From a virus: a DNA stretch of 32,585 nt. The translations under genes were made by a program, and so were the position numbers. The notes under the pieces are model-generated. The model did no database searches. It worked only from the letters and a program-made list of their open reading frames with translations, and was not told the origin of the DNA. The DNA lies in IMG/VR virus record IMGVR_UViG_3300049216_000176, positions 1-32,585 of that record; one strand, given 5' to 3'. Below, piece after piece: positions 1 to 32,585 of this stretch (positions within the stretch are counted from its first letter, which is position 1; every line of letters starts with the position of its first letter).

Positions 1-579
1 CTTCGACTTCTTCAGGCAGGCGGCGATCAGGTCGCCCGTGCTGTTGCCGTCGCCGTAGTTCGTCCGCTGGCGGGTTCCGCCTTCCGGCTTGGCCGTCGCC
101 GTCTTCGTCGCCACCGGGCCGGGCTTCCGACCGGGGCCGCTGCGAACCACCGGCCCGCCGCTGCGAACCACCGGCCCGCCGCCCATCTGCCCGACCAGCC
201 CGCCGAACTTCGTGCGGAGCGTGTCCTTCAGCTTGGTGATCGCCGCCTCGTGTTCGGTGATTTCCTGCTTCTTGGTGGCGATGGCCGTCTCGTGGGCGGC
301 GATCTTGTCGTCGAACGCCTTGAACGCCATCTTCAGTGCCGCCACTTCGGGGGAGTCCGGCTCTTCCGGCTCGACCTCCGGTTCCGGGGTGGCCGTCGCC
401 GTCACCGTCGGGACGTTCTTGTCGGCGGCACGGGCCGCTTCCAGTTCCGCCAAGTCCCGTTCGTCCGGCTTCTCGTCCTCTTCCGGGGCGAGTGCCGCCG
501 TCGCTGCCGCCAGGGTCGCCGCCACCGTCGGCTTCACATCTTCGGGCTTGCCACTCTTCGCCGCTGCCTTGTCCGACAT
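1..579 (-). CDS. Acidic N-terminus, basic C-terminus protein (3' end outside window)
   Basis: The open frame starts at ATG 579 and runs off the left edge after 193 codons, so the protein is incomplete. Residues 1-80 are rich in Ala, Glu and Asp. Residues 80-125 look like a coiled coil of Lys/Glu/Ile/Leu heptads. Residues 130-165 are basic and Gly/Pro-rich, with a GPGRKPGP stretch that resembles an AT-hook. The end visible here (YGDGNSTGDLIAACLKKSK) could be the first helix of a winged-helix domain. A 21-bp tandem duplication encodes the doubled GGPVVRS segment. No family is recognised. A small DNA-binding or nucleoid-type protein is an inference from composition only. Confidence 0.6.
   Translation of the reverse strand, partial: MSDKAAAKSGKPEDVKPTVAATLAAATAALAPEEDEKPDERDLAELEAARAADKNVPTVTATATPEPEVEPEEPDSPEVAALKMAFKAFDDKIAAHETAIATKKQEITEHEAAITKLKDTLRTKFGGLVGQMGGGPVVRSGGPVVRSGPGRKPGPVATKTATAKPEGGTRQRTNYGDGNSTGDLIAACLKKSK
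136..177. repeat. 21-bp perfect tandem duplication
   Basis: Two adjacent identical 21-bp copies (136-156 and 157-177) lie inside the partial minus-strand gene. The length is a multiple of three, so the reading frame is kept and the peptide GGPVVRS is doubled next to the AT-hook-like stretch. It looks like replication slippage. Confidence 0.9.
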
Positions 580-762
580 CGTAAATCTCCAGGTCTGCCA
601 GGGGTTTCCGCCGCCTCCGACAACCGGGTGCGGCTCCGTCTTAACAACATACTACTACGGAACCAGCCGGTTCGTCAACTCGATTTTGAGATTTTACAAC
701 CAGACGAAATGAAGGAAGGCGCAAGTCCAGGACTGGCATGGCCTTTGCGTAGGCCGAAAACT
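580..762 (-). promoter_or_regulatory. Non-coding leader with sigma70-like promoter
   Basis: This 183-bp gap separates two minus-strand genes. Read on the minus strand it holds TTGACG, an 18-bp spacer and TAGTAT, a plausible host-type promoter (about 648-678) roughly 70 bp upstream of the start codon at 579. A short weak GGCC stem lies just after the stop of the upstream gene. I see no credible gene here. Confidence 0.35.
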
Positions 763-1005
763 TCAGGCGTCGGAAGTCGAATCCGGCGGCGGCTCCCACG
801 GATCGTCGATGGACCGATAGGAAGGCTTCCGATCTTTCGTCCACGCAGGCGGGTCTTCGGGAACGTCGTAATCGTCAGGCGAAAGGACGGTCGGCGTCCC
901 TAGCAAGGGGATGTAGGGTGCGAAAAAGTACCCCGAATCCATCAACGACTGGCCTTTGTAACCCATCAGAGCTTTGCCGCCGAGAGGGTCTTTGTATATT
1001 TTCAT
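763..1005 (-). CDS. Stand-alone copy of the major capsid protein C-terminal module
   Basis: This 80-residue protein begins at ATG 1005, with GGAGG just upstream and the start overlapping the preceding stop as ATGA, so translation is probably coupled. Residues 3-45 closely match the C-terminal part of the gp23-like capsid protein at 10853-12289. Both share YKDPL, LMGYKG, MDSGYF, PY.PL and TP..L.P; my hand alignment gives 27 identities in 44 columns. The capsid protein continues with a basic tail, but this protein switches to an acidic Pro-rich tail ending in YRSIDDPWEPPP, a motif shared with the gene upstream. It is either a recombination remnant of a gp23/gp24 paralogue or a small capsid-associated protein. 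Its own ribosome site and conserved frame favour expression. Confidence 0.75.
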   Translation of the reverse strand: MKIYKDPLGGKALMGYKGQSLMDSGYFFAPYIPLLGTPTVLSPDDYDVPEDPPAWTKDRKPSYRSIDDPWEPPPDSTSDA

Positions 1006-1250
1006 GCCCCCTCCCACGGATCATCAATGCTCCGGTATTTCTTGACTTTCGCCAATTTTTTCAGGTCTTCGGCAGTCATCACCGTCGTGTTTTCGTTCGC
1101 CGTCCCCATTGAGATTCCCCCATTGCTACTCGGCAAGTAGGGGTTGCTCGTTGCGGGCCACGGGTTGTTCGGATAGACCGAGCCGTTGCTGTTCGGATTG
1201 CCCCAATTGGAATTGGGATCATTTCTGCCGATCATCTTGTGAATTAGCAT
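1002..1250 (-). CDS. Small Asn/Pro-rich protein with DDPWE C-terminus
   Basis: This 82-residue protein starts at ATG 1250, preceded by GGAGGCAACAAC. The frame is open further upstream, but that part overlaps the terminator and lacks a ribosome site. Residues 10-48 are low-complexity Asn/Pro/Ser and include NPYLPSS. Residues 58-72 form a short basic helix, and the protein ends in YRSIDDPWEGA. The same nine-residue YRSIDDPWE occurs in the downstream gene, whose start codon overlaps this stop. The NPY(V/L)P motif also occurs twice in the core-like protein at 13936-15888. This hints at a virion-assembly peptide; the function is not known. Confidence 0.65.
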   Translation of the reverse strand: MLIHKMIGRNDPNSNWGNPNSNGSVYPNNPWPATSNPYLPSSNGGISMGTANENTTVMTAEDLKKLAKVKKYRSIDDPWEGA

Positions 1251-1284
1251 GTTGTTGCCTCCACGGAATTGTAAGAAGCGACAA

Positions 1285-1316
1285 CGAAAAAACCGAGCCA
1301 CTAAATGGCTCGGTTT
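1285..1316 (-). terminator. Rho-independent terminator
   Basis: A perfect 10-bp stem (1291-1300 with 1306-1315) has a 5-nt loop. On the minus strand it is followed by a run of six U. It lies just beyond the stop of the 59-residue gene at 1320-1499 and upstream of the next ribosome site. Confidence 0.85.
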
Positions 1317-1319
1317 CAG

Positions 1320-1499
1320 TTACTTCGTCTTGTACTGAGTAAGGCGGAACTTCTTCCAGCACCGCTCGTACCGACGCCAATCTTCACAACTCCAGGAGTC
1401 GGGCAGGTGGTGTGGGTTACGGCACGGGCGGTTCCATCCCTCTTGGTTCGCTCGCTTCTCTTGGGCCGTCTCCGGGCGACGGATGTACTTTTTGCTCAT
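1320..1499 (-). CDS. 59-residue basic phage protein
   Basis: This short gene runs from ATG 1499 to TAA 1320, with CCAGGAGGCCAC directly upstream of the start. The protein is strongly basic and aromatic. It carries C-R-N-P-H-H and a C-terminal W(x)2YERCWKKFRLTQYKTK stretch, which resembles the RSWK(x)nRKTQYR ending seen in many small phage proteins of unknown function. A strong terminator follows. The good ribosome site, the terminator and the familiar C-terminal pattern support a real gene; no function can be given. Confidence 0.75.
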   Translation of the reverse strand: MSKKYIRRPETAQEKRANQEGWNRPCRNPHHLPDSWSCEDWRRYERCWKKFRLTQYKTK

Positions 1500-1578
1500 G
1501 TGGCCTCCTGGTGAGTTATTTCACCTAACGGAAGCCACTCCTGAAGTTCGTGTTCATGTCTTATCTACCCCCGTGCGG

Positions 1579-1902
1579 TCAACTTCCGTAGTCGAGCATC
1601 ACGACTCGACCTTGGTATTTTCCAAAGTTGCAGGGTTTCAGGTCGGAAGGGAGGCCGTCAAAAGCGGCGTAGTCGATCTCCTCTTCCTTCACCGGCTCGC
1701 ACCGGGGCATCACCAGGAACCAGCCGCCCCAGCAACAGAACTTGACCGGACAGAGCCGTTCGTCGAAGCCCGACCAGTCCCGCTCTTGCATGTTAGCGAG
1801 CAATCCCGTCAAGAACAACGGCCAGTTGTACAGTGACGGGAATTTGATCGCCCACTTCTTGGTGAGAATGACGTAGCGAGTCACGCCTTTGACCAGTTTC
1901 AT
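1579..1902 (-). CDS. Small kinase-fold-like phage protein
   Basis: I place the start at ATG 1902, which overlaps the stop of the nucleoside hydrolase gene as ATGA; the product has 107 residues. A longer reading frame exists upstream but lies inside the hydrolase. The sequence has an aromatic WAIKFPSLYNWPLFLTGLL segment and then VKFCCWGGWFLVMPR. It ends in LPSDLKPCNFGKYQGRVVMLDYG. The D-(x)4-N ... hhxLDYG arrangement resembles the catalytic and metal-binding loops of protein-kinase-like folds, shortened to a minimal unit. Similar small proteins occur in other phages without assigned function. Activity is doubtful because no ATP-binding glycine loop is obvious. Confidence 0.75.
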   Translation of the reverse strand: MKLVKGVTRYVILTKKWAIKFPSLYNWPLFLTGLLANMQERDWSGFDERLCPVKFCCWGGWFLVMPRCEPVKEEEIDYAAFDGLPSDLKPCNFGKYQGRVVMLDYGS

Positions 1903-2777
1903 CGAAACATCTCGATGTGCATCCACAACTTGTTGTAGTCGATGTCGGCGCAAATGTAGTCGCCGTTCGGGTCGAGAACCGTTCCCCACCCTTGATCCAT
2001 CTTCACCGTCCGGCCACGCACCCAGGTGGCGATCTCCGGGTGCAAGTGAAGGACGGCGGCGGTGGGGTCGTGGAACTTCTTGTCGGTGTGCTTCTCGAAG
2101 TACAGCATCGACGCTTCTTCAAACAGGTTGTAGGCCGGGACGTTCTTGACCACCACCTGACGCTCGAAGTCTAACCACCGCTTCTGAGTGTAGAGAATCG
2201 TGTGACAGACGTTTTTGCCGACCATCCGGCGCTCGCCGATGTCGGCGGCGAGGAACGCTTCCCCGTTGGGCCGGTCGCCGTTGAGGTTGAACGTCGGCAT
2301 CCAGGTCTTGTCCTCGAACTGTTCCAGGCGGCAGACGGGGTTGTCGTGAAGGTTATAGGCGAGGAAGCCGCCCTGCATGGTGGCCCGCTTGATGGTGCGG
2401 CCCGTCTTCTTGAGGTAACTTCCCACGCTGGTCACGGGGCCGATGACGAACAGTTCCGCATCGGGGTAGTTATTGAAAACTCCATCCAAAAGGTCTACGC
2501 CCAGACCGTCGCCTTTTGCTTCCAGCGGCATCTTCCGCCGCTTCAGCATCTCGTGGTGGATCGAGCCGGAACTGAGTTTCTTGCGGTCCAGCTTGGACGT
2601 GCCGATGGGAATGTCCAACCCGACTTCCTTGCAGAATAGCCGGGCGACGGCGATCTGGTCCGGGTCGCCGGGCGAAATGGTGATGGCCCGGATGTTCACG
2701 CCCGCCGCCGCAAGGTAGCAGAGGGCGAAGAAGTCATCCGGGTCGTGCCCGATGTCGGTTTCAACTACGAGGTCCAT
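1899..2777 (-). CDS. Inosine/uridine-preferring nucleoside hydrolase family protein
   Basis: This 292-residue protein should hydrolyse the N-glycosidic bond of ribonucleosides, or of a related ribosyl compound. The calcium-site motif ETDIGHDPDD (residues 6-15) keeps the Asp residues equivalent to Asp10, Asp14 and Asp15 of the Crithidia enzyme. The FN pair of the substrate site is near residue 164 and the HDP motif at 236-238, so the active site appears complete. The first Asp of the usual DTD is Glu here. I use ATG 2777; a TTG at 2795 would add six residues. The gene overlaps its upstream neighbour by 17 bp and is coupled (ATGA) to the kinase-like gene. A role in nucleoside salvage or in removing host nucleosides or NAD derivatives is an inference. 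Confidence 0.9.
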   Translation of the reverse strand: MDLVVETDIGHDPDDFFALCYLAAAGVNIRAITISPGDPDQIAVARLFCKEVGLDIPIGTSKLDRKKLSSGSIHHEMLKRRKMPLEAKGDGLGVDLLDGVFNNYPDAELFVIGPVTSVGSYLKKTGRTIKRATMQGGFLAYNLHDNPVCRLEQFEDKTWMPTFNLNGDRPNGEAFLAADIGERRMVGKNVCHTILYTQKRWLDFERQVVVKNVPAYNLFEEASMLYFEKHTDKKFHDPTAAVLHLHPEIATWVRGRTVKMDQGWGTVLDPNGDYICADIDYNKLWMHIEMFR

Positions 2778-3330
2778 ATGTTTCTGGATTCGCAAAGAAG
2801 TTGATGTCGCCGTCCAGGGGAAACCGCTTCCCCTTCGTCAAATCTTCAACCCACGGGAAGATCGTCGATTCTGGGGGCCATTGTACCGGCTGGGCCGGTT
2901 TCGAGCAACCCCAACCGAAATCCTCGTACTCCGGGTACGGCGGCGGCTCGTCGGACTCGAATTTGACGTTGTACTTCTTTCGCACTTCGTCGAAGTCGAT
3001 GTTTTTGAATTTCGTGTACGCAGCACCCCAATCGTCGATCTCTTGCTGGGTGATTTCGTCGGTAAGGATCGGGCAGCGGAAGCCTGGGCCGGTGCAACCC
3101 AATATCTCACGCCATGTTACGCATTCCGGGTCGGTGTTGTATTCGCCCGGTTTGACGGGATCGAGGCCGAAGTAAATTGTCTTCCAGGCGGCGATTTCTT
3201 CTTCCGTGATCTCCGTGGTGCGGAACTGCCGCAGGAGTCGCATTTGGATTTCAACATCTTGCAGGTGTTCTACGCTGAAGTGACCTGTAACTTCCTGGCC
3301 GTCGAACTCGAACTTTTCTGTTATTATCAT
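2761..3330 (-). CDS. Unknown acidic phage protein
   Basis: The product has 189 residues and starts at ATG 3330 after AAGGAGGAATGAAAC, an excellent ribosome site. It is acidic and aromatic, with many Glu, Trp and Pro. Two similar helical segments are visible: TEITEEEIAAWKTIYFGLDP at about 39-58 and TDEITQQEIDDWGAAYTKFK at about 90-109. These suggest an internal duplication of an E(I/E)xxW helix. Three Cys are spread through the chain without a metal-site pattern. It is the first gene of the leftmost minus-strand operon and faces a divergent promoter region. No family is recognised. Confidence 0.75.
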   Translation of the reverse strand: MIITEKFEFDGQEVTGHFSVEHLQDVEIQMRLLRQFRTTEITEEEIAAWKTIYFGLDPVKPGEYNTDPECVTWREILGCTGPGFRCPILTDEITQQEIDDWGAAYTKFKNIDFDEVRKKYNVKFESDEPPPYPEYEDFGWGCSKPAQPVQWPPESTIFPWVEDLTKGKRFPLDGDINFFANPETYGPRS

Positions 3331-3424
3331 GTTTCATTCCTCCTTTCGACCATGCAGGTACAATCGTCTAAAAAGAAATCTACGGGAGGATACATACCGT
3401 GTAATCTATCAAAAGGAGTTGGCG
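3331..3424. promoter_or_regulatory. Divergent promoter region with GATACATA box
   Basis: This 94-bp gap lies between two divergent starts. GGATACATAC at 3388-3397 on the plus strand matches boxes upstream of the genes at 25237 and 28427. The ribosome site AAGGAG for the plus-strand gene is at 3412-3418. Confidence 0.4.
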
Positions 3425-4393
3425 ATGCACGTTACTCATCCACAGTCCAAGAAACTCGTCCACGAAAACGCCAAGTTGTATGTGATTGCCCCGATCAGCA
3501 ATCCATGTCGCTACCGGACCCGGTATAAACTGTACGCAGATTTTGCGAAGATGTGTGCGGACGCAGGAGCCGAACTCTACACGGTCGAGGCGGCGTTCGG
3601 CCACCGCCCCTTCGCCATCACTGAAGCCGACAACCCCCGGCACATCCAGGTGCGCACCACGTCGGAAATTTGGCACAAGGAGAACCTGATTAACATCGGC
3701 ATCTCCCGCCTGCCCGCCGATTGGGAGTACGTCGCCTGGATCGACGCCGACATCTCCTTCGCCCGGCACGATTGGGTTCGGGAGTCGATCAACCTGCTCC
3801 AGCACTACGACGTAATTCAGATGTTCTCGACGGCACAAGACCTGTGCCCGCAGCACGAAACCTTCCAGCGACACCGGGGGTTCGTGTACAGCTATCTACA
3901 CGGCTTCCAGCCGACCAAATCTTACGCCAACTGGCATCCGGGATTCGCCTGGGCAGCAAAACGTGAGGCCATCAACGACCTGGGCGGCTTGATCGACATG
4001 GCGATCCTTGGCGCAGCAGACCGGCACATGGCCTTCGGGTTGATCGGGAAGATCGAACAGTCATTGCCGGGCGACAAGCTACACCCGGAGTACATGGACG
4101 AACTGGTTCAGTGGCAGCACCGGGCCGAGAAGTACATCAAGCGGAACATCGGGTACATGCACGGGACCGTGTTCCACCACTGGCACGGTAAGAAGAAGGA
4201 CCGCCGGTACAAGGAGCGGTGGCAGATTCTTATCGAGAACAAGTACAACCCGCACCACGACCTGAAGCGGGACTGGCAGATGTTGTGGCAGCTAACTGAT
4301 AACAACATCAAATTGCGGGACGACATCCGGGCGTACTTCCGGGCACGGAACGAAGACAGTATCGACCACGACACGTCCGAGAACCGAGTTTGA
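3425..4393 (+). CDS. GT-A-fold glycosyltransferase-like protein
   Basis: This 322-residue protein starts at ATG 3425 after AAGGAGTTGGCG. The frame is open further upstream but lacks a ribosome site there. Residues 17-110 look like a nucleotide-sugar binding domain ending in YVAWIDADISF, whose D107-A-D109 is the DxD metal and sugar-nucleotide motif. A WHPGFAWAAKR segment near 178-188 and a histidine-rich stretch near residue 245 (MHGTVFHHWHGKKKDR) complete the domain. The gene at 16485-17414 is a clear paralogue with the same order of motifs: W.KE.LIN.G...LP, W.D.DI.F, PGF.WAA, WH..HG..K.R. Acceptor and sugar are unknown; surface glycan or virion decoration is possible. Confidence 0.85.
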   Translation: MHVTHPQSKKLVHENAKLYVIAPISNPCRYRTRYKLYADFAKMCADAGAELYTVEAAFGHRPFAITEADNPRHIQVRTTSEIWHKENLINIGISRLPADWEYVAWIDADISFARHDWVRESINLLQHYDVIQMFSTAQDLCPQHETFQRHRGFVYSYLHGFQPTKSYANWHPGFAWAAKREAINDLGGLIDMAILGAADRHMAFGLIGKIEQSLPGDKLHPEYMDELVQWQHRAEKYIKRNIGYMHGTVFHHWHGKKKDRRYKERWQILIENKYNPHHDLKRDWQMLWQLTDNNIKLRDDIRAYFRARNEDSIDHDTSENRV

Positions 4394-4573
4394 TTTTTCA
4401 AGCACACGGAGGAGAACGGGTTCCGACAAATACATCGGAAAGCCTTCTCCTCCGTCCATTTTGTAGCCGTACTGTTTGTTGTGGATTTCAATCTGGGTGA
4501 TCGTCACCGGGAGCGGCCTGTCCTGGCCGTCCGTCAGGATCAACTCCTGCCCGACTTGAAATTTCGGATTCAC
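4292..4573 (-). CDS. Small SH3/Sm-like beta-barrel protein
   Basis: The product has 93 residues and starts at GTG 4573 after AGGAAGAAAC. The first 60 residues read as a small beta-barrel (F.VGQELIL...ITQIEIHNKQYGYKMDG.EGFPMYLSEPVL), as in many short phage proteins. The last 33 residues are encoded opposite the 3' end of the glycosyltransferase gene, a 102-bp convergent overlap. Its 5' end overlaps the DUF4031-like gene by 86 bp in another frame. The barrel part is convincing; the C-terminal extension may be an accident of the overlap. Confidence 0.6.
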   Translation of the reverse strand: MNPKFQVGQELILTDGQDRPLPVTITQIEIHNKQYGYKMDGGEGFPMYLSEPVLLRVLEKSNSVLGRVVVDTVFVPCPEVRPDVVPQFDVVIS

Positions 4574-4832
4574 GTTTCTTCCTGATTCGGTCTTTGAGCC
4601 AACTCATACTCACTTCGACCGCACCGTGTTCGACCGCAAGTTTGCGGCGTCTGGCCGTCAAGTCGTAGTGGTCCAATACGGAGTGGGGTTGGAACCACTC
4701 CCGCCTCAACCCGATCTCTTTCGCAAAGGCGTGCAGTTCTTCAGGCGTATCGGCGATCATATGCGACGACTGTTTCCACCGCCAGCCCGAATTGGGGGTA
4801 CAGGCACGAAGGGGATCGACGTATACGGCCAT
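4488..4832 (-). CDS. DUF4031-like protein
   Basis: This 114-residue protein starts at ATG 4832 with GAAGGATTAAC upstream, one base after the thymidylate kinase stop. The signature MAVYVDPL...W.WKQSSHMIADT.EELHAFA..IGL...WFQ...L.HYDLT...R..AV.HGAVEV matches the DUF4031 family, which is common in phages and bacteria. The conserved His and Asp suggest a small enzyme or metal-binding protein, but no function is established. The last 30 residues are low complexity and overlap the next gene. Confidence 0.85.
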   Translation of the reverse strand: MAVYVDPLRACTPNSGWRWKQSSHMIADTPEELHAFAKEIGLRREWFQPHSVLDHYDLTARRRKLAVEHGAVEVSMSWLKDRIRKKRESEISSRAGVDPDGRPGQAAPGDDHPD

Positions 4833-4833
4833 G

Positions 4834-5595
4834 TTAATCCTTCTTGTACTTGCCGATGCCGGTCTTCTCTTTAACGTGCTTCTGGACTTCTTGGGCGATT
4901 TCTTCGATACTCTTGCCCATATCGACCCGGACGTAGCTGCTCACCTTGGGGAGTATTTTGCGGTAGGACTTGTCTACAAGGTTCTCGTACTTAATGTAAC
5001 TGTCTTCCATGTTGTCCGCAAGGTTCAAGTCCATGCCGACGCCGTAGTAGCTCAGGTCTTTTTCTTTCACGAGGCGGGCGAACGCCCGGTGGATCGGCAG
5101 GACGCAGTGGAAGAGAATGTCCGGCTGGCGAATGTCGGCGTATATCTTGTCCAGGATGTCCGTGTCCACGCCCCTGGCGGCGTCACGGGCCATACTCGTG
5201 TAGATATACCTGTCGGACACGACGACCTTGTTGGCGTTCAGGGCGGGGACGATTTCGTTCTCGTATCGAACGATCATATCGGCGGCGTGCATCAGGGAGT
5301 ACAGCATCGGCGACAGCATGTGCTTCTTCTTCGCCGCCTTGATGGGCTTCTTCAGCAGGCTGGACGAGTTCCATTTGGTTTCGACCACTTCGTAGCCGGA
5401 ATCCTTCAGGTACTTCACCAACCGCTCGACTTGCGTAGACTTGCCCACGCCGTCGATCCCCTCGAAGCAAATGAGCAGCCCCTTTTTGTTGGTGGCCCGC
5501 TTTTGCTTGAGGATTTCACGCACTTGCTTTCTGGCGTCAATGACTTCAACGGCTTCGTTGAAGACGAACTGTGAAAAACCTTCGAGACTGTTCAT
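4834..5595 (-). CDS. tmk: Thymidylate kinase (dTMP kinase)
   Basis: It phosphorylates dTMP to dTDP in the cytoplasm for phage DNA synthesis. The 253-residue chain has a P-loop GIDGVGKST at 46-54, the DRYIYTS nucleoside-binding motif at 128-134 and a lid-like region near 170-190. An N-terminal extension of about 37 residues precedes the usual start of the family, so the protein is longer than the typical 205-215. No Shine-Dalgarno sequence precedes ATG 5595; the upstream bases ACCATACATAATAGC look like a -10 box ending five bases before the start, so the message may be leaderless. The gene is followed by the DUF4031-like and barrel genes in one operon. Confidence 0.92.
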   Translation of the reverse strand: MNSLEGFSQFVFNEAVEVIDARKQVREILKQKRATNKKGLLICFEGIDGVGKSTQVERLVKYLKDSGYEVVETKWNSSSLLKKPIKAAKKKHMLSPMLYSLMHAADMIVRYENEIVPALNANKVVVSDRYIYTSMARDAARGVDTDILDKIYADIRQPDILFHCVLPIHRAFARLVKEKDLSYYGVGMDLNLADNMEDSYIKYENLVDKSYRKILPKVSSYVRVDMGKSIEEIAQEVQKHVKEKTGIGKYKKD

Positions 5596-5647
5596 GCTAT
5601 TATGTATGGTTTCGGGTTCAGAATGCTAAATACAACGGGGGTTCAAA
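5596..5647. promoter_or_regulatory. Divergent promoters for dTMP kinase and CHASE3 gene
   Basis: On the minus strand TACATA ends five bases before the dTMP kinase start. On the plus strand CTAAATAC (5626-5633) lies 14 bases before ATG 5648, with a GGGGG ribosome site in between. The whole 52-bp gap is therefore regulatory. Confidence 0.4.
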
Positions 5648-6304
5648 ATGAGCAGACTATCTAAAGTATTCGTTCCGACATTTGCGCTGGTGTTGATCCT
5701 GTCGTTGGTTTCTTACTTCATCCACTCGAACACGATTGAACTGCTCGAAAGCAGAAAGTTGGTGTTCCACACTTACGACGTTCTCCTTTTGTCCGAGAAA
5801 ACGCAGCAGGACTTGGGAGACGCCGAGACGGAATACTTCTTCTACGTTATCACGAAAGATAAAACTCATCTGCGAGACTACAATCAGGCTCGTGGGCGGG
5901 CACAGGTGAACTACGACCTTCTTGTGGAATCGACTCACGACAATCCCGTTCAACAGGAGAATTTGGCTCGTCTGAAGGAAGCCATGAATCGGCGGTCGGA
6001 TTACATCCAAAGCGTTTTCGACAAAGTGCGCACAAACCAACCGACTCCAGAAGTGGGTACGCCGCCGTGTGTGGAAATGAGAAAAGACGTTCAAAATTGC
6101 TTCAACAAAGTATCAACCGAAGAAAAAACGCTCCTGGAGCGGCGGCAGGCGGATAACAGTGCGACTCTCGTTAGGTTCATCTCGATGACTATTTTCTTGG
6201 CGATGATGGTGTCCACGTCCGTCGCCTTCATCATCGGTGTTTTGTATTCCGACCTTCAAAGAAAGAAAAACATGGACGACTTTATGACCAGCATGAAGAG
6301 GTAA
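5648..6304 (+). CDS. CHASE3-type membrane sensor protein without signalling domain
   Basis: The protein has 218 residues, with one membrane span at about 8-25 and a second at about 175-200. The region between them reads as a CHASE3 extracytoplasmic helical sensor: FHTYDVLLLSEK, then DLGDAETEYFFYVITKD....L.DYNQA, the usual HT..V.....l.DaEtg.Rgyl..gd..yl..Y pattern. CHASE3 normally precedes a histidine kinase, cyclase or methyl-accepting domain. Here only 18 basic residues follow the second span, and the next gene is a HAD phosphatase three bases downstream. The start has a GGGGG ribosome site. A decoy or modulator of host sensory complexes, or a structural membrane protein, is an inference. 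Confidence 0.75.
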   Translation: MSRLSKVFVPTFALVLILSLVSYFIHSNTIELLESRKLVFHTYDVLLLSEKTQQDLGDAETEYFFYVITKDKTHLRDYNQARGRAQVNYDLLVESTHDNPVQQENLARLKEAMNRRSDYIQSVFDKVRTNQPTPEVGTPPCVEMRKDVQNCFNKVSTEEKTLLERRQADNSATLVRFISMTIFLAMMVSTSVAFIIGVLYSDLQRKKNMDDFMTSMKR

Positions 6305-6307
6305 TCA

Positions 6308-6973
6308 ATGCGATTCAGCCTGTGGCTCGAAAAAACTGAATCGGGCCGACCCATCGTTTTCTCCGACATGGACGAAACACTGGTTCACAACATGGAGATT
6401 GGTTGGCTCAAGGACTCCCCAGAAAATAAGGAGTTCGCCAAACTGGTCGTTCCCGGTAAATCGCCGTACCCCGACGTGAAGAAGATTCACGCCGAAGACA
6501 AAGATATGTACGTCTTCCCCCGTCCGGGGGCGACGGAATTCATCAAGTCCGTCAACGAGTTCGCCGATTTCTACTTCCTCAGTCACAGCCGCATCGACTA
6601 CGTTGAGAAGGTCGTCGAAGTCATGGGGTGGAAGAAGATCGTCAAGGGTTGTTTCAGTGCGGGCGACACCAAACCGGGCGAACTCGCCAAAAAGTTCAAC
6701 CTCGCCAGCCGCAAGTGGTTGTTGATCGACAACCTCCACATCCACAGCATCGAAATCACCAACAAACTACGAATCCTGGGGCTGGGCGGTAACACCAAGA
6801 ACCCCAAGGAAATCGCCAAAGAAGTCATGAAGCAGGCCGAAGACCACTTTATTGATGTGGAGGATTGGATACCGACCGTCCACGAATACGACGACTACGA
6901 ATTGTGGAAAACTTTACCGAAGGTAAAGGAGAAGCTGGGGCTGGACTGGACGCAGGACGACCCGAACTTTTGA
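6308..6973 (+). CDS. HAD-superfamily phosphatase (NIF/FCP1-like)
   Basis: The 221-residue protein has the HAD nucleophile motif SDMDETLV, with D20 and D22 and T24 giving DxDxT. It is followed by FPRPGATEFIKSV...DFYFLSHSRIDYVEKV, the arrangement seen in FCP1/SCP (NLI-interacting factor) phosphatases. Motif IV is likely around WLLIDN at residues 138-143. The substrate could be a phosphoprotein, a nucleotide or a 3'-phosphate end; the sequence does not decide. The N-terminus MRFSLWLE resembles the short targeting-type N-termini of other proteins in this window. It sits three bases after the CHASE3 gene, so they form an operon. The 3' end overlaps the convergent gene by 125 bp. Confidence 0.8.
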   Translation: MRFSLWLEKTESGRPIVFSDMDETLVHNMEIGWLKDSPENKEFAKLVVPGKSPYPDVKKIHAEDKDMYVFPRPGATEFIKSVNEFADFYFLSHSRIDYVEKVVEVMGWKKIVKGCFSAGDTKPGELAKKFNLASRKWLLIDNLHIHSIEITNKLRILGLGGNTKNPKEIAKEVMKQAEDHFIDVEDWIPTVHEYDDYELWKTLPKVKEKLGLDWTQDDPNF

Positions 6974-7883
6974 AAGCCTCGGCGACTTCCACCAGCCGGG
7001 CGAACTCGTCCGGTTTCATCCACTCCTTCGCCGTCGGCAACAACTTCACGAACTCGGCCTGGAACTCAGGCTTCATCTTCCCCCACGGCAGCGACCCTTT
7101 CCAGTGGCCGTCAATGTAGTACGGCGCAATGGCCCCGTACACGTCCAGGTAGGGCAGTTTCTTCGCCGGTTCTTCCAGGTCTTGTTCCTTACAAGTCTCG
7201 TACAAGCCGGGGTACTTGCGGTGCAGGCTTTCCGGCCCCCGCAGGTGAACACAGCGGTCGAAGTAACATATCTTGCTCTTCTCGACCAGGGCGCAGTACA
7301 GGCCGAATTCGTCAAAGGTGTCGGGCAGCTTGAAGTATTTCAAACCGATCTTGCCGCCCACTTTCTTCTCCCACTCTTCCTTGTCTTGTTCGTAGAAGAA
7401 GGGCTTGGCGAACGAGAAGTTGATTGGATAGTCGATGGCCCGGCGGATCAGGTCGCCGTGGGCCATACAGCCGCCTTCCCAGAGTCGGGGCTGGATCACC
7501 TTGTCGTCAACGGTGATGGCGTGGTAGTGGTTTTGCAACGGAAGGTAATTGGCGACTTCCCGGATGTCCTTGGGGACGAACCCAGGCTTCTTGTGGAACC
7601 AGATGTCGCCCTCCATGAAGAGGAACCACTTCGGGTTAATGTTGAGATTCTTGACGACGCCGGGGAACCCGGCCCAGAAGTTGATGAAGTCCCCTTCTCC
7701 TAAATGGACGAAGGGGACGTAGGTTACATTCTTTTCATCTTTCAGGTTGAACTGTTTGATGATGTCGGGCAGCGTGACGATGTAGATGTGATCGTCTTTG
7801 GTCAGCGCCCATTTCAAATTCCTCACATGGAGGTCGATCCCGTGAGGGTACTGGCCGAACATTGTGAATGATGCGATTCTCAT
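6849..7883 (-). CDS. Glycosyltransferase-like protein (GT-A type)
   Basis: The 344-residue protein starts at ATG 7883, overlapping the tail tube stop as ATGA. Residues 1-90 alternate beta strands and helices (IASFTMFGQYPHGID... IYIVTLPD...). They are followed by PKWFLFMEGDIWF, where EGD (91-93) occupies the DxD position. Later WEGGCMAHGDLIRR and FDEFGLYCALVEK resemble acceptor-side motifs of GT-A enzymes. It is only distantly similar to the two other glycosyltransferases here. The last 40 residues are Ser/Pro/Arg-rich and are antisense to the HAD gene, so the natural C-terminus may have been extended by this 125-bp overlap. Confidence 0.65.
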   Translation of the reverse strand: MRIASFTMFGQYPHGIDLHVRNLKWALTKDDHIYIVTLPDIIKQFNLKDEKNVTYVPFVHLGEGDFINFWAGFPGVVKNLNINPKWFLFMEGDIWFHKKPGFVPKDIREVANYLPLQNHYHAITVDDKVIQPRLWEGGCMAHGDLIRRAIDYPINFSFAKPFFYEQDKEEWEKKVGGKIGLKYFKLPDTFDEFGLYCALVEKSKICYFDRCVHLRGPESLHRKYPGLYETCKEQDLEEPAKKLPYLDVYGAIAPYYIDGHWKGSLPWGKMKPEFQAEFVKLLPTAKEWMKPDEFARLVEVAEAFKSSGRPASSPAPASPLPSVKFSTIRSRRIRGRSVSNPPHQ

Positions 7884-8389
7884 GCACTATTTAGCGGCGA
7901 GACGAGGAGATTGCGGTAGCCGCACTCCTTAAATCGCCAAGTGACTTCCAGTTCCACTTCGGGACTGGACGAGTAGCACAGGTCGCCGAAGTTGACCGAG
8001 TGCGGCCAGAGGCCGTTGAAGGTCCATTCTTCGATGGGCGTGTCGCCGTCGCACATGATGACTTTGCCCGAACCCAGGGTGTGCTTGATTTTTTCCAATT
8101 CTTCAGACGGGTCTTCTGTCTTGAACAGTCCTGCACCGAACTCGTAGAAGGACGCCAGCAGCATGTAGAGGTCTTTCATCTCGTCGTCGCCAACGTCGTA
8201 GAACGTGGTGACAAAAGGCTTCCAGGACTGCTTCTCGATGCGGAAACTGCCGTCACTGTTTTCCTTCTCGACGATATGAAGGACGGGTCGTTCTTGAATT
8301 TTCACGACTCGTTGTGACAGGTTGGCTCCGGGGAATTCTGCCGAGAACAGCCAGCGGTACTTCTTTTTCGGTAGCGTATCAGATTTCAT
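7880..8389 (-). CDS. T4 gp19-like tail tube protein
   Basis: This 169-residue structural protein should form stacked hexameric rings of the inner tail tube of a contractile phage. I use ATG 8389, preceded by AAGAGGAGGGCG; the frame is open upstream but there it is antisense to the next gene. The N-terminal YRWLFSAEFPGANLSQRVVKIQERP is a typical beta-sheet entry. The C-terminal EEWTFNGLWPHSVNFGDLCYS...EVELEVTWRFKECGYR matches the gp19 ending in which GLWPTNVGELQLDW is followed by a strand pair. The length agrees with gp19 (about 163). It could instead be a tube-like baseplate paralogue. Confidence 0.85.
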   Translation of the reverse strand: MKSDTLPKKKYRWLFSAEFPGANLSQRVVKIQERPVLHIVEKENSDGSFRIEKQSWKPFVTTFYDVGDDEMKDLYMLLASFYEFGAGLFKTEDPSEELEKIKHTLGSGKVIMCDGDTPIEEWTFNGLWPHSVNFGDLCYSSSPEVELEVTWRFKECGYRNLLVSPLNSA

Positions 8390-8472
8390 CGCCCTCCTCT
8401 TGTGTTGAGATACCTCATAACAGAGTCGGCGTTCGTCATTTTTAATGGGGAATTGCCGCCATACTATACAAC
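8390..8472. promoter_or_regulatory. Divergent promoter region
   Basis: The 83-bp gap holds the GGAGG ribosome site of the tube gene at its left end. At the right end CATACTATACAAC abuts ATG 8473, a -10-like TACTAT ending five bases before the start with no ribosome site. Confidence 0.35.
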
Positions 8473-9000
8473 ATGAGCGCACAATCCACTTCGATGCTTC
8501 TCTCCAACCCCACCCCTGATTCTTTGCGGGAAACCGTCGCCTCGGTGCTGCATGTGCTGCAAGTAGCCGTCCGCTCCAGAAAGGTCGATCCGCCCAGGAA
8601 CTTCGACGAAGTGTTTGATAAGCCCCAGGGCATCCTCCGGTGGCACGGCGGGCAGCCCGACAAGCAAGACGGCGGGTACTCCACGGGGCAAACATCGAGG
8701 CTCGGCATCGTTTGGTGGACCGACAGGAACAACAACCTTCACGTTCGGGTGGAGGCGGATCGCACACAGGCTTCCAACTTCTCCGTTCCCGACATCTTCT
8801 CTTCTGCGCAGGAACCTTTCAATCTCGTCTTCCCCAATCACGACCCGACCTACTGCGTAAAATGTGGGTATCAAATACCGTGCGGCCAGGGGCATTGGAA
8901 CGGCAACGACAACTTCGTTTGCGACACCTGCATCCAGGAGGATCGTTACTTCGTGGAGACGGGGTTCTTGCCACAAGGTCGAAGAAAGAAGCTAAAGTAA
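8473..9000 (+). CDS. Unknown protein with C-terminal zinc ribbon
   Basis: The product has 175 residues. Residues 1-110 are an unrecognised domain with a WHGG.....G...TGQTSRLGIVWWTD segment. Residues 128-153 hold C-x2-C and C-x2-C pairs around HWNGNDNFV, a typical zinc ribbon that may bind nucleic acid or protein. The C-terminus is basic (GRRKKLK). No Shine-Dalgarno sequence precedes the start; a -10-like box does, so a leaderless message is possible. An ATG directly follows its stop codon, but the next gene has a better start at 9058. Confidence 0.7.
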   Translation: MSAQSTSMLLSNPTPDSLRETVASVLHVLQVAVRSRKVDPPRNFDEVFDKPQGILRWHGGQPDKQDGGYSTGQTSRLGIVWWTDRNNNLHVRVEADRTQASNFSVPDIFSSAQEPFNLVFPNHDPTYCVKCGYQIPCGQGHWNGNDNFVCDTCIQEDRYFVETGFLPQGRRKKLK

Positions 9001-9057
9001 ATGAACGATTCTGCCGATTCTACTGTAGACACTAACAACCAACTACAGGAATCAACA

Positions 9058-9492
9058 ATGCAAACCACAATCGAAAAAGACCACATCATGGCCGTTATTC
9101 ACTATATCAAAGTGAAGGGGCACGCTCCGAACGAGTTCTGGGGCGAAGACCTGGATCAGCCGGGCAAAAGTATGAAGGTGGTGGGCCTCCTGGACCGTTC
9201 CTTTTCCGCAGACCAGTATGCGAGTGAAGAGAAGGTCAACAAGACCAGGGCAGCCGAGATTCTTATCCATTCCGTCAACCGCCCGTTCAGCGTGTGTTTC
9301 GACAAGAGTGACGGTAAGGAGCGTGTCCTGCGTGGGCGGCTGATTAAGCCTGAGCCGCTGTTGGGTCGTTCGATGGTTGAAGACCTGGATGCGAAGCCGG
9401 AACAGGGCGATCTGCGGGGCCGTGTGCGGCAGGTGGACCACCGAACCATCAAGTGGCTGATCGTCGAGAACAAGAAGTACATCGTCAAATAA
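9058..9492 (+). CDS. Small phage protein with Sm/SH3-like (WYL_2-type) domain
   Basis: I choose ATG 9058 because CAGGAATCAACA precedes it; an ATG at 9001 would add 19 residues with no ribosome site. The 144-residue product has an unrecognised first half. The second half begins with TRAAEILIHSVNRPFSVCFDKSDGKERVLRGRL and ends with GRVRQVDHRTIKWLIVENKKYIV. That is the F.V.F.K.DG..R...GRL ... hR.I.W pattern of the Sm-like barrel (WYL_2, formerly DUF2693) common in T4-type phages. It may bind nucleic acid. A bidirectional terminator follows immediately. Confidence 0.75.
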   Translation: MQTTIEKDHIMAVIHYIKVKGHAPNEFWGEDLDQPGKSMKVVGLLDRSFSADQYASEEKVNKTRAAEILIHSVNRPFSVCFDKSDGKERVLRGRLIKPEPLLGRSMVEDLDAKPEQGDLRGRVRQVDHRTIKWLIVENKKYIVK

Positions 9493-9497
9493 GAAAA

Positions 9498-9519
9498 GCC
9501 CCAGGATCACTCCTGGGGC
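9498..9519. terminator. Bidirectional rho-independent terminator
   Basis: A perfect 9-bp GC-rich stem with the loop TCAC is flanked by TTCTTTCG on the plus side and, read on the minus strand, by TTTTCTTAT. It sits between convergent genes ending at 9492 and 9528, so it can serve both. Confidence 0.9.
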
Positions 9520-9527
9520 TTCTTTCG

Positions 9528-9722
9528 TTATCGTAGCAACACGGGCGGGCCAGCCCCGCCGAGAATCCCTAGCTGACTTAGAACAACCAACAGTACGATA
9601 AGGGCCACGATCAGGTAAGCGATCTTCCTGATATTTTCTGGCAGGCCCAGAGAGTCGATAACAAGGTGTACGACGTACACCACAATCAGCAAAAGCAACA
9701 GCCAAATCAAAAGCGAAATCAT
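9528..9722 (-). CDS. Two-span small membrane protein
   Basis: This 64-residue protein consists of two hydrophobic helices (about 3-24 and 33-52) joined by the loop SLGLPENIRKI. The layout is that of the widespread Thivi_2564-type small membrane proteins (helix, L-P-x-x-I-(K/R)-x-I loop, helix). In a phage it could act as a holin-like or membrane-remodelling factor, but no lysis gene is adjacent. AAAAGGAGAAGTACA precedes the start. A TATAAT box lies about 30 bp upstream, with TTGAAA 19 bp before that. Confidence 0.75.
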   Translation of the reverse strand: MISLLIWLLLLLIVVYVVHLVIDSLGLPENIRKIAYLIVALIVLLVVLSQLGILGGAGPPVLLR

Positions 9723-9809
9723 TGTACTTCTCCTTTTAGAACCACTTTATTATAGCCCTTCAGTCGTGTTGATTTTCAACAAACTTAATGGGTAGGTATA
9801 AATACCTAC
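9723..9809. promoter_or_regulatory. Divergent promoters; palindrome over a TATAAATA box
   Basis: For the minus gene, a sigma70-like TATAAT lies near 9753-9758 on the minus strand. For the plus gene, TATAAATA (9797-9804), the exact T4 late promoter consensus, ends five bases before ATG 9810. It sits in a perfect palindrome, GTAGGTAT-AA-ATACCTAC (9792-9809), that could serve as an operator or start-site hairpin. Confidence 0.55.
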
Positions 9810-10265
9810 ATGACAATCCGTGAATACAATCCGACAGACCGGGGCGTGGTGGTCGCCCACATTGTTGAATTCCAAGAGTACGAGCGGCTGCGAGAGCCGG
9901 GCTACACTCCGGGCGTGGAAATGGCCGACACCTATTTGGACGCCCTCCTGCGGCTTGCTGCCACCGGCAAGATGTTGGTGGCTGAGGAGGACGGCTTGAT
10001 CGTCGGCTACAGTTGCTTCTACGTCGATTGGGCCGACTGTATGCAGGAGTTTCAGCAGGTGAAGATTTCAGACGTTTATCTGGCTCCTGCGCAACGGGGC
10101 AAGGGTATCGGCAGGAAGTTCTTGGAGGCGGCTGAGGCGTTTGGGAAGGAGAACGGGATCGAGGAACTGGCTCTCAACGTGTTGTGGAAGAACGTGGAGG
10201 CCCAGGCGATGTACAAGAAGTGCGGGTTCAGGGAGTTCGATGTTGTGATGGTAAAGCCCATTTGA
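9810..10265 (+). CDS. GNAT-family N-acetyltransferase
   Basis: It transfers an acetyl group from acetyl-CoA to an amine of an unknown acceptor. The 151-residue chain has the full GNAT fold order. Motif A is ISDVYLAPAQRGKGIGRKFL, with the pyrophosphate-binding QRGKGIG at 95-101. Motif B is ELALNVLWKNVEAQAMYKKCGF, ending in the usual Y..xGF. No ribosome site is visible; a perfect TATAAATA is placed so that transcription would begin at or near the start codon. The next gene starts 27 bases downstream from its own TATATA box. Confidence 0.9.
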   Translation: MTIREYNPTDRGVVVAHIVEFQEYERLREPGYTPGVEMADTYLDALLRLAATGKMLVAEEDGLIVGYSCFYVDWADCMQEFQQVKISDVYLAPAQRGKGIGRKFLEAAEAFGKENGIEELALNVLWKNVEAQAMYKKCGFREFDVVMVKPI

Positions 10266-10292
10266 TTTCGGATGCCGTCAAGTATATACAGC

Positions 10293-10751
10293 ATGGGAAA
10301 CATCCGACAAACTAAGTACAGCGGCAACAGATATTGGACCGATGTGTTGTTTCACAACAGCGAAGGTCCGGGCAGCAGTCCCGCTCTTGCCATCGAACTA
10401 ACCGTTGATGGCCCACACACTGGCGATTTCGCATTGCGTGCGGGAGAGAAGGTGTGGTTCAAGTTTACGCCTACCTATTCCGACTACATGGACTTCTGGA
10501 TTTTTTCCAACGGTCTTTATGACATCCCCAATGACATTTCATACTACGCCTCGTATGAGGCGGATCACACCACACAGGTAGACATCGGCACTCAAGTGCA
10601 GACCTATCAAGCAGGCGGCGGTCCCGACCAACAAGGCAGAGACACTTGGTTCGCCTTCCTGAATTACCAGTATCAGGATGGTCAAACCTACTACGTCACT
10701 TTCGTCCCGCCTTTTACTGGTAATTACGGATTCTTCATGCAAGGCGATTAA
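10293..10751 (+). CDS. Beta-rich protein of unknown function
   Basis: I place the start at ATG 10293, giving 152 residues. AGTATATACAGC immediately precedes it, and an ATG at 10272 would lie upstream of that box. The protein is acidic and dominated by alternating Tyr, Thr, Phe and Gly (VWFKFTPTYSDYMDFWIFS, TYYVTFVPPFTGNYGFFMQGD), typical of a beta-sandwich. The pattern recalls pre-peptidase or carbohydrate-binding domains, but I cannot assign a family. No signal peptide is seen. It ends just before a strong terminator. Confidence 0.65.
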   Translation: MGNIRQTKYSGNRYWTDVLFHNSEGPGSSPALAIELTVDGPHTGDFALRAGEKVWFKFTPTYSDYMDFWIFSNGLYDIPNDISYYASYEADHTTQVDIGTQVQTYQAGGGPDQQGRDTWFAFLNYQYQDGQTYYVTFVPPFTGNYGFFMQGD

Positions 10752-10756
10752 GTTGT

Positions 10757-10787
10757 TAAAGCCCCGGTCAATGACCGGGGCTTTTTC
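10757..10787 (+). terminator. Rho-independent terminator for the GNAT operon
   Basis: A 13-bp perfect stem (AAAGCCCCGGTCA and its complement) is followed by TTTTTCT on the plus strand, six bases after the stop at 10751. Confidence 0.95.
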
Positions 10788-10795
10788 TACATGCC

Positions 10796-10826
10796 AAAAG
10801 AAAACCCCGGCCTTTCGGTCGGGGTT
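10796..10826 (-). terminator. Rho-independent terminator for the capsid operon
   Basis: A 10-bp stem with one G-U pair (10803-10812 with 10817-10826) has loop TTTC. On the minus strand it is followed by TTCTTTT. It lies 27 bases beyond the major capsid protein stop and back to back with the terminator of the plus-strand operon. Confidence 0.9.
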
Positions 10827-10852
10827 CTTTGTTGCTTCATGCCGCCATCTTG

Positions 10853-12289
10853 TTAGATGACGAAGTTGGCGATGGACATTCTGGCGTAGAACTTAGCACC
10901 CTCACGCAGCAATTTCTTGCCGTATCGTGTGAGGATACCCTTTCTTGGGCAAAAGCTCTCTGGGTCCAAAACCACTGGCGTCTGCGTGAGCGGGACGTAG
11001 GGGCAGTAAAAGTACCCGGAATCCATGTAAGAGTCACCCTTGTAACCCATGAGGATTTGGTTCGACGGGAACAGCGGGTCTTTGTACAGACGCCATCTGT
11101 TGTTGACGGTTCCGACGTACTGGATACCCAGCGACGAAGTGAACGTCTCGGACGGTGCAGGAGCGAAACCAGCCGTTGCCGTCTCGAAGATCGAGGCGAC
11201 TTCAGGCGACGTGACGAGCCAGTTGGCTCCACCACGCAGGGTCTTCCTGTGGATGACGTTGGAAACTTCGACAACCTTCACATACAGCGACTCGTACTTT
11301 TCCTTGATGGTTTCGCCGAGAGCCGTGTTGAAGTCCCAAGCGGCAACCGTACCGGCGTTGTTGCGCAAGTCGGTCAACACTTCACGGTCGATTTCCAGGT
11401 TGATTTCCTGAGCCAGAACTGCGGTCAGTTCGGCTTCTGCGTCCAGGTTGTGCTGGGAGCGCAAGTCCTGCTGGGCCTCGTAGGACCACACAGCCTTCAA
11501 CTTCCTGGTCTTGGCGGCAATTTCTTCCGACTCAATGACCAAGTTAATTTCCGGCAAATCTTGCTGGCACTCCATGTTGTACTCGTAGGAAAGTACAGCG
11601 TGGTTAGCACCCGCAGCGGCGTTCCACGTCAGGACCAATTCGCCGGTCGTCAGGTTCAAAGAACCAGCCGTGACGTAGGTAGCCGGGCTACCAATGGTGC
11701 TGAAGGTGAAGGAACCGCCAGAGGAGATCACGAACGTCTGGACAGCCACAGAGCCGTCGTAGATCGTACCAGTGACCGTTCCTGCCAGGATCGGGGTGTG
11801 TTCGAGCGGTGCGTAGGACGCAGTGACGCTTCCGCCATTGTCCGTGCTGGTGGACTCATTCTGCACGAACTGGTGCGTGTAGAAAATGTCCAGGTTGGCC
11901 GTACCGTCTGCCAACTGCATCAGGGTGTTGGCGTCGTCACCTGGGAAGCCGCCGTTGTTGTCAGCACCACGGGTTGCGCCCTTGTTGCTGGAGTAACGGA
12001 AGCGGAGGTAGTACACCAATCCGGTCGGGCCGAGCAATGGCTGAACAGATACGATCTTGTTCGCAATCAACTGCGGGTAAATACGACGCACGAGTGGGAT
12101 CGAAATCCTCTTGAACTGTGCGATGTCGCCTGTGTCGGTCGAAACCTCGTTCATCAAGCGCTGGTTCTCAAGCAGAACGGCGGTGGCAGACCGGATGTAC
12201 CGATCTTCAATGCCTTCAAGCAGACCAGTCTTGCCCCAACGAGATTCCAACTCACGAGCTTCATTCAAAAACTTGGAATTTGCGTTCAT
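10853..12289 (-). CDS. Major capsid protein, T4 gp23-like
   Basis: This 478-residue protein builds the icosahedral shell. It starts at ATG 12289 after AAGGAAAGAAGATAG. Hallmarks in order: ESRWGKTGLLEGIEDRY near the N-terminus, TGDIAQFKRISIPLVRRIYPQLIANKIVSVQPLLGPTGLVYYLRFRY, an inserted beta domain around 155-230, IAAKTRKLKAVWSYEAQQDLRSQHNLDAEAELTAVLAQEINLEIDREVL, and the C-terminal YKDPLFPS...LMGYKG....MDSGYFYCPYVPL. In T4 the N-terminal segment is removed by the gp21 protease at an (I/L)xE site; GLLE in the first 25 residues is a candidate. It is the last gene of the head operon. A shortened copy of its C-terminal module is encoded at 763-1005. Confidence 0.95.
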   Translation of the reverse strand: MNANSKFLNEARELESRWGKTGLLEGIEDRYIRSATAVLLENQRLMNEVSTDTGDIAQFKRISIPLVRRIYPQLIANKIVSVQPLLGPTGLVYYLRFRYSSNKGATRGADNNGGFPGDDANTLMQLADGTANLDIFYTHQFVQNESTSTDNGGSVTASYAPLEHTPILAGTVTGTIYDGSVAVQTFVISSGGSFTFSTIGSPATYVTAGSLNLTTGELVLTWNAAAGANHAVLSYEYNMECQQDLPEINLVIESEEIAAKTRKLKAVWSYEAQQDLRSQHNLDAEAELTAVLAQEINLEIDREVLTDLRNNAGTVAAWDFNTALGETIKEKYESLYVKVVEVSNVIHRKTLRGGANWLVTSPEVASIFETATAGFAPAPSETFTSSLGIQYVGTVNNRWRLYKDPLFPSNQILMGYKGDSYMDSGYFYCPYVPLTQTPVVLDPESFCPRKGILTRYGKKLLREGAKFYARMSIANFVI

Positions 12290-12328
12290 CTATCTTCTTT
12301 CCTTGTTATTTCCTGAGAAGGAGTTTGG

Positions 12329-13228
12329 TTATTGGGTTTTCTTAACACCAGAGAGTACGAGCAAGTCGCTAATCTCGTGGTTGGGGTTTGCATATTCCGC
12401 AATGACTACCCCGTCCGTTTTGTCAACGGTGTGTCCGCTCCCCGTTACGTTCTTTGCTTTCTGGACTCTTTCTTTCTGTTCGGTGATGACTGCTTCCTTC
12501 TTGCTGGCAGTCGAAACCTTCCTGGACTCGGAGATCAACTCCGAAGCCTGACGGACAGTTTCATTCAGCTTAGTATTCTCGGTAGAAAGTCTGATGTTCC
12601 GAGCTTCCATAATTCTCAATTGTCCCTTCATTTCTTCGATGGACTTGGAAGCCTCTTCCAGCTTGCCGGAAGTTGCACCATTAAAGTCCTCGTCGGAAAG
12701 GTACTGAGAAGTAATGTCCACGATGCGATCCAAGGCAACCTTGTGTTCGGCCATGCGTGGGTCATTCAAGATGTCCCGCTTGGCCTGCTCGTAGATTTCG
12801 CCGCCCTTGAACTGGAGGAACTGATCGACCTTATCGACGATGTATTCCTTCATTTCAGCGAGCTTGCGGTCGTACTCTTCATACATCTCTACTTCGAGAG
12901 TATTGTTCTTGTCTTTTTCGTTCTTCAACATCTGGTAGGCTTCTTCGTAGCCCTCTTCCAGAGCGTGCTTGTACTCTTCACCCTGAAGTTCCAGACGGTT
13001 ACGGAGTTCACCAATGATGGCGTAAGCCTCTTGGTAGCCGTTCTCGGCGGTCTTCTCTGCCTGGGCGAGTTCTGTCGAAAGCTCGGAGTAGGCTTCTTCC
13101 AACTTGTTGTTGTACTCGCCTTCGAGTTCAGCCTTTGCGCCTTCCAACATTTCCTTCACCGCACCGGCAACTTCGCTAACCTCGGAATCAGGCAGTAGTT
13201 TTTTCAGTGCTTCTACAATCTTGTCCAT
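12329..13228 (-). CDS. Prohead scaffold (core) protein, gp22-like
   Basis: The 299-residue protein is largely helical and rich in Glu and Lys, with long coiled-coil segments (about 25-130 and 185-235). This suits an internal scaffold that templates capsid assembly and is then degraded by the prohead protease. Features shared with gp22-type scaffolds include the DPRMAEHKVALDRIVDITSQYLSDEDF region and the C-terminal YANPNHEISDLLVLSG. The start ATG overlaps the protease stop by one base (TAATG), so the two are coupled. It precedes the major capsid gene exactly as in T4. Confidence 0.9.
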   Translation of the reverse strand: MDKIVEALKKLLPDSEVSEVAGAVKEMLEGAKAELEGEYNNKLEEAYSELSTELAQAEKTAENGYQEAYAIIGELRNRLELQGEEYKHALEEGYEEAYQMLKNEKDKNNTLEVEMYEEYDRKLAEMKEYIVDKVDQFLQFKGGEIYEQAKRDILNDPRMAEHKVALDRIVDITSQYLSDEDFNGATSGKLEEASKSIEEMKGQLRIMEARNIRLSTENTKLNETVRQASELISESRKVSTASKKEAVITEQKERVQKAKNVTGSGHTVDKTDGVVIAEYANPNHEISDLLVLSGVKKTQ

Positions 13229-13914
13229 TAGCCTAACCTCGCTTTGATTGTGCTAGTTTCCTTAGTGATGATGCCACCCAAACAAGCAATTAGTGCGTCC
13301 TTATTTACCTTATGTATGCCGCTACTTTCGTTTTTCGCAACACTTCTGGTATTTTGATTCGGATTGTACGATTCGCTTTTTCCACCCGCTTTTGCTTGGA
13401 AAGCATTGTGGGTGCTGGGGTCGGCTACGGCGTCGAAAGTGATGAGCTTGTAGCTCTCCCCAATGACGAGAATACCGTTCTCGTCAACCTTTCCACTGCC
13501 TACGCCTCGACTGCTAATACCTACACGAACACCGCTGTTGATGAGAGCCTTTAGAATCTCGCCACACGGCGTCGGTAGAATCTCGCCCTCACCCATCAAG
13601 TTATTGCCTTCCCACCACAGTTTGGTAACAACGTGGGACGCCTTCTCGAAATGGATGATGCTGTCTGTCGGGTGATCCAACTCACCCACCAAACCACGCT
13701 GAGAAACCATTTCATGTAGTTTCTTCACGTTTTCGTCCAGAACGGAGTGTGGATACACCCGCCTGTTTTTGTTCACGGCCTCGGCCTCTTGGAACTTGCC
13801 TTTGAAGCGAGTCAGTCCGTCCTTTTTGAAGGACGACTCGTTCAAATTCATCTCCATGAAACAGCCAGGGACGGAACAGCACTCAATAAAGAGTTGAGTT
13901 TCTTCTGCTTTCAT
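13228..13914 (-). CDS. Prohead maturation protease, T4 gp21-like
   Basis: This serine protease digests the scaffold and trims head proteins inside the prohead. Family motifs are clear in the 228-residue chain: NKNRRVYP at 48-55, GELDHP with the catalytic His81, VGISSRG with Ser134 or Ser135, and FDAVADPS at 160-167 with the supporting Asp. The start at ATG 13914 has only a distant AAGGG, 14 bases upstream. It is coupled to the scaffold gene (TAATG overlap) and lies 21 bp after the core-like gene. In this family cleavage follows (L/I/A)-x-E, and matching sites occur in neighbouring proteins. Confidence 0.93.
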   Translation of the reverse strand: MKAEETQLFIECCSVPGCFMEMNLNESSFKKDGLTRFKGKFQEAEAVNKNRRVYPHSVLDENVKKLHEMVSQRGLVGELDHPTDSIIHFEKASHVVTKLWWEGNNLMGEGEILPTPCGEILKALINSGVRVGISSRGVGSGKVDENGILVIGESYKLITFDAVADPSTHNAFQAKAGGKSESYNPNQNTRSVAKNESSGIHKVNKDALIACLGGIITKETSTIKARLG

Positions 13915-13935
13915 GTATGTTCACATCCCTTGTGT

Positions 13936-15888
13936 TTAGAAGTTGTTTTTCTTGGGCGTTCCCTGCGTAGTCTCGCCCTTGTCCGTCACAAGGTTGCCCT
14001 TGTCGATGGTGGCCTTGTACTTGCTCTTGTCCCACGGCGATTCTGGAACATACGGGTTCTTCAGGTTCGGCCATGTGTCGTTGGACTGCCAACGGCTCCA
14101 GTCGCTCGTACCGGCGGTCGCCGCACTTTCTTCGCCCTTCATCTTGTAGCTGCCAACATCCCACGGGGACTTCGGAACGTATGGGTTCTTCAGGTCAGGG
14201 TAGGTTTCGTCGTTGGCGTACTGGCTCCAGGAGCGGTTACGCATCTCTTCGGCCTCGCCGTTCTTGTAGCTCTTGCCGTCGGAAACCGGAGCCTTGTCGC
14301 CCCAATCGCCAGGGAAGTTGGAAGGAACTGCGTTCGTGACCTTGGCGAGCTTCGCCATCTGCGGGTGGTCGCCACTCACAGTGGTGTAAACGTCGCTGTT
14401 GGAAACGTCCCAAGTGTCCTTGGCCCCTTCCACGTTCGCTTCTGCAAGATCGAACAAGTAATTGGCAATCGCTTCTGCGAGGTCCAGGTCAGGCTGGTTC
14501 TCACGGTTCAGAATCGCTTCACAGTTGTGCAGGTAGTTACCGACTTCGCTGCGGGTTGCCTCGTCGCCCGTTTCGGATGCGACACGGAAGACCTCGTGCA
14601 GAGCCTTGTAGAGATCGGCGAAGACCTTCAACTCGGCCTTGTCGTTCTCGTCCAACTGCGGGTAGAATTCTTCGCAAACATGACGGAAGTTGGCGTATGC
14701 GTCCTTCCCGTCTGCGGATTCGGTCGTGGCTTCGGCGGAAGCACCGGCCAGATTGGTGATCTTGCGGACCCGATCCGTGTAGGCGTGGTGGGCCATCCGA
14801 AGGATGCCTTCCGCCATGAAATCACAGGTCTGGTCGTCGAAGTTCTTGATCGCAGCAACTTCCAGGGCGTGGCTGATCTGCTCGGCCAGTTCCGGCTGAG
14901 TCAGGTACAGAACGTCCGGCCAGTAGGTGACGATCTTTTCGAGGGTTTCTTCGAGAGCGGTGTTGTCGGAAATGTTGTTGTAACGCTTCAGATCGGCCAT
15001 CGCCTTGCAGAAGTTCGTGTCTTCCGCCAACTTCTTGATCTTGGCACGCTGTACTTTGACTTCGTGGTCCAGGGTCTTCCAGTTGAAGGAAAGAATCTTG
15101 CCTTCGTTCCGCTTCTGGAGGGTAGGCATTGCGACTGCGACAATGTTGCCACGGTCGTCGTGCTGAACTACCGATTCCTTAATGGTCGGGCCGAATTCCT
15201 TGTAGTCGATGTAGTCCAAGACGTTTTCGCACATCGTAGACCATTCCTTCATGGTGGTCGGCTTCACCTTGCGGGCGTAAGTCCTCCACCGGGGGTTGTT
15301 CGCCCCACCCAACTTCTTGGCGGCGTTGGCACGCTTCTTGGCAACGGCGGAACGGAGCGAAGGAGCAGCCGACAGCTTCTTCTTCGTCTTCTTCATTTCC
15401 CGGATGCGCTTGGCGACCAAACCACGGTCCTGCTTCTTGCCGTAAAGGGCAGAGTGCTTACCGGACGGCTTGCCGACGGTGACGTTGAAACCTTCGCTCA
15501 CGACCAGATCACGACGAACTACCGGGAGAGACAGGTAGCTCTCGAACTGTTCGGATGCCTTGGATTCGTTGTTATCCAGCAGGGACTCGACCATGCTGAC
15601 CAGGACGTTGCGAGCGACTTTCTTCTCACTGTCCTCTTCGATGACCAGCGACTCGATGCTTTCGAGGACAAGCTGTTCTTTGTTGATTTTGTAATTTGCG
15701 TGAACAAAACTGCCGTCCAACGACTGATACGTTACATCGGATTCTCCGAAGCAATGCAGCTTCAGTTCATCGACGCCCAAGGTCTTGGACAGCACTTCTT
15801 CCGCACCGACCAGTTCGTATTGGGCGGTCGAAATAGAGCCTTCCTCGATCTTCTTGAAGACATCAAAGCTGATGAGTTTTCTTTTCAT
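13936..15888 (-). CDS. Large prohead core or internal head protein with NPYVP repeats
   Basis: I place the start at ATG 15888, after GGGAGTCGCAGAAT, giving 650 residues. Its place between portal and protease is that of the T4 core proteins gp67 and gp68, though it is far longer. The N-terminus MKRKLISFDVFKKIEEGS resembles a core-targeting peptide with an IEE protease site at 14-16. Residues 160-210 are very basic (KKTKKKLSAAPSLR, KKRANAAKK). The middle (about 220-470) is helical. The C-terminal 110 residues carry two copies of a W..(Y/W).(N/S)D.T(Y/W)P(D/N)LKNPYVP(K/E)SPWD unit at about 554-577 and 597-620. No named family is recognised; a scaffold, internal or DNA-ejected head protein is likely from context. 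Confidence 0.8.
   Translation of the reverse strand: MKRKLISFDVFKKIEEGSISTAQYELVGAEEVLSKTLGVDELKLHCFGESDVTYQSLDGSFVHANYKINKEQLVLESIESLVIEEDSEKKVARNVLVSMVESLLDNNESKASEQFESYLSLPVVRRDLVVSEGFNVTVGKPSGKHSALYGKKQDRGLVAKRIREMKKTKKKLSAAPSLRSAVAKKRANAAKKLGGANNPRWRTYARKVKPTTMKEWSTMCENVLDYIDYKEFGPTIKESVVQHDDRGNIVAVAMPTLQKRNEGKILSFNWKTLDHEVKVQRAKIKKLAEDTNFCKAMADLKRYNNISDNTALEETLEKIVTYWPDVLYLTQPELAEQISHALEVAAIKNFDDQTCDFMAEGILRMAHHAYTDRVRKITNLAGASAEATTESADGKDAYANFRHVCEEFYPQLDENDKAELKVFADLYKALHEVFRVASETGDEATRSEVGNYLHNCEAILNRENQPDLDLAEAIANYLFDLAEANVEGAKDTWDVSNSDVYTTVSGDHPQMAKLAKVTNAVPSNFPGDWGDKAPVSDGKSYKNGEAEEMRNRSWSQYANDETYPDLKNPYVPKSPWDVGSYKMKGEESAATAGTSDWSRWQSNDTWPNLKNPYVPESPWDKSKYKATIDKGNLVTDKGETTQGTPKKNNF
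14035..14228 (-). repeat. Two imperfect copies of the NPYVP(K/E)SPWD unit
   Basis: Within the core-like gene, two segments of about 65 bp (near 14036-14100 and 14165-14228) encode nearly the same peptide unit. The spacing is 129 bp, so the frame is kept. The conserved centre is LKNPYVP(K/E)SPWD. Confidence 0.8.
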
Positions 15889-16060
15889 ATTCTGCGACTC
15901 CCTAGTGCTGTGTTGATTTTCTCCGAATCTTTCCGAACCCGGATGCCCTCGCATGTGGAGGTATATATTAACCTGCCACTGAATTTACCGAGATGACCCT
16001 CAAATTCAGCGTCCTTCACTACATAGGTATGCAGAAAGACGCAAAAACCAGCGAGGTATT
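15889..16060. promoter_or_regulatory. Divergent promoter region between head operon and internal-protein gene
   Basis: The 172-bp gap carries TAATATATACC on the minus strand (15960-15970), about 70 bp upstream of the core-like gene. This is a T4-late-type TA box. On the plus strand the ribosome site GAGGTATT precedes ATG 16061. I see no gene here. Confidence 0.45.
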
Positions 16061-16402
16061 ATGAAAACATTCAGTGACTTCATCAGCTTGAAGGAAAATG
16101 GCATCCTGGACGTTGACAAAGCCGACGAGACGGGCGACGACAGTGGCATTATGCGGGCGCTTTCCCATGCTGCGGACAAACATCATAGTGAGGTAGTATC
16201 TTTCCTTCAAAGACTCGCCAAACAAGACCCCGACATCCAACTCGAACTCGACAAGATCAACCACAAGAACGCCGGGCCGAAACACCACAAACGCAAGCCC
16301 CGCATGGGAACGTCCCTCGGAGCCGGGTTCGACAACGGCGACGGCGACGTTGTAGTTCCCAACAGTGCGGATTCTGCGTCCGGCGAAATGCCAAATAGTT
16401 AG
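16061..16402 (+). CDS. Putative internal head protein with T4-like capsid-targeting peptide
   Basis: The 113-residue protein starts MKTFSDFISLKENG, with GAGGTATT before the start. The T4 internal proteins IPI-IPIII start with a ten-residue capsid-targeting sequence of the form MKTYQEFIAE, cleaved after Glu by gp21. The match over MKT(F/Y)x(D/E)FI is striking, and LKE at residues 10-12 would be the protease site. The mature part would be about 100 residues: an acidic start, a helical middle (MRALSHAADKHHSEVVSFLQRLAKQ), a basic stretch (GPKHHKRKPRMG) and an acidic tail. A protein packaged with DNA and injected into the host is an inference. It lies inside the head gene block but on the opposite strand. 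Confidence 0.75.
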   Translation: MKTFSDFISLKENGILDVDKADETGDDSGIMRALSHAADKHHSEVVSFLQRLAKQDPDIQLELDKINHKNAGPKHHKRKPRMGTSLGAGFDNGDGDVVVPNSADSASGEMPNS

Positions 16403-16437
16403 TTTGGTGAGGTTCTGATTTTGAAGCCCATCTTTGC

Positions 16438-16450
16438 TGGATATATATGT
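16438..16450 (+). promoter_or_regulatory. TATATA late-type promoter box
   Basis: GGATATATATGT lies 35-47 bases upstream of ATG 16485, leaving room for a leader with its own GAGGGAG ribosome site. It resembles the boxes at 21940, 27402 and 27985. Confidence 0.45.
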
Positions 16451-16484
16451 AGCCAGTCCAGACTTGTCACAAAGAGGGAGCTAT

Positions 16485-17414
16485 ATGACCAACGAATTTT
16501 GGGCCGTGACCACGTTCTTCAACCCGGCAAAGTTCAAGTCTTTGCTGCAAAACTACTACATTTTCGCCGACAAACTCCGTCAGCAGGGCGTCAACCTGAT
16601 GACCGTCGAGTGTGCGTTCGGCGACGACGAATTTGAAATTCCTGAAGGGCCGAACGTACTGCGTCTCAGATCGCAGAGCGTAATGTGGCAGAAAGAAAGA
16701 CTCATCAACTACGGCGTTTCGCAACTGCCGCCCGACTGTAAATACTTCGCTTGGCTCGACTGTGACATCATCTTCACGAACGACCAGTGGGCCGAAATCG
16801 CCGTCCAAAAGCTGCAAACAGCCGACGTTCTTCAGGTGTACAAGAAGGTGATCTACCTGCCGCAAGGACATGAAGTGTTCAACGGACGGGACAAACTGAT
16901 GATGGTGCAGGGCATCGTGTGGCAGAAGATGATTCACAAGAATTGGCTGGACCGCCGCCGGGCCAAGCAACTCCCGTTCTCGGCTCCGGGCTTCGGCTGG
17001 GCCGCACGTCGGGATTTCTTCCACTGCCCGGAACTCAACGGCATCTATGATAAAAACATCATCGGCAGCGGCGACACCTTCCTGGTGGACTGCTACTTCG
17101 ACTCCTGGGACATCCACGGATTCGCCCAGAAGTTCACCGACCCGATGAAGCAACACATGATGGATTGGGCCGCAAAGTTGAAGGCCAAGAAGCCCGTCCT
17201 GGACTACCTGCCGGTGGACATCTGGCACTTGTGGCACGGCAGCCTGAAGAACCGCAAGTACATGGACCGGCACGACGTAGTTCTGAAATACAACTACGAC
17301 CCGGAGGGCGACATCGTTCTTTACGGCAACACCTACGAGTGGGCCAGCGACAAGCCGGAATTCCACGAAGACATTCGCCAGTATTTCTACAGCCGTAAAG
17401 AAGACGAAGTTTAA
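16485..17414 (+). CDS. GT-A-fold glycosyltransferase-like protein (paralogue)
   Basis: This 309-residue protein starts at ATG 16485 after AGAGGGAGCTAT; a methionine 17 codons upstream has no ribosome site. It is a paralogue of the gene at 3425-4393. Shared features are TVE.AFG near 40, MWQKERLINYGVSQLP at 67-82, the DxD motif in FAWLDCDIIF (D92-C-D94), APGFGWAARRDFF in the middle, and the terminal WHLWHGSLKNRKY. It sits between the internal-protein gene and the portal operon and overlaps the convergent zinc-ribbon gene by 4 bp. The sugar donor and acceptor are unknown; its place in the head module makes virion protein or DNA glycosylation worth considering. Confidence 0.85.
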   Translation: MTNEFWAVTTFFNPAKFKSLLQNYYIFADKLRQQGVNLMTVECAFGDDEFEIPEGPNVLRLRSQSVMWQKERLINYGVSQLPPDCKYFAWLDCDIIFTNDQWAEIAVQKLQTADVLQVYKKVIYLPQGHEVFNGRDKLMMVQGIVWQKMIHKNWLDRRRAKQLPFSAPGFGWAARRDFFHCPELNGIYDKNIIGSGDTFLVDCYFDSWDIHGFAQKFTDPMKQHMMDWAAKLKAKKPVLDYLPVDIWHLWHGSLKNRKYMDRHDVVLKYNYDPEGDIVLYGNTYEWASDKPEFHEDIRQYFYSRKEDEV

Positions 17415-17677
17415 GGCTTCTTCTGTTTGTTGAACCAGTAGAATTGGGCCTTGCGAAGTTTCTCTTCATTGAGTTCTTCGTCGAGGCCCATGTTGCATAC
17501 AACCGCATCAATTCCACACTTCGGACAAATACAAGTCTGGTCGTTGTCCGTGTAGTCTTTGACCTCTTCCGGTTTGAACATGGCGCAACAGTAGAAACAC
17601 CCGGCGAGGGTGGAAGATTCCACTTCTCGCCGGTTCTTCAGTGCGTACCTCGGCATATCGTAGATACCGAAAATCAT
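17411..17677 (-). CDS. Zinc-ribbon small protein
   Basis: The 88-residue protein has GCFYCCAMFKPEEVKDYTD....CICPKCGIDAVV, a pair of C-x2-C knuckles about 23 residues apart. This is the pattern of a widespread small zinc-ribbon family in bacteria and phages with the CFYC...F...EI..W.....T..CP.CGID consensus. Its function is not established. The start codon shares one base with the portal stop (TAATG), so it is translated from the portal message, and its stop overlaps the convergent glycosyltransferase by 4 bp. Confidence 0.85.
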   Translation of the reverse strand: MIFGIYDMPRYALKNRREVESSTLAGCFYCCAMFKPEEVKDYTDNDQTCICPKCGIDAVVCNMGLDEELNEEKLRKAQFYWFNKQKKP

Positions 17678-20232
17678 TACTTACCACCTACTGAGTAGTC
17701 GATGTCCTCGTCGTCCTGCTCCGTCTCGTAGTCCTGAATCTCAAGGTCGAACTTCTTGACATCGGCAGCTTCCGCTTCAGGGAGCGGACTTCCTTCAGGC
17801 GGCGTAGCGCCCGGAGGGGCCGGTTGATCGCCACCCGGAGGCGGTTGATCCCCGCCAGGAGGAGCAGGCGGCGCACCCTGATCGGGAGGCGGTCCACCAG
17901 CGCCACCATCCGGCGACGGGTTCGGGCTTGGGCCACCCGGCTCCGAGCCGAGTTCCTGACCGGCCTGCGGGTCTTGCCCCGGAATGCCGATGCCCAACAA
18001 CTGCGGGTTCTGGGCGAGTACCTGAAGTTTCAAGTCTTCCAACTTCTGAATCTTCAAGCGGCTCAACATCTCCTCGGCCTCGTCCTCGGTATACTTGAGG
18101 ATTTTGACCATGATGTCCCAATCCGCCATCAATTGACCGCTCTTCAAAGTCGTTGCGTTCCCGTAGCGACCGTTGACCACTTCTGCCCTGGACAACTCAC
18201 GCCAGTCGCTCGGCGGGGTCATCTTGATCTTCAAGTCCTCGAAGGAGTTGTCCGGGTATCCCCTCAACTGAAGGTGACGCTCGGCCAGTTCCAACAGCCC
18301 GTCCTCGAAGTGGCTCTGCAACCGCTCGATCATGCGGGCGAACTTCACGTCCTGGGCACTCAACGTCACCCTCGTCGCCTGGGCGTCCTCGTTGGCGAAG
18401 TAGTTCTTCGGGAAGTTCAAAGCCGTGAACAGCTTATTCCTGAAGTAAATCGCATCGTCGATTTCGCCAAGGTTCTGCGCACCCGGAAGGGTTTCGATCC
18501 TCGTCTGGGACTGTGGACGAATCGGCAACCAGTAGTCTTCGTCAGCCGCAGGCGGCTGCCACCGCTCTTCCACTTGGTTCGCACCCGGCGTGCCCCGGTT
18601 CTGGGCAATTTTACGCTTCCTGAACTGATCCTTCAACCGCTCCATGAAGGCTTCGGCCTTGAACGGCGGCAACTGCCCAACGTCCACATAGAACACCCGA
18701 CGTTCCGGGGCACGGGTCAGCCGGTAGACAACCATCGCATCTTCCATCAACCGGAGTTGGTGGGCCGGGCTTCTCGCCGGTTCGATGAGGGATTGTCCAT
18801 ACGGGTAGAACGTCTTCCGGTCGTCGCCGATCCTGAAGTGTACGATCTGGAACGGGGAGAACCGGATCGCCATGCTCTGGTTCAGTTCGGCCTCGGCAGC
18901 CTGACTCACCAGCGGGGCACGCACGATGGCCTGATAGTCCGGGCCTTCCTTCGACTGCTGGTACTCGATCAGCTTGCCCTTGGTGGTTTCGATCCGGTAC
19001 ATGCTTTCCGGCGGCAACGGGATGGCCTTGTAGATGCCTTCCTTCGGGTTGTCCGGGTTGATGACCGTTTCCACGAAGAAGTCGCCCATGATGCACAGGT
19101 TCTTGAACCACGTCCAGGAGTGCCGGTTCATGTTCAACATCAGTCTGTTGCGCATCATGAACTCGACTTCCTTCTTGGCCTCCTCGTTCGCACAGATGAC
19201 CTTGAAGACGTGGCCGTCCTCGTCCTTCTGGCAGTTGTGCATGATGACACTATCGGTGGCGAAACACTTGTGTTCGTCCACGCTCAGGTCGTACACGTTC
19301 ATTTCGGGGCTTTCGTGGACCCCGACCACCCGCCGCTTGTCCTCGTTGTCGGAAAGCACCTTCACTTCCCGGTGGGAGAACCCCTCCCGCTGCAACCACG
19401 CCTCGACCGTTTGCCAGTCGTGGCCGATCAACTGAGCGATCTGCCGGACGGACAAGCCGCCGGAAATCATCCTGATCGCCCGGTTCATCTTTTCGTACTT
19501 CTCGTCGGCCTTCCCCTTCTTCCACTCGTCCACGAACTGCCGCTCGTGAATCCAGCCTTTGTTGGTGGTGAAGATGCGGGGGAACTGCTTCGCCCGGTTC
19601 TTGGTGTGGCGGTAGCTCGCCGGAACACGGTAGAACGGCTTCAGTTCGTCCCCACGGGTCAACTCACCGGCAGCCACCCACGTCCCGTCCTTGCGCAAGA
19701 TTTGGTGGTCCGGGGTGACTGTGAAGGTTTGGCCGTTGTCGAGAATAACTGTGACGGTCGGCGCTCTCTTAACCAGCCGGGGGTGATAACCCCAGCCCAG
19801 CGTGTAATCGTTCTGCTTGAAATCCCAACAGTAAACAAGGAACCGTTCGTCGGGGCCGTGTTTCGCCGCCAGGGATTCGATGGTCTGGAACCCAAAGGGG
19901 GTCGCAATCTTCGTGTCACCGGACACACAGGCTTCGTCGGCCAGCACCGTCATCGTCATTTCGATTTCGGGCACGTTCCGAAGCCGTTCGTACTCTTTGT
20001 ACCGCATGGAGCGGTTCGTCAGAGTCGTCGTGTCAATCATGTCGTTGGTTTGGCGCAGTTGTGCCCCACCACCGCCCGCACCGCCTGCGGCCCCCTCGCC
20101 GCCCAGCGACGGATACACGTCGGGTTGTCCGATACCAGCACCTTGTAGGTTGCGGGTATCCTTCTTCTTAGCCAGCGGGTCTTTCTCGCTGGCGTAAGTG
20201 AACAACTTAAAGAAGTCACTCCAAATTGGCAT
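17677..20232 (-). CDS. Portal protein, T4 gp20-like, with in-frame intein
   Basis: The spliced product forms the dodecameric portal vertex for DNA packaging and tail joining. The start at ATG 20232 follows AGAGAGGAGAAATAT. The precursor has 851 residues. N-extein 1-101 ends in NVPEIEMTMTVLADEA. The intein spans 102-333. The C-extein resumes at Cys334 with CQKDEDGHVFKVI and contains the family core (MRNRLMLNMN...WFKNLCIMGDFFVE, PPESMYRIETTKGKLIEY, FSPFQIVHFRIGDD, YGQSLIEPARSPAHQLRLMEDAMVVYRLTRAPERRVFYVDVGQLP, DAQATRVTLSAQDVKFARMIERLQ). The last 100 residues are a Pro/Gly-rich tail ending in an acidic segment. Spliced length would be about 619, compared with about 520 for T4 gp20. Confidence 0.95.
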   Translation of the reverse strand: MPIWSDFFKLFTYASEKDPLAKKKDTRNLQGAGIGQPDVYPSLGGEGAAGGAGGGGAQLRQTNDMIDTTTLTNRSMRYKEYERLRNVPEIEMTMTVLADEACVSGDTKIATPFGFQTIESLAAKHGPDERFLVYCWDFKQNDYTLGWGYHPRLVKRAPTVTVILDNGQTFTVTPDHQILRKDGTWVAAGELTRGDELKPFYRVPASYRHTKNRAKQFPRIFTTNKGWIHERQFVDEWKKGKADEKYEKMNRAIRMISGGLSVRQIAQLIGHDWQTVEAWLQREGFSHREVKVLSDNEDKRRVVGVHESPEMNVYDLSVDEHKCFATDSVIMHNCQKDEDGHVFKVICANEEAKKEVEFMMRNRLMLNMNRHSWTWFKNLCIMGDFFVETVINPDNPKEGIYKAIPLPPESMYRIETTKGKLIEYQQSKEGPDYQAIVRAPLVSQAAEAELNQSMAIRFSPFQIVHFRIGDDRKTFYPYGQSLIEPARSPAHQLRLMEDAMVVYRLTRAPERRVFYVDVGQLPPFKAEAFMERLKDQFRKRKIAQNRGTPGANQVEERWQPPAADEDYWLPIRPQSQTRIETLPGAQNLGEIDDAIYFRNKLFTALNFPKNYFANEDAQATRVTLSAQDVKFARMIERLQSHFEDGLLELAERHLQLRGYPDNSFEDLKIKMTPPSDWRELSRAEVVNGRYGNATTLKSGQLMADWDIMVKILKYTEDEAEEMLSRLKIQKLEDLKLQVLAQNPQLLGIGIPGQDPQAGQELGSEPGGPSPNPSPDGGAGGPPPDQGAPPAPPGGDQPPPGGDQPAPPGATPPEGSPLPEAEAADVKKFDLEIQDYETEQDDEDIDYSVGGK
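19234..19929 (-). mobile_element. Intein in the portal gene, with helix-turn-helix insert
   Basis: The 232-residue intein begins CVSGDTKIAT, a standard N-terminal block with Cys1. Block B is VTPDHQILRKDGTWVAAGEL (about 71-90), with the T-x-x-H motif. It ends with MNVYDLSVDEHKCFATDSVIMHN, blocks F and G with the His-Asn end, followed by Cys+1. All residues needed for splicing are visible. Between the splicing halves, at about 145-185, lies a helix-turn-helix (AIRMISGGLSVRQIAQLIGHDWQTVEAWLQREGF) instead of a LAGLIDADG or HNH endonuclease. It could be the DNA-binding remnant of a lost homing endonuclease. The insertion site is the conserved DEA/C junction of the portal. Confidence 0.93.
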
Positions 20233-20315
20233 ATATTTCTCCTCTCTAATTAAGTGAGTGTCCGAAGACACCTTGTTGTAGCTATTAGAGGGGATTGTTT
20301 TTTTAACCGAACTAC

Positions 20316-20906
20316 ATGAAAAAAGTTTGCTTCATTACTAGCCACTTGATGTCGGGTTCGGACTTGTTGTTCGACGCCCTGGACCAGAACCCACGGGTTC
20401 ACGGGTTCCGGCTCGACCGACCGTATGTGGACGTGCCCGCAATACTGGAACTCACCTACAAGCGGCACAAGCTGAACAACGAGGCGGCGGTGTACATGGA
20501 CGAGTTGCTTTTCAACTACTCGCTCCAGACGAAGGACGCCTACAAGTTGTGCAAGTTCGTGTATGTGGTCCGGCCCCCGGAGCGGGCGTTGAACGAACTG
20601 GTGGTGGACGGGTACAAGCCGTGGGCGGCGTGCAACTACTACTGCTACCGGCTGCGGCGGATGTGCGAGATGGCGAAGCGGACGCCGGGGGCGGTCCTGC
20701 TGACCTACGAGGACATCGTGACGGGGCGGGGCTTCCCGCTGGTCGAGGAGTACCTGAACCTGAAGACGAAGTTGGAGGTCGTGCCGACGAAAAAAGGGAC
20801 CAGTGTTTCTTCACTGGTCCCTTCGGACTTAGTTCGTCATGCCGACCGAGCATTTAATCGGTACTTTCATTTTCTCTGCCATCAGCCAATTGTCTTCTAC
20901 AAATGA
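20316..20906 (+). CDS. Sulfotransferase-like protein
   Basis: The frame gives 196 residues. The start MKKVCFITSHLMSGSDLLFDALDQNPRVHGF has the layout of a 5'-PSB loop of PAPS-dependent sulfotransferases (K-h-x-h-h-x-G-x-x-x-G-T-x-x-h). Here GSDLL replaces GTTLL. KFVYVVRPPERALNELV fits the 3'-PB region (FhhhhRdPhxhhxS), and VLLTYEDI is the matching strand. No clear ribosome site precedes ATG 20316. The last 40 codons run through a terminator hairpin and antisense to the carboxypeptidase gene, so the natural C-terminus may lie near residue 157. Sulfation of a glycan is an inference. Confidence 0.65.
   Translation: MKKVCFITSHLMSGSDLLFDALDQNPRVHGFRLDRPYVDVPAILELTYKRHKLNNEAAVYMDELLFNYSLQTKDAYKLCKFVYVVRPPERALNELVVDGYKPWAACNYYCYRLRRMCEMAKRTPGAVLLTYEDIVTGRGFPLVEEYLNLKTKLEVVPTKKGTSVSSLVPSDLVRHADRAFNRYFHFLCHQPIVFYK
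20790..20823 (-). terminator. Rho-independent terminator inside a convergent coding region
   Basis: A 12-bp perfect stem (20794-20805 with 20812-20823) has a 6-nt loop. On the minus strand it is followed by six U, and it lies just beyond the carboxypeptidase stop at 20829. On the plus strand the same bases encode part of the sulfotransferase-like protein. Confidence 0.85.
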
Positions 20907-21911
20907 CACCGGCTGGATGCCGACCGTCGGTGCGTCCTGGATGAAGTACAGAATGCCCTTGTAGGTTCTCTGGAACTCGCTCTGGATTTCCGGGAGAGAC
21001 GGTGGCCGCTGGTGCGTGCCGACTTCCATCACGATGGAGAACGCCCCGTGGCGGTAGTACCAGTCCACTTCCGACCCACCGATGGTGGTGGCGTACATAT
21101 TGCACGCCCGGTCGATCTTGTACTGGCACATGGTCGCCATCTTGCCCACGATGCGGGTGTAGTCGGCGTCGTTCGGGCAGCGGGTCTTGCTGTCCCCGTA
21201 AGGGCACAACAGGATGCGACCGAACGTGTGCGTCGAGATGACGGCCTTCGGCCTGATCTTCGTGAAGAAGGTCTGCATCTGGTCAACGCACGGGGTTGAC
21301 TTGTGGTTCGGGCGGGACGGGCCGGGGAAGTCACGGTTCGGGTCCACGCCGTCGATGGTCCGGGAGTTCGGGTAGCTGTCCGGGCACATGACCGGAACGA
21401 AATAGATGTCCCGGTTGTTGATGAGACTGGTGACTTCGGGGTCTTTGCCGTAGTTGGACAACATCGTGCCGATTGTCGCCATCACGTTGGCGGTGGCGTG
21501 CGGCTCGTTCCCGTGGATGCAGGCGTGAATCAACACGACCGGGGCGGGAGTAATGGGCGTGTTCAACGGCAACGCCTTCGACGCCAAGTTCGTGACCCGG
21601 ATGTAGTACAGTTCTTTACCCTGGCGGGATTTGCCGTAGGTTCCCACTTCCGTCAGGTCGGGGGCTTCTTTGTTCCACTTCTGGAGTTGGGCCACGACCG
21701 CCGGGTACTGTAGGAACGACGGCACGGGGGTGGAGATGTTCGGCGTGGCCGGGACTCTCGGCGGCTCCGGGACCGGAGGCACGATCTCGATTTTCGGGAC
21801 CGGCATTTCCTGCCGGGCGATAGGTTTGTTGGTTTTTAGTTTGTATCCGCCGACGAGAACAATGAGAGCGATGAGTCCGATCACCACCCAATGTAGGTTG
21901 CTCCTTTGCAT
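20829..21911 (-). CDS. Membrane-anchored M14-family zinc carboxypeptidase
   Basis: The 360-residue protein has an N-terminal membrane span at about 8-22 and a Pro-rich linker (30-65), so its domain should lie outside the cytoplasm. The M14 residues are present: H133-x2-E136 in HACIHGNEPHA, NR at 192-193 in GVDPNRDFP, zinc ligand H228 in ISTHTFGRILLCPYG, and catalytic E296 in IVMEVGTH. Phage M14 enzymes can cleave peptidoglycan stem peptides; cleavage of host surface proteins or peptides is equally possible. GGAGGCATT precedes the start and a strong terminator follows the stop. Confidence 0.9.
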   Translation of the reverse strand: MQRSNLHWVVIGLIALIVLVGGYKLKTNKPIARQEMPVPKIEIVPPVPEPPRVPATPNISTPVPSFLQYPAVVAQLQKWNKEAPDLTEVGTYGKSRQGKELYYIRVTNLASKALPLNTPITPAPVVLIHACIHGNEPHATANVMATIGTMLSNYGKDPEVTSLINNRDIYFVPVMCPDSYPNSRTIDGVDPNRDFPGPSRPNHKSTPCVDQMQTFFTKIRPKAVISTHTFGRILLCPYGDSKTRCPNDADYTRIVGKMATMCQYKIDRACNMYATTIGGSEVDWYYRHGAFSIVMEVGTHQRPPSLPEIQSEFQRTYKGILYFIQDAPTVGIQPVSFVEDNWLMAEKMKVPIKCSVGMTN

Positions 21912-21962
21912 AATGCCTCCGTTGCATTTGAACTTTCAAATGTATATATGCGAGGAGGCTCT
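21912..21962. promoter_or_regulatory. Divergent promoter region with TATATA box
   Basis: TGTATATATG at 21941-21950 on the plus strand lies about 13 bases upstream of ATG 21963, just before the GAGGAGG ribosome site. The left end of the gap holds the ribosome site of the carboxypeptidase gene. Confidence 0.4.
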
Positions 21963-22157
21963 ATGATTTCATTCCGTGAGTGGCGACTGAGAGAAGTGCT
22001 TGGACCGACTAGCCCGTCAATGGTGGACGACGAAGGCGACGGGCTGGAACGGGTGTTGAAGAACAACCCCGCCCCAGCCCTTGATGTGATGAACCCGAAG
22101 GAACGCCCGCCGACCCGTCAGAACCGGGCGAAACCGATTTTCAGTAAGAAGAAATAA
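21963..22157 (+). CDS. 64-residue protein with targeting-peptide-like N-terminus
   Basis: The start at ATG 21963 follows GCGAGGAGGCTCT. The N-terminus MISFREWRLREVLGPTSP has the aromatic amphipathic pattern of the internal-protein leader at 16061, with LRE at residues 9-11 as a candidate prohead-protease site. The remainder is acidic and then basic (RPPTRQNRAKPIFSKKK) with no recognised domain. Such a peptide could be packaged into the head. The 3' end overlaps the convergent sirtuin gene by 17 bp. Confidence 0.65.
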   Translation: MISFREWRLREVLGPTSPSMVDDEGDGLERVLKNNPAPALDVMNPKERPPTRQNRAKPIFSKKK

Positions 22158-22869
22158 GTTCTTCCGCCAGCAGCGGCATGTGATGTCCCGCCGTACCTTC
22201 CAGGCGGGTGTAACTGTGCAGTCGCAGCGGCGGCTTCAAGTCGATGAAATACTTCTTGGCGGCGACCCGGAAGGTGAACAACAGACCCGCAGCCGGTTGG
22301 ACCTGGGCGCTGGTCCCGATCCCGATGAACACGTCGGTGTTGGGAGCCATGTCGTCCAGGTCTTTGTACTTCATGTCCACCGCCTCGCCGAACCAGACCA
22401 CGGCGGGCCGCATGTGTCCCCCGCACTTCGGACACATATCCCCGTCCTTTACCGGCTCCGTGTGCGTCGTCTCGTAGTCGCAGGTGTACTGCATGTCGCC
22501 GTCGAGGTTGCTGATGTTCTTGTGCCACTCGCACTTCCGCTTCCCGATACTGCCGTGCAAGTGCCAGACGTTCGTACACCCGGCCCGTTCCAACAGGTCG
22601 TCGATGTTCTGGGTGATGTTCAGTACGTCGTACTTTTCTTCGAGTTTGGCGATGGCGAAGTGGGCGGCGTTCGGTTCGACCGACTTGACGTTGGCGAACC
22701 GCTCGGCGTAGAAGTCCAGGATGAGTTGGCGGTTCCTGGGCCACGCTTCGTGGTCGGCCACGTCCTCAACTTTGTGGTTGTGCCACAACCCGTTGGTGTC
22801 CCGGAAGGTGGGAATGCCGGACTCGTTAGACAGTCCTGCCCCAGAGAAGATCACGATTTTCTTTTTCAT
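22141..22869 (-). CDS. Sir2-family NAD-dependent protein deacylase (sirtuin)
   Basis: It removes acyl groups from lysines using NAD. The 242-residue chain contains GAGLSNESGIPTFR at 10-23, TQNIDDLLERAG at 86-97 and the catalytic His105 in HLHGS. The zinc ligands are probably Cys113, Cys130, Cys146 and Cys149. VVWFGE is at 157-162 and a GTS near 180. It thus looks like a full bacterial class III/U deacylase rather than the NADase-type SIR2 of defence systems, which usually lack the zinc module. The start overlaps the upstream stop as ATGA, and GGGAG is close by. A phage sirtuin could alter acylation of host proteins. Confidence 0.93.
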   Translation of the reverse strand: MKKKIVIFSGAGLSNESGIPTFRDTNGLWHNHKVEDVADHEAWPRNRQLILDFYAERFANVKSVEPNAAHFAIAKLEEKYDVLNITQNIDDLLERAGCTNVWHLHGSIGKRKCEWHKNISNLDGDMQYTCDYETTHTEPVKDGDMCPKCGGHMRPAVVWFGEAVDMKYKDLDDMAPNTDVFIGIGTSAQVQPAAGLLFTFRVAAKKYFIDLKPPLRLHSYTRLEGTAGHHMPLLAEELISSY

Positions 22870-23402
22870 TTTTTCTCCCATTTTTGCCATCTCCCGTTTT
22901 TCTTCTGGTAAAAGTAGCGTGCCGACAGTGGCACATCGAACCACAGTTCTTTGTCGCCGAAATTGAGGGCGGTTTTTTCGATGACGGGCGACTGATGAAT
23001 AATACTCATCGGGCAAAGCCACGCCAACGGATGTCTTGTGGAAATCAGGCTGTACAAGTCAGCCCTGTTATCGTTTTTTCTATATGGGATGCTAAGGTAA
23101 GAATAGCAGAACGGGAAAAGATGGATCGGATCGGGATCAAAAGGATCGGAGAAATGTTTATTCGACAAATCCGGTCGTGCCTCTCCTTCAACTCGAAATT
23201 GTTTCGAGTTTCCCACCATCCAAAAAGACAGATCGAATTTACCCTGAGAGAAGTCCAGATTGGCTTCGCTATCGTTGAAATTGAATCTGTCGAGATTGCT
23301 TCCGAGAAGATCGTTTAGTATTTCTACGATGCGTTCTTTTGCGAACGCATCGGATTGTTTGTGGTCGAGGTCTTTTCCGACCGCATACGGCTTGTTTTTC
23401 AT
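22866..23402 (-). CDS. Unknown protein coupled to the sirtuin
   Basis: The 178-residue protein is encoded by DNA that is visibly AT-richer than its neighbours. I do not recognise it. It has a charged N-terminus, a helix AFAKERIVEILNDLLGSNL, then FDLSFWMVGNSKQFRVEGEARPDL, which loosely resembles the D...E-x-K core of PD-(D/E)xK nucleases but lacks the lysine. An aromatic stretch LFPFCYSYLSIPYRK follows, and the basic end is GRWQKWEKK. Its stop overlaps the sirtuin start (ATGA), so the two are co-translated and may work together. Confidence 0.7.
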   Translation of the reverse strand: MKNKPYAVGKDLDHKQSDAFAKERIVEILNDLLGSNLDRFNFNDSEANLDFSQGKFDLSFWMVGNSKQFRVEGEARPDLSNKHFSDPFDPDPIHLFPFCYSYLSIPYRKNDNRADLYSLISTRHPLAWLCPMSIIHQSPVIEKTALNFGDKELWFDVPLSARYFYQKKNGRWQKWEKK

Positions 23403-23419
23403 GTAAGCAATGTATCAGG

Positions 23420-24196
23420 TTACTTTGCTGGAAGCAAGATGAGCTTCTTGCCGTCCAGCTTTTCGTTCGTAGCCCGGTCGATCACGGGCAGCAGTTGGGC
23501 GGGCGGCGTGAACTTGTACGGGATGATGTCCTGGTCGGCGTAGATCACGCACACCCAGCCCTCCCACCGTCGCTCGAACTCCTCCATCGTCCAGGTGCGA
23601 ATCTTCAACGTCTTGTCGGAGTTGTTGATGTACTTGACGATTTTGTTCTTCTCGTCGTAATGCACCAGATTCATGGCGTGACCGGGGATCGAAAACAGTA
23701 CGCCCCTCTTCTCTTCCACCACCGCCTTGCGGATCAACTCACGGCCCTTGGTCTTGTCGGTGGTCTGTACGAATTTCACTTTGATTTCGTTCAATTTCCG
23801 GGCGGCACTGTTCGGGCTGGAGTAACCTTTGCAGTCCGGCAAGTCCGTCAAGTTGAAAAGTTTCGGCTCTTCCGCCCACCGGCCCAGGCACTCCAGCGAA
23901 CACCACACGCACTGAATGCTCGTCCGGTTGAACACCCGATCCTTCATCGGGATCGGCACTTGCGTGTTCTTGAGTTCGGCGTCGTCGTCCGGCTGCCCCT
24001 CGAAGGCGTAGCACGGGTTCGCAACTGTATCCACGTTGGGATACATGCGGTCCATGTTGACCGGCAGCGGGCGTTGTTCGATTGGGAGTAGGGTTTGGGC
24101 GGGGACTGCCGGTTTGTACGGCAAGATGAAAGATGCTGCAATCAGGACATAAAAAGCGCCGACGGAGAACCAAGCTGCCTTTTTGAATCCAACCAT
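23420..24196 (-). CDS. Membrane-anchored papain-like (C39-type) cysteine peptidase
   Basis: I use ATG 24196, preceded by GGAGGGTT, giving 258 residues. A single membrane span (about 8-25) and a Pro-rich linker put the domain outside the cytoplasm. Residues 95-103 read QCVWCSLEC, the glutamine/cysteine start of a papain-like active site. GVLFSIPGHAMNLVHYDEKNKIVKYINNSD (165-194) supplies His173 and an Asn/Asp, as in C39 and transglutaminase-like folds. Four or more cysteines may form disulfides. Its 5' end overlaps the upstream gene by 55 bp. It joins the M14 enzyme as a second anchored extracytoplasmic hydrolase. Confidence 0.7.
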   Translation of the reverse strand: MVGFKKAAWFSVGAFYVLIAASFILPYKPAVPAQTLLPIEQRPLPVNMDRMYPNVDTVANPCYAFEGQPDDDAELKNTQVPIPMKDRVFNRTSIQCVWCSLECLGRWAEEPKLFNLTDLPDCKGYSSPNSAARKLNEIKVKFVQTTDKTKGRELIRKAVVEEKRGVLFSIPGHAMNLVHYDEKNKIVKYINNSDKTLKIRTWTMEEFERRWEGWVCVIYADQDIIPYKFTPPAQLLPVIDRATNEKLDGKKLILLPAK

Positions 24197-24831
24197 AACC
24201 CTCCTTGTCTCCTGTACTCGCCCAGAAACACTAGCTCGCCTGGGAAGCAATCAATGCAAAGCATGTACTTGCACCACTTGATCCACCACTGCCAGATTTC
24301 GGAGTACAACGAAGCCACCATGCTGCGCTGATCCGTAGCTATTTCCGAACTGGATTTGTACACGGGTATGTATGCTTTGGAATCGCATAATTGGGGAACG
24401 TACTTCTGCACGAACTCCTTCCAAAGCCAGTTGAGTTTTTCTTCCTTGTGGTTCATCGTGTCGAGATAGTTGTCGTAATAGTGGTTGTAGATTTTCCCGT
24501 CCATCGGGTGGTGGGAAAGGTTCTCGGAAAAGGGAACCGGAGATGCGTGATAGGCTAACAGCCGGTGGTTCGGCACGACGACCGACTCGTGACTGAACAC
24601 GTCTGATTTGGGAACACGAAATTCCGAAAACGAAGGGAGCATTTGGCTGCGGCTGCACGCAGAAACGTGCCAGTGTTTAACGCAGTAGAATTGCGAAGGT
24701 TTGAACTCTTCGTTTATCGTAATTGCGACCTTGTTGAAAGTGCCTTGTTCTATCGTAAACAAAGAACAAGGCACTTTCATCCACTGCCGGATCAGTCCTT
24801 TTCGGACCAGATATTCAATAGCCAGATGCAC
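24142..24831 (-). CDS. Unknown protein
   Basis: The frame begins at GTG 24831, directly after the TAG of the poly-aspartate gene, and gives 229 residues. It is rich in His, Trp and Tyr, for example FYCVKHWHVSAC and IYNHYYDNYLDTMNHKEEKLNWLWKEF. No family is recognised. A 15-bp perfect inverted repeat lies inside residues 19-33. Composition is more AT-rich than the neighbours. The end overlaps the start of the cysteine-peptidase gene by 55 bp. The absence of an obvious ribosome site fits translation coupled to the preceding gene. Confidence 0.6.
   Translation of the reverse strand: MHLAIEYLVRKGLIRQWMKVPCSLFTIEQGTFNKVAITINEEFKPSQFYCVKHWHVSACSRSQMLPSFSEFRVPKSDVFSHESVVVPNHRLLAYHASPVPFSENLSHHPMDGKIYNHYYDNYLDTMNHKEEKLNWLWKEFVQKYVPQLCDSKAYIPVYKSSSEIATDQRSMVASLYSEIWQWWIKWCKYMLCIDCFPGELVFLGEYRRQGGLWLDSKRQLGSPSALFMS
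24736..24778. repeat. 15-bp perfect inverted repeat with 13-nt loop
   Basis: GAAAGTGCCTTGTTC (24736-24750) is complementary to 24764-24778. The hairpin lies inside a coding region, about 55-95 bases after the poly-aspartate stop. No U-run follows on either strand, so it is not a standard terminator. Confidence 0.85.
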
Positions 24832-25184
24832 TATTCATCCTCTTCGTCTTCGTCGTCGTAATCATCATCGTCGTCCTCATCATCATCGAAGTCATCATCG
24901 TCGTCGTCGTCTTCGTCCTCATCATCGTCGAAGTCGTCGTCGTCGAGGTCATCATCGTCATCGTCATCATCATCGTCGTCAAGATCGGAATCCCAATCGT
25001 CGTCATCATCATCATCATCATCGTCGTCGTCGTCGTCATCGTCGAGATCGGAATCCCAATCGTCATCGTCGTCGTCGTCGAGATCGGTATCTTCCTCATC
25101 CTCGTCGTCGTACTGGTCGTTTTCCTCGTCATCGTCCTTCTTGCGGGACATGACGAGCCACTTGTCTTCATACATGCGATCCAT
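24831..25184 (-). CDS. Poly-aspartate protein
   Basis: The 117-residue protein starts at ATG 25184 after AAAAAGGAGAAAGTATC. The first 20 residues are ordinary and include basic residues (MDRMYEDKWLVMSRKKDD). The remaining 95 are almost all Asp and Glu, broken by regular W, L, F, S and Y residues, including two DDWDSDLDDD units and DFDDDEDD units. The calculated pI must be extremely low. Such a chain could mimic DNA, chelate Ca2+ or Mg2+, or chaperone a basic protein. It is the first gene of a minus-strand run. Repeat length variation is likely. Confidence 0.8.
   Translation of the reverse strand: MDRMYEDKWLVMSRKKDDDEENDQYDDEDEEDTDLDDDDDDDWDSDLDDDDDDDDDDDDDDDDWDSDLDDDDDDDDDDDLDDDDFDDDEDEDDDDDDDFDDDEDDDDDYDDEDEEDE
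24840..25100 (-). repeat. GAT/GAC/GAA codon-repeat tract
   Basis: This tract of near-perfect trinucleotide repeats (GTC/ATC on the plus strand) encodes the poly-Asp region. It contains two longer units that share TCGGAATCCCAATCGTC (near 24986 and 25047), which marks an internal duplication of about 60 bp. Confidence 0.85.
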
Positions 25185-25236
25185 GATACTTTCTCCTTTT
25201 TGGGGCTTAAAGCGATACATAGAGAGGAGGGAGGCC
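25185..25236. promoter_or_regulatory. Divergent promoter region with GATACATA box
   Basis: GATACATA (25214-25221) lies 15 bases upstream of ATG 25237, overlapping the approach to the GAGGAGGGAGG ribosome site. The left half contains the AAGGAG ribosome site of the poly-aspartate gene. Confidence 0.4.
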
Positions 25237-25689
25237 ATGAAAAAATTCACACTGATTTTTTGTTTGATTGCGGCATTGTTTACTACGGGTTGCGCCGCAT
25301 TCAACCCATTTAGTCTCGCCAGTCCCATTGTCACCGGCGTGGTGATGTGGAAAGATGGCGAGGCCGTCAAATACTACAACGAAGAAACAGACCCGATGCA
25401 CCGTTCTGTAAAGGCGGCACTAAAGGATTTGAATCTCCCCGTTTCCAAGGACGAAGCCGTGAAAGACGGCTACTACATTGTTGCTGGCGACAAGGACAGA
25501 TTCAAGATACACATCTTGACCGTTCGCCCTCATATTACCAAAGTAAGTATCCGTGTCAACTTCATGGGCGACAAACCCTATGCTGAGTTGGTGTACAAGA
25601 CCACGGATACTTTTGTTGACACCATCGACTTCAACAACGGTCGCCCGGTTAAGGGCGAACGCTTCAAGTTGTTCCGTCGGGATAATTAG
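25237..25689 (+). CDS. DUF3568-like lipoprotein
   Basis: The 150-residue protein has a lipoprotein signal: MKKF, a hydrophobic stretch TLIFCLIAALF, then lipobox TTGC with Cys19. After lipidation it would sit in a cell membrane facing the periplasm. The mature part has V.YYNEETDPMHRSVKAALKDLNLPVSKDEAVKDGYYIVAG...F.I.I..V.P..TKVSIRV.FMG, which matches the DUF3568 family of small bacterial lipoproteins of unknown role. In a phage it could be a superinfection-exclusion or lysis-related lipoprotein. The strong GGAGGGAGG ribosome site sets the start. Confidence 0.85.
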   Translation: MKKFTLIFCLIAALFTTGCAAFNPFSLASPIVTGVVMWKDGEAVKYYNEETDPMHRSVKAALKDLNLPVSKDEAVKDGYYIVAGDKDRFKIHILTVRPHITKVSIRVNFMGDKPYAELVYKTTDTFVDTIDFNNGRPVKGERFKLFRRDN

Positions 25690-27374
25690 CAGACCTTTCT
25701 GGAAGCACCGTAGGTTCTACTGTATCGGGCGGCTCCGCTGCCCGATACTTTCGTATAGCAGCCGAGTTTCGGCCTCGGAGTCGGTTCCGGGGGATTGCAC
25801 CCGCAGACCGGGATCGAGCCGCAGCCTTTGCACCCGCACCCGGCGTTGTTGTTTCCCTTGTATCCTTTCTGATATTCCGGGGCGTTCGGGTCGCAGGCGT
25901 TGTTCTTGTTGCACCCGCATCCGGCCCCGCAAGCGTGGCTGCGGAGCAGGGCGTTATCCTTCGTGATCTCGAACGCCGTTTTCGGGTCCGGGCTTACCAT
26001 CTGGTGGTTGTGCAGGTAGTCCAGGCAGTGCCGGGCCGACCGCACGGCCTCGTCTTCGTCCGCTTCGTGGCCGTCAACCATAACGCCTTCGTTATCGAAG
26101 TGATAGACGCTTTCCATCGGAACTTCGACGTGGACGTTGTACAACGGATTTGCCCTGTGGTTGCCAAGGGCGGAAACCGTGTGGTTCGCCATCTTGAGCA
26201 TCCTCGTTTTGCGAACGTAAACGCTCTGCCCGGCGACGTGCGTAACGACTTCGGCGTCCGGCAGGGCGGCGACTTCGGAGGCATTGGTGTCGCTCATTGC
26301 CATGACCTTTTCGATCAGGATGTTGCGACCGTTGAATACCTCAAGCAAAATATCCCGGTGCGGGCTGCCGTGCAGTCCGTCCGCAACCAACATCTGGCGG
26401 GCCAGGGCGTCGAACAGGCGGGTCGTGTTCGGCACGTCGATAACTGCGTTTAGCAGGTATTCGGCGGCGGTGTCACGGGCCTGTCGTGCGGCGGTCATGG
26501 AGTCCATGCCGCCCAGGTGCAACTTGCGGTGCAGCTTCGCCAGGAACTCCCACCACGCTCCGGTCCAAATGCGACTGAAGTTGTGGGGTTCTTTGCTGAG
26601 TAGGGTGTCCGACGTATCTTCCGGCAGGGTTTCCGGCTGAACGTATTTGAAATCGTTGACGGCGTTCCTCAAGTAAGCCGGGTTGTATCCCGCCGCCGGT
26701 GGAGCCAAGTGGTAGGCACAAAGACCCATCTGCTTCGCCAGACGGCTGATGACGCTGCTCTGGAGTAGGTTGTTGTTGGTTTCGTTCAGGGCGTGCTGGA
26801 TCATCGGGTCGTGCTGCATCATTTCCAAGATGGCGTGGCAGTCGCCGAACGCTTCGTGGAATGCGAACACTTCCAGGGCCGTAGCGTTCCAGAAGTCGGG
26901 GCGCAGGATGTCCAGGACGGCGTGCCCCAACTCGTGGGCGACGACGGAGGCGGCGTCACAAGCGAAGACGAGCTTGTTCAGAACCGGGTCTTTGATGTAG
27001 AAGAATCGCAACGCCTGACGGTCGTAATAGGCGTTCAAATCTTCACCGGCCCGCACCATGACCATCAACACGTTGGTTGCGGCCCAGCGGGTCATGGCCT
27101 TCTTGCTCTTGCTGGTGATGTATCGCATGGCCGTGCCGATGGTGATGGCCGACGTTGCGGCCTGCCATCCGAGCGAGCCGACGGGCTGGCTGCCGCCCAA
27201 ATATCCCTGGATTGCGATGGGGAGCGGGGTCGAACCCAACGGCATCTCCGCTGCGAGTTCCGGGGTGGACGGATCATCGAAGAAGTAGTGGGTTGGACCC
27301 TGGTTGATTTGACGCTGGGGGCGAGGGGTCGGCAGCCCCTTGTTGATAACGATCTTGGTCCTGTTGACTGGCAT
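25686..27374 (-). CDS. Thermolysin-like (gluzincin) metallopeptidase with Cys-rich tail
   Basis: The 562-residue protein starts at ATG 27374, after GGAGGTATT; the open frame extends upstream without a ribosome site. VVAHELGHAV (145-154) supplies H147, E148 and H151, and FHEAFGDCHAIL supplies E174, matching the HExxH...NEAxSD arrangement of M4/M36 peptidases. The domain spans about 20-420. The C-terminal 60 residues contain clustered Cys/Gly pairs (CGAGCGC, AGCGCKGCGS, VCGC) that could bind metal or form disulfides. No signal peptide is seen, so release by lysis or packaging in the virion is more likely than Sec export. Confidence 0.85.
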   Translation of the reverse strand: MPVNRTKIVINKGLPTPRPQRQINQGPTHYFFDDPSTPELAAEMPLGSTPLPIAIQGYLGGSQPVGSLGWQAATSAITIGTAMRYITSKSKKAMTRWAATNVLMVMVRAGEDLNAYYDRQALRFFYIKDPVLNKLVFACDAASVVAHELGHAVLDILRPDFWNATALEVFAFHEAFGDCHAILEMMQHDPMIQHALNETNNNLLQSSVISRLAKQMGLCAYHLAPPAAGYNPAYLRNAVNDFKYVQPETLPEDTSDTLLSKEPHNFSRIWTGAWWEFLAKLHRKLHLGGMDSMTAARQARDTAAEYLLNAVIDVPNTTRLFDALARQMLVADGLHGSPHRDILLEVFNGRNILIEKVMAMSDTNASEVAALPDAEVVTHVAGQSVYVRKTRMLKMANHTVSALGNHRANPLYNVHVEVPMESVYHFDNEGVMVDGHEADEDEAVRSARHCLDYLHNHQMVSPDPKTAFEITKDNALLRSHACGAGCGCNKNNACDPNAPEYQKGYKGNNNAGCGCKGCGSIPVCGCNPPEPTPRPKLGCYTKVSGSGAARYSRTYGASRKVC

Positions 27375-27425
27375 AATACCTCCTGTATCTAACGAGACTG
27401 GAGTATATAGTGGAGGAGAATCAAT
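27375..27425. promoter_or_regulatory. Divergent promoter region with TATATA box
   Basis: AGTATATAG at 27402-27410 on the plus strand lies 16 bases upstream of ATG 27426, immediately before the GGAGGAG ribosome site. Confidence 0.45.
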
Positions 27426-27962
27426 ATGCGAAGTAGTATGTTTGAAAGGAAAGAGCAGATCATCCGTGAACAACGGACAATCGAGGCCATGCGCAACGGC
27501 CTGATGGGATCGCAGGGCAAACTCGCCAAGATCGCCTGCACGTTCGGCGACCCCATCATCCGCCAGGGCAGTTCCAACTACCAACAAAACTACCTGCCCA
27601 ACGAAGACGACGTGTTCGACGAGGACGATCTTCCGACGGCAGACGAGGACGAAGTGAGTCACACCATCGGTTGGAACTTTGACGGTATGCGTAGGGGAAT
27701 GCACCTGTCGATTTTCTGGAACGAAGAAGTTCGTGAACTGAAAGTTTACTGGAAGAGCTACTTGGTTTACCGTGAGGCGCAGAACGAACTCGACGGCTAC
27801 CACCCGAACCCGGAGTGGGAGGAAAAAGTCGAACAACTCTTCCAGGAGTCCAGAAAACAAGAGCGAACGAACCGGAAGGAACAGGCGAAGGTGGCGGGCG
27901 TACAGGCCCGGCGGGAGCAGAAGGAATTCTTGGACGAGATGAAGTTGAAGTGGGGCATCTGA
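27426..27962 (+). CDS. Unknown acidic/coiled-coil phage protein
   Basis: The 178-residue protein starts after GGAGGAGAATCAAT. The N-terminus (about 5-30) is a charged helix. Residues 55-75 are acidic (NEDDVFDEDDLPTADEDE). A small beta region follows (GMHLSIFWNEEVRELKVYWKSYLVYREA). Residues 125-175 form a basic coiled coil (EEKVEQLFQESRKQERTNRKEQAKVAGVQARREQKEF). No family is recognised. It is the first of a short plus-strand series, each member with its own TA-rich upstream box. Confidence 0.7.
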   Translation: MRSSMFERKEQIIREQRTIEAMRNGLMGSQGKLAKIACTFGDPIIRQGSSNYQQNYLPNEDDVFDEDDLPTADEDEVSHTIGWNFDGMRRGMHLSIFWNEEVRELKVYWKSYLVYREAQNELDGYHPNPEWEEKVEQLFQESRKQERTNRKEQAKVAGVQARREQKEFLDEMKLKWGI

Positions 27963-27984
27963 TCGGGTAAAATCGGGACGCCGT

Positions 27985-27994
27985 AAATATATAC
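27985..27994 (+). promoter_or_regulatory. TATATA late-type promoter box
   Basis: AAATATATAC lies 15-24 bases upstream of ATG 28009, with AAAAGGG as the ribosome site in between. Confidence 0.45.
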
Positions 27995-28008
27995 AAAAGG
28001 GTTCTGCT

Positions 28009-28359
28009 ATGGAAAATTTGCTTCGTGAACTTTACGCCAACGGATTCCACATTGTCCCGGAAGGGGCAGAGTGGGTCGCCTCGACGATTCGCACCGAGCC
28101 GGTGAGGAGCGACACATACGAGGGCGCAGTCAAACTCGCCTACGCCGCTTTGCAGGAGTCAAAGGGCATATCGACGATCCGAGAATTCACGGCCATTGTT
28201 CGCTACAACAGGGGTCTTGGGATCGAGTACAAGAACCTGCCGACAATTCAAGCCGTCAACTTGGACGAAGCCAGAGCTATGGCGACCATAAATGCCGACA
28301 AAATCGTCGGGGGTCCAGGGGTGGACATTCGAGAGGTTAGGGTGAAACCGAAAGGCTAA
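28009..28359 (+). CDS. Unknown 116-residue phage protein
   Basis: The gene follows a TATATA box and an AAAAGGG ribosome site. The protein mixes helices and strands: MENLLRELYANGFHIV, then YEGAVKLAYAALQESKG, a strand EFTAIVRYNRGLGIEYKNLPTI, a helix LDEARAMATINADKIV, and the final strand VDIREVRVKPKG. The layout suggests a small alpha/beta domain. I do not recognise a family. LLRE at residues 4-7 resembles a prohead-protease site but lacks the aromatic leader seen elsewhere. Confidence 0.7.
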   Translation: MENLLRELYANGFHIVPEGAEWVASTIRTEPVRSDTYEGAVKLAYAALQESKGISTIREFTAIVRYNRGLGIEYKNLPTIQAVNLDEARAMATINADKIVGGPGVDIREVRVKPKG

Positions 28360-28385
28360 TAGGTCCGCAGATTTCCATTGCTGCT

Positions 28386-28395
28386 GGATACATAC
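28386..28395 (+). promoter_or_regulatory. GATACATAC promoter-like box
   Basis: GGATACATAC is identical to the box at 3388-3397 and lies 32 bases upstream of ATG 28427, with AAAGGAG as the ribosome site. Confidence 0.4.
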
Positions 28396-28426
28396 TCCTA
28401 GACCGTCTCTATAAAGGAGAACAATT

Positions 28427-29017
28427 ATGGACGACTTCAAAACTGAAAAGTGGACGCTTGATGATGGCCGCAGGGCCGAGCGTCGGGTCACGGACAATGT
28501 AAATCCTACTGGAGAGGCGGAACGGGTCATTGAACTTCACGTCGAAGATGAACGCCCACTTCGTCTCCAGCAGCGAGTAGTAGAAAAACGCAAGCCCTTC
28601 GTTTACGAAAGGGAAATTCACACCGTTGACAAGTCTGGCAATGTTGTGGAGAAAAAGGTCGAGGCCGTCGAGCCACGAGTCCAGATGCAGTTGGTCGAAC
28701 ACCTTGTTACCGACAACGGCGTGAGTGCCCTCAGCACCGACCCGGTTGTTGCTAACGACTGCCACGTTACGAAAGAGGAGATGATCGAAACCATCGTCAG
28801 CGCCATCAAAGCCCTGAAGACGGAAATTGAGGTCAAGCAGCCGGTGGTTCAGACCCCGGTTCCGGTCCAGGCCGCTCCGGTCCCAGGCAGCCTCGCCGAA
28901 GAAATCGCCCGTCGAAACGGTGCGACCGCCCAGCAGCCGGGAACTGTCAATATGGTTCTCTGGGGCGTGATTGCTGCCCTCGTCATCGGCTTGGGGTATG
29001 TAATCTTCGGTATGTAA
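28427..29017 (+). CDS. Tail-anchored membrane protein of unknown function
   Basis: The 196-residue protein starts after AAAGGAGAACAATT. Residues 1-95 are highly charged and carry a repeating RRV/EKR pattern with beta character (RVIELHVEDERPLRLQQRVVEKRKPFVYEREIHTVDKSGNVVEKKVEAVE). Residues 110-140 form a helix, and 140-165 are a Pro/Gln linker. The C-terminus MVLWGVIAALVIGLGYVIFGM is a single membrane anchor, so the bulk faces the cytoplasm. No family is recognised. Membrane attachment could serve lysis control, replication-site anchoring or exclusion of other phages. Confidence 0.75.
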   Translation: MDDFKTEKWTLDDGRRAERRVTDNVNPTGEAERVIELHVEDERPLRLQQRVVEKRKPFVYEREIHTVDKSGNVVEKKVEAVEPRVQMQLVEHLVTDNGVSALSTDPVVANDCHVTKEEMIETIVSAIKALKTEIEVKQPVVQTPVPVQAAPVPGSLAEEIARRNGATAQQPGTVNMVLWGVIAALVIGLGYVIFGM

Positions 29018-29021
29018 GCAA

Positions 29022-29201
29022 ATGCTTCCAAAAGAACTGATGCTCGAATGGGGCGATTGTGTCATTTTGCACAATCGCCCTTTCTATTCCACCACTGTGA
29101 TAGAAGACAAAAAACCCGAACCTCCAAAGGAAGTCCGGGTCAAGAAGTCGTTCTACGAGTTGTCCAAATCCTGGCATCCCCTCGACCTTACGGGGGCGTA
29201 A
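29022..29201 (+). CDS. Possible 59-residue protein crossing a terminator hairpin
   Basis: The frame from ATG 29022 to TAA 29201 begins four bases after the stop of the tail-anchored protein. It encodes a sensible soluble peptide (MLPKELMLEWGDCVILHNRP ... SFYELSKSWHPLDLTGA). No ribosome site precedes it. It reads straight through a strong terminator hairpin and overlaps the convergent structural gene by 14 bp. It may be real, with the hairpin as an attenuator, or fortuitous. Confidence 0.4.
   Translation: MLPKELMLEWGDCVILHNRPFYSTTVIEDKKPEPPKEVRVKKSFYELSKSWHPLDLTGA
29051..29087 (+). terminator. Rho-independent terminator
   Basis: An 11-bp perfect stem (29051-29061 with 29070-29080) has an 8-nt loop and is followed by TTTCTATT. 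It lies 34 bases after the stop of the tail-anchored membrane protein. Confidence 0.8.
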
Positions 29202-30270
29202 TCAAATCCGCCGTCTGCAACTGGTACGGAATCTCGAACGTGCTGTCCGGGAATGTGTTGGTCGAACTGTAAGTGTAGATCGTCTTGATCGCCAAATCCC
29301 CAGCCACCGACCCGGCGTGGTACTCAATCTTCTGCGTGACCCTGTTCGACCCGTCTATCGTGTTCTTGGTGAACATGAAAGTCTTCGAGCCGCCCGACAA
29401 GTGTTCCCAATCGTGCTTCATGACCAGCGGGTTGATCCCGAAGTCGTTCACCACGTTGTAGTTCTGCGTCGTCAGGAACTCGCCCCTCGTCCCCGCCGTC
29501 GTCACGTTGACCGGCACGCTGAACGTGTCGGCGTTGATGACCGTCACCGTCCGCTGGCCGTCGATGGTCGGCGTCGAGTTGGAGTTGTCGATGTAGATCA
29601 CGTCGCCCGTCGTAAGGCCGTGTCCGACGCTGGTGACGACGCTGGGGTTGGCGACCGTCGCCCCGGTGATCGGCTGCGACAACCGGATCAGCAGCCCGGC
29701 CCCGTCGTTGTAGGTAAATCGGTTGGCAATCGTGTGGCGGTCGAAGTAGGCGGGCAGATCGGCGATCCCGGCGTACTTGTTGAATTTCAACAACTGCTCG
29801 GCCCCGCTGTTGTCAACGTAGAAGCGGAAGGCGTGCTTCGGCTTGGTCGTTTTCAACACGACCCGCATGGTCGGCTGGTTCGTGCCCCGCACGTTGGTGT
29901 CCAGGCTGGCCGTGAAGTGGTCGGCGAAAGTCGCATTGGCGTTCAGGATCGCCATGATCTCGGCGGCTTTCGTCGAGGCCGGGGTCGATCCCGCAATGTT
30001 GATGGAGAGAGCGGCCCAATTCACGAAGGCTTTGGAGCCGATGGACGGGTTCGTTCCCGGCTGCCTCGGCGTCATGTCCGTGCGGTCCAGGGCGTAGTAA
30101 ATCTTCAAGGTGTTGAAAGTGGAAAGATCGTAAGGCTCCAAATTCCACGCAACAGCCAAGTCGGTGCGGTTTTTGTTCTGCGGGCACTTGAAAGTCAACG
30201 ACAACTGGCGGTCGTCGAGTATCCAATTGCCACGAAAGTCTTCTTCAAACGGGTTCTGGTAAAATGGCAT
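29188..30270 (-). CDS. Virion structural protein with FCCH-like domain
   Basis: The 360-residue protein starts at ATG 30270 after TATAGAGGAAAGAATCG. It is rich in Thr, Asn and beta strands. Residues 202-263 show VTSVGHGLTTGDVIYIDN.....IDGQRTVTVINADTFSVPV, the repeat-like domain (ubiquitin-activating-enzyme E1 FCCH-type) often found in phage tail, neck and capsid-decoration proteins. The rest resembles a jelly-roll or decoration protein (IYYALDRTDM, MRVVLKTTKPKHAFRFYVDN). A structural role in the head or tail is likely from this domain and from composition; the exact part cannot be set. Confidence 0.75.
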   Translation of the reverse strand: MPFYQNPFEEDFRGNWILDDRQLSLTFKCPQNKNRTDLAVAWNLEPYDLSTFNTLKIYYALDRTDMTPRQPGTNPSIGSKAFVNWAALSINIAGSTPASTKAAEIMAILNANATFADHFTASLDTNVRGTNQPTMRVVLKTTKPKHAFRFYVDNSGAEQLLKFNKYAGIADLPAYFDRHTIANRFTYNDGAGLLIRLSQPITGATVANPSVVTSVGHGLTTGDVIYIDNSNSTPTIDGQRTVTVINADTFSVPVNVTTAGTRGEFLTTQNYNVVNDFGINPLVMKHDWEHLSGGSKTFMFTKNTIDGSNRVTQKIEYHAGSVAGDLAIKTIYTYSSTNTFPDSTFEIPYQLQTADLITPP

Positions 30271-30292
30271 TCGATTCTTTCCTCTATAAACG

Positions 30293-30333
30293 AAACTACT
30301 CGGCTCACCTATTTAGAGTGAGCCGAGTAGTTT
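30293..30333 (-). terminator. Long hairpin with promoter-like box in its loop
   Basis: A 16-bp perfect stem (30293-30308 with 30318-30333) encloses a 9-nt loop that reads TCTAAATAG on the minus strand. The loop matches the CTAAATA boxes elsewhere. On the minus strand TTTCGTTTAT overlaps and follows the stem, so it can end the upstream operon. It may also restart transcription for the structural gene at 30270. Confidence 0.7.
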
Positions 30334-30350
30334 TTCGCCGAATGCCCATA

Positions 30351-30665
30351 TCAAATACCCGATTCGATCAAACCGATCAGCTTGTCCCGCTGGAGGGTCG
30401 AGGCGTTGGGATTCTTCCGCCGCAGGGGAGCGTCCGGGCGAAGGGACCGGGTGTAGGCGATCTTTTCCTTCAGGTAGCTTTTGATCGGGGCGTCCTTCAA
30501 GGCCCGGATCGTCCGACCCTCCCGAAGTTCGTACCCGATAAACATCTTCGGCTTCGATTCGATAATCAGGATGGTCCTGCGAACCGGGTGGGTGTGGTGG
30601 CCCTGATACCAGAACCGGGCGACCGGCAGGTTGCGAATGGGTTGATATTTCACGATGGCTCTCAC
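30351..30665 (-). CDS. Small conserved phage protein (GYELREG type)
   Basis: The 104-residue protein starts at GTG 30665, overlapping the CYTH stop as GTGA. It contains ARFWYQGHHTHPVRRTILIIESKPKMFIGYELREGRTIRALKDAPIKSYLKEKIAY, a pattern I associate with small Sm/SH3-like phage proteins that have F.YQG.H.HPV.RT...E..... .GYE.REG......APIKSY. The C-terminus is basic. The function is unknown; nucleic-acid binding is plausible. It is the last gene before the long hairpin. Confidence 0.7.
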   Translation of the reverse strand: MRAIVKYQPIRNLPVARFWYQGHHTHPVRRTILIIESKPKMFIGYELREGRTIRALKDAPIKSYLKEKIAYTRSLRPDAPLRRKNPNASTLQRDKLIGLIESGI

Positions 30666-31078
30666 TTTTTCAAGATTTCGTTCAAGAGGTCCGTTGCGTA
30701 ACGGGCATCTCCCAGGAGTTTATTCGAGAACCGAGTATCTGTCAACGCCACTCGATATAGCAAGTTGTCTTTAACTATGCCGGGAATCGAATCGGGTTCC
30801 ATCTGGCCTTCCGGTAGTTCGACCTCGGCGACGGCGATATAAGTGTCGCCCTTGTAGTCCTTGAAGAAGTCGCATTCCCACAGGTGCTTCCCGCACGGGA
30901 ACTCGTAGCGAATCTTCTCCAATTTGTTCAGAGCGATGTTCCAAAGATCGTCGAAGTCACGCTTGTCGAGTTTGTTTTCGATTTCCACACACCGACCGCC
31001 AGTGTTCACCTTCATCGTGAAGTAGTATCCGCCCTTGCCCCCGTTGGCGTACACCGGAACGGACTTCCTCACACGCAC
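30662..31078 (-). CDS. CYTH-domain protein (triphosphate tunnel enzyme), 5' end displaced
   Basis: CYTH enzymes act on triphosphates such as thiamine triphosphate, inorganic triphosphate or ATP. The chain has YYFTMKVNTGGRCVEIENKLD..DF..LW......LEKIRYEF......WECDFF...... .AVAEVELPEG....P and YRVALTDTRFSNKLL, a nearly complete CYTH domain. GTG 31078 is the first legal start codon in frame, but the homologous frame continues upstream to 31198. There it encodes PTENERKFVINAK, including the ExExK signature (E-N-E-R-K) that defines the family. No ATG, GTG or TTG precedes that part in frame. The missing start with the same PTENER codons lies at 31901, beyond the HNH gene. The gene therefore looks split by an insertion and may be inactive. 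Confidence 0.8.
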   Translation of the reverse strand: MRVRKSVPVYANGGKGGYYFTMKVNTGGRCVEIENKLDKRDFDDLWNIALNKLEKIRYEFPCGKHLWECDFFKDYKGDTYIAVAEVELPEGQMEPDSIPGIVKDNLLYRVALTDTRFSNKLLGDARYATDLLNEILKK

Positions 31079-31180
31079 CGTGATGCCCCGTGTGGCGATC
31101 AGGTAGCCTTGTGATATTTCGTACTTCTGGGTCGCCCCGTTGGAAACGGTTTTCTCGCACTTGGCATTGATTACAAATTT

Positions 31181-31198
31181 TCGTTCGTTTTCAGTGGG
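31181..31198 (-). repeat. Downstream copy of the CYTH PTENER segment
   Basis: Minus-strand CCCACTGAAAACGAACGA here is repeated at 31881-31898 as CCGACCGAAAACGAACGA. The last 12 bases are identical, and both differences fall at third codon positions of Pro and Thr. The copies lie exactly 700 bp apart and bracket the HNH gene. The HNH stop codon is inside this copy. Confidence 0.85.
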
Positions 31199-31841
31199 AA
31201 TTGGACACCATCCTGTTATTTTTGATTTGTCGTATAGTTACAGCAAGTGCCATCATTTCTTCATAGGTAAAGAAATGATTCTTCACGATGTTACACTGTT
31301 GACAACAAGGAACAACATTCTTCAACGTATAGCCAACCTCATTATTCTTTCGATCAAGCCCACAACCAGTGGGGTTCAACACTCCGTCGCAGTAATGGCA
31401 AGGCTGCAACAAAAGTGTCTCGAACGACTCTAACGAAATATCCCATACTTCTCCCGATTTGGCCGCTCTACGTTTGGCGCTATTCCATCGTTCTTTCGGG
31501 ATTGTTGCTCTTGTGCGAACTCTCTTCTTTTCGCACTCAATACAATATCTTCTCCTGATTGCTTTGGCTGGCGAATGCGTATTGAATTGCTCAATAGGCT
31601 TCAGTTGTTTGCAATCTTTGCATATACGCTGACCTGATTCGTTTGCCGACTGAATATAGCATCTTCGACTGCAATGCGAAACCTCTTCTGATCTTTTCCT
31701 GGATACAGAAAATTTCTTGTTACAAAAATTACAAGTCAATTCTACTTGGTTTGTCTTTTTGTACAGGTTGTAGCAAGCAACGTCACAAAACCGTTTGCTT
31801 GTCGTGATCTCTTTGTTGCAGTTTTTGCATTTGTTTTCCAT
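31191..31841 (-). mobile_element. HNH homing endonuclease with N-terminal zinc fingers
   Basis: The 216-residue coding gene encodes a site-specific DNA endonuclease. The N-terminal 105 residues contain several treble-clef or zinc-finger pairs: CKNCNKEITTSKRFCDVAC, CNFCNKKF...HCSRRC, and CKDCKQLKPIEQF...YCIEC. The HNH core is CHYCDGVLNPTGCGLDRKNNEVGYTLKNVVPCCQQCN, ending KNHFFTYEEM. The DNA is clearly AT-richer than its surroundings, as expected for a mobile gene. No ribosome site is seen; TTGTAA, a 16-bp spacer and TATAAT end five bases before the ATG, so it appears to have its own promoter and a leaderless message. Only about 50 bp of the 700-bp insert is non-coding, too little for a self-splicing intron core. 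Confidence 0.92.
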
Positions 31842-31880
31842 GCTGTATTATACGCAGCAACAGAAAATTTACAAATCAAA
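31842..31880 (-). promoter_or_regulatory. Sigma70-type promoter of the HNH gene
   Basis: On the minus strand TTGTAA, a 16-bp spacer and TATAAT are followed by ACAGC and then ATG 31841. Transcription would begin at or very close to the start codon. Confidence 0.6.
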
Positions 31881-31901
31881 TCGTTCGTTTTCGGTCGGCA
31901 T
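31869..31901 (-). pseudogene. Orphaned 5' end of the CYTH gene
   Basis: ATG 31901 is preceded by CCGGGGGTTGAA, a good ribosome site much like that of the CHASE3 gene. The frame reads MPTENERFDL and stops. Its first seven codons match the PTENER part of the CYTH frame 700 bp downstream, so this is the original start of that gene, cut off by the insertion. The sequence after the break (TTTGATTTGTAA) still loosely resembles the CYTH continuation (AAATTTGTAATC). Confidence 0.75.
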
Positions 31902-31921
31902 TTCAACCCCCGGTTGTTTGG

Positions 31922-32368
31922 TTACTTCAGACCTCGCAGGATTTGCTTCAGATGGTCGGCATCCTCACGGCTGTCCTGAATCTGGCCGTCCAAGAACACG
32001 TCGATCCACCCGCCGTTGACGGGATCGAGGGACGCCAGTTCTTGAGCATCTTTTTGACGCTGTACATAGTTCCTGACCACTTCTTCTTCCATCGTCAAAG
32101 CGGCACGAATTATTTCAACCGGGTCGAAACTGATCGTGAAGTCGTTTCGCTGCACCGTCGGCACGCCGCCCAATCCGACAATCAAGTCCGAGAAGGCCGT
32201 CACATGGGTCATTTCCGACGCCGCCGACTTCAGCAGCAGTTCCTTGTACTCGTGCGCATGAAGGCCCGTCACGAGGCTGGCGTTCGCCAGATAGAAGTGC
32301 AGGTGCTTCCACTCGTTCTTCAAGTCTTCATTCAACAAGCTAATCATTTTTTCCAGTGTCATCGCCAT
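31922..32368 (-). CDS. Ferritin-like (bacterioferritin-type) protein
   Basis: I use ATG 32368, after AGGAGACTGAAG; the open frame upstream is antisense or out-of-frame sequence of the next gene. The 148-residue length and the helical pattern (LEKMISLLNEDLKNEWKHLHFYLANASLVTGLHAHEYKELLLKSAASEMTHVTAFSDLIVGLGGVPT) fit a four-helix ferritin-like fold with an E-x2-H in helix 2 (SEMTH). Further Glu/His residues lie in TMEEEVVRNYVQRQKDA and in SREDADHLKQIL. It could store iron, protect DNA in the manner of Dps, or oxidise a small substrate. It lies 20 bp upstream of the displaced CYTH start, in the same operon. Confidence 0.8.
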   Translation of the reverse strand: MAMTLEKMISLLNEDLKNEWKHLHFYLANASLVTGLHAHEYKELLLKSAASEMTHVTAFSDLIVGLGGVPTVQRNDFTISFDPVEIIRAALTMEEEVVRNYVQRQKDAQELASLDPVNGGWIDVFLDGQIQDSREDADHLKQILRGLK

Positions 32369-32379
32369 CTTCAGTCTCC

Positions 32380-32585
32380 TTAGTTGTCGTGATCGAATTC
32401 GGATTTCTTCAGTTCCCCGCCGCCATACGCCGACGGCCTCGGTCCCTGCCCAATACGCCAAGAGAGTTCCGTGGCGTATTTTGTCACCTGGGTCATTCCG
32501 GGCATATTGAGCCGGTCCACCGTATCTTGGGGCGTATGATATTCCGGGTGCTGGCCCGTATGCAATATACACACTGGAACCCGTT
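32380..32585 (-). CDS. M28-family aminopeptidase-like protein, C-terminal end only
   Basis: The frame enters from the right edge and stops at TAA 32380, so only about 67 residues are visible. The segment RVPVCILHTGQHPEYHTPQDTVDRLNMPGMTQVTKYATELSW is the conserved C-terminus of M28 metallopeptidases, where the H in HPEYHTPxDT is the last zinc ligand. The final 20 residues are polar. It is followed after 11 bp by the ferritin-like gene. This adds a fourth peptidase outside the capsid-maturation system. Confidence 0.8.
   Translation of the reverse strand, partial: RVPVCILHTGQHPEYHTPQDTVDRLNMPGMTQVTKYATELSWRIGQGPRPSAYGGGELKKSEFDHDN

Follow-up and report, generated by a model that had tools for sequence, protein, structure and literature searches.

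The locus raises the question of whether proteins encoded beside the head genes of this virus carry T4-like capsid-targeting leaders, and whether such leaders mark cargo for the phage head. The window, namely the whole stretch of 32,585 nucleotides of viral DNA that was analysed, contained two clear leader-bearing members, a 113-aa protein and a 64-aa peptide, with the following features.

16061-16402, plus strand: gene of the 113-aa internal-protein-like protein (open reading frame with a Shine-Dalgarno sequence)
16061-16096, plus strand: capsid-targeting leader MKTFSDFISLKE at the N-terminus of the 113-aa gene, with a candidate cleavage site after E12 and N as the next residue
16020-16025, plus strand: late-promoter-like box TACATA upstream of the 113-aa gene, read from the sequence
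21963-22157, plus strand: gene of the 64-aa leader peptide, MISFREWRLRE followed by V (gene call with a Shine-Dalgarno sequence)
21943-21948, plus strand: late-promoter-like box TATATA upstream of the 64-aa gene, read from the sequence

The 113-aa protein was composed of the leader, a short helical body and a conserved C-terminal PN-S/A/T-AD motif. Aromatics occupied positions 4 and 7 of its leader, and LKE followed, ending at residue 12. In the AlphaFold2 model, which was of low confidence (mean pLDDT 62), a helix was predicted for residues 4-12, followed by a low-confidence linker. The upstream box was approximately 30 nt 5' of the start and was followed by the Shine-Dalgarno sequence; it read TATATA in most homologues. 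The IMG/VR search with the 113-aa protein alone gave zero relatives, and synteny gave approximately 60 loci. No tblastn match was obtained in 50,697 phage records, T4 included, and body similarity of the mature part to the T4 ipI, ipII and ipIII families was not detected by tblastn. The 38 homologues compared all came from the matching position next to the prohead core gene. Among them, M1 and F4 alone were invariant, residue 7 was F or Y, and the bodies diverged; the homologue in the relative G001 matched at 77%. An [LIVM]xE site near the leader was found in 20 of the 38, and the other 18 had no clear site. The initial choice of start codons favoured leader-like starts, and the analysis was rerun without that bonus. 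The leader still opened the homologue at 47 of 60 loci, and five of the remaining eight distinct homologues had an in-frame MKTF start just downstream. The 113-aa protein, one of the clear leader-bearing members, reads as a small internal protein that is present throughout the clade. The leader of the 64-aa peptide likewise had aromatics at residues 4 and 7, with LRE ending at residue 11, and was retained in its homologues as MISYREWRLRE (G001) and MSFTEWFKRRIKE (loci L045 and L036).

The surrounding head module was of T4 type and consisted of the following genes.

13936-15888, minus strand: 650-aa prohead-core-like protein with N-terminus MKRKLISFDVFKKIEE and G as the next residue (homologues in approximately 79 loci beside the protease)
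13228-13914, minus strand: gp21-type prohead protease (phrog_207, E 1.8e-49)
12329-13228, minus strand: scaffold-like protein in the gp22 position, with abundant conserved L/I-x-E by [LI]xE counts
10853-12289, minus strand: major capsid protein of gp23 type (phrog_138, E 7e-84)
17677-20232, minus strand: T4-type portal with an intein, given as context (PF07230, E 2.7e-77; PF14890, E 1.1e-10)

The original prediction held that a gp21-like protease was encoded in the window, which was confirmed, and the N-termini that it quoted for the 113-aa, 650-aa, 64-aa and HAD proteins were all found in place. An aromatic leader ending at a gp21-type site had been claimed for the first three; the claim stood for the 113-aa (LKE) and 64-aa (LRE) proteins and was weaker for the 650-aa protein, in which the aromatic pair was at residues 8/11, not 4/7. 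The N-terminus of the latter, MKRKLIS(F/Y)-x-x-(F/L)-K-x-(L/I)-x-E, was kept in most homologues, and 11 [LI]xE sites were observed against 6.0 expected. For comparison with the gp67/gp68 family, its gene was located between the portal and protease genes, and neither PHROG nor Pfam matched its L-x-E-rich product. The 650-aa protein is seemingly an essential constituent of the core and not part of the cargo. The scaffold-like protein contained 13 [LI]xE sites against 6.7 expected, many of which were at least 95% conserved (44 homologues), and in the N-terminal region of the major capsid protein, LNE followed by A and LLE followed by N were invariant (32/32). Unlike these conserved sites, L-x-E was not in excess in the portal. 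Portal N-termini (MPIWSDFF) matched the pair pattern and are probably not cargo.

Direct nucleotide searches of the phage collection with the window returned nothing, and relatives were reached via the major capsid protein and the protease. Whole genomes or long contigs were scanned for the leader, namely W01 and G001 (530-595 kb) and G002 (223 kb), with gene calls from a home-made caller. The aromatic pair at residues 4/7 occurred 37 times in W01 against 8.9 expected per position (P 1.5e-12), 25 times in G001 against 7.3 (P 2e-7) and 16 times in G002 against 2.0 (P 4e-10). The enrichment was restricted to residues 3-5/6-8 and to a two-residue gap, and it survived the collapsing of paralogues. 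Aromatics were somewhat commoner at N-termini generally. Under an independent-column expectation (6-17), the pair enrichment weakened to P values of 1e-5 to 2.5e-3, and the counted proteins included chance pairs at a background of 2-9 per position. Moreover, the leader was kept in orthologues (P 8e-10, 3e-6 and 3e-9), and L-x-E was enriched after the pair (P 0.017, 0.006 and 0.006). Control tripeptides were flat in G001 and W01, save for [LI].Q, which was weakly in excess in G001 (P 0.07). With a wide leader definition, in which the pair could lie anywhere at residues 3-6, no L-x-E enrichment was found in G001 (P 0.19); the signal there sat with the pair at residue 4. Enrichment of the motif at N-termini, proposed originally as a check, was borne out when [LI]xE was also required among the first 20 residues: 11 proteins in G001 against a shuffled mean of 1.6 (maximum 5), and 19 in W01 against 2.8 (maximum 8). 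Approximately half of the leader-pair proteins had no clear [LIVM]xE near the leader, as was the case for 18 of the 38 homologues of the 113-aa protein; hence, cleavage may be absent there or obey another rule. The same scan recovered ipI, ipII and ipIII from T4 as a positive control and was negative for phiKZ. No leader was found in LR756508 (W02), and this negative carries little weight because its gene calls look poor (approximately 506 of 590 genes without a clear Shine-Dalgarno sequence). In the clade, a family of huge T4-like phages, there were roughly 20-45 leader candidates per phage. Their bodies were mostly unrelated, and enzymes were among them (CCA/poly(A) polymerase, C39/C70 peptidase, HAD and dTMP kinase). 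A tagged SAM-lyase-like domain was found in the cyanophage S-CREM2 (E 2e-19) and, as a weak match, in G001 (E 0.0016). What is established computationally comprises the leader with its specificity of position, the enrichment of L-x-E and the family-wide conservation, together with the linkage to the protease gene and the promoter geometry described below.

The closest known system is provided by the T4 internal proteins IPI, IPII and IPIII and their capsid-targeting sequence, as far as the work of Mullaney and Black (1996) is relayed in PMC9026906 and PMC9958956. The function of the leader was shown for T4 by others; in IPIII, residues 4 and 7 carry targeting, and residues 8 and 10 carry processing (PMC9026906). 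The clade leaders share with T4 the aromatics at 4 and 7, the basic start, the terminal I/L-x-E, the gp21-type protease, a late expression that is inferred from promoter-like boxes and a gp55-like sigma, and the placement of a short leader on unrelated bodies. The spacer to the site is variable, as for T4 IPI, in which the ITE is at 19. T4 differs in having three internal proteins plus Alt, whereas the candidates of the clade are far more numerous and include several enzyme kinds; clade leaders also often have W at residue 7, and many of their genes have a late box at the AUG. The inner-body and ejection proteins of phiKZ and SPN3US (PMC5694885, PMC13282480) are also head proteins of jumbo phages, which a gp21-related protease cleaves C-terminal to Glu and which are ejected, but they have another motif (A-x-E in SPN3US), long propeptides and no T4-type leader.

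Evidence on virions was available from cyanophages. Mass spectrometry of S-CREM2 virions reported a SAM lyase, a kinase and a nucleotidyltransferase in the particle (PMC10665884), and all three bear the leader. Presence in the virion was thus shown by others, and the text of that paper does not mention targeting, a leader or an N-terminal signal. The pair plus L-x-E was found in 4 of 28 non-structural or unknown virion proteins of S-CREM2 versus 1 of 191 others (P 0.001), and in 0 of 24 structural virion proteins, mostly of the tail. The sole enzyme found in S-SZBM1 virions (PMC9146016) starts with MRFRQFIIE followed by A; the S-SZBM1 proteome alone fell short of significance (P 0.14-0.6), and two of its leader proteins went undetected in the virions. 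The virion SAM hydrolase/lyase, kinase and cytidylyltransferase of these cyanophages bear the same leader as the clade, whereas the viruses are of 175-178 kb and the papers report proteins in virions. No virion proteomics exists for the clade, in which packaging may be regarded as supported by analogy with S-CREM2.

The most satisfactory explanation, which we consider highly probable, is a T4-like internal-protein system that has expanded greatly and by which dozens of cargo families are loaded into the head, with docking, cleavage, packaging and injection all inferred. Late in infection, a leader-bearing protein would use the aromatic helix at its N-terminus (residues 4 and 7) to dock on the portal-borne scaffold core, and the shell would close round the core with its docked cargo. 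The gp21-type protease would then cleave C-terminal to the L/I-x-E at the leader's end, setting the cargo free inside the head. Ejected together with the DNA, the cargo would enter the next cell and act there ahead of any phage gene expression. The capsid-targeting reading of the original prediction is supported by the specificity of position and spacing, the L-x-E enrichment, the recovery of the T4 proteins, the conservation of residues 4 and 7, the late-promoter association and the S-CREM2 virion enzymes.

Three other explanations were weighed. The leader proteins may be scaffold helpers that serve only at the prohead core, for assembly or to control head size, and that end up digested or inert instead of injected. 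The 113-aa gene, which is constant across the clade, adjoins the core gene and encodes a small helical body, fits this idea, and the T4 core proteins gp22, gp67 and gp68 are indeed digested (PMC9958956); however, many tagged bodies are the enzymes listed above, and mature S-CREM2 virions retain tagged enzymes, which makes it unlikely. It is still harder to maintain that the leader docks proteins at another site or complex (tail, membrane or replication compartment) with L-x-E incidental. The half of the leader-pair proteins without L-x-E would be accommodated, but the positions and residues match the T4 leader, L-x-E is enriched, the T4 proteins were recovered by the same scan, and none of the 24 structural S-CREM2 virion proteins has the leader. 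Chance resemblance or an N-terminal composition effect, to which the general frequency of aromatics lends some colour, can be dismissed for the whole set by the signal specific to gap 2 and residues 3-5, its absence from control phages and the independent L-x-E, promoter and orthologue signals, although single members may still be chance.

Under the expanded internal-protein system, the leader becomes a readable N-terminal tag, with which the injected proteins of huge phages can be sought by sequence and the result checked directly by virion proteomics. The proteins on the leader list are those likely to be injected when infection of a bacterium begins, and, in phages whose unknown genes number in the hundreds, the list singles out candidates for first-wave counter-defence. 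The leader also explains the unexpected enzymes in T4-like cyanophage virions.

In many leader genes, a TATA box of the T4 late kind ended 4-5 nt 5' of the ATG, and a Shine-Dalgarno sequence was absent. In W01, the late box was associated with leader genes (OR 20.6, P 1.4e-17), and a gp55-like sigma was present in 3/3 relatives. A hexamer search of upstream regions initially gave unrelated early-type motifs. The T4 late promoter TATAAATA is read by gp55 (PMC2988020) and resembles the clade class in its 8-bp TATA box, approximately one helical turn before the start site, and in the gp55-like sigma; the T4 box is approximately 23-30 nt before the ATG, whereas the clade box is 4-5 nt before it, without a Shine-Dalgarno sequence. 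With the box so near, the mRNA must begin at or next to the AUG. Hence, many leader genes are probably expressed from leaderless late mRNAs; leaderless translation is inferred, as is late expression itself, without transcript data. No description of such an mRNA class for T4-like phages was found in a literature search. A more ambitious proposal, which is quite possible and is advanced only tentatively, is a modular injection programme. In this proposal, a late promoter fused to the leader AUG would form a portable unit on dozens of unrelated genes and give leaderless late mRNAs. A rapidly changing enzyme cargo (SAM lyase, tRNA-CCA/poly(A) polymerase, RNA-repair-type HAD and papain-like protease) would be loaded into the head and delivered, disarming first-line defences and repairing host-inflicted damage. 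The anti-defence role of leader proteins is only suggested, and any such benefit in the clade is an inference.

Two enzymes of the window are probable further leader-bearing members.

6308-6973, plus strand: NIF/SCP-like HAD phosphatase with N-terminus MRFSLWLE (PF03031 from residue 17, E 1.1e-11)
4834-5595, minus strand: dTMP kinase with N-terminus MNSLEGFSQFVFNE and A as the next residue (PF02223 starts at residue 44)

The HAD protein had originally been proposed as a weaker leader match; the aromatic pair (F3/W6) was present, and a canonical L-x-E was missing, with WLE instead of [LI]xE. The corresponding N-termini in relatives were MQFGLWLE and LDFTLWLE. The dTMP kinase, a possible further cargo, carried a 43-aa N-terminal extension with a non-canonical site, FNE, and a TACATA box was found 5 nt before its ATG. 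Its G001 orthologue, MVSLDGFTEYVFNE with S as the next residue, had TATATA 5 nt before the ATG.

The window, a 32,585-base fragment of a T4-like phage (IMG/VR virus record), carries on its minus strand a head cassette in T4 order, including the gp21-like protease that the original prediction had placed in the window:

20232-17677 (-): portal (PF07230), carrying an intein
15888-13936 (-): core-like protein, 650 aa
13914-13228 (-): gp21-type protease
13228-12329 (-): scaffold-like protein
12289-10853 (-): gp23-type capsid protein

The closest relatives, G001 (an IMG/VR contig of 532,729 bases; protease 87% identical, MCP 96%) and W01 (LR756511.1, an uncultured phage of 595,163 bases; MCP 82%), were analysed over their full length. 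The further genomes were the 223-kb relative G002 and a comparison set of LR756508, Microcystis phage Mel-JY01, T4, P-SSM2 and phiKZ (220 kb). Enzymes of host type flank the cassette, namely a nucleoside hydrolase (PF01156), an M14 carboxypeptidase, a Sir2-like deacylase and a ferritin-like protein (coordinates given for the four: 1899-2777, 20829-21911, 22141-22881 and 31922-32368). The portal intein (PF14890, E 1.1e-10) occupies residues about 113-340, near the portal-domain start, and the alignment of the G001 portal to the window portal spans nearly the whole length. In the dTMP kinase homologue of locus L074, the Walker A motif seems to be split by an intein-like element with the end VVHN/STQ. 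Both huge relatives also encode a second gp21-like protease paralogue (PF03420), distant from the head cassette (G001:238208-238600 (-), L130; W01:242618-242986 (-), L101).

All the N-termini quoted in the original prediction were found at the coordinates claimed for them, with plausible start sites. The proposed resemblance to the T4 leader MKTYQEFIAE also held, with F4, F7 and L10-K11-E12 in the 113-aa protein (16061-16402, +) and F4, W7 and L9-R10-E11 in the 64-aa protein (21963-22157, +). In the T4 record, MKTYQEFIAE is the start of ipII and ipIII, and the ipI N-terminus is MKTFKEFTSTTTPVSTITE/A. According to a review of T4 genetics, targeting by the IPIII leader depends mainly on residues 4 and 7 and processing on residues 8 and 10 (PMC9026906). 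As a T4-type capsid-targeting sequence, the leader belongs to a known kind; T4-like phages may bring in varied proteins by such a sequence, according to the review of Black's work (PMC9026906).

The 113-aa gene is divergent to the 650-aa core gene, and a divergent ORF was present in 60 IMG/VR loci having that core gene. The comparison set comprised 37 distinct divergent ORFs and the window protein, and 29 sequences (14-77% identity to the window protein) were aligned. Only M1 and F4 were invariant, and position 7 was F or Y. Beyond certain hydrophobic residues and a PN(S/A/T)AD motif at the C-terminal end, the body was hypervariable. The initial start choice was biased to leader-like starts; when recounted without this bonus, the leader began the ORF in 47 of the 60 loci, and five of eight exceptions had an in-frame MKTF start slightly downstream. 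An [LIVM]xE adjoined the leader in 20 of the 38 family members and was absent from this position in two sub-clades (MKTFYEFMESVG, MKTFQQYIEDVA). The AlphaFold2 model of the 113-aa protein, of low overall confidence (mean pLDDT 62), had a separate helix at 4-12, followed by a linker of low confidence and, at 25-70, a helical body. The 64-aa gene retained its leader in G001 (MISYREWRLRE) and in loci L045/L036 (MSFTEWFKRRIKE). Reciprocal best hits matched leader genes with leader genes (P 8e-10, 3e-6 and 3e-9).

Genes were called in each genome by a home-made caller based on codon usage and Shine-Dalgarno sequences, and the position of aromatic-x-x-aromatic pairs was scanned along the proteins. 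The genome-wide N-terminal enrichment that had been set as a check was present in W01, G001 and G002, both for the pair at residue 4 and for L-x-E. Pairs starting at position 4 numbered 37, 25 and 16 proteins, respectively, against body backgrounds of 8.9, 7.3 and 2.0 per position (Poisson P 1.5e-12, 2e-7 and 4e-10), and the peak was restricted to a gap of two residues. The P values were 1e-5 to 2.5e-3 under a stricter independent-column expectation, and the enrichment was unchanged after paralogues were collapsed. An [LI]-x-E lay within residues 7-24 of these proteins in 16/37 (W01), 10/25 (G001) and 8/16 (G002), compared with 23%, 20% and 18% of the remaining proteins (P 0.006, 0.017 and 0.006). 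None of the control tripeptides [AST]xE, [LI]xxE, [LI]E, [LI]xD and [LI]xK was enriched in G001 or W01; [LI]xQ was slightly up, in G001 only (P 0.07). The identical scan recovered ipI, ipII, ipIII and gp61.1 (MKTFKEFIKE) in T4 and no leader proteins in phiKZ or LR756508, whose gene calls look poor. The 54-aa gp61.1 (NC_000866 18966-19130), with the perfect leader MKTFKEFIKE/D, may be an unrecognised internal protein.

In the capsid protein, LNE/A (residues 8-10) and LLE/N (39-41) were invariant in 32/32 homologues. [LI]xE sites were observed 13 times against 6.7 expected in the scaffold, many at least 95% conserved, and 11 against 6.0 in the 650-aa protein; the portal had 8 against 8.1, and the portal is not included among the T4 protease substrates as listed (PMC9958956). 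This pattern agrees with a putative L/I-x-E protease but is not proof of one.

The link to virions was examined in T4-like cyanophages. For S-CREM2, 52 virion proteins have been reported with coordinates (PMC10665884), and all 219 genes were translated and scanned. The leader with L-x-E occurred in 4/28 enzyme-or-unknown virion proteins versus 1/191 others (P 0.001), the pair alone in 7/28 versus 11/191 (P 0.003), and the leader in none of the 24 structural virion proteins.

S-CREM2 virion proteins with the leader include:
SAM hydrolase: MKDFDSFLEE (PF23780, E 2e-19)
APH-like kinase: MKRFDAFLTE
cytidylyltransferase: MKNFSSFLTE
gp136: MQTFSMFFSE

The text of the S-CREM2 paper makes no mention of targeting, leader or N-terminal signals (PMC10665884). 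The sole enzyme in S-SZBM1 virions (list from PMC9146016) is a cytidylyltransferase with the N-terminus MRFRQFIIE/A; two other leader proteins were undetected in these virions, and the leader set was not significant with 30 detected proteins, which are too few. The adjacent small genes gp191 and gp192 of S-SZBM1 (OL473597; L240), starting MKSFKSFLSE and MKTFKQYITE/A, are missing from the published virion list.

Candidate cargo comprised 195 proteins (164 body families) from G001, G002, W01 and the window, selected by pair or box (a late-promoter-like TATA element), chance background included.

Tagged proteins with recognisable domains
W01 580680 and G001 256320: CCA/poly(A) polymerase, both orthologues tagged (MRTTFLEFMGLKE and MKTLFGKYFTLRE)
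W01 429897 and G001 352827: C39/C70-type cysteine protease
W01 582920: HAD_SAK_1/polynucleotide-kinase-like phosphatase
window 6308: NIF-like HAD phosphatase
window 4834: dTMP kinase, N-terminal extension 43 aa
W01 343529: SpoVR
W01 520504: phosphoribosyltransferase
G001 28798: weak SAM-lyase match (E 0.0016)

The Pfam domain begins downstream of the leader in most such proteins, as would be expected for an added tag.

Most likely, leader-bearing proteins would be expressed late, dock on the scaffold core via residues 4 and 7, be enclosed in the head and be cut after L/I-x-E by the gp21-type protease, and the mature body would stay with the DNA and be ejected into the next host. These steps are established in T4 (PMC9958956, PMC9026906), in which IPI blocks GmrSD and infection of E. 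coli ECOR17 requires IPIII (PMC9391042). For the window clade, the sequence signature and its context were observed, together with an association of the signature with the virions of related cyanophages; the remainder is inference. Literature pairing the phrase 'capsid targeting sequence' with bacteriophage included no title on metagenomic huge phages or cyanophages; most subscription papers were outside coverage, and prior reports are not excluded. With this reservation, the novelty lies in the scale, in enzymes as cargo, in the connection to the enzymes of cyanophage virions and in a late class of genes predicted to be leaderless.

In W01, leader genes unusually often lacked a Shine-Dalgarno sequence and had TATATA or TAAATA directly before the ATG instead. 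A box ending 3-8 nt before the ATG was found in 25/70 leader genes versus 20/763 others in W01 (OR 20.6, P 1.4e-17) and in 5/41 versus 12/706 in G001 (P 0.0015), and 43/45 and 16/17 box genes, respectively, had no Shine-Dalgarno sequence. The spacing to the ATG peaked at 4-5 nt, a pyrimidine directly preceded the ATG in 24/28 and 15/15 box genes (about half of the others), and the upstream neighbour in W01 was divergent for 19/28 box genes versus 117/803 others. Independently of gene calls, box-N4/5-ATG was counted against permuted trinucleotides, giving 30 vs 1-7 (G001), 57 vs 15-29 (W01) and 18 vs 3-14 (G002); none of the five comparison phages showed an excess on this scale. The 8-bp TATA box that forms a T4 late promoter lies roughly one helical turn ahead of the transcription start (PMC2988020), and the transcript of box genes is therefore predicted to begin at the A of the AUG. 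In T4, however, the identical box peaks 23-30 nt before the ATG. A gp55-like sigma is encoded in all three relatives (E 3e-6 to 1e-4). The window 113-aa and 64-aa genes are not of this predicted leaderless type: their box lies at a greater distance before the ATG, and they have a Shine-Dalgarno sequence. A conserved 674-aa protein without a leader (W01 441066, G001 441045), possibly of the SbcC/gp46 kind as judged by eye, has the box at the AUG in both genomes. Strand-specific upstream motifs, TTATAAAGCTGTACTAA in W01 (L089-L118; AGCTGTAC 43 vs 1 on the opposite strand) and GAGGTCTTCC and TTTCCGAACCT in G001 (L119-L145), probably represent promoters of the early or middle type, or else signals for processing.

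Follow-up and report, generated by a model that had tools for sequence, protein, structure and literature searches.

Free-standing HNH homing endonucleases, mobA to mobE, are known from T4-like phages, and in the cases of Aeh1 mobE in nrdA and T4 mobA in the topoisomerase gene the HNH gene is found within a conserved phage gene (PMC2988022). Likewise, non-canonical start codons have been described for E. coli infC and pcnB (AUU), Streptomyces sigR (GUC) and S. aureus cvfC1 (AUU) (PMC5472188, PMC13009471). When measured in S. aureus grown in poor medium, non-canonical starts reached roughly 10% of the AUG level (PMC13009471); such starts are repressed by IF3 (PMC5472188, PMC2268962). In the window, that is, the whole 32,585-nucleotide stretch of viral DNA analysed here (positions 1 to 32,585 of IMG/VR record IMGVR_UViG_3300049216_000176), an HNH gene of the homing type interrupts a CYTH triphosphatase gene at its 5' end. 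We consider it probable that the cassette carries a substitute start from which CYTH is made full-length, beginning at AUU and as a separate protein, and that an ATG copy further upstream is a relic. Homing-type HNH insertion is already known (PMC2988022); what appears to be new is a cassette ending in a replacement AUU start, together with the recurrent AUU/AUC starts described below. No described case of a replacement-AUU-start cassette was found in the open-access literature, a body that leaves out most subscription papers.

The locus resembles mobA to mobE in that an intronless endonuclease gene stands between phage genes, is patchily present among near relatives, overlaps with neighbouring genes in a manner compatible with translational coupling, and is accompanied by signs of co-conversion beside the site. 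Unlike mobA to mobE, the cassette in the window exchanges the codons with which its downstream neighbour begins, supplying a non-canonical start, and homing and a cleavage site are here putative. The Aeh1 mobE precedent, invoked in the preliminary description of this DNA, applies insofar as an HNH gene lies in a phage gene, but not with regard to the split: the Aeh1 mobE and T4 mobA cases leave two coding parts, whereas in the window it is the start of the gene that has been displaced, leaving a 10-codon relic and one full-length frame. With infC, pcnB, sigR and cvfC1 the locus shares an SD in front of a start that is not ATG, GTG or TTG and that is conserved across relatives. In contrast to these, it concerns a phage gene, and the start varies among relatives (ATG, TTG, GTG, ATT, ATC, CTG). 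An internal AUU start has reportedly been found in phage T4 gene 26.

Table 1. Features of the interrupted CYTH locus and of two further ATT-start genes; positions are those of the window unless a contig is named.
Feature	Position	Strand	Basis or remark
Next operon gene, 104 aa, function unassigned, conserved 3' of CYTH	30351..30665	-	ORFs in window, L002, L003
CYTH triphosphate tunnel metalloenzyme, 179 codons; ExExK E4, E6, K8 intact	30662..31201	-	profile, model and fold matches
EndoVII/HNH endonuclease (putative), 216 aa	31191..31841	-	PHROG 1035; 66% identical orthologue, same site, in L005
Cassette: HNH leader, HNH gene, SD-like site, replacement codons ATT-CCC-ACT	31193..31880	-	right edge from L005/L007 comparison, left edge from end of relic copy
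Proposed AUU start codon of CYTH	31199..31201	-	aligns with Met1 of relatives; ATT in insertion-free L003, L011, L015
SD-like AGGATGGTG, AGGA 9 nt before ATT	31206..31214	-	sequence; L005 counterpart AAAGGAG
Promoter-like TTGTAA-16-TATAAT before HNH, 10/12 matches	31847..31874	-	consensus scan only
Relic of original CYTH start (putative), 10-codon mini-ORF MPTENERFDL*	31869..31901	-	sequence; ATG-CCG-ACC as in empty L002, L007, L008
Ferritin-like gene, intact, upstream in operon	31922..32368	-	Pfam PF00210, E 5.9e-15
Apparent ATT-start genes of L003's phage: glutamine amidotransferase (I-CGIAGF), FmdB-like zinc-ribbon protein	L057:5769, L060:14505	+	

On the minus strand, the ferritin-like gene is followed by ATGCCGACCGAAAACGAACGA (31901-31881), the 216-aa ORF (31841-31191) and ATTCCCACTGAAAACGAACGA (31201-31181). 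The left copy, at 31901, reads ATG-CCG-ACC-GAA-AAC-GAA-CGA and the right copy, at 31201, ATT-CCC-ACT-GAA-AAC-GAA-CGA. The two starts are exactly 700 nt apart, 18 of the 21 positions are identical, and the 12 bases after codon 3 (GAAAACGAACGA) are common to both copies; the spacing of two PTENER copies and their 12 shared bases, already given in the preliminary description, were thereby confirmed on the sequence. That description had placed the mismatches solely at the third positions of the Pro and Thr codons, which is correct for codons 2 (CCG/CCC) and 3 (ACC/ACT) but omits the remaining one, at the third position of codon 1 (ATG/ATT). This change from ATG to ATT in the second copy is the key point missed by the first reading. 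When the 1-kb region was shuffled 500 times with dinucleotides preserved, 21 of the shuffles contained a 12-mer repeat, and the length of the repeat alone is only mildly unusual; that it is non-random follows from the same peptide lying in a coding frame and from the homologues. Continuation of the left copy past codon 7 (shared ATTTGTAA) was considered and rejected, the stretch fitting better as HNH leader, a similar leader being present in L005.

The inserted ORF can be assigned to the HNH/EndoVII sequence family: it matched PHROG 1035 (endonuclease VII) with an E-value of 1.6e-20, and tblastn returned annotated EndoVII/HNH phage proteins, the Pfam HNH score being under its cut-off. Close relatives of the HNH protein at other sites were not found in IMG/VR, weaker matches, covering the protein in part at 37-45%, were present in three related records, and a DNA-level similarity search of the phage collection gave no match. 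The GC content is 40.5% in the cassette and 36% in the first 14 codons counted from ATT, compared with 52-54% in the neighbouring genes; the low value fits a cassette that would have come from an AT-richer donor.

Filled and empty alleles of the site were found among relatives in IMG/VR (designated by L numbers). The closest is L002, which is 83% identical and lies on a phage contig of 532 kb; there the ferritin gene, CYTH and the gene after it follow each other without an insert and CYTH starts with ATG. Conversely, the L005 lineage has an orthologous HNH gene (66%) between ferritin and CYTH, at the same place as the window; L005, L006 and L022 are identical over the compared stretch. L007 and L008 are near-identical empty relatives of L005 and read ATG-CCG-ACC. 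Thus L005 can be set against L007 and L008, and the window against L002, the window and L005/L006/L022 being the only two independent filled lineages known. The uninterrupted L002, L007 and L008 bear out the claim that the gene was once intact and received HNH at its 5' end. The ferritin-like neighbour is also present in L002, L003, L005, L007 and L008, and pattern matches in L027, L037 and L039 were discarded as chance.

The start of CYTH in L005 reads AAAGGAGAATCCC-ATT-CCC-ACG-GAA-AAC-GAA-CGT, and between L005 and L007 mismatches within CYTH nt 1-42 occur solely at nt 3, 6 and 9. These three positions also distinguish the two copies in the window, with identical changes at the first two. The differences place the right-hand end of the mobile unit at ATT-CCC-ACN, just before GAAAACGAACG, and show that the cassette edge replaces the recipient's first three CYTH codons. 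This right edge was set by comparing filled L005 with empty L007; on the left, the cassette of the window begins where the relic copy stops, after CYTH codon 7, so that the relic was kept. In L005, the left edge falls within the last ferritin codons and no relic start remains. That L005 has the same ATT-CCC-ACN but no left copy supports the earlier claim that the downstream copy did not arise by target duplication; it was brought in by the cassette. L008 (3016-3042) differs from L007 at 11 positions in CYTH nt 16-42, a block in which it also departs from L005, and at none in the next 138 nt, a sign of local gene conversion beside the insertion site.

Flanked as it is by a 12-bp repeat, the 700-bp segment could in principle be an intron that splices itself out and so reunites the first copy with the remaining CYTH frame, and its fold is more stable than that of shuffles (z -3.7, from 20 shuffles only, for a single sequence and a coding stretch). 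However, the HNH gene takes up nearly the whole insert and continues into the downstream copy, and L005 lacks an upstream copy that could serve as the first exon. The preliminary description had called an intron improbable and suggested a ribozyme search; neither in the window nor in L005 did Rfam match a group I or group II core at gathering scores, and nothing relevant appeared at E up to 5. An intron is accordingly regarded as extremely unlikely.

The frame that begins at 31201 is a CYTH/TTM enzyme by its ExExK motif and modelled tunnel fold. The family profile matched the inorganic triphosphatase NE1496 (3TYP/2FBL) in the PDB with an E-value of 1.8e-8, and the AlphaFold2 model (mean pLDDT 90.7) gave NE1496 and AtTTM3 (plant TTM3) as top Foldseek matches; the Pfam CYTH model barely detects the family (a marginal match, one member only). 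NE1496, the best match by both profile and fold, likewise has ExExK within its first 8 residues, although its identity to the phage protein is about 26% in the structural alignment. E4, E6 and K8 are invariant. The first canonical start, GTG 31078, is downstream of the ExExK strand (residues 4-8), and initiation there would therefore remove the active site.

Insertion-free relatives also start CYTH at ATT. In L003 the sequence is TAGGAGATTTATCC-ATT-CCT-ACA-GAA, with an SD and with no in-frame ATG, GTG or TTG until codon 119-120; L011 (AAAGGACAATAAA-ATT) and L015 (TAAGGAGGTGTATT-ATT) likewise have ATT preceded by an SD. None of the three has a better CYTH start than ATT, and in all of them it comes with other second codons and without any trace of HNH. 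Apparent starts at ATC (L053, 3001) and CTG (L225, about 2916) are each preceded by a purine-rich SD. Between ferritin and CYTH, L011 additionally has a short extra ORF at 2836-3000 (MGIYAISIAAILYL...), the TAA of which is one base before ATT.

Non-NTG starts were counted at 7 of ~37 distinct CYTH loci; among 287 starts of related phages that had been checked against orthologues there were ~2 (Fisher p 4e-6, a rough value, the background having been obtained by a simple script and near-copies removed by eye). On a tree of CYTH sequences from which the start codon was left out, the ATT label needs 5 changes, at least 3 of which are forced by well supported branches. In the phage of L003, two further genes have ATT preceded by an SD, one for a glutamine amidotransferase and one for an FmdB-like zinc-ribbon protein, and in the former ATT is followed at once by the Cys codon of CGIAGF. 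This Cys is the N-terminal nucleophile in that class of glutamine amidotransferase, and the ATT start is thus fixed by the catalytic Cys2 directly after it. Taken from these sequences, AUU initiation in such phages seems hard to dismiss. For CYTH itself an SD, the lack of a better start and coding conservation from the ATT codon were all found, the SD-like site of the window (AGGATGGTG) being weaker than those in L005 or L015. Since insertion-free relatives start CYTH at ATT with an SD, a non-canonical start, named earlier as one possibility, is the best reading, in place of the dead enzyme or the HNH-CYTH +1 shift put forward as the main options.

The first of these options, in which the insertion removed the start and the remaining CYTH frame is a decaying pseudogene, would explain why no ATG, GTG or TTG precedes the ExExK strand, and AUU is a poor initiator in tested bacteria (PMC13009471). 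However, the frame is fully open and every invariant residue is kept; the dN/dS of 0.07 between the window and L002, and the 13 synonymous to 2 non-synonymous changes between L005 and L007, also argue against decay, although these figures span more than the time since insertion. Furthermore, ATT is used in insertion-free relatives, and one ATT allele is found in three contigs from different metagenomes. Inactivation is thus improbable: CYTH is probably not dead despite the insertion, and probably still under selection.

The HNH TGA (31193-31191) falls within the CYTH frame, the overlap being ~8 nt in the window and ~20 nt in L005, and in both CYTH is read one step (+1) out of phase with HNH. 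Ribosomes slipping by +1 close to the end of HNH could thus fuse HNH to CYTH. Still, UCC-CAC-UGA contains no recognised slippery site, the overlap is of unequal length in the two lineages, the fusion would bury the catalytic N-terminus, and the insertion-free ATT relatives have no need of it; such a frameshift is considered very unlikely.

Returning to the preferred reading, a free-standing EndoVII/HNH gene of the homing type has entered the phage CYTH gene at the 5' end, the end of its cassette bringing an SD-like site, ATT, CCC and ACN as the new CYTH start, with the upstream ATG copy left over from the recipient's original start. HNH and CYTH probably share a transcript, for which the promoter-like TTGTAA-16-TATAAT is a possible origin. 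Ribosomes would begin at AUU using the SD-like site, yielding fMet-PTENERKF..., probably weakly, and those finishing HNH nearby may aid CYTH initiation. On the basis of the S. aureus start measurements and the repression of non-canonical starts by IF3, low and IF3-sensitive CYTH expression would be expected.

Other causes of AUU starts were considered and rejected. An altered initiator tRNA was not supported, all Met tRNAs predicted by ARAGORN in four related phages having the normal CAT anticodon. IF3 is the factor policing start codons, and a phage-encoded IF3 with N- and C-terminal domains is present in L003's phage (L062 about 9312; G002:149312-149803) and in LR756511 (W01:325993-326478); as a general cause it was rejected, being limited to these two, the latter of which starts CYTH at ATG. 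A general AUU habit was rejected on an SD-codon tally, in which ATT was prominent only for CYTH and the two genes of L003's phage. Predicted tRNAs with anticodon CTA were seen in the phages of L002 (L124:11736-11826) and L015 (L083:10512-10586); these are possible amber suppressors, hinting at TAG recoding. The window itself has a tRNA-Thr (GGT) at 110-205 on the minus strand, which at 96 nt is longer than usual.

As to why the replacement start is ATT, two readings may be given: weak starts may be favoured in this family, the cassette donor having had one, or the recoding may shield the filled allele from its own enzyme. In the latter case ATT would be part of the homing element, CCC and ACN helping it to break the HNH target, and the allele of insertion-free ATT phages would be a former or a cut-resistant one. 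Both filled lineages have the same three third positions altered compared with empty sites, the first two identically, and ATGCCGACCGA is conserved at the DNA level in the divergent empty sites L002, L007, L008 and L012 as well as in the window relic. However, the ATT starts of L003, L011 and L015, with their other second codons and lack of HNH trace, the ATC and CTG starts, and the ATT starts in unrelated genes of L003's phage speak against it, so that weak starts may simply suit CYTH, and the two filled lineages may have a common edge by descent. This role for ATT, which would be compatible with translation from AUU, is possible, though on the unlikely side. A 'home-and-rescue' element, in which HNH cuts ATGCCGACCGA..., the recoded ATT-CCC-ACN of the cassette resists cutting and still starts CYTH from AUU, and insertion-free ATT phages carry the resistant allele, appears rather doubtful; if true, a homing element would protect itself by altering the start codon of its target gene.

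Standard gene callers take only ATG, GTG and TTG as starts, and CYTH would therefore appear truncated. A phage gene family with AUU/AUC starts in several lineages would offer a natural test of start-codon choice and of IF3 control during infection. An endonuclease delivering a replacement start may, finally, be one way in which a selfish insertion can strike the first codons of a gene without killing it.
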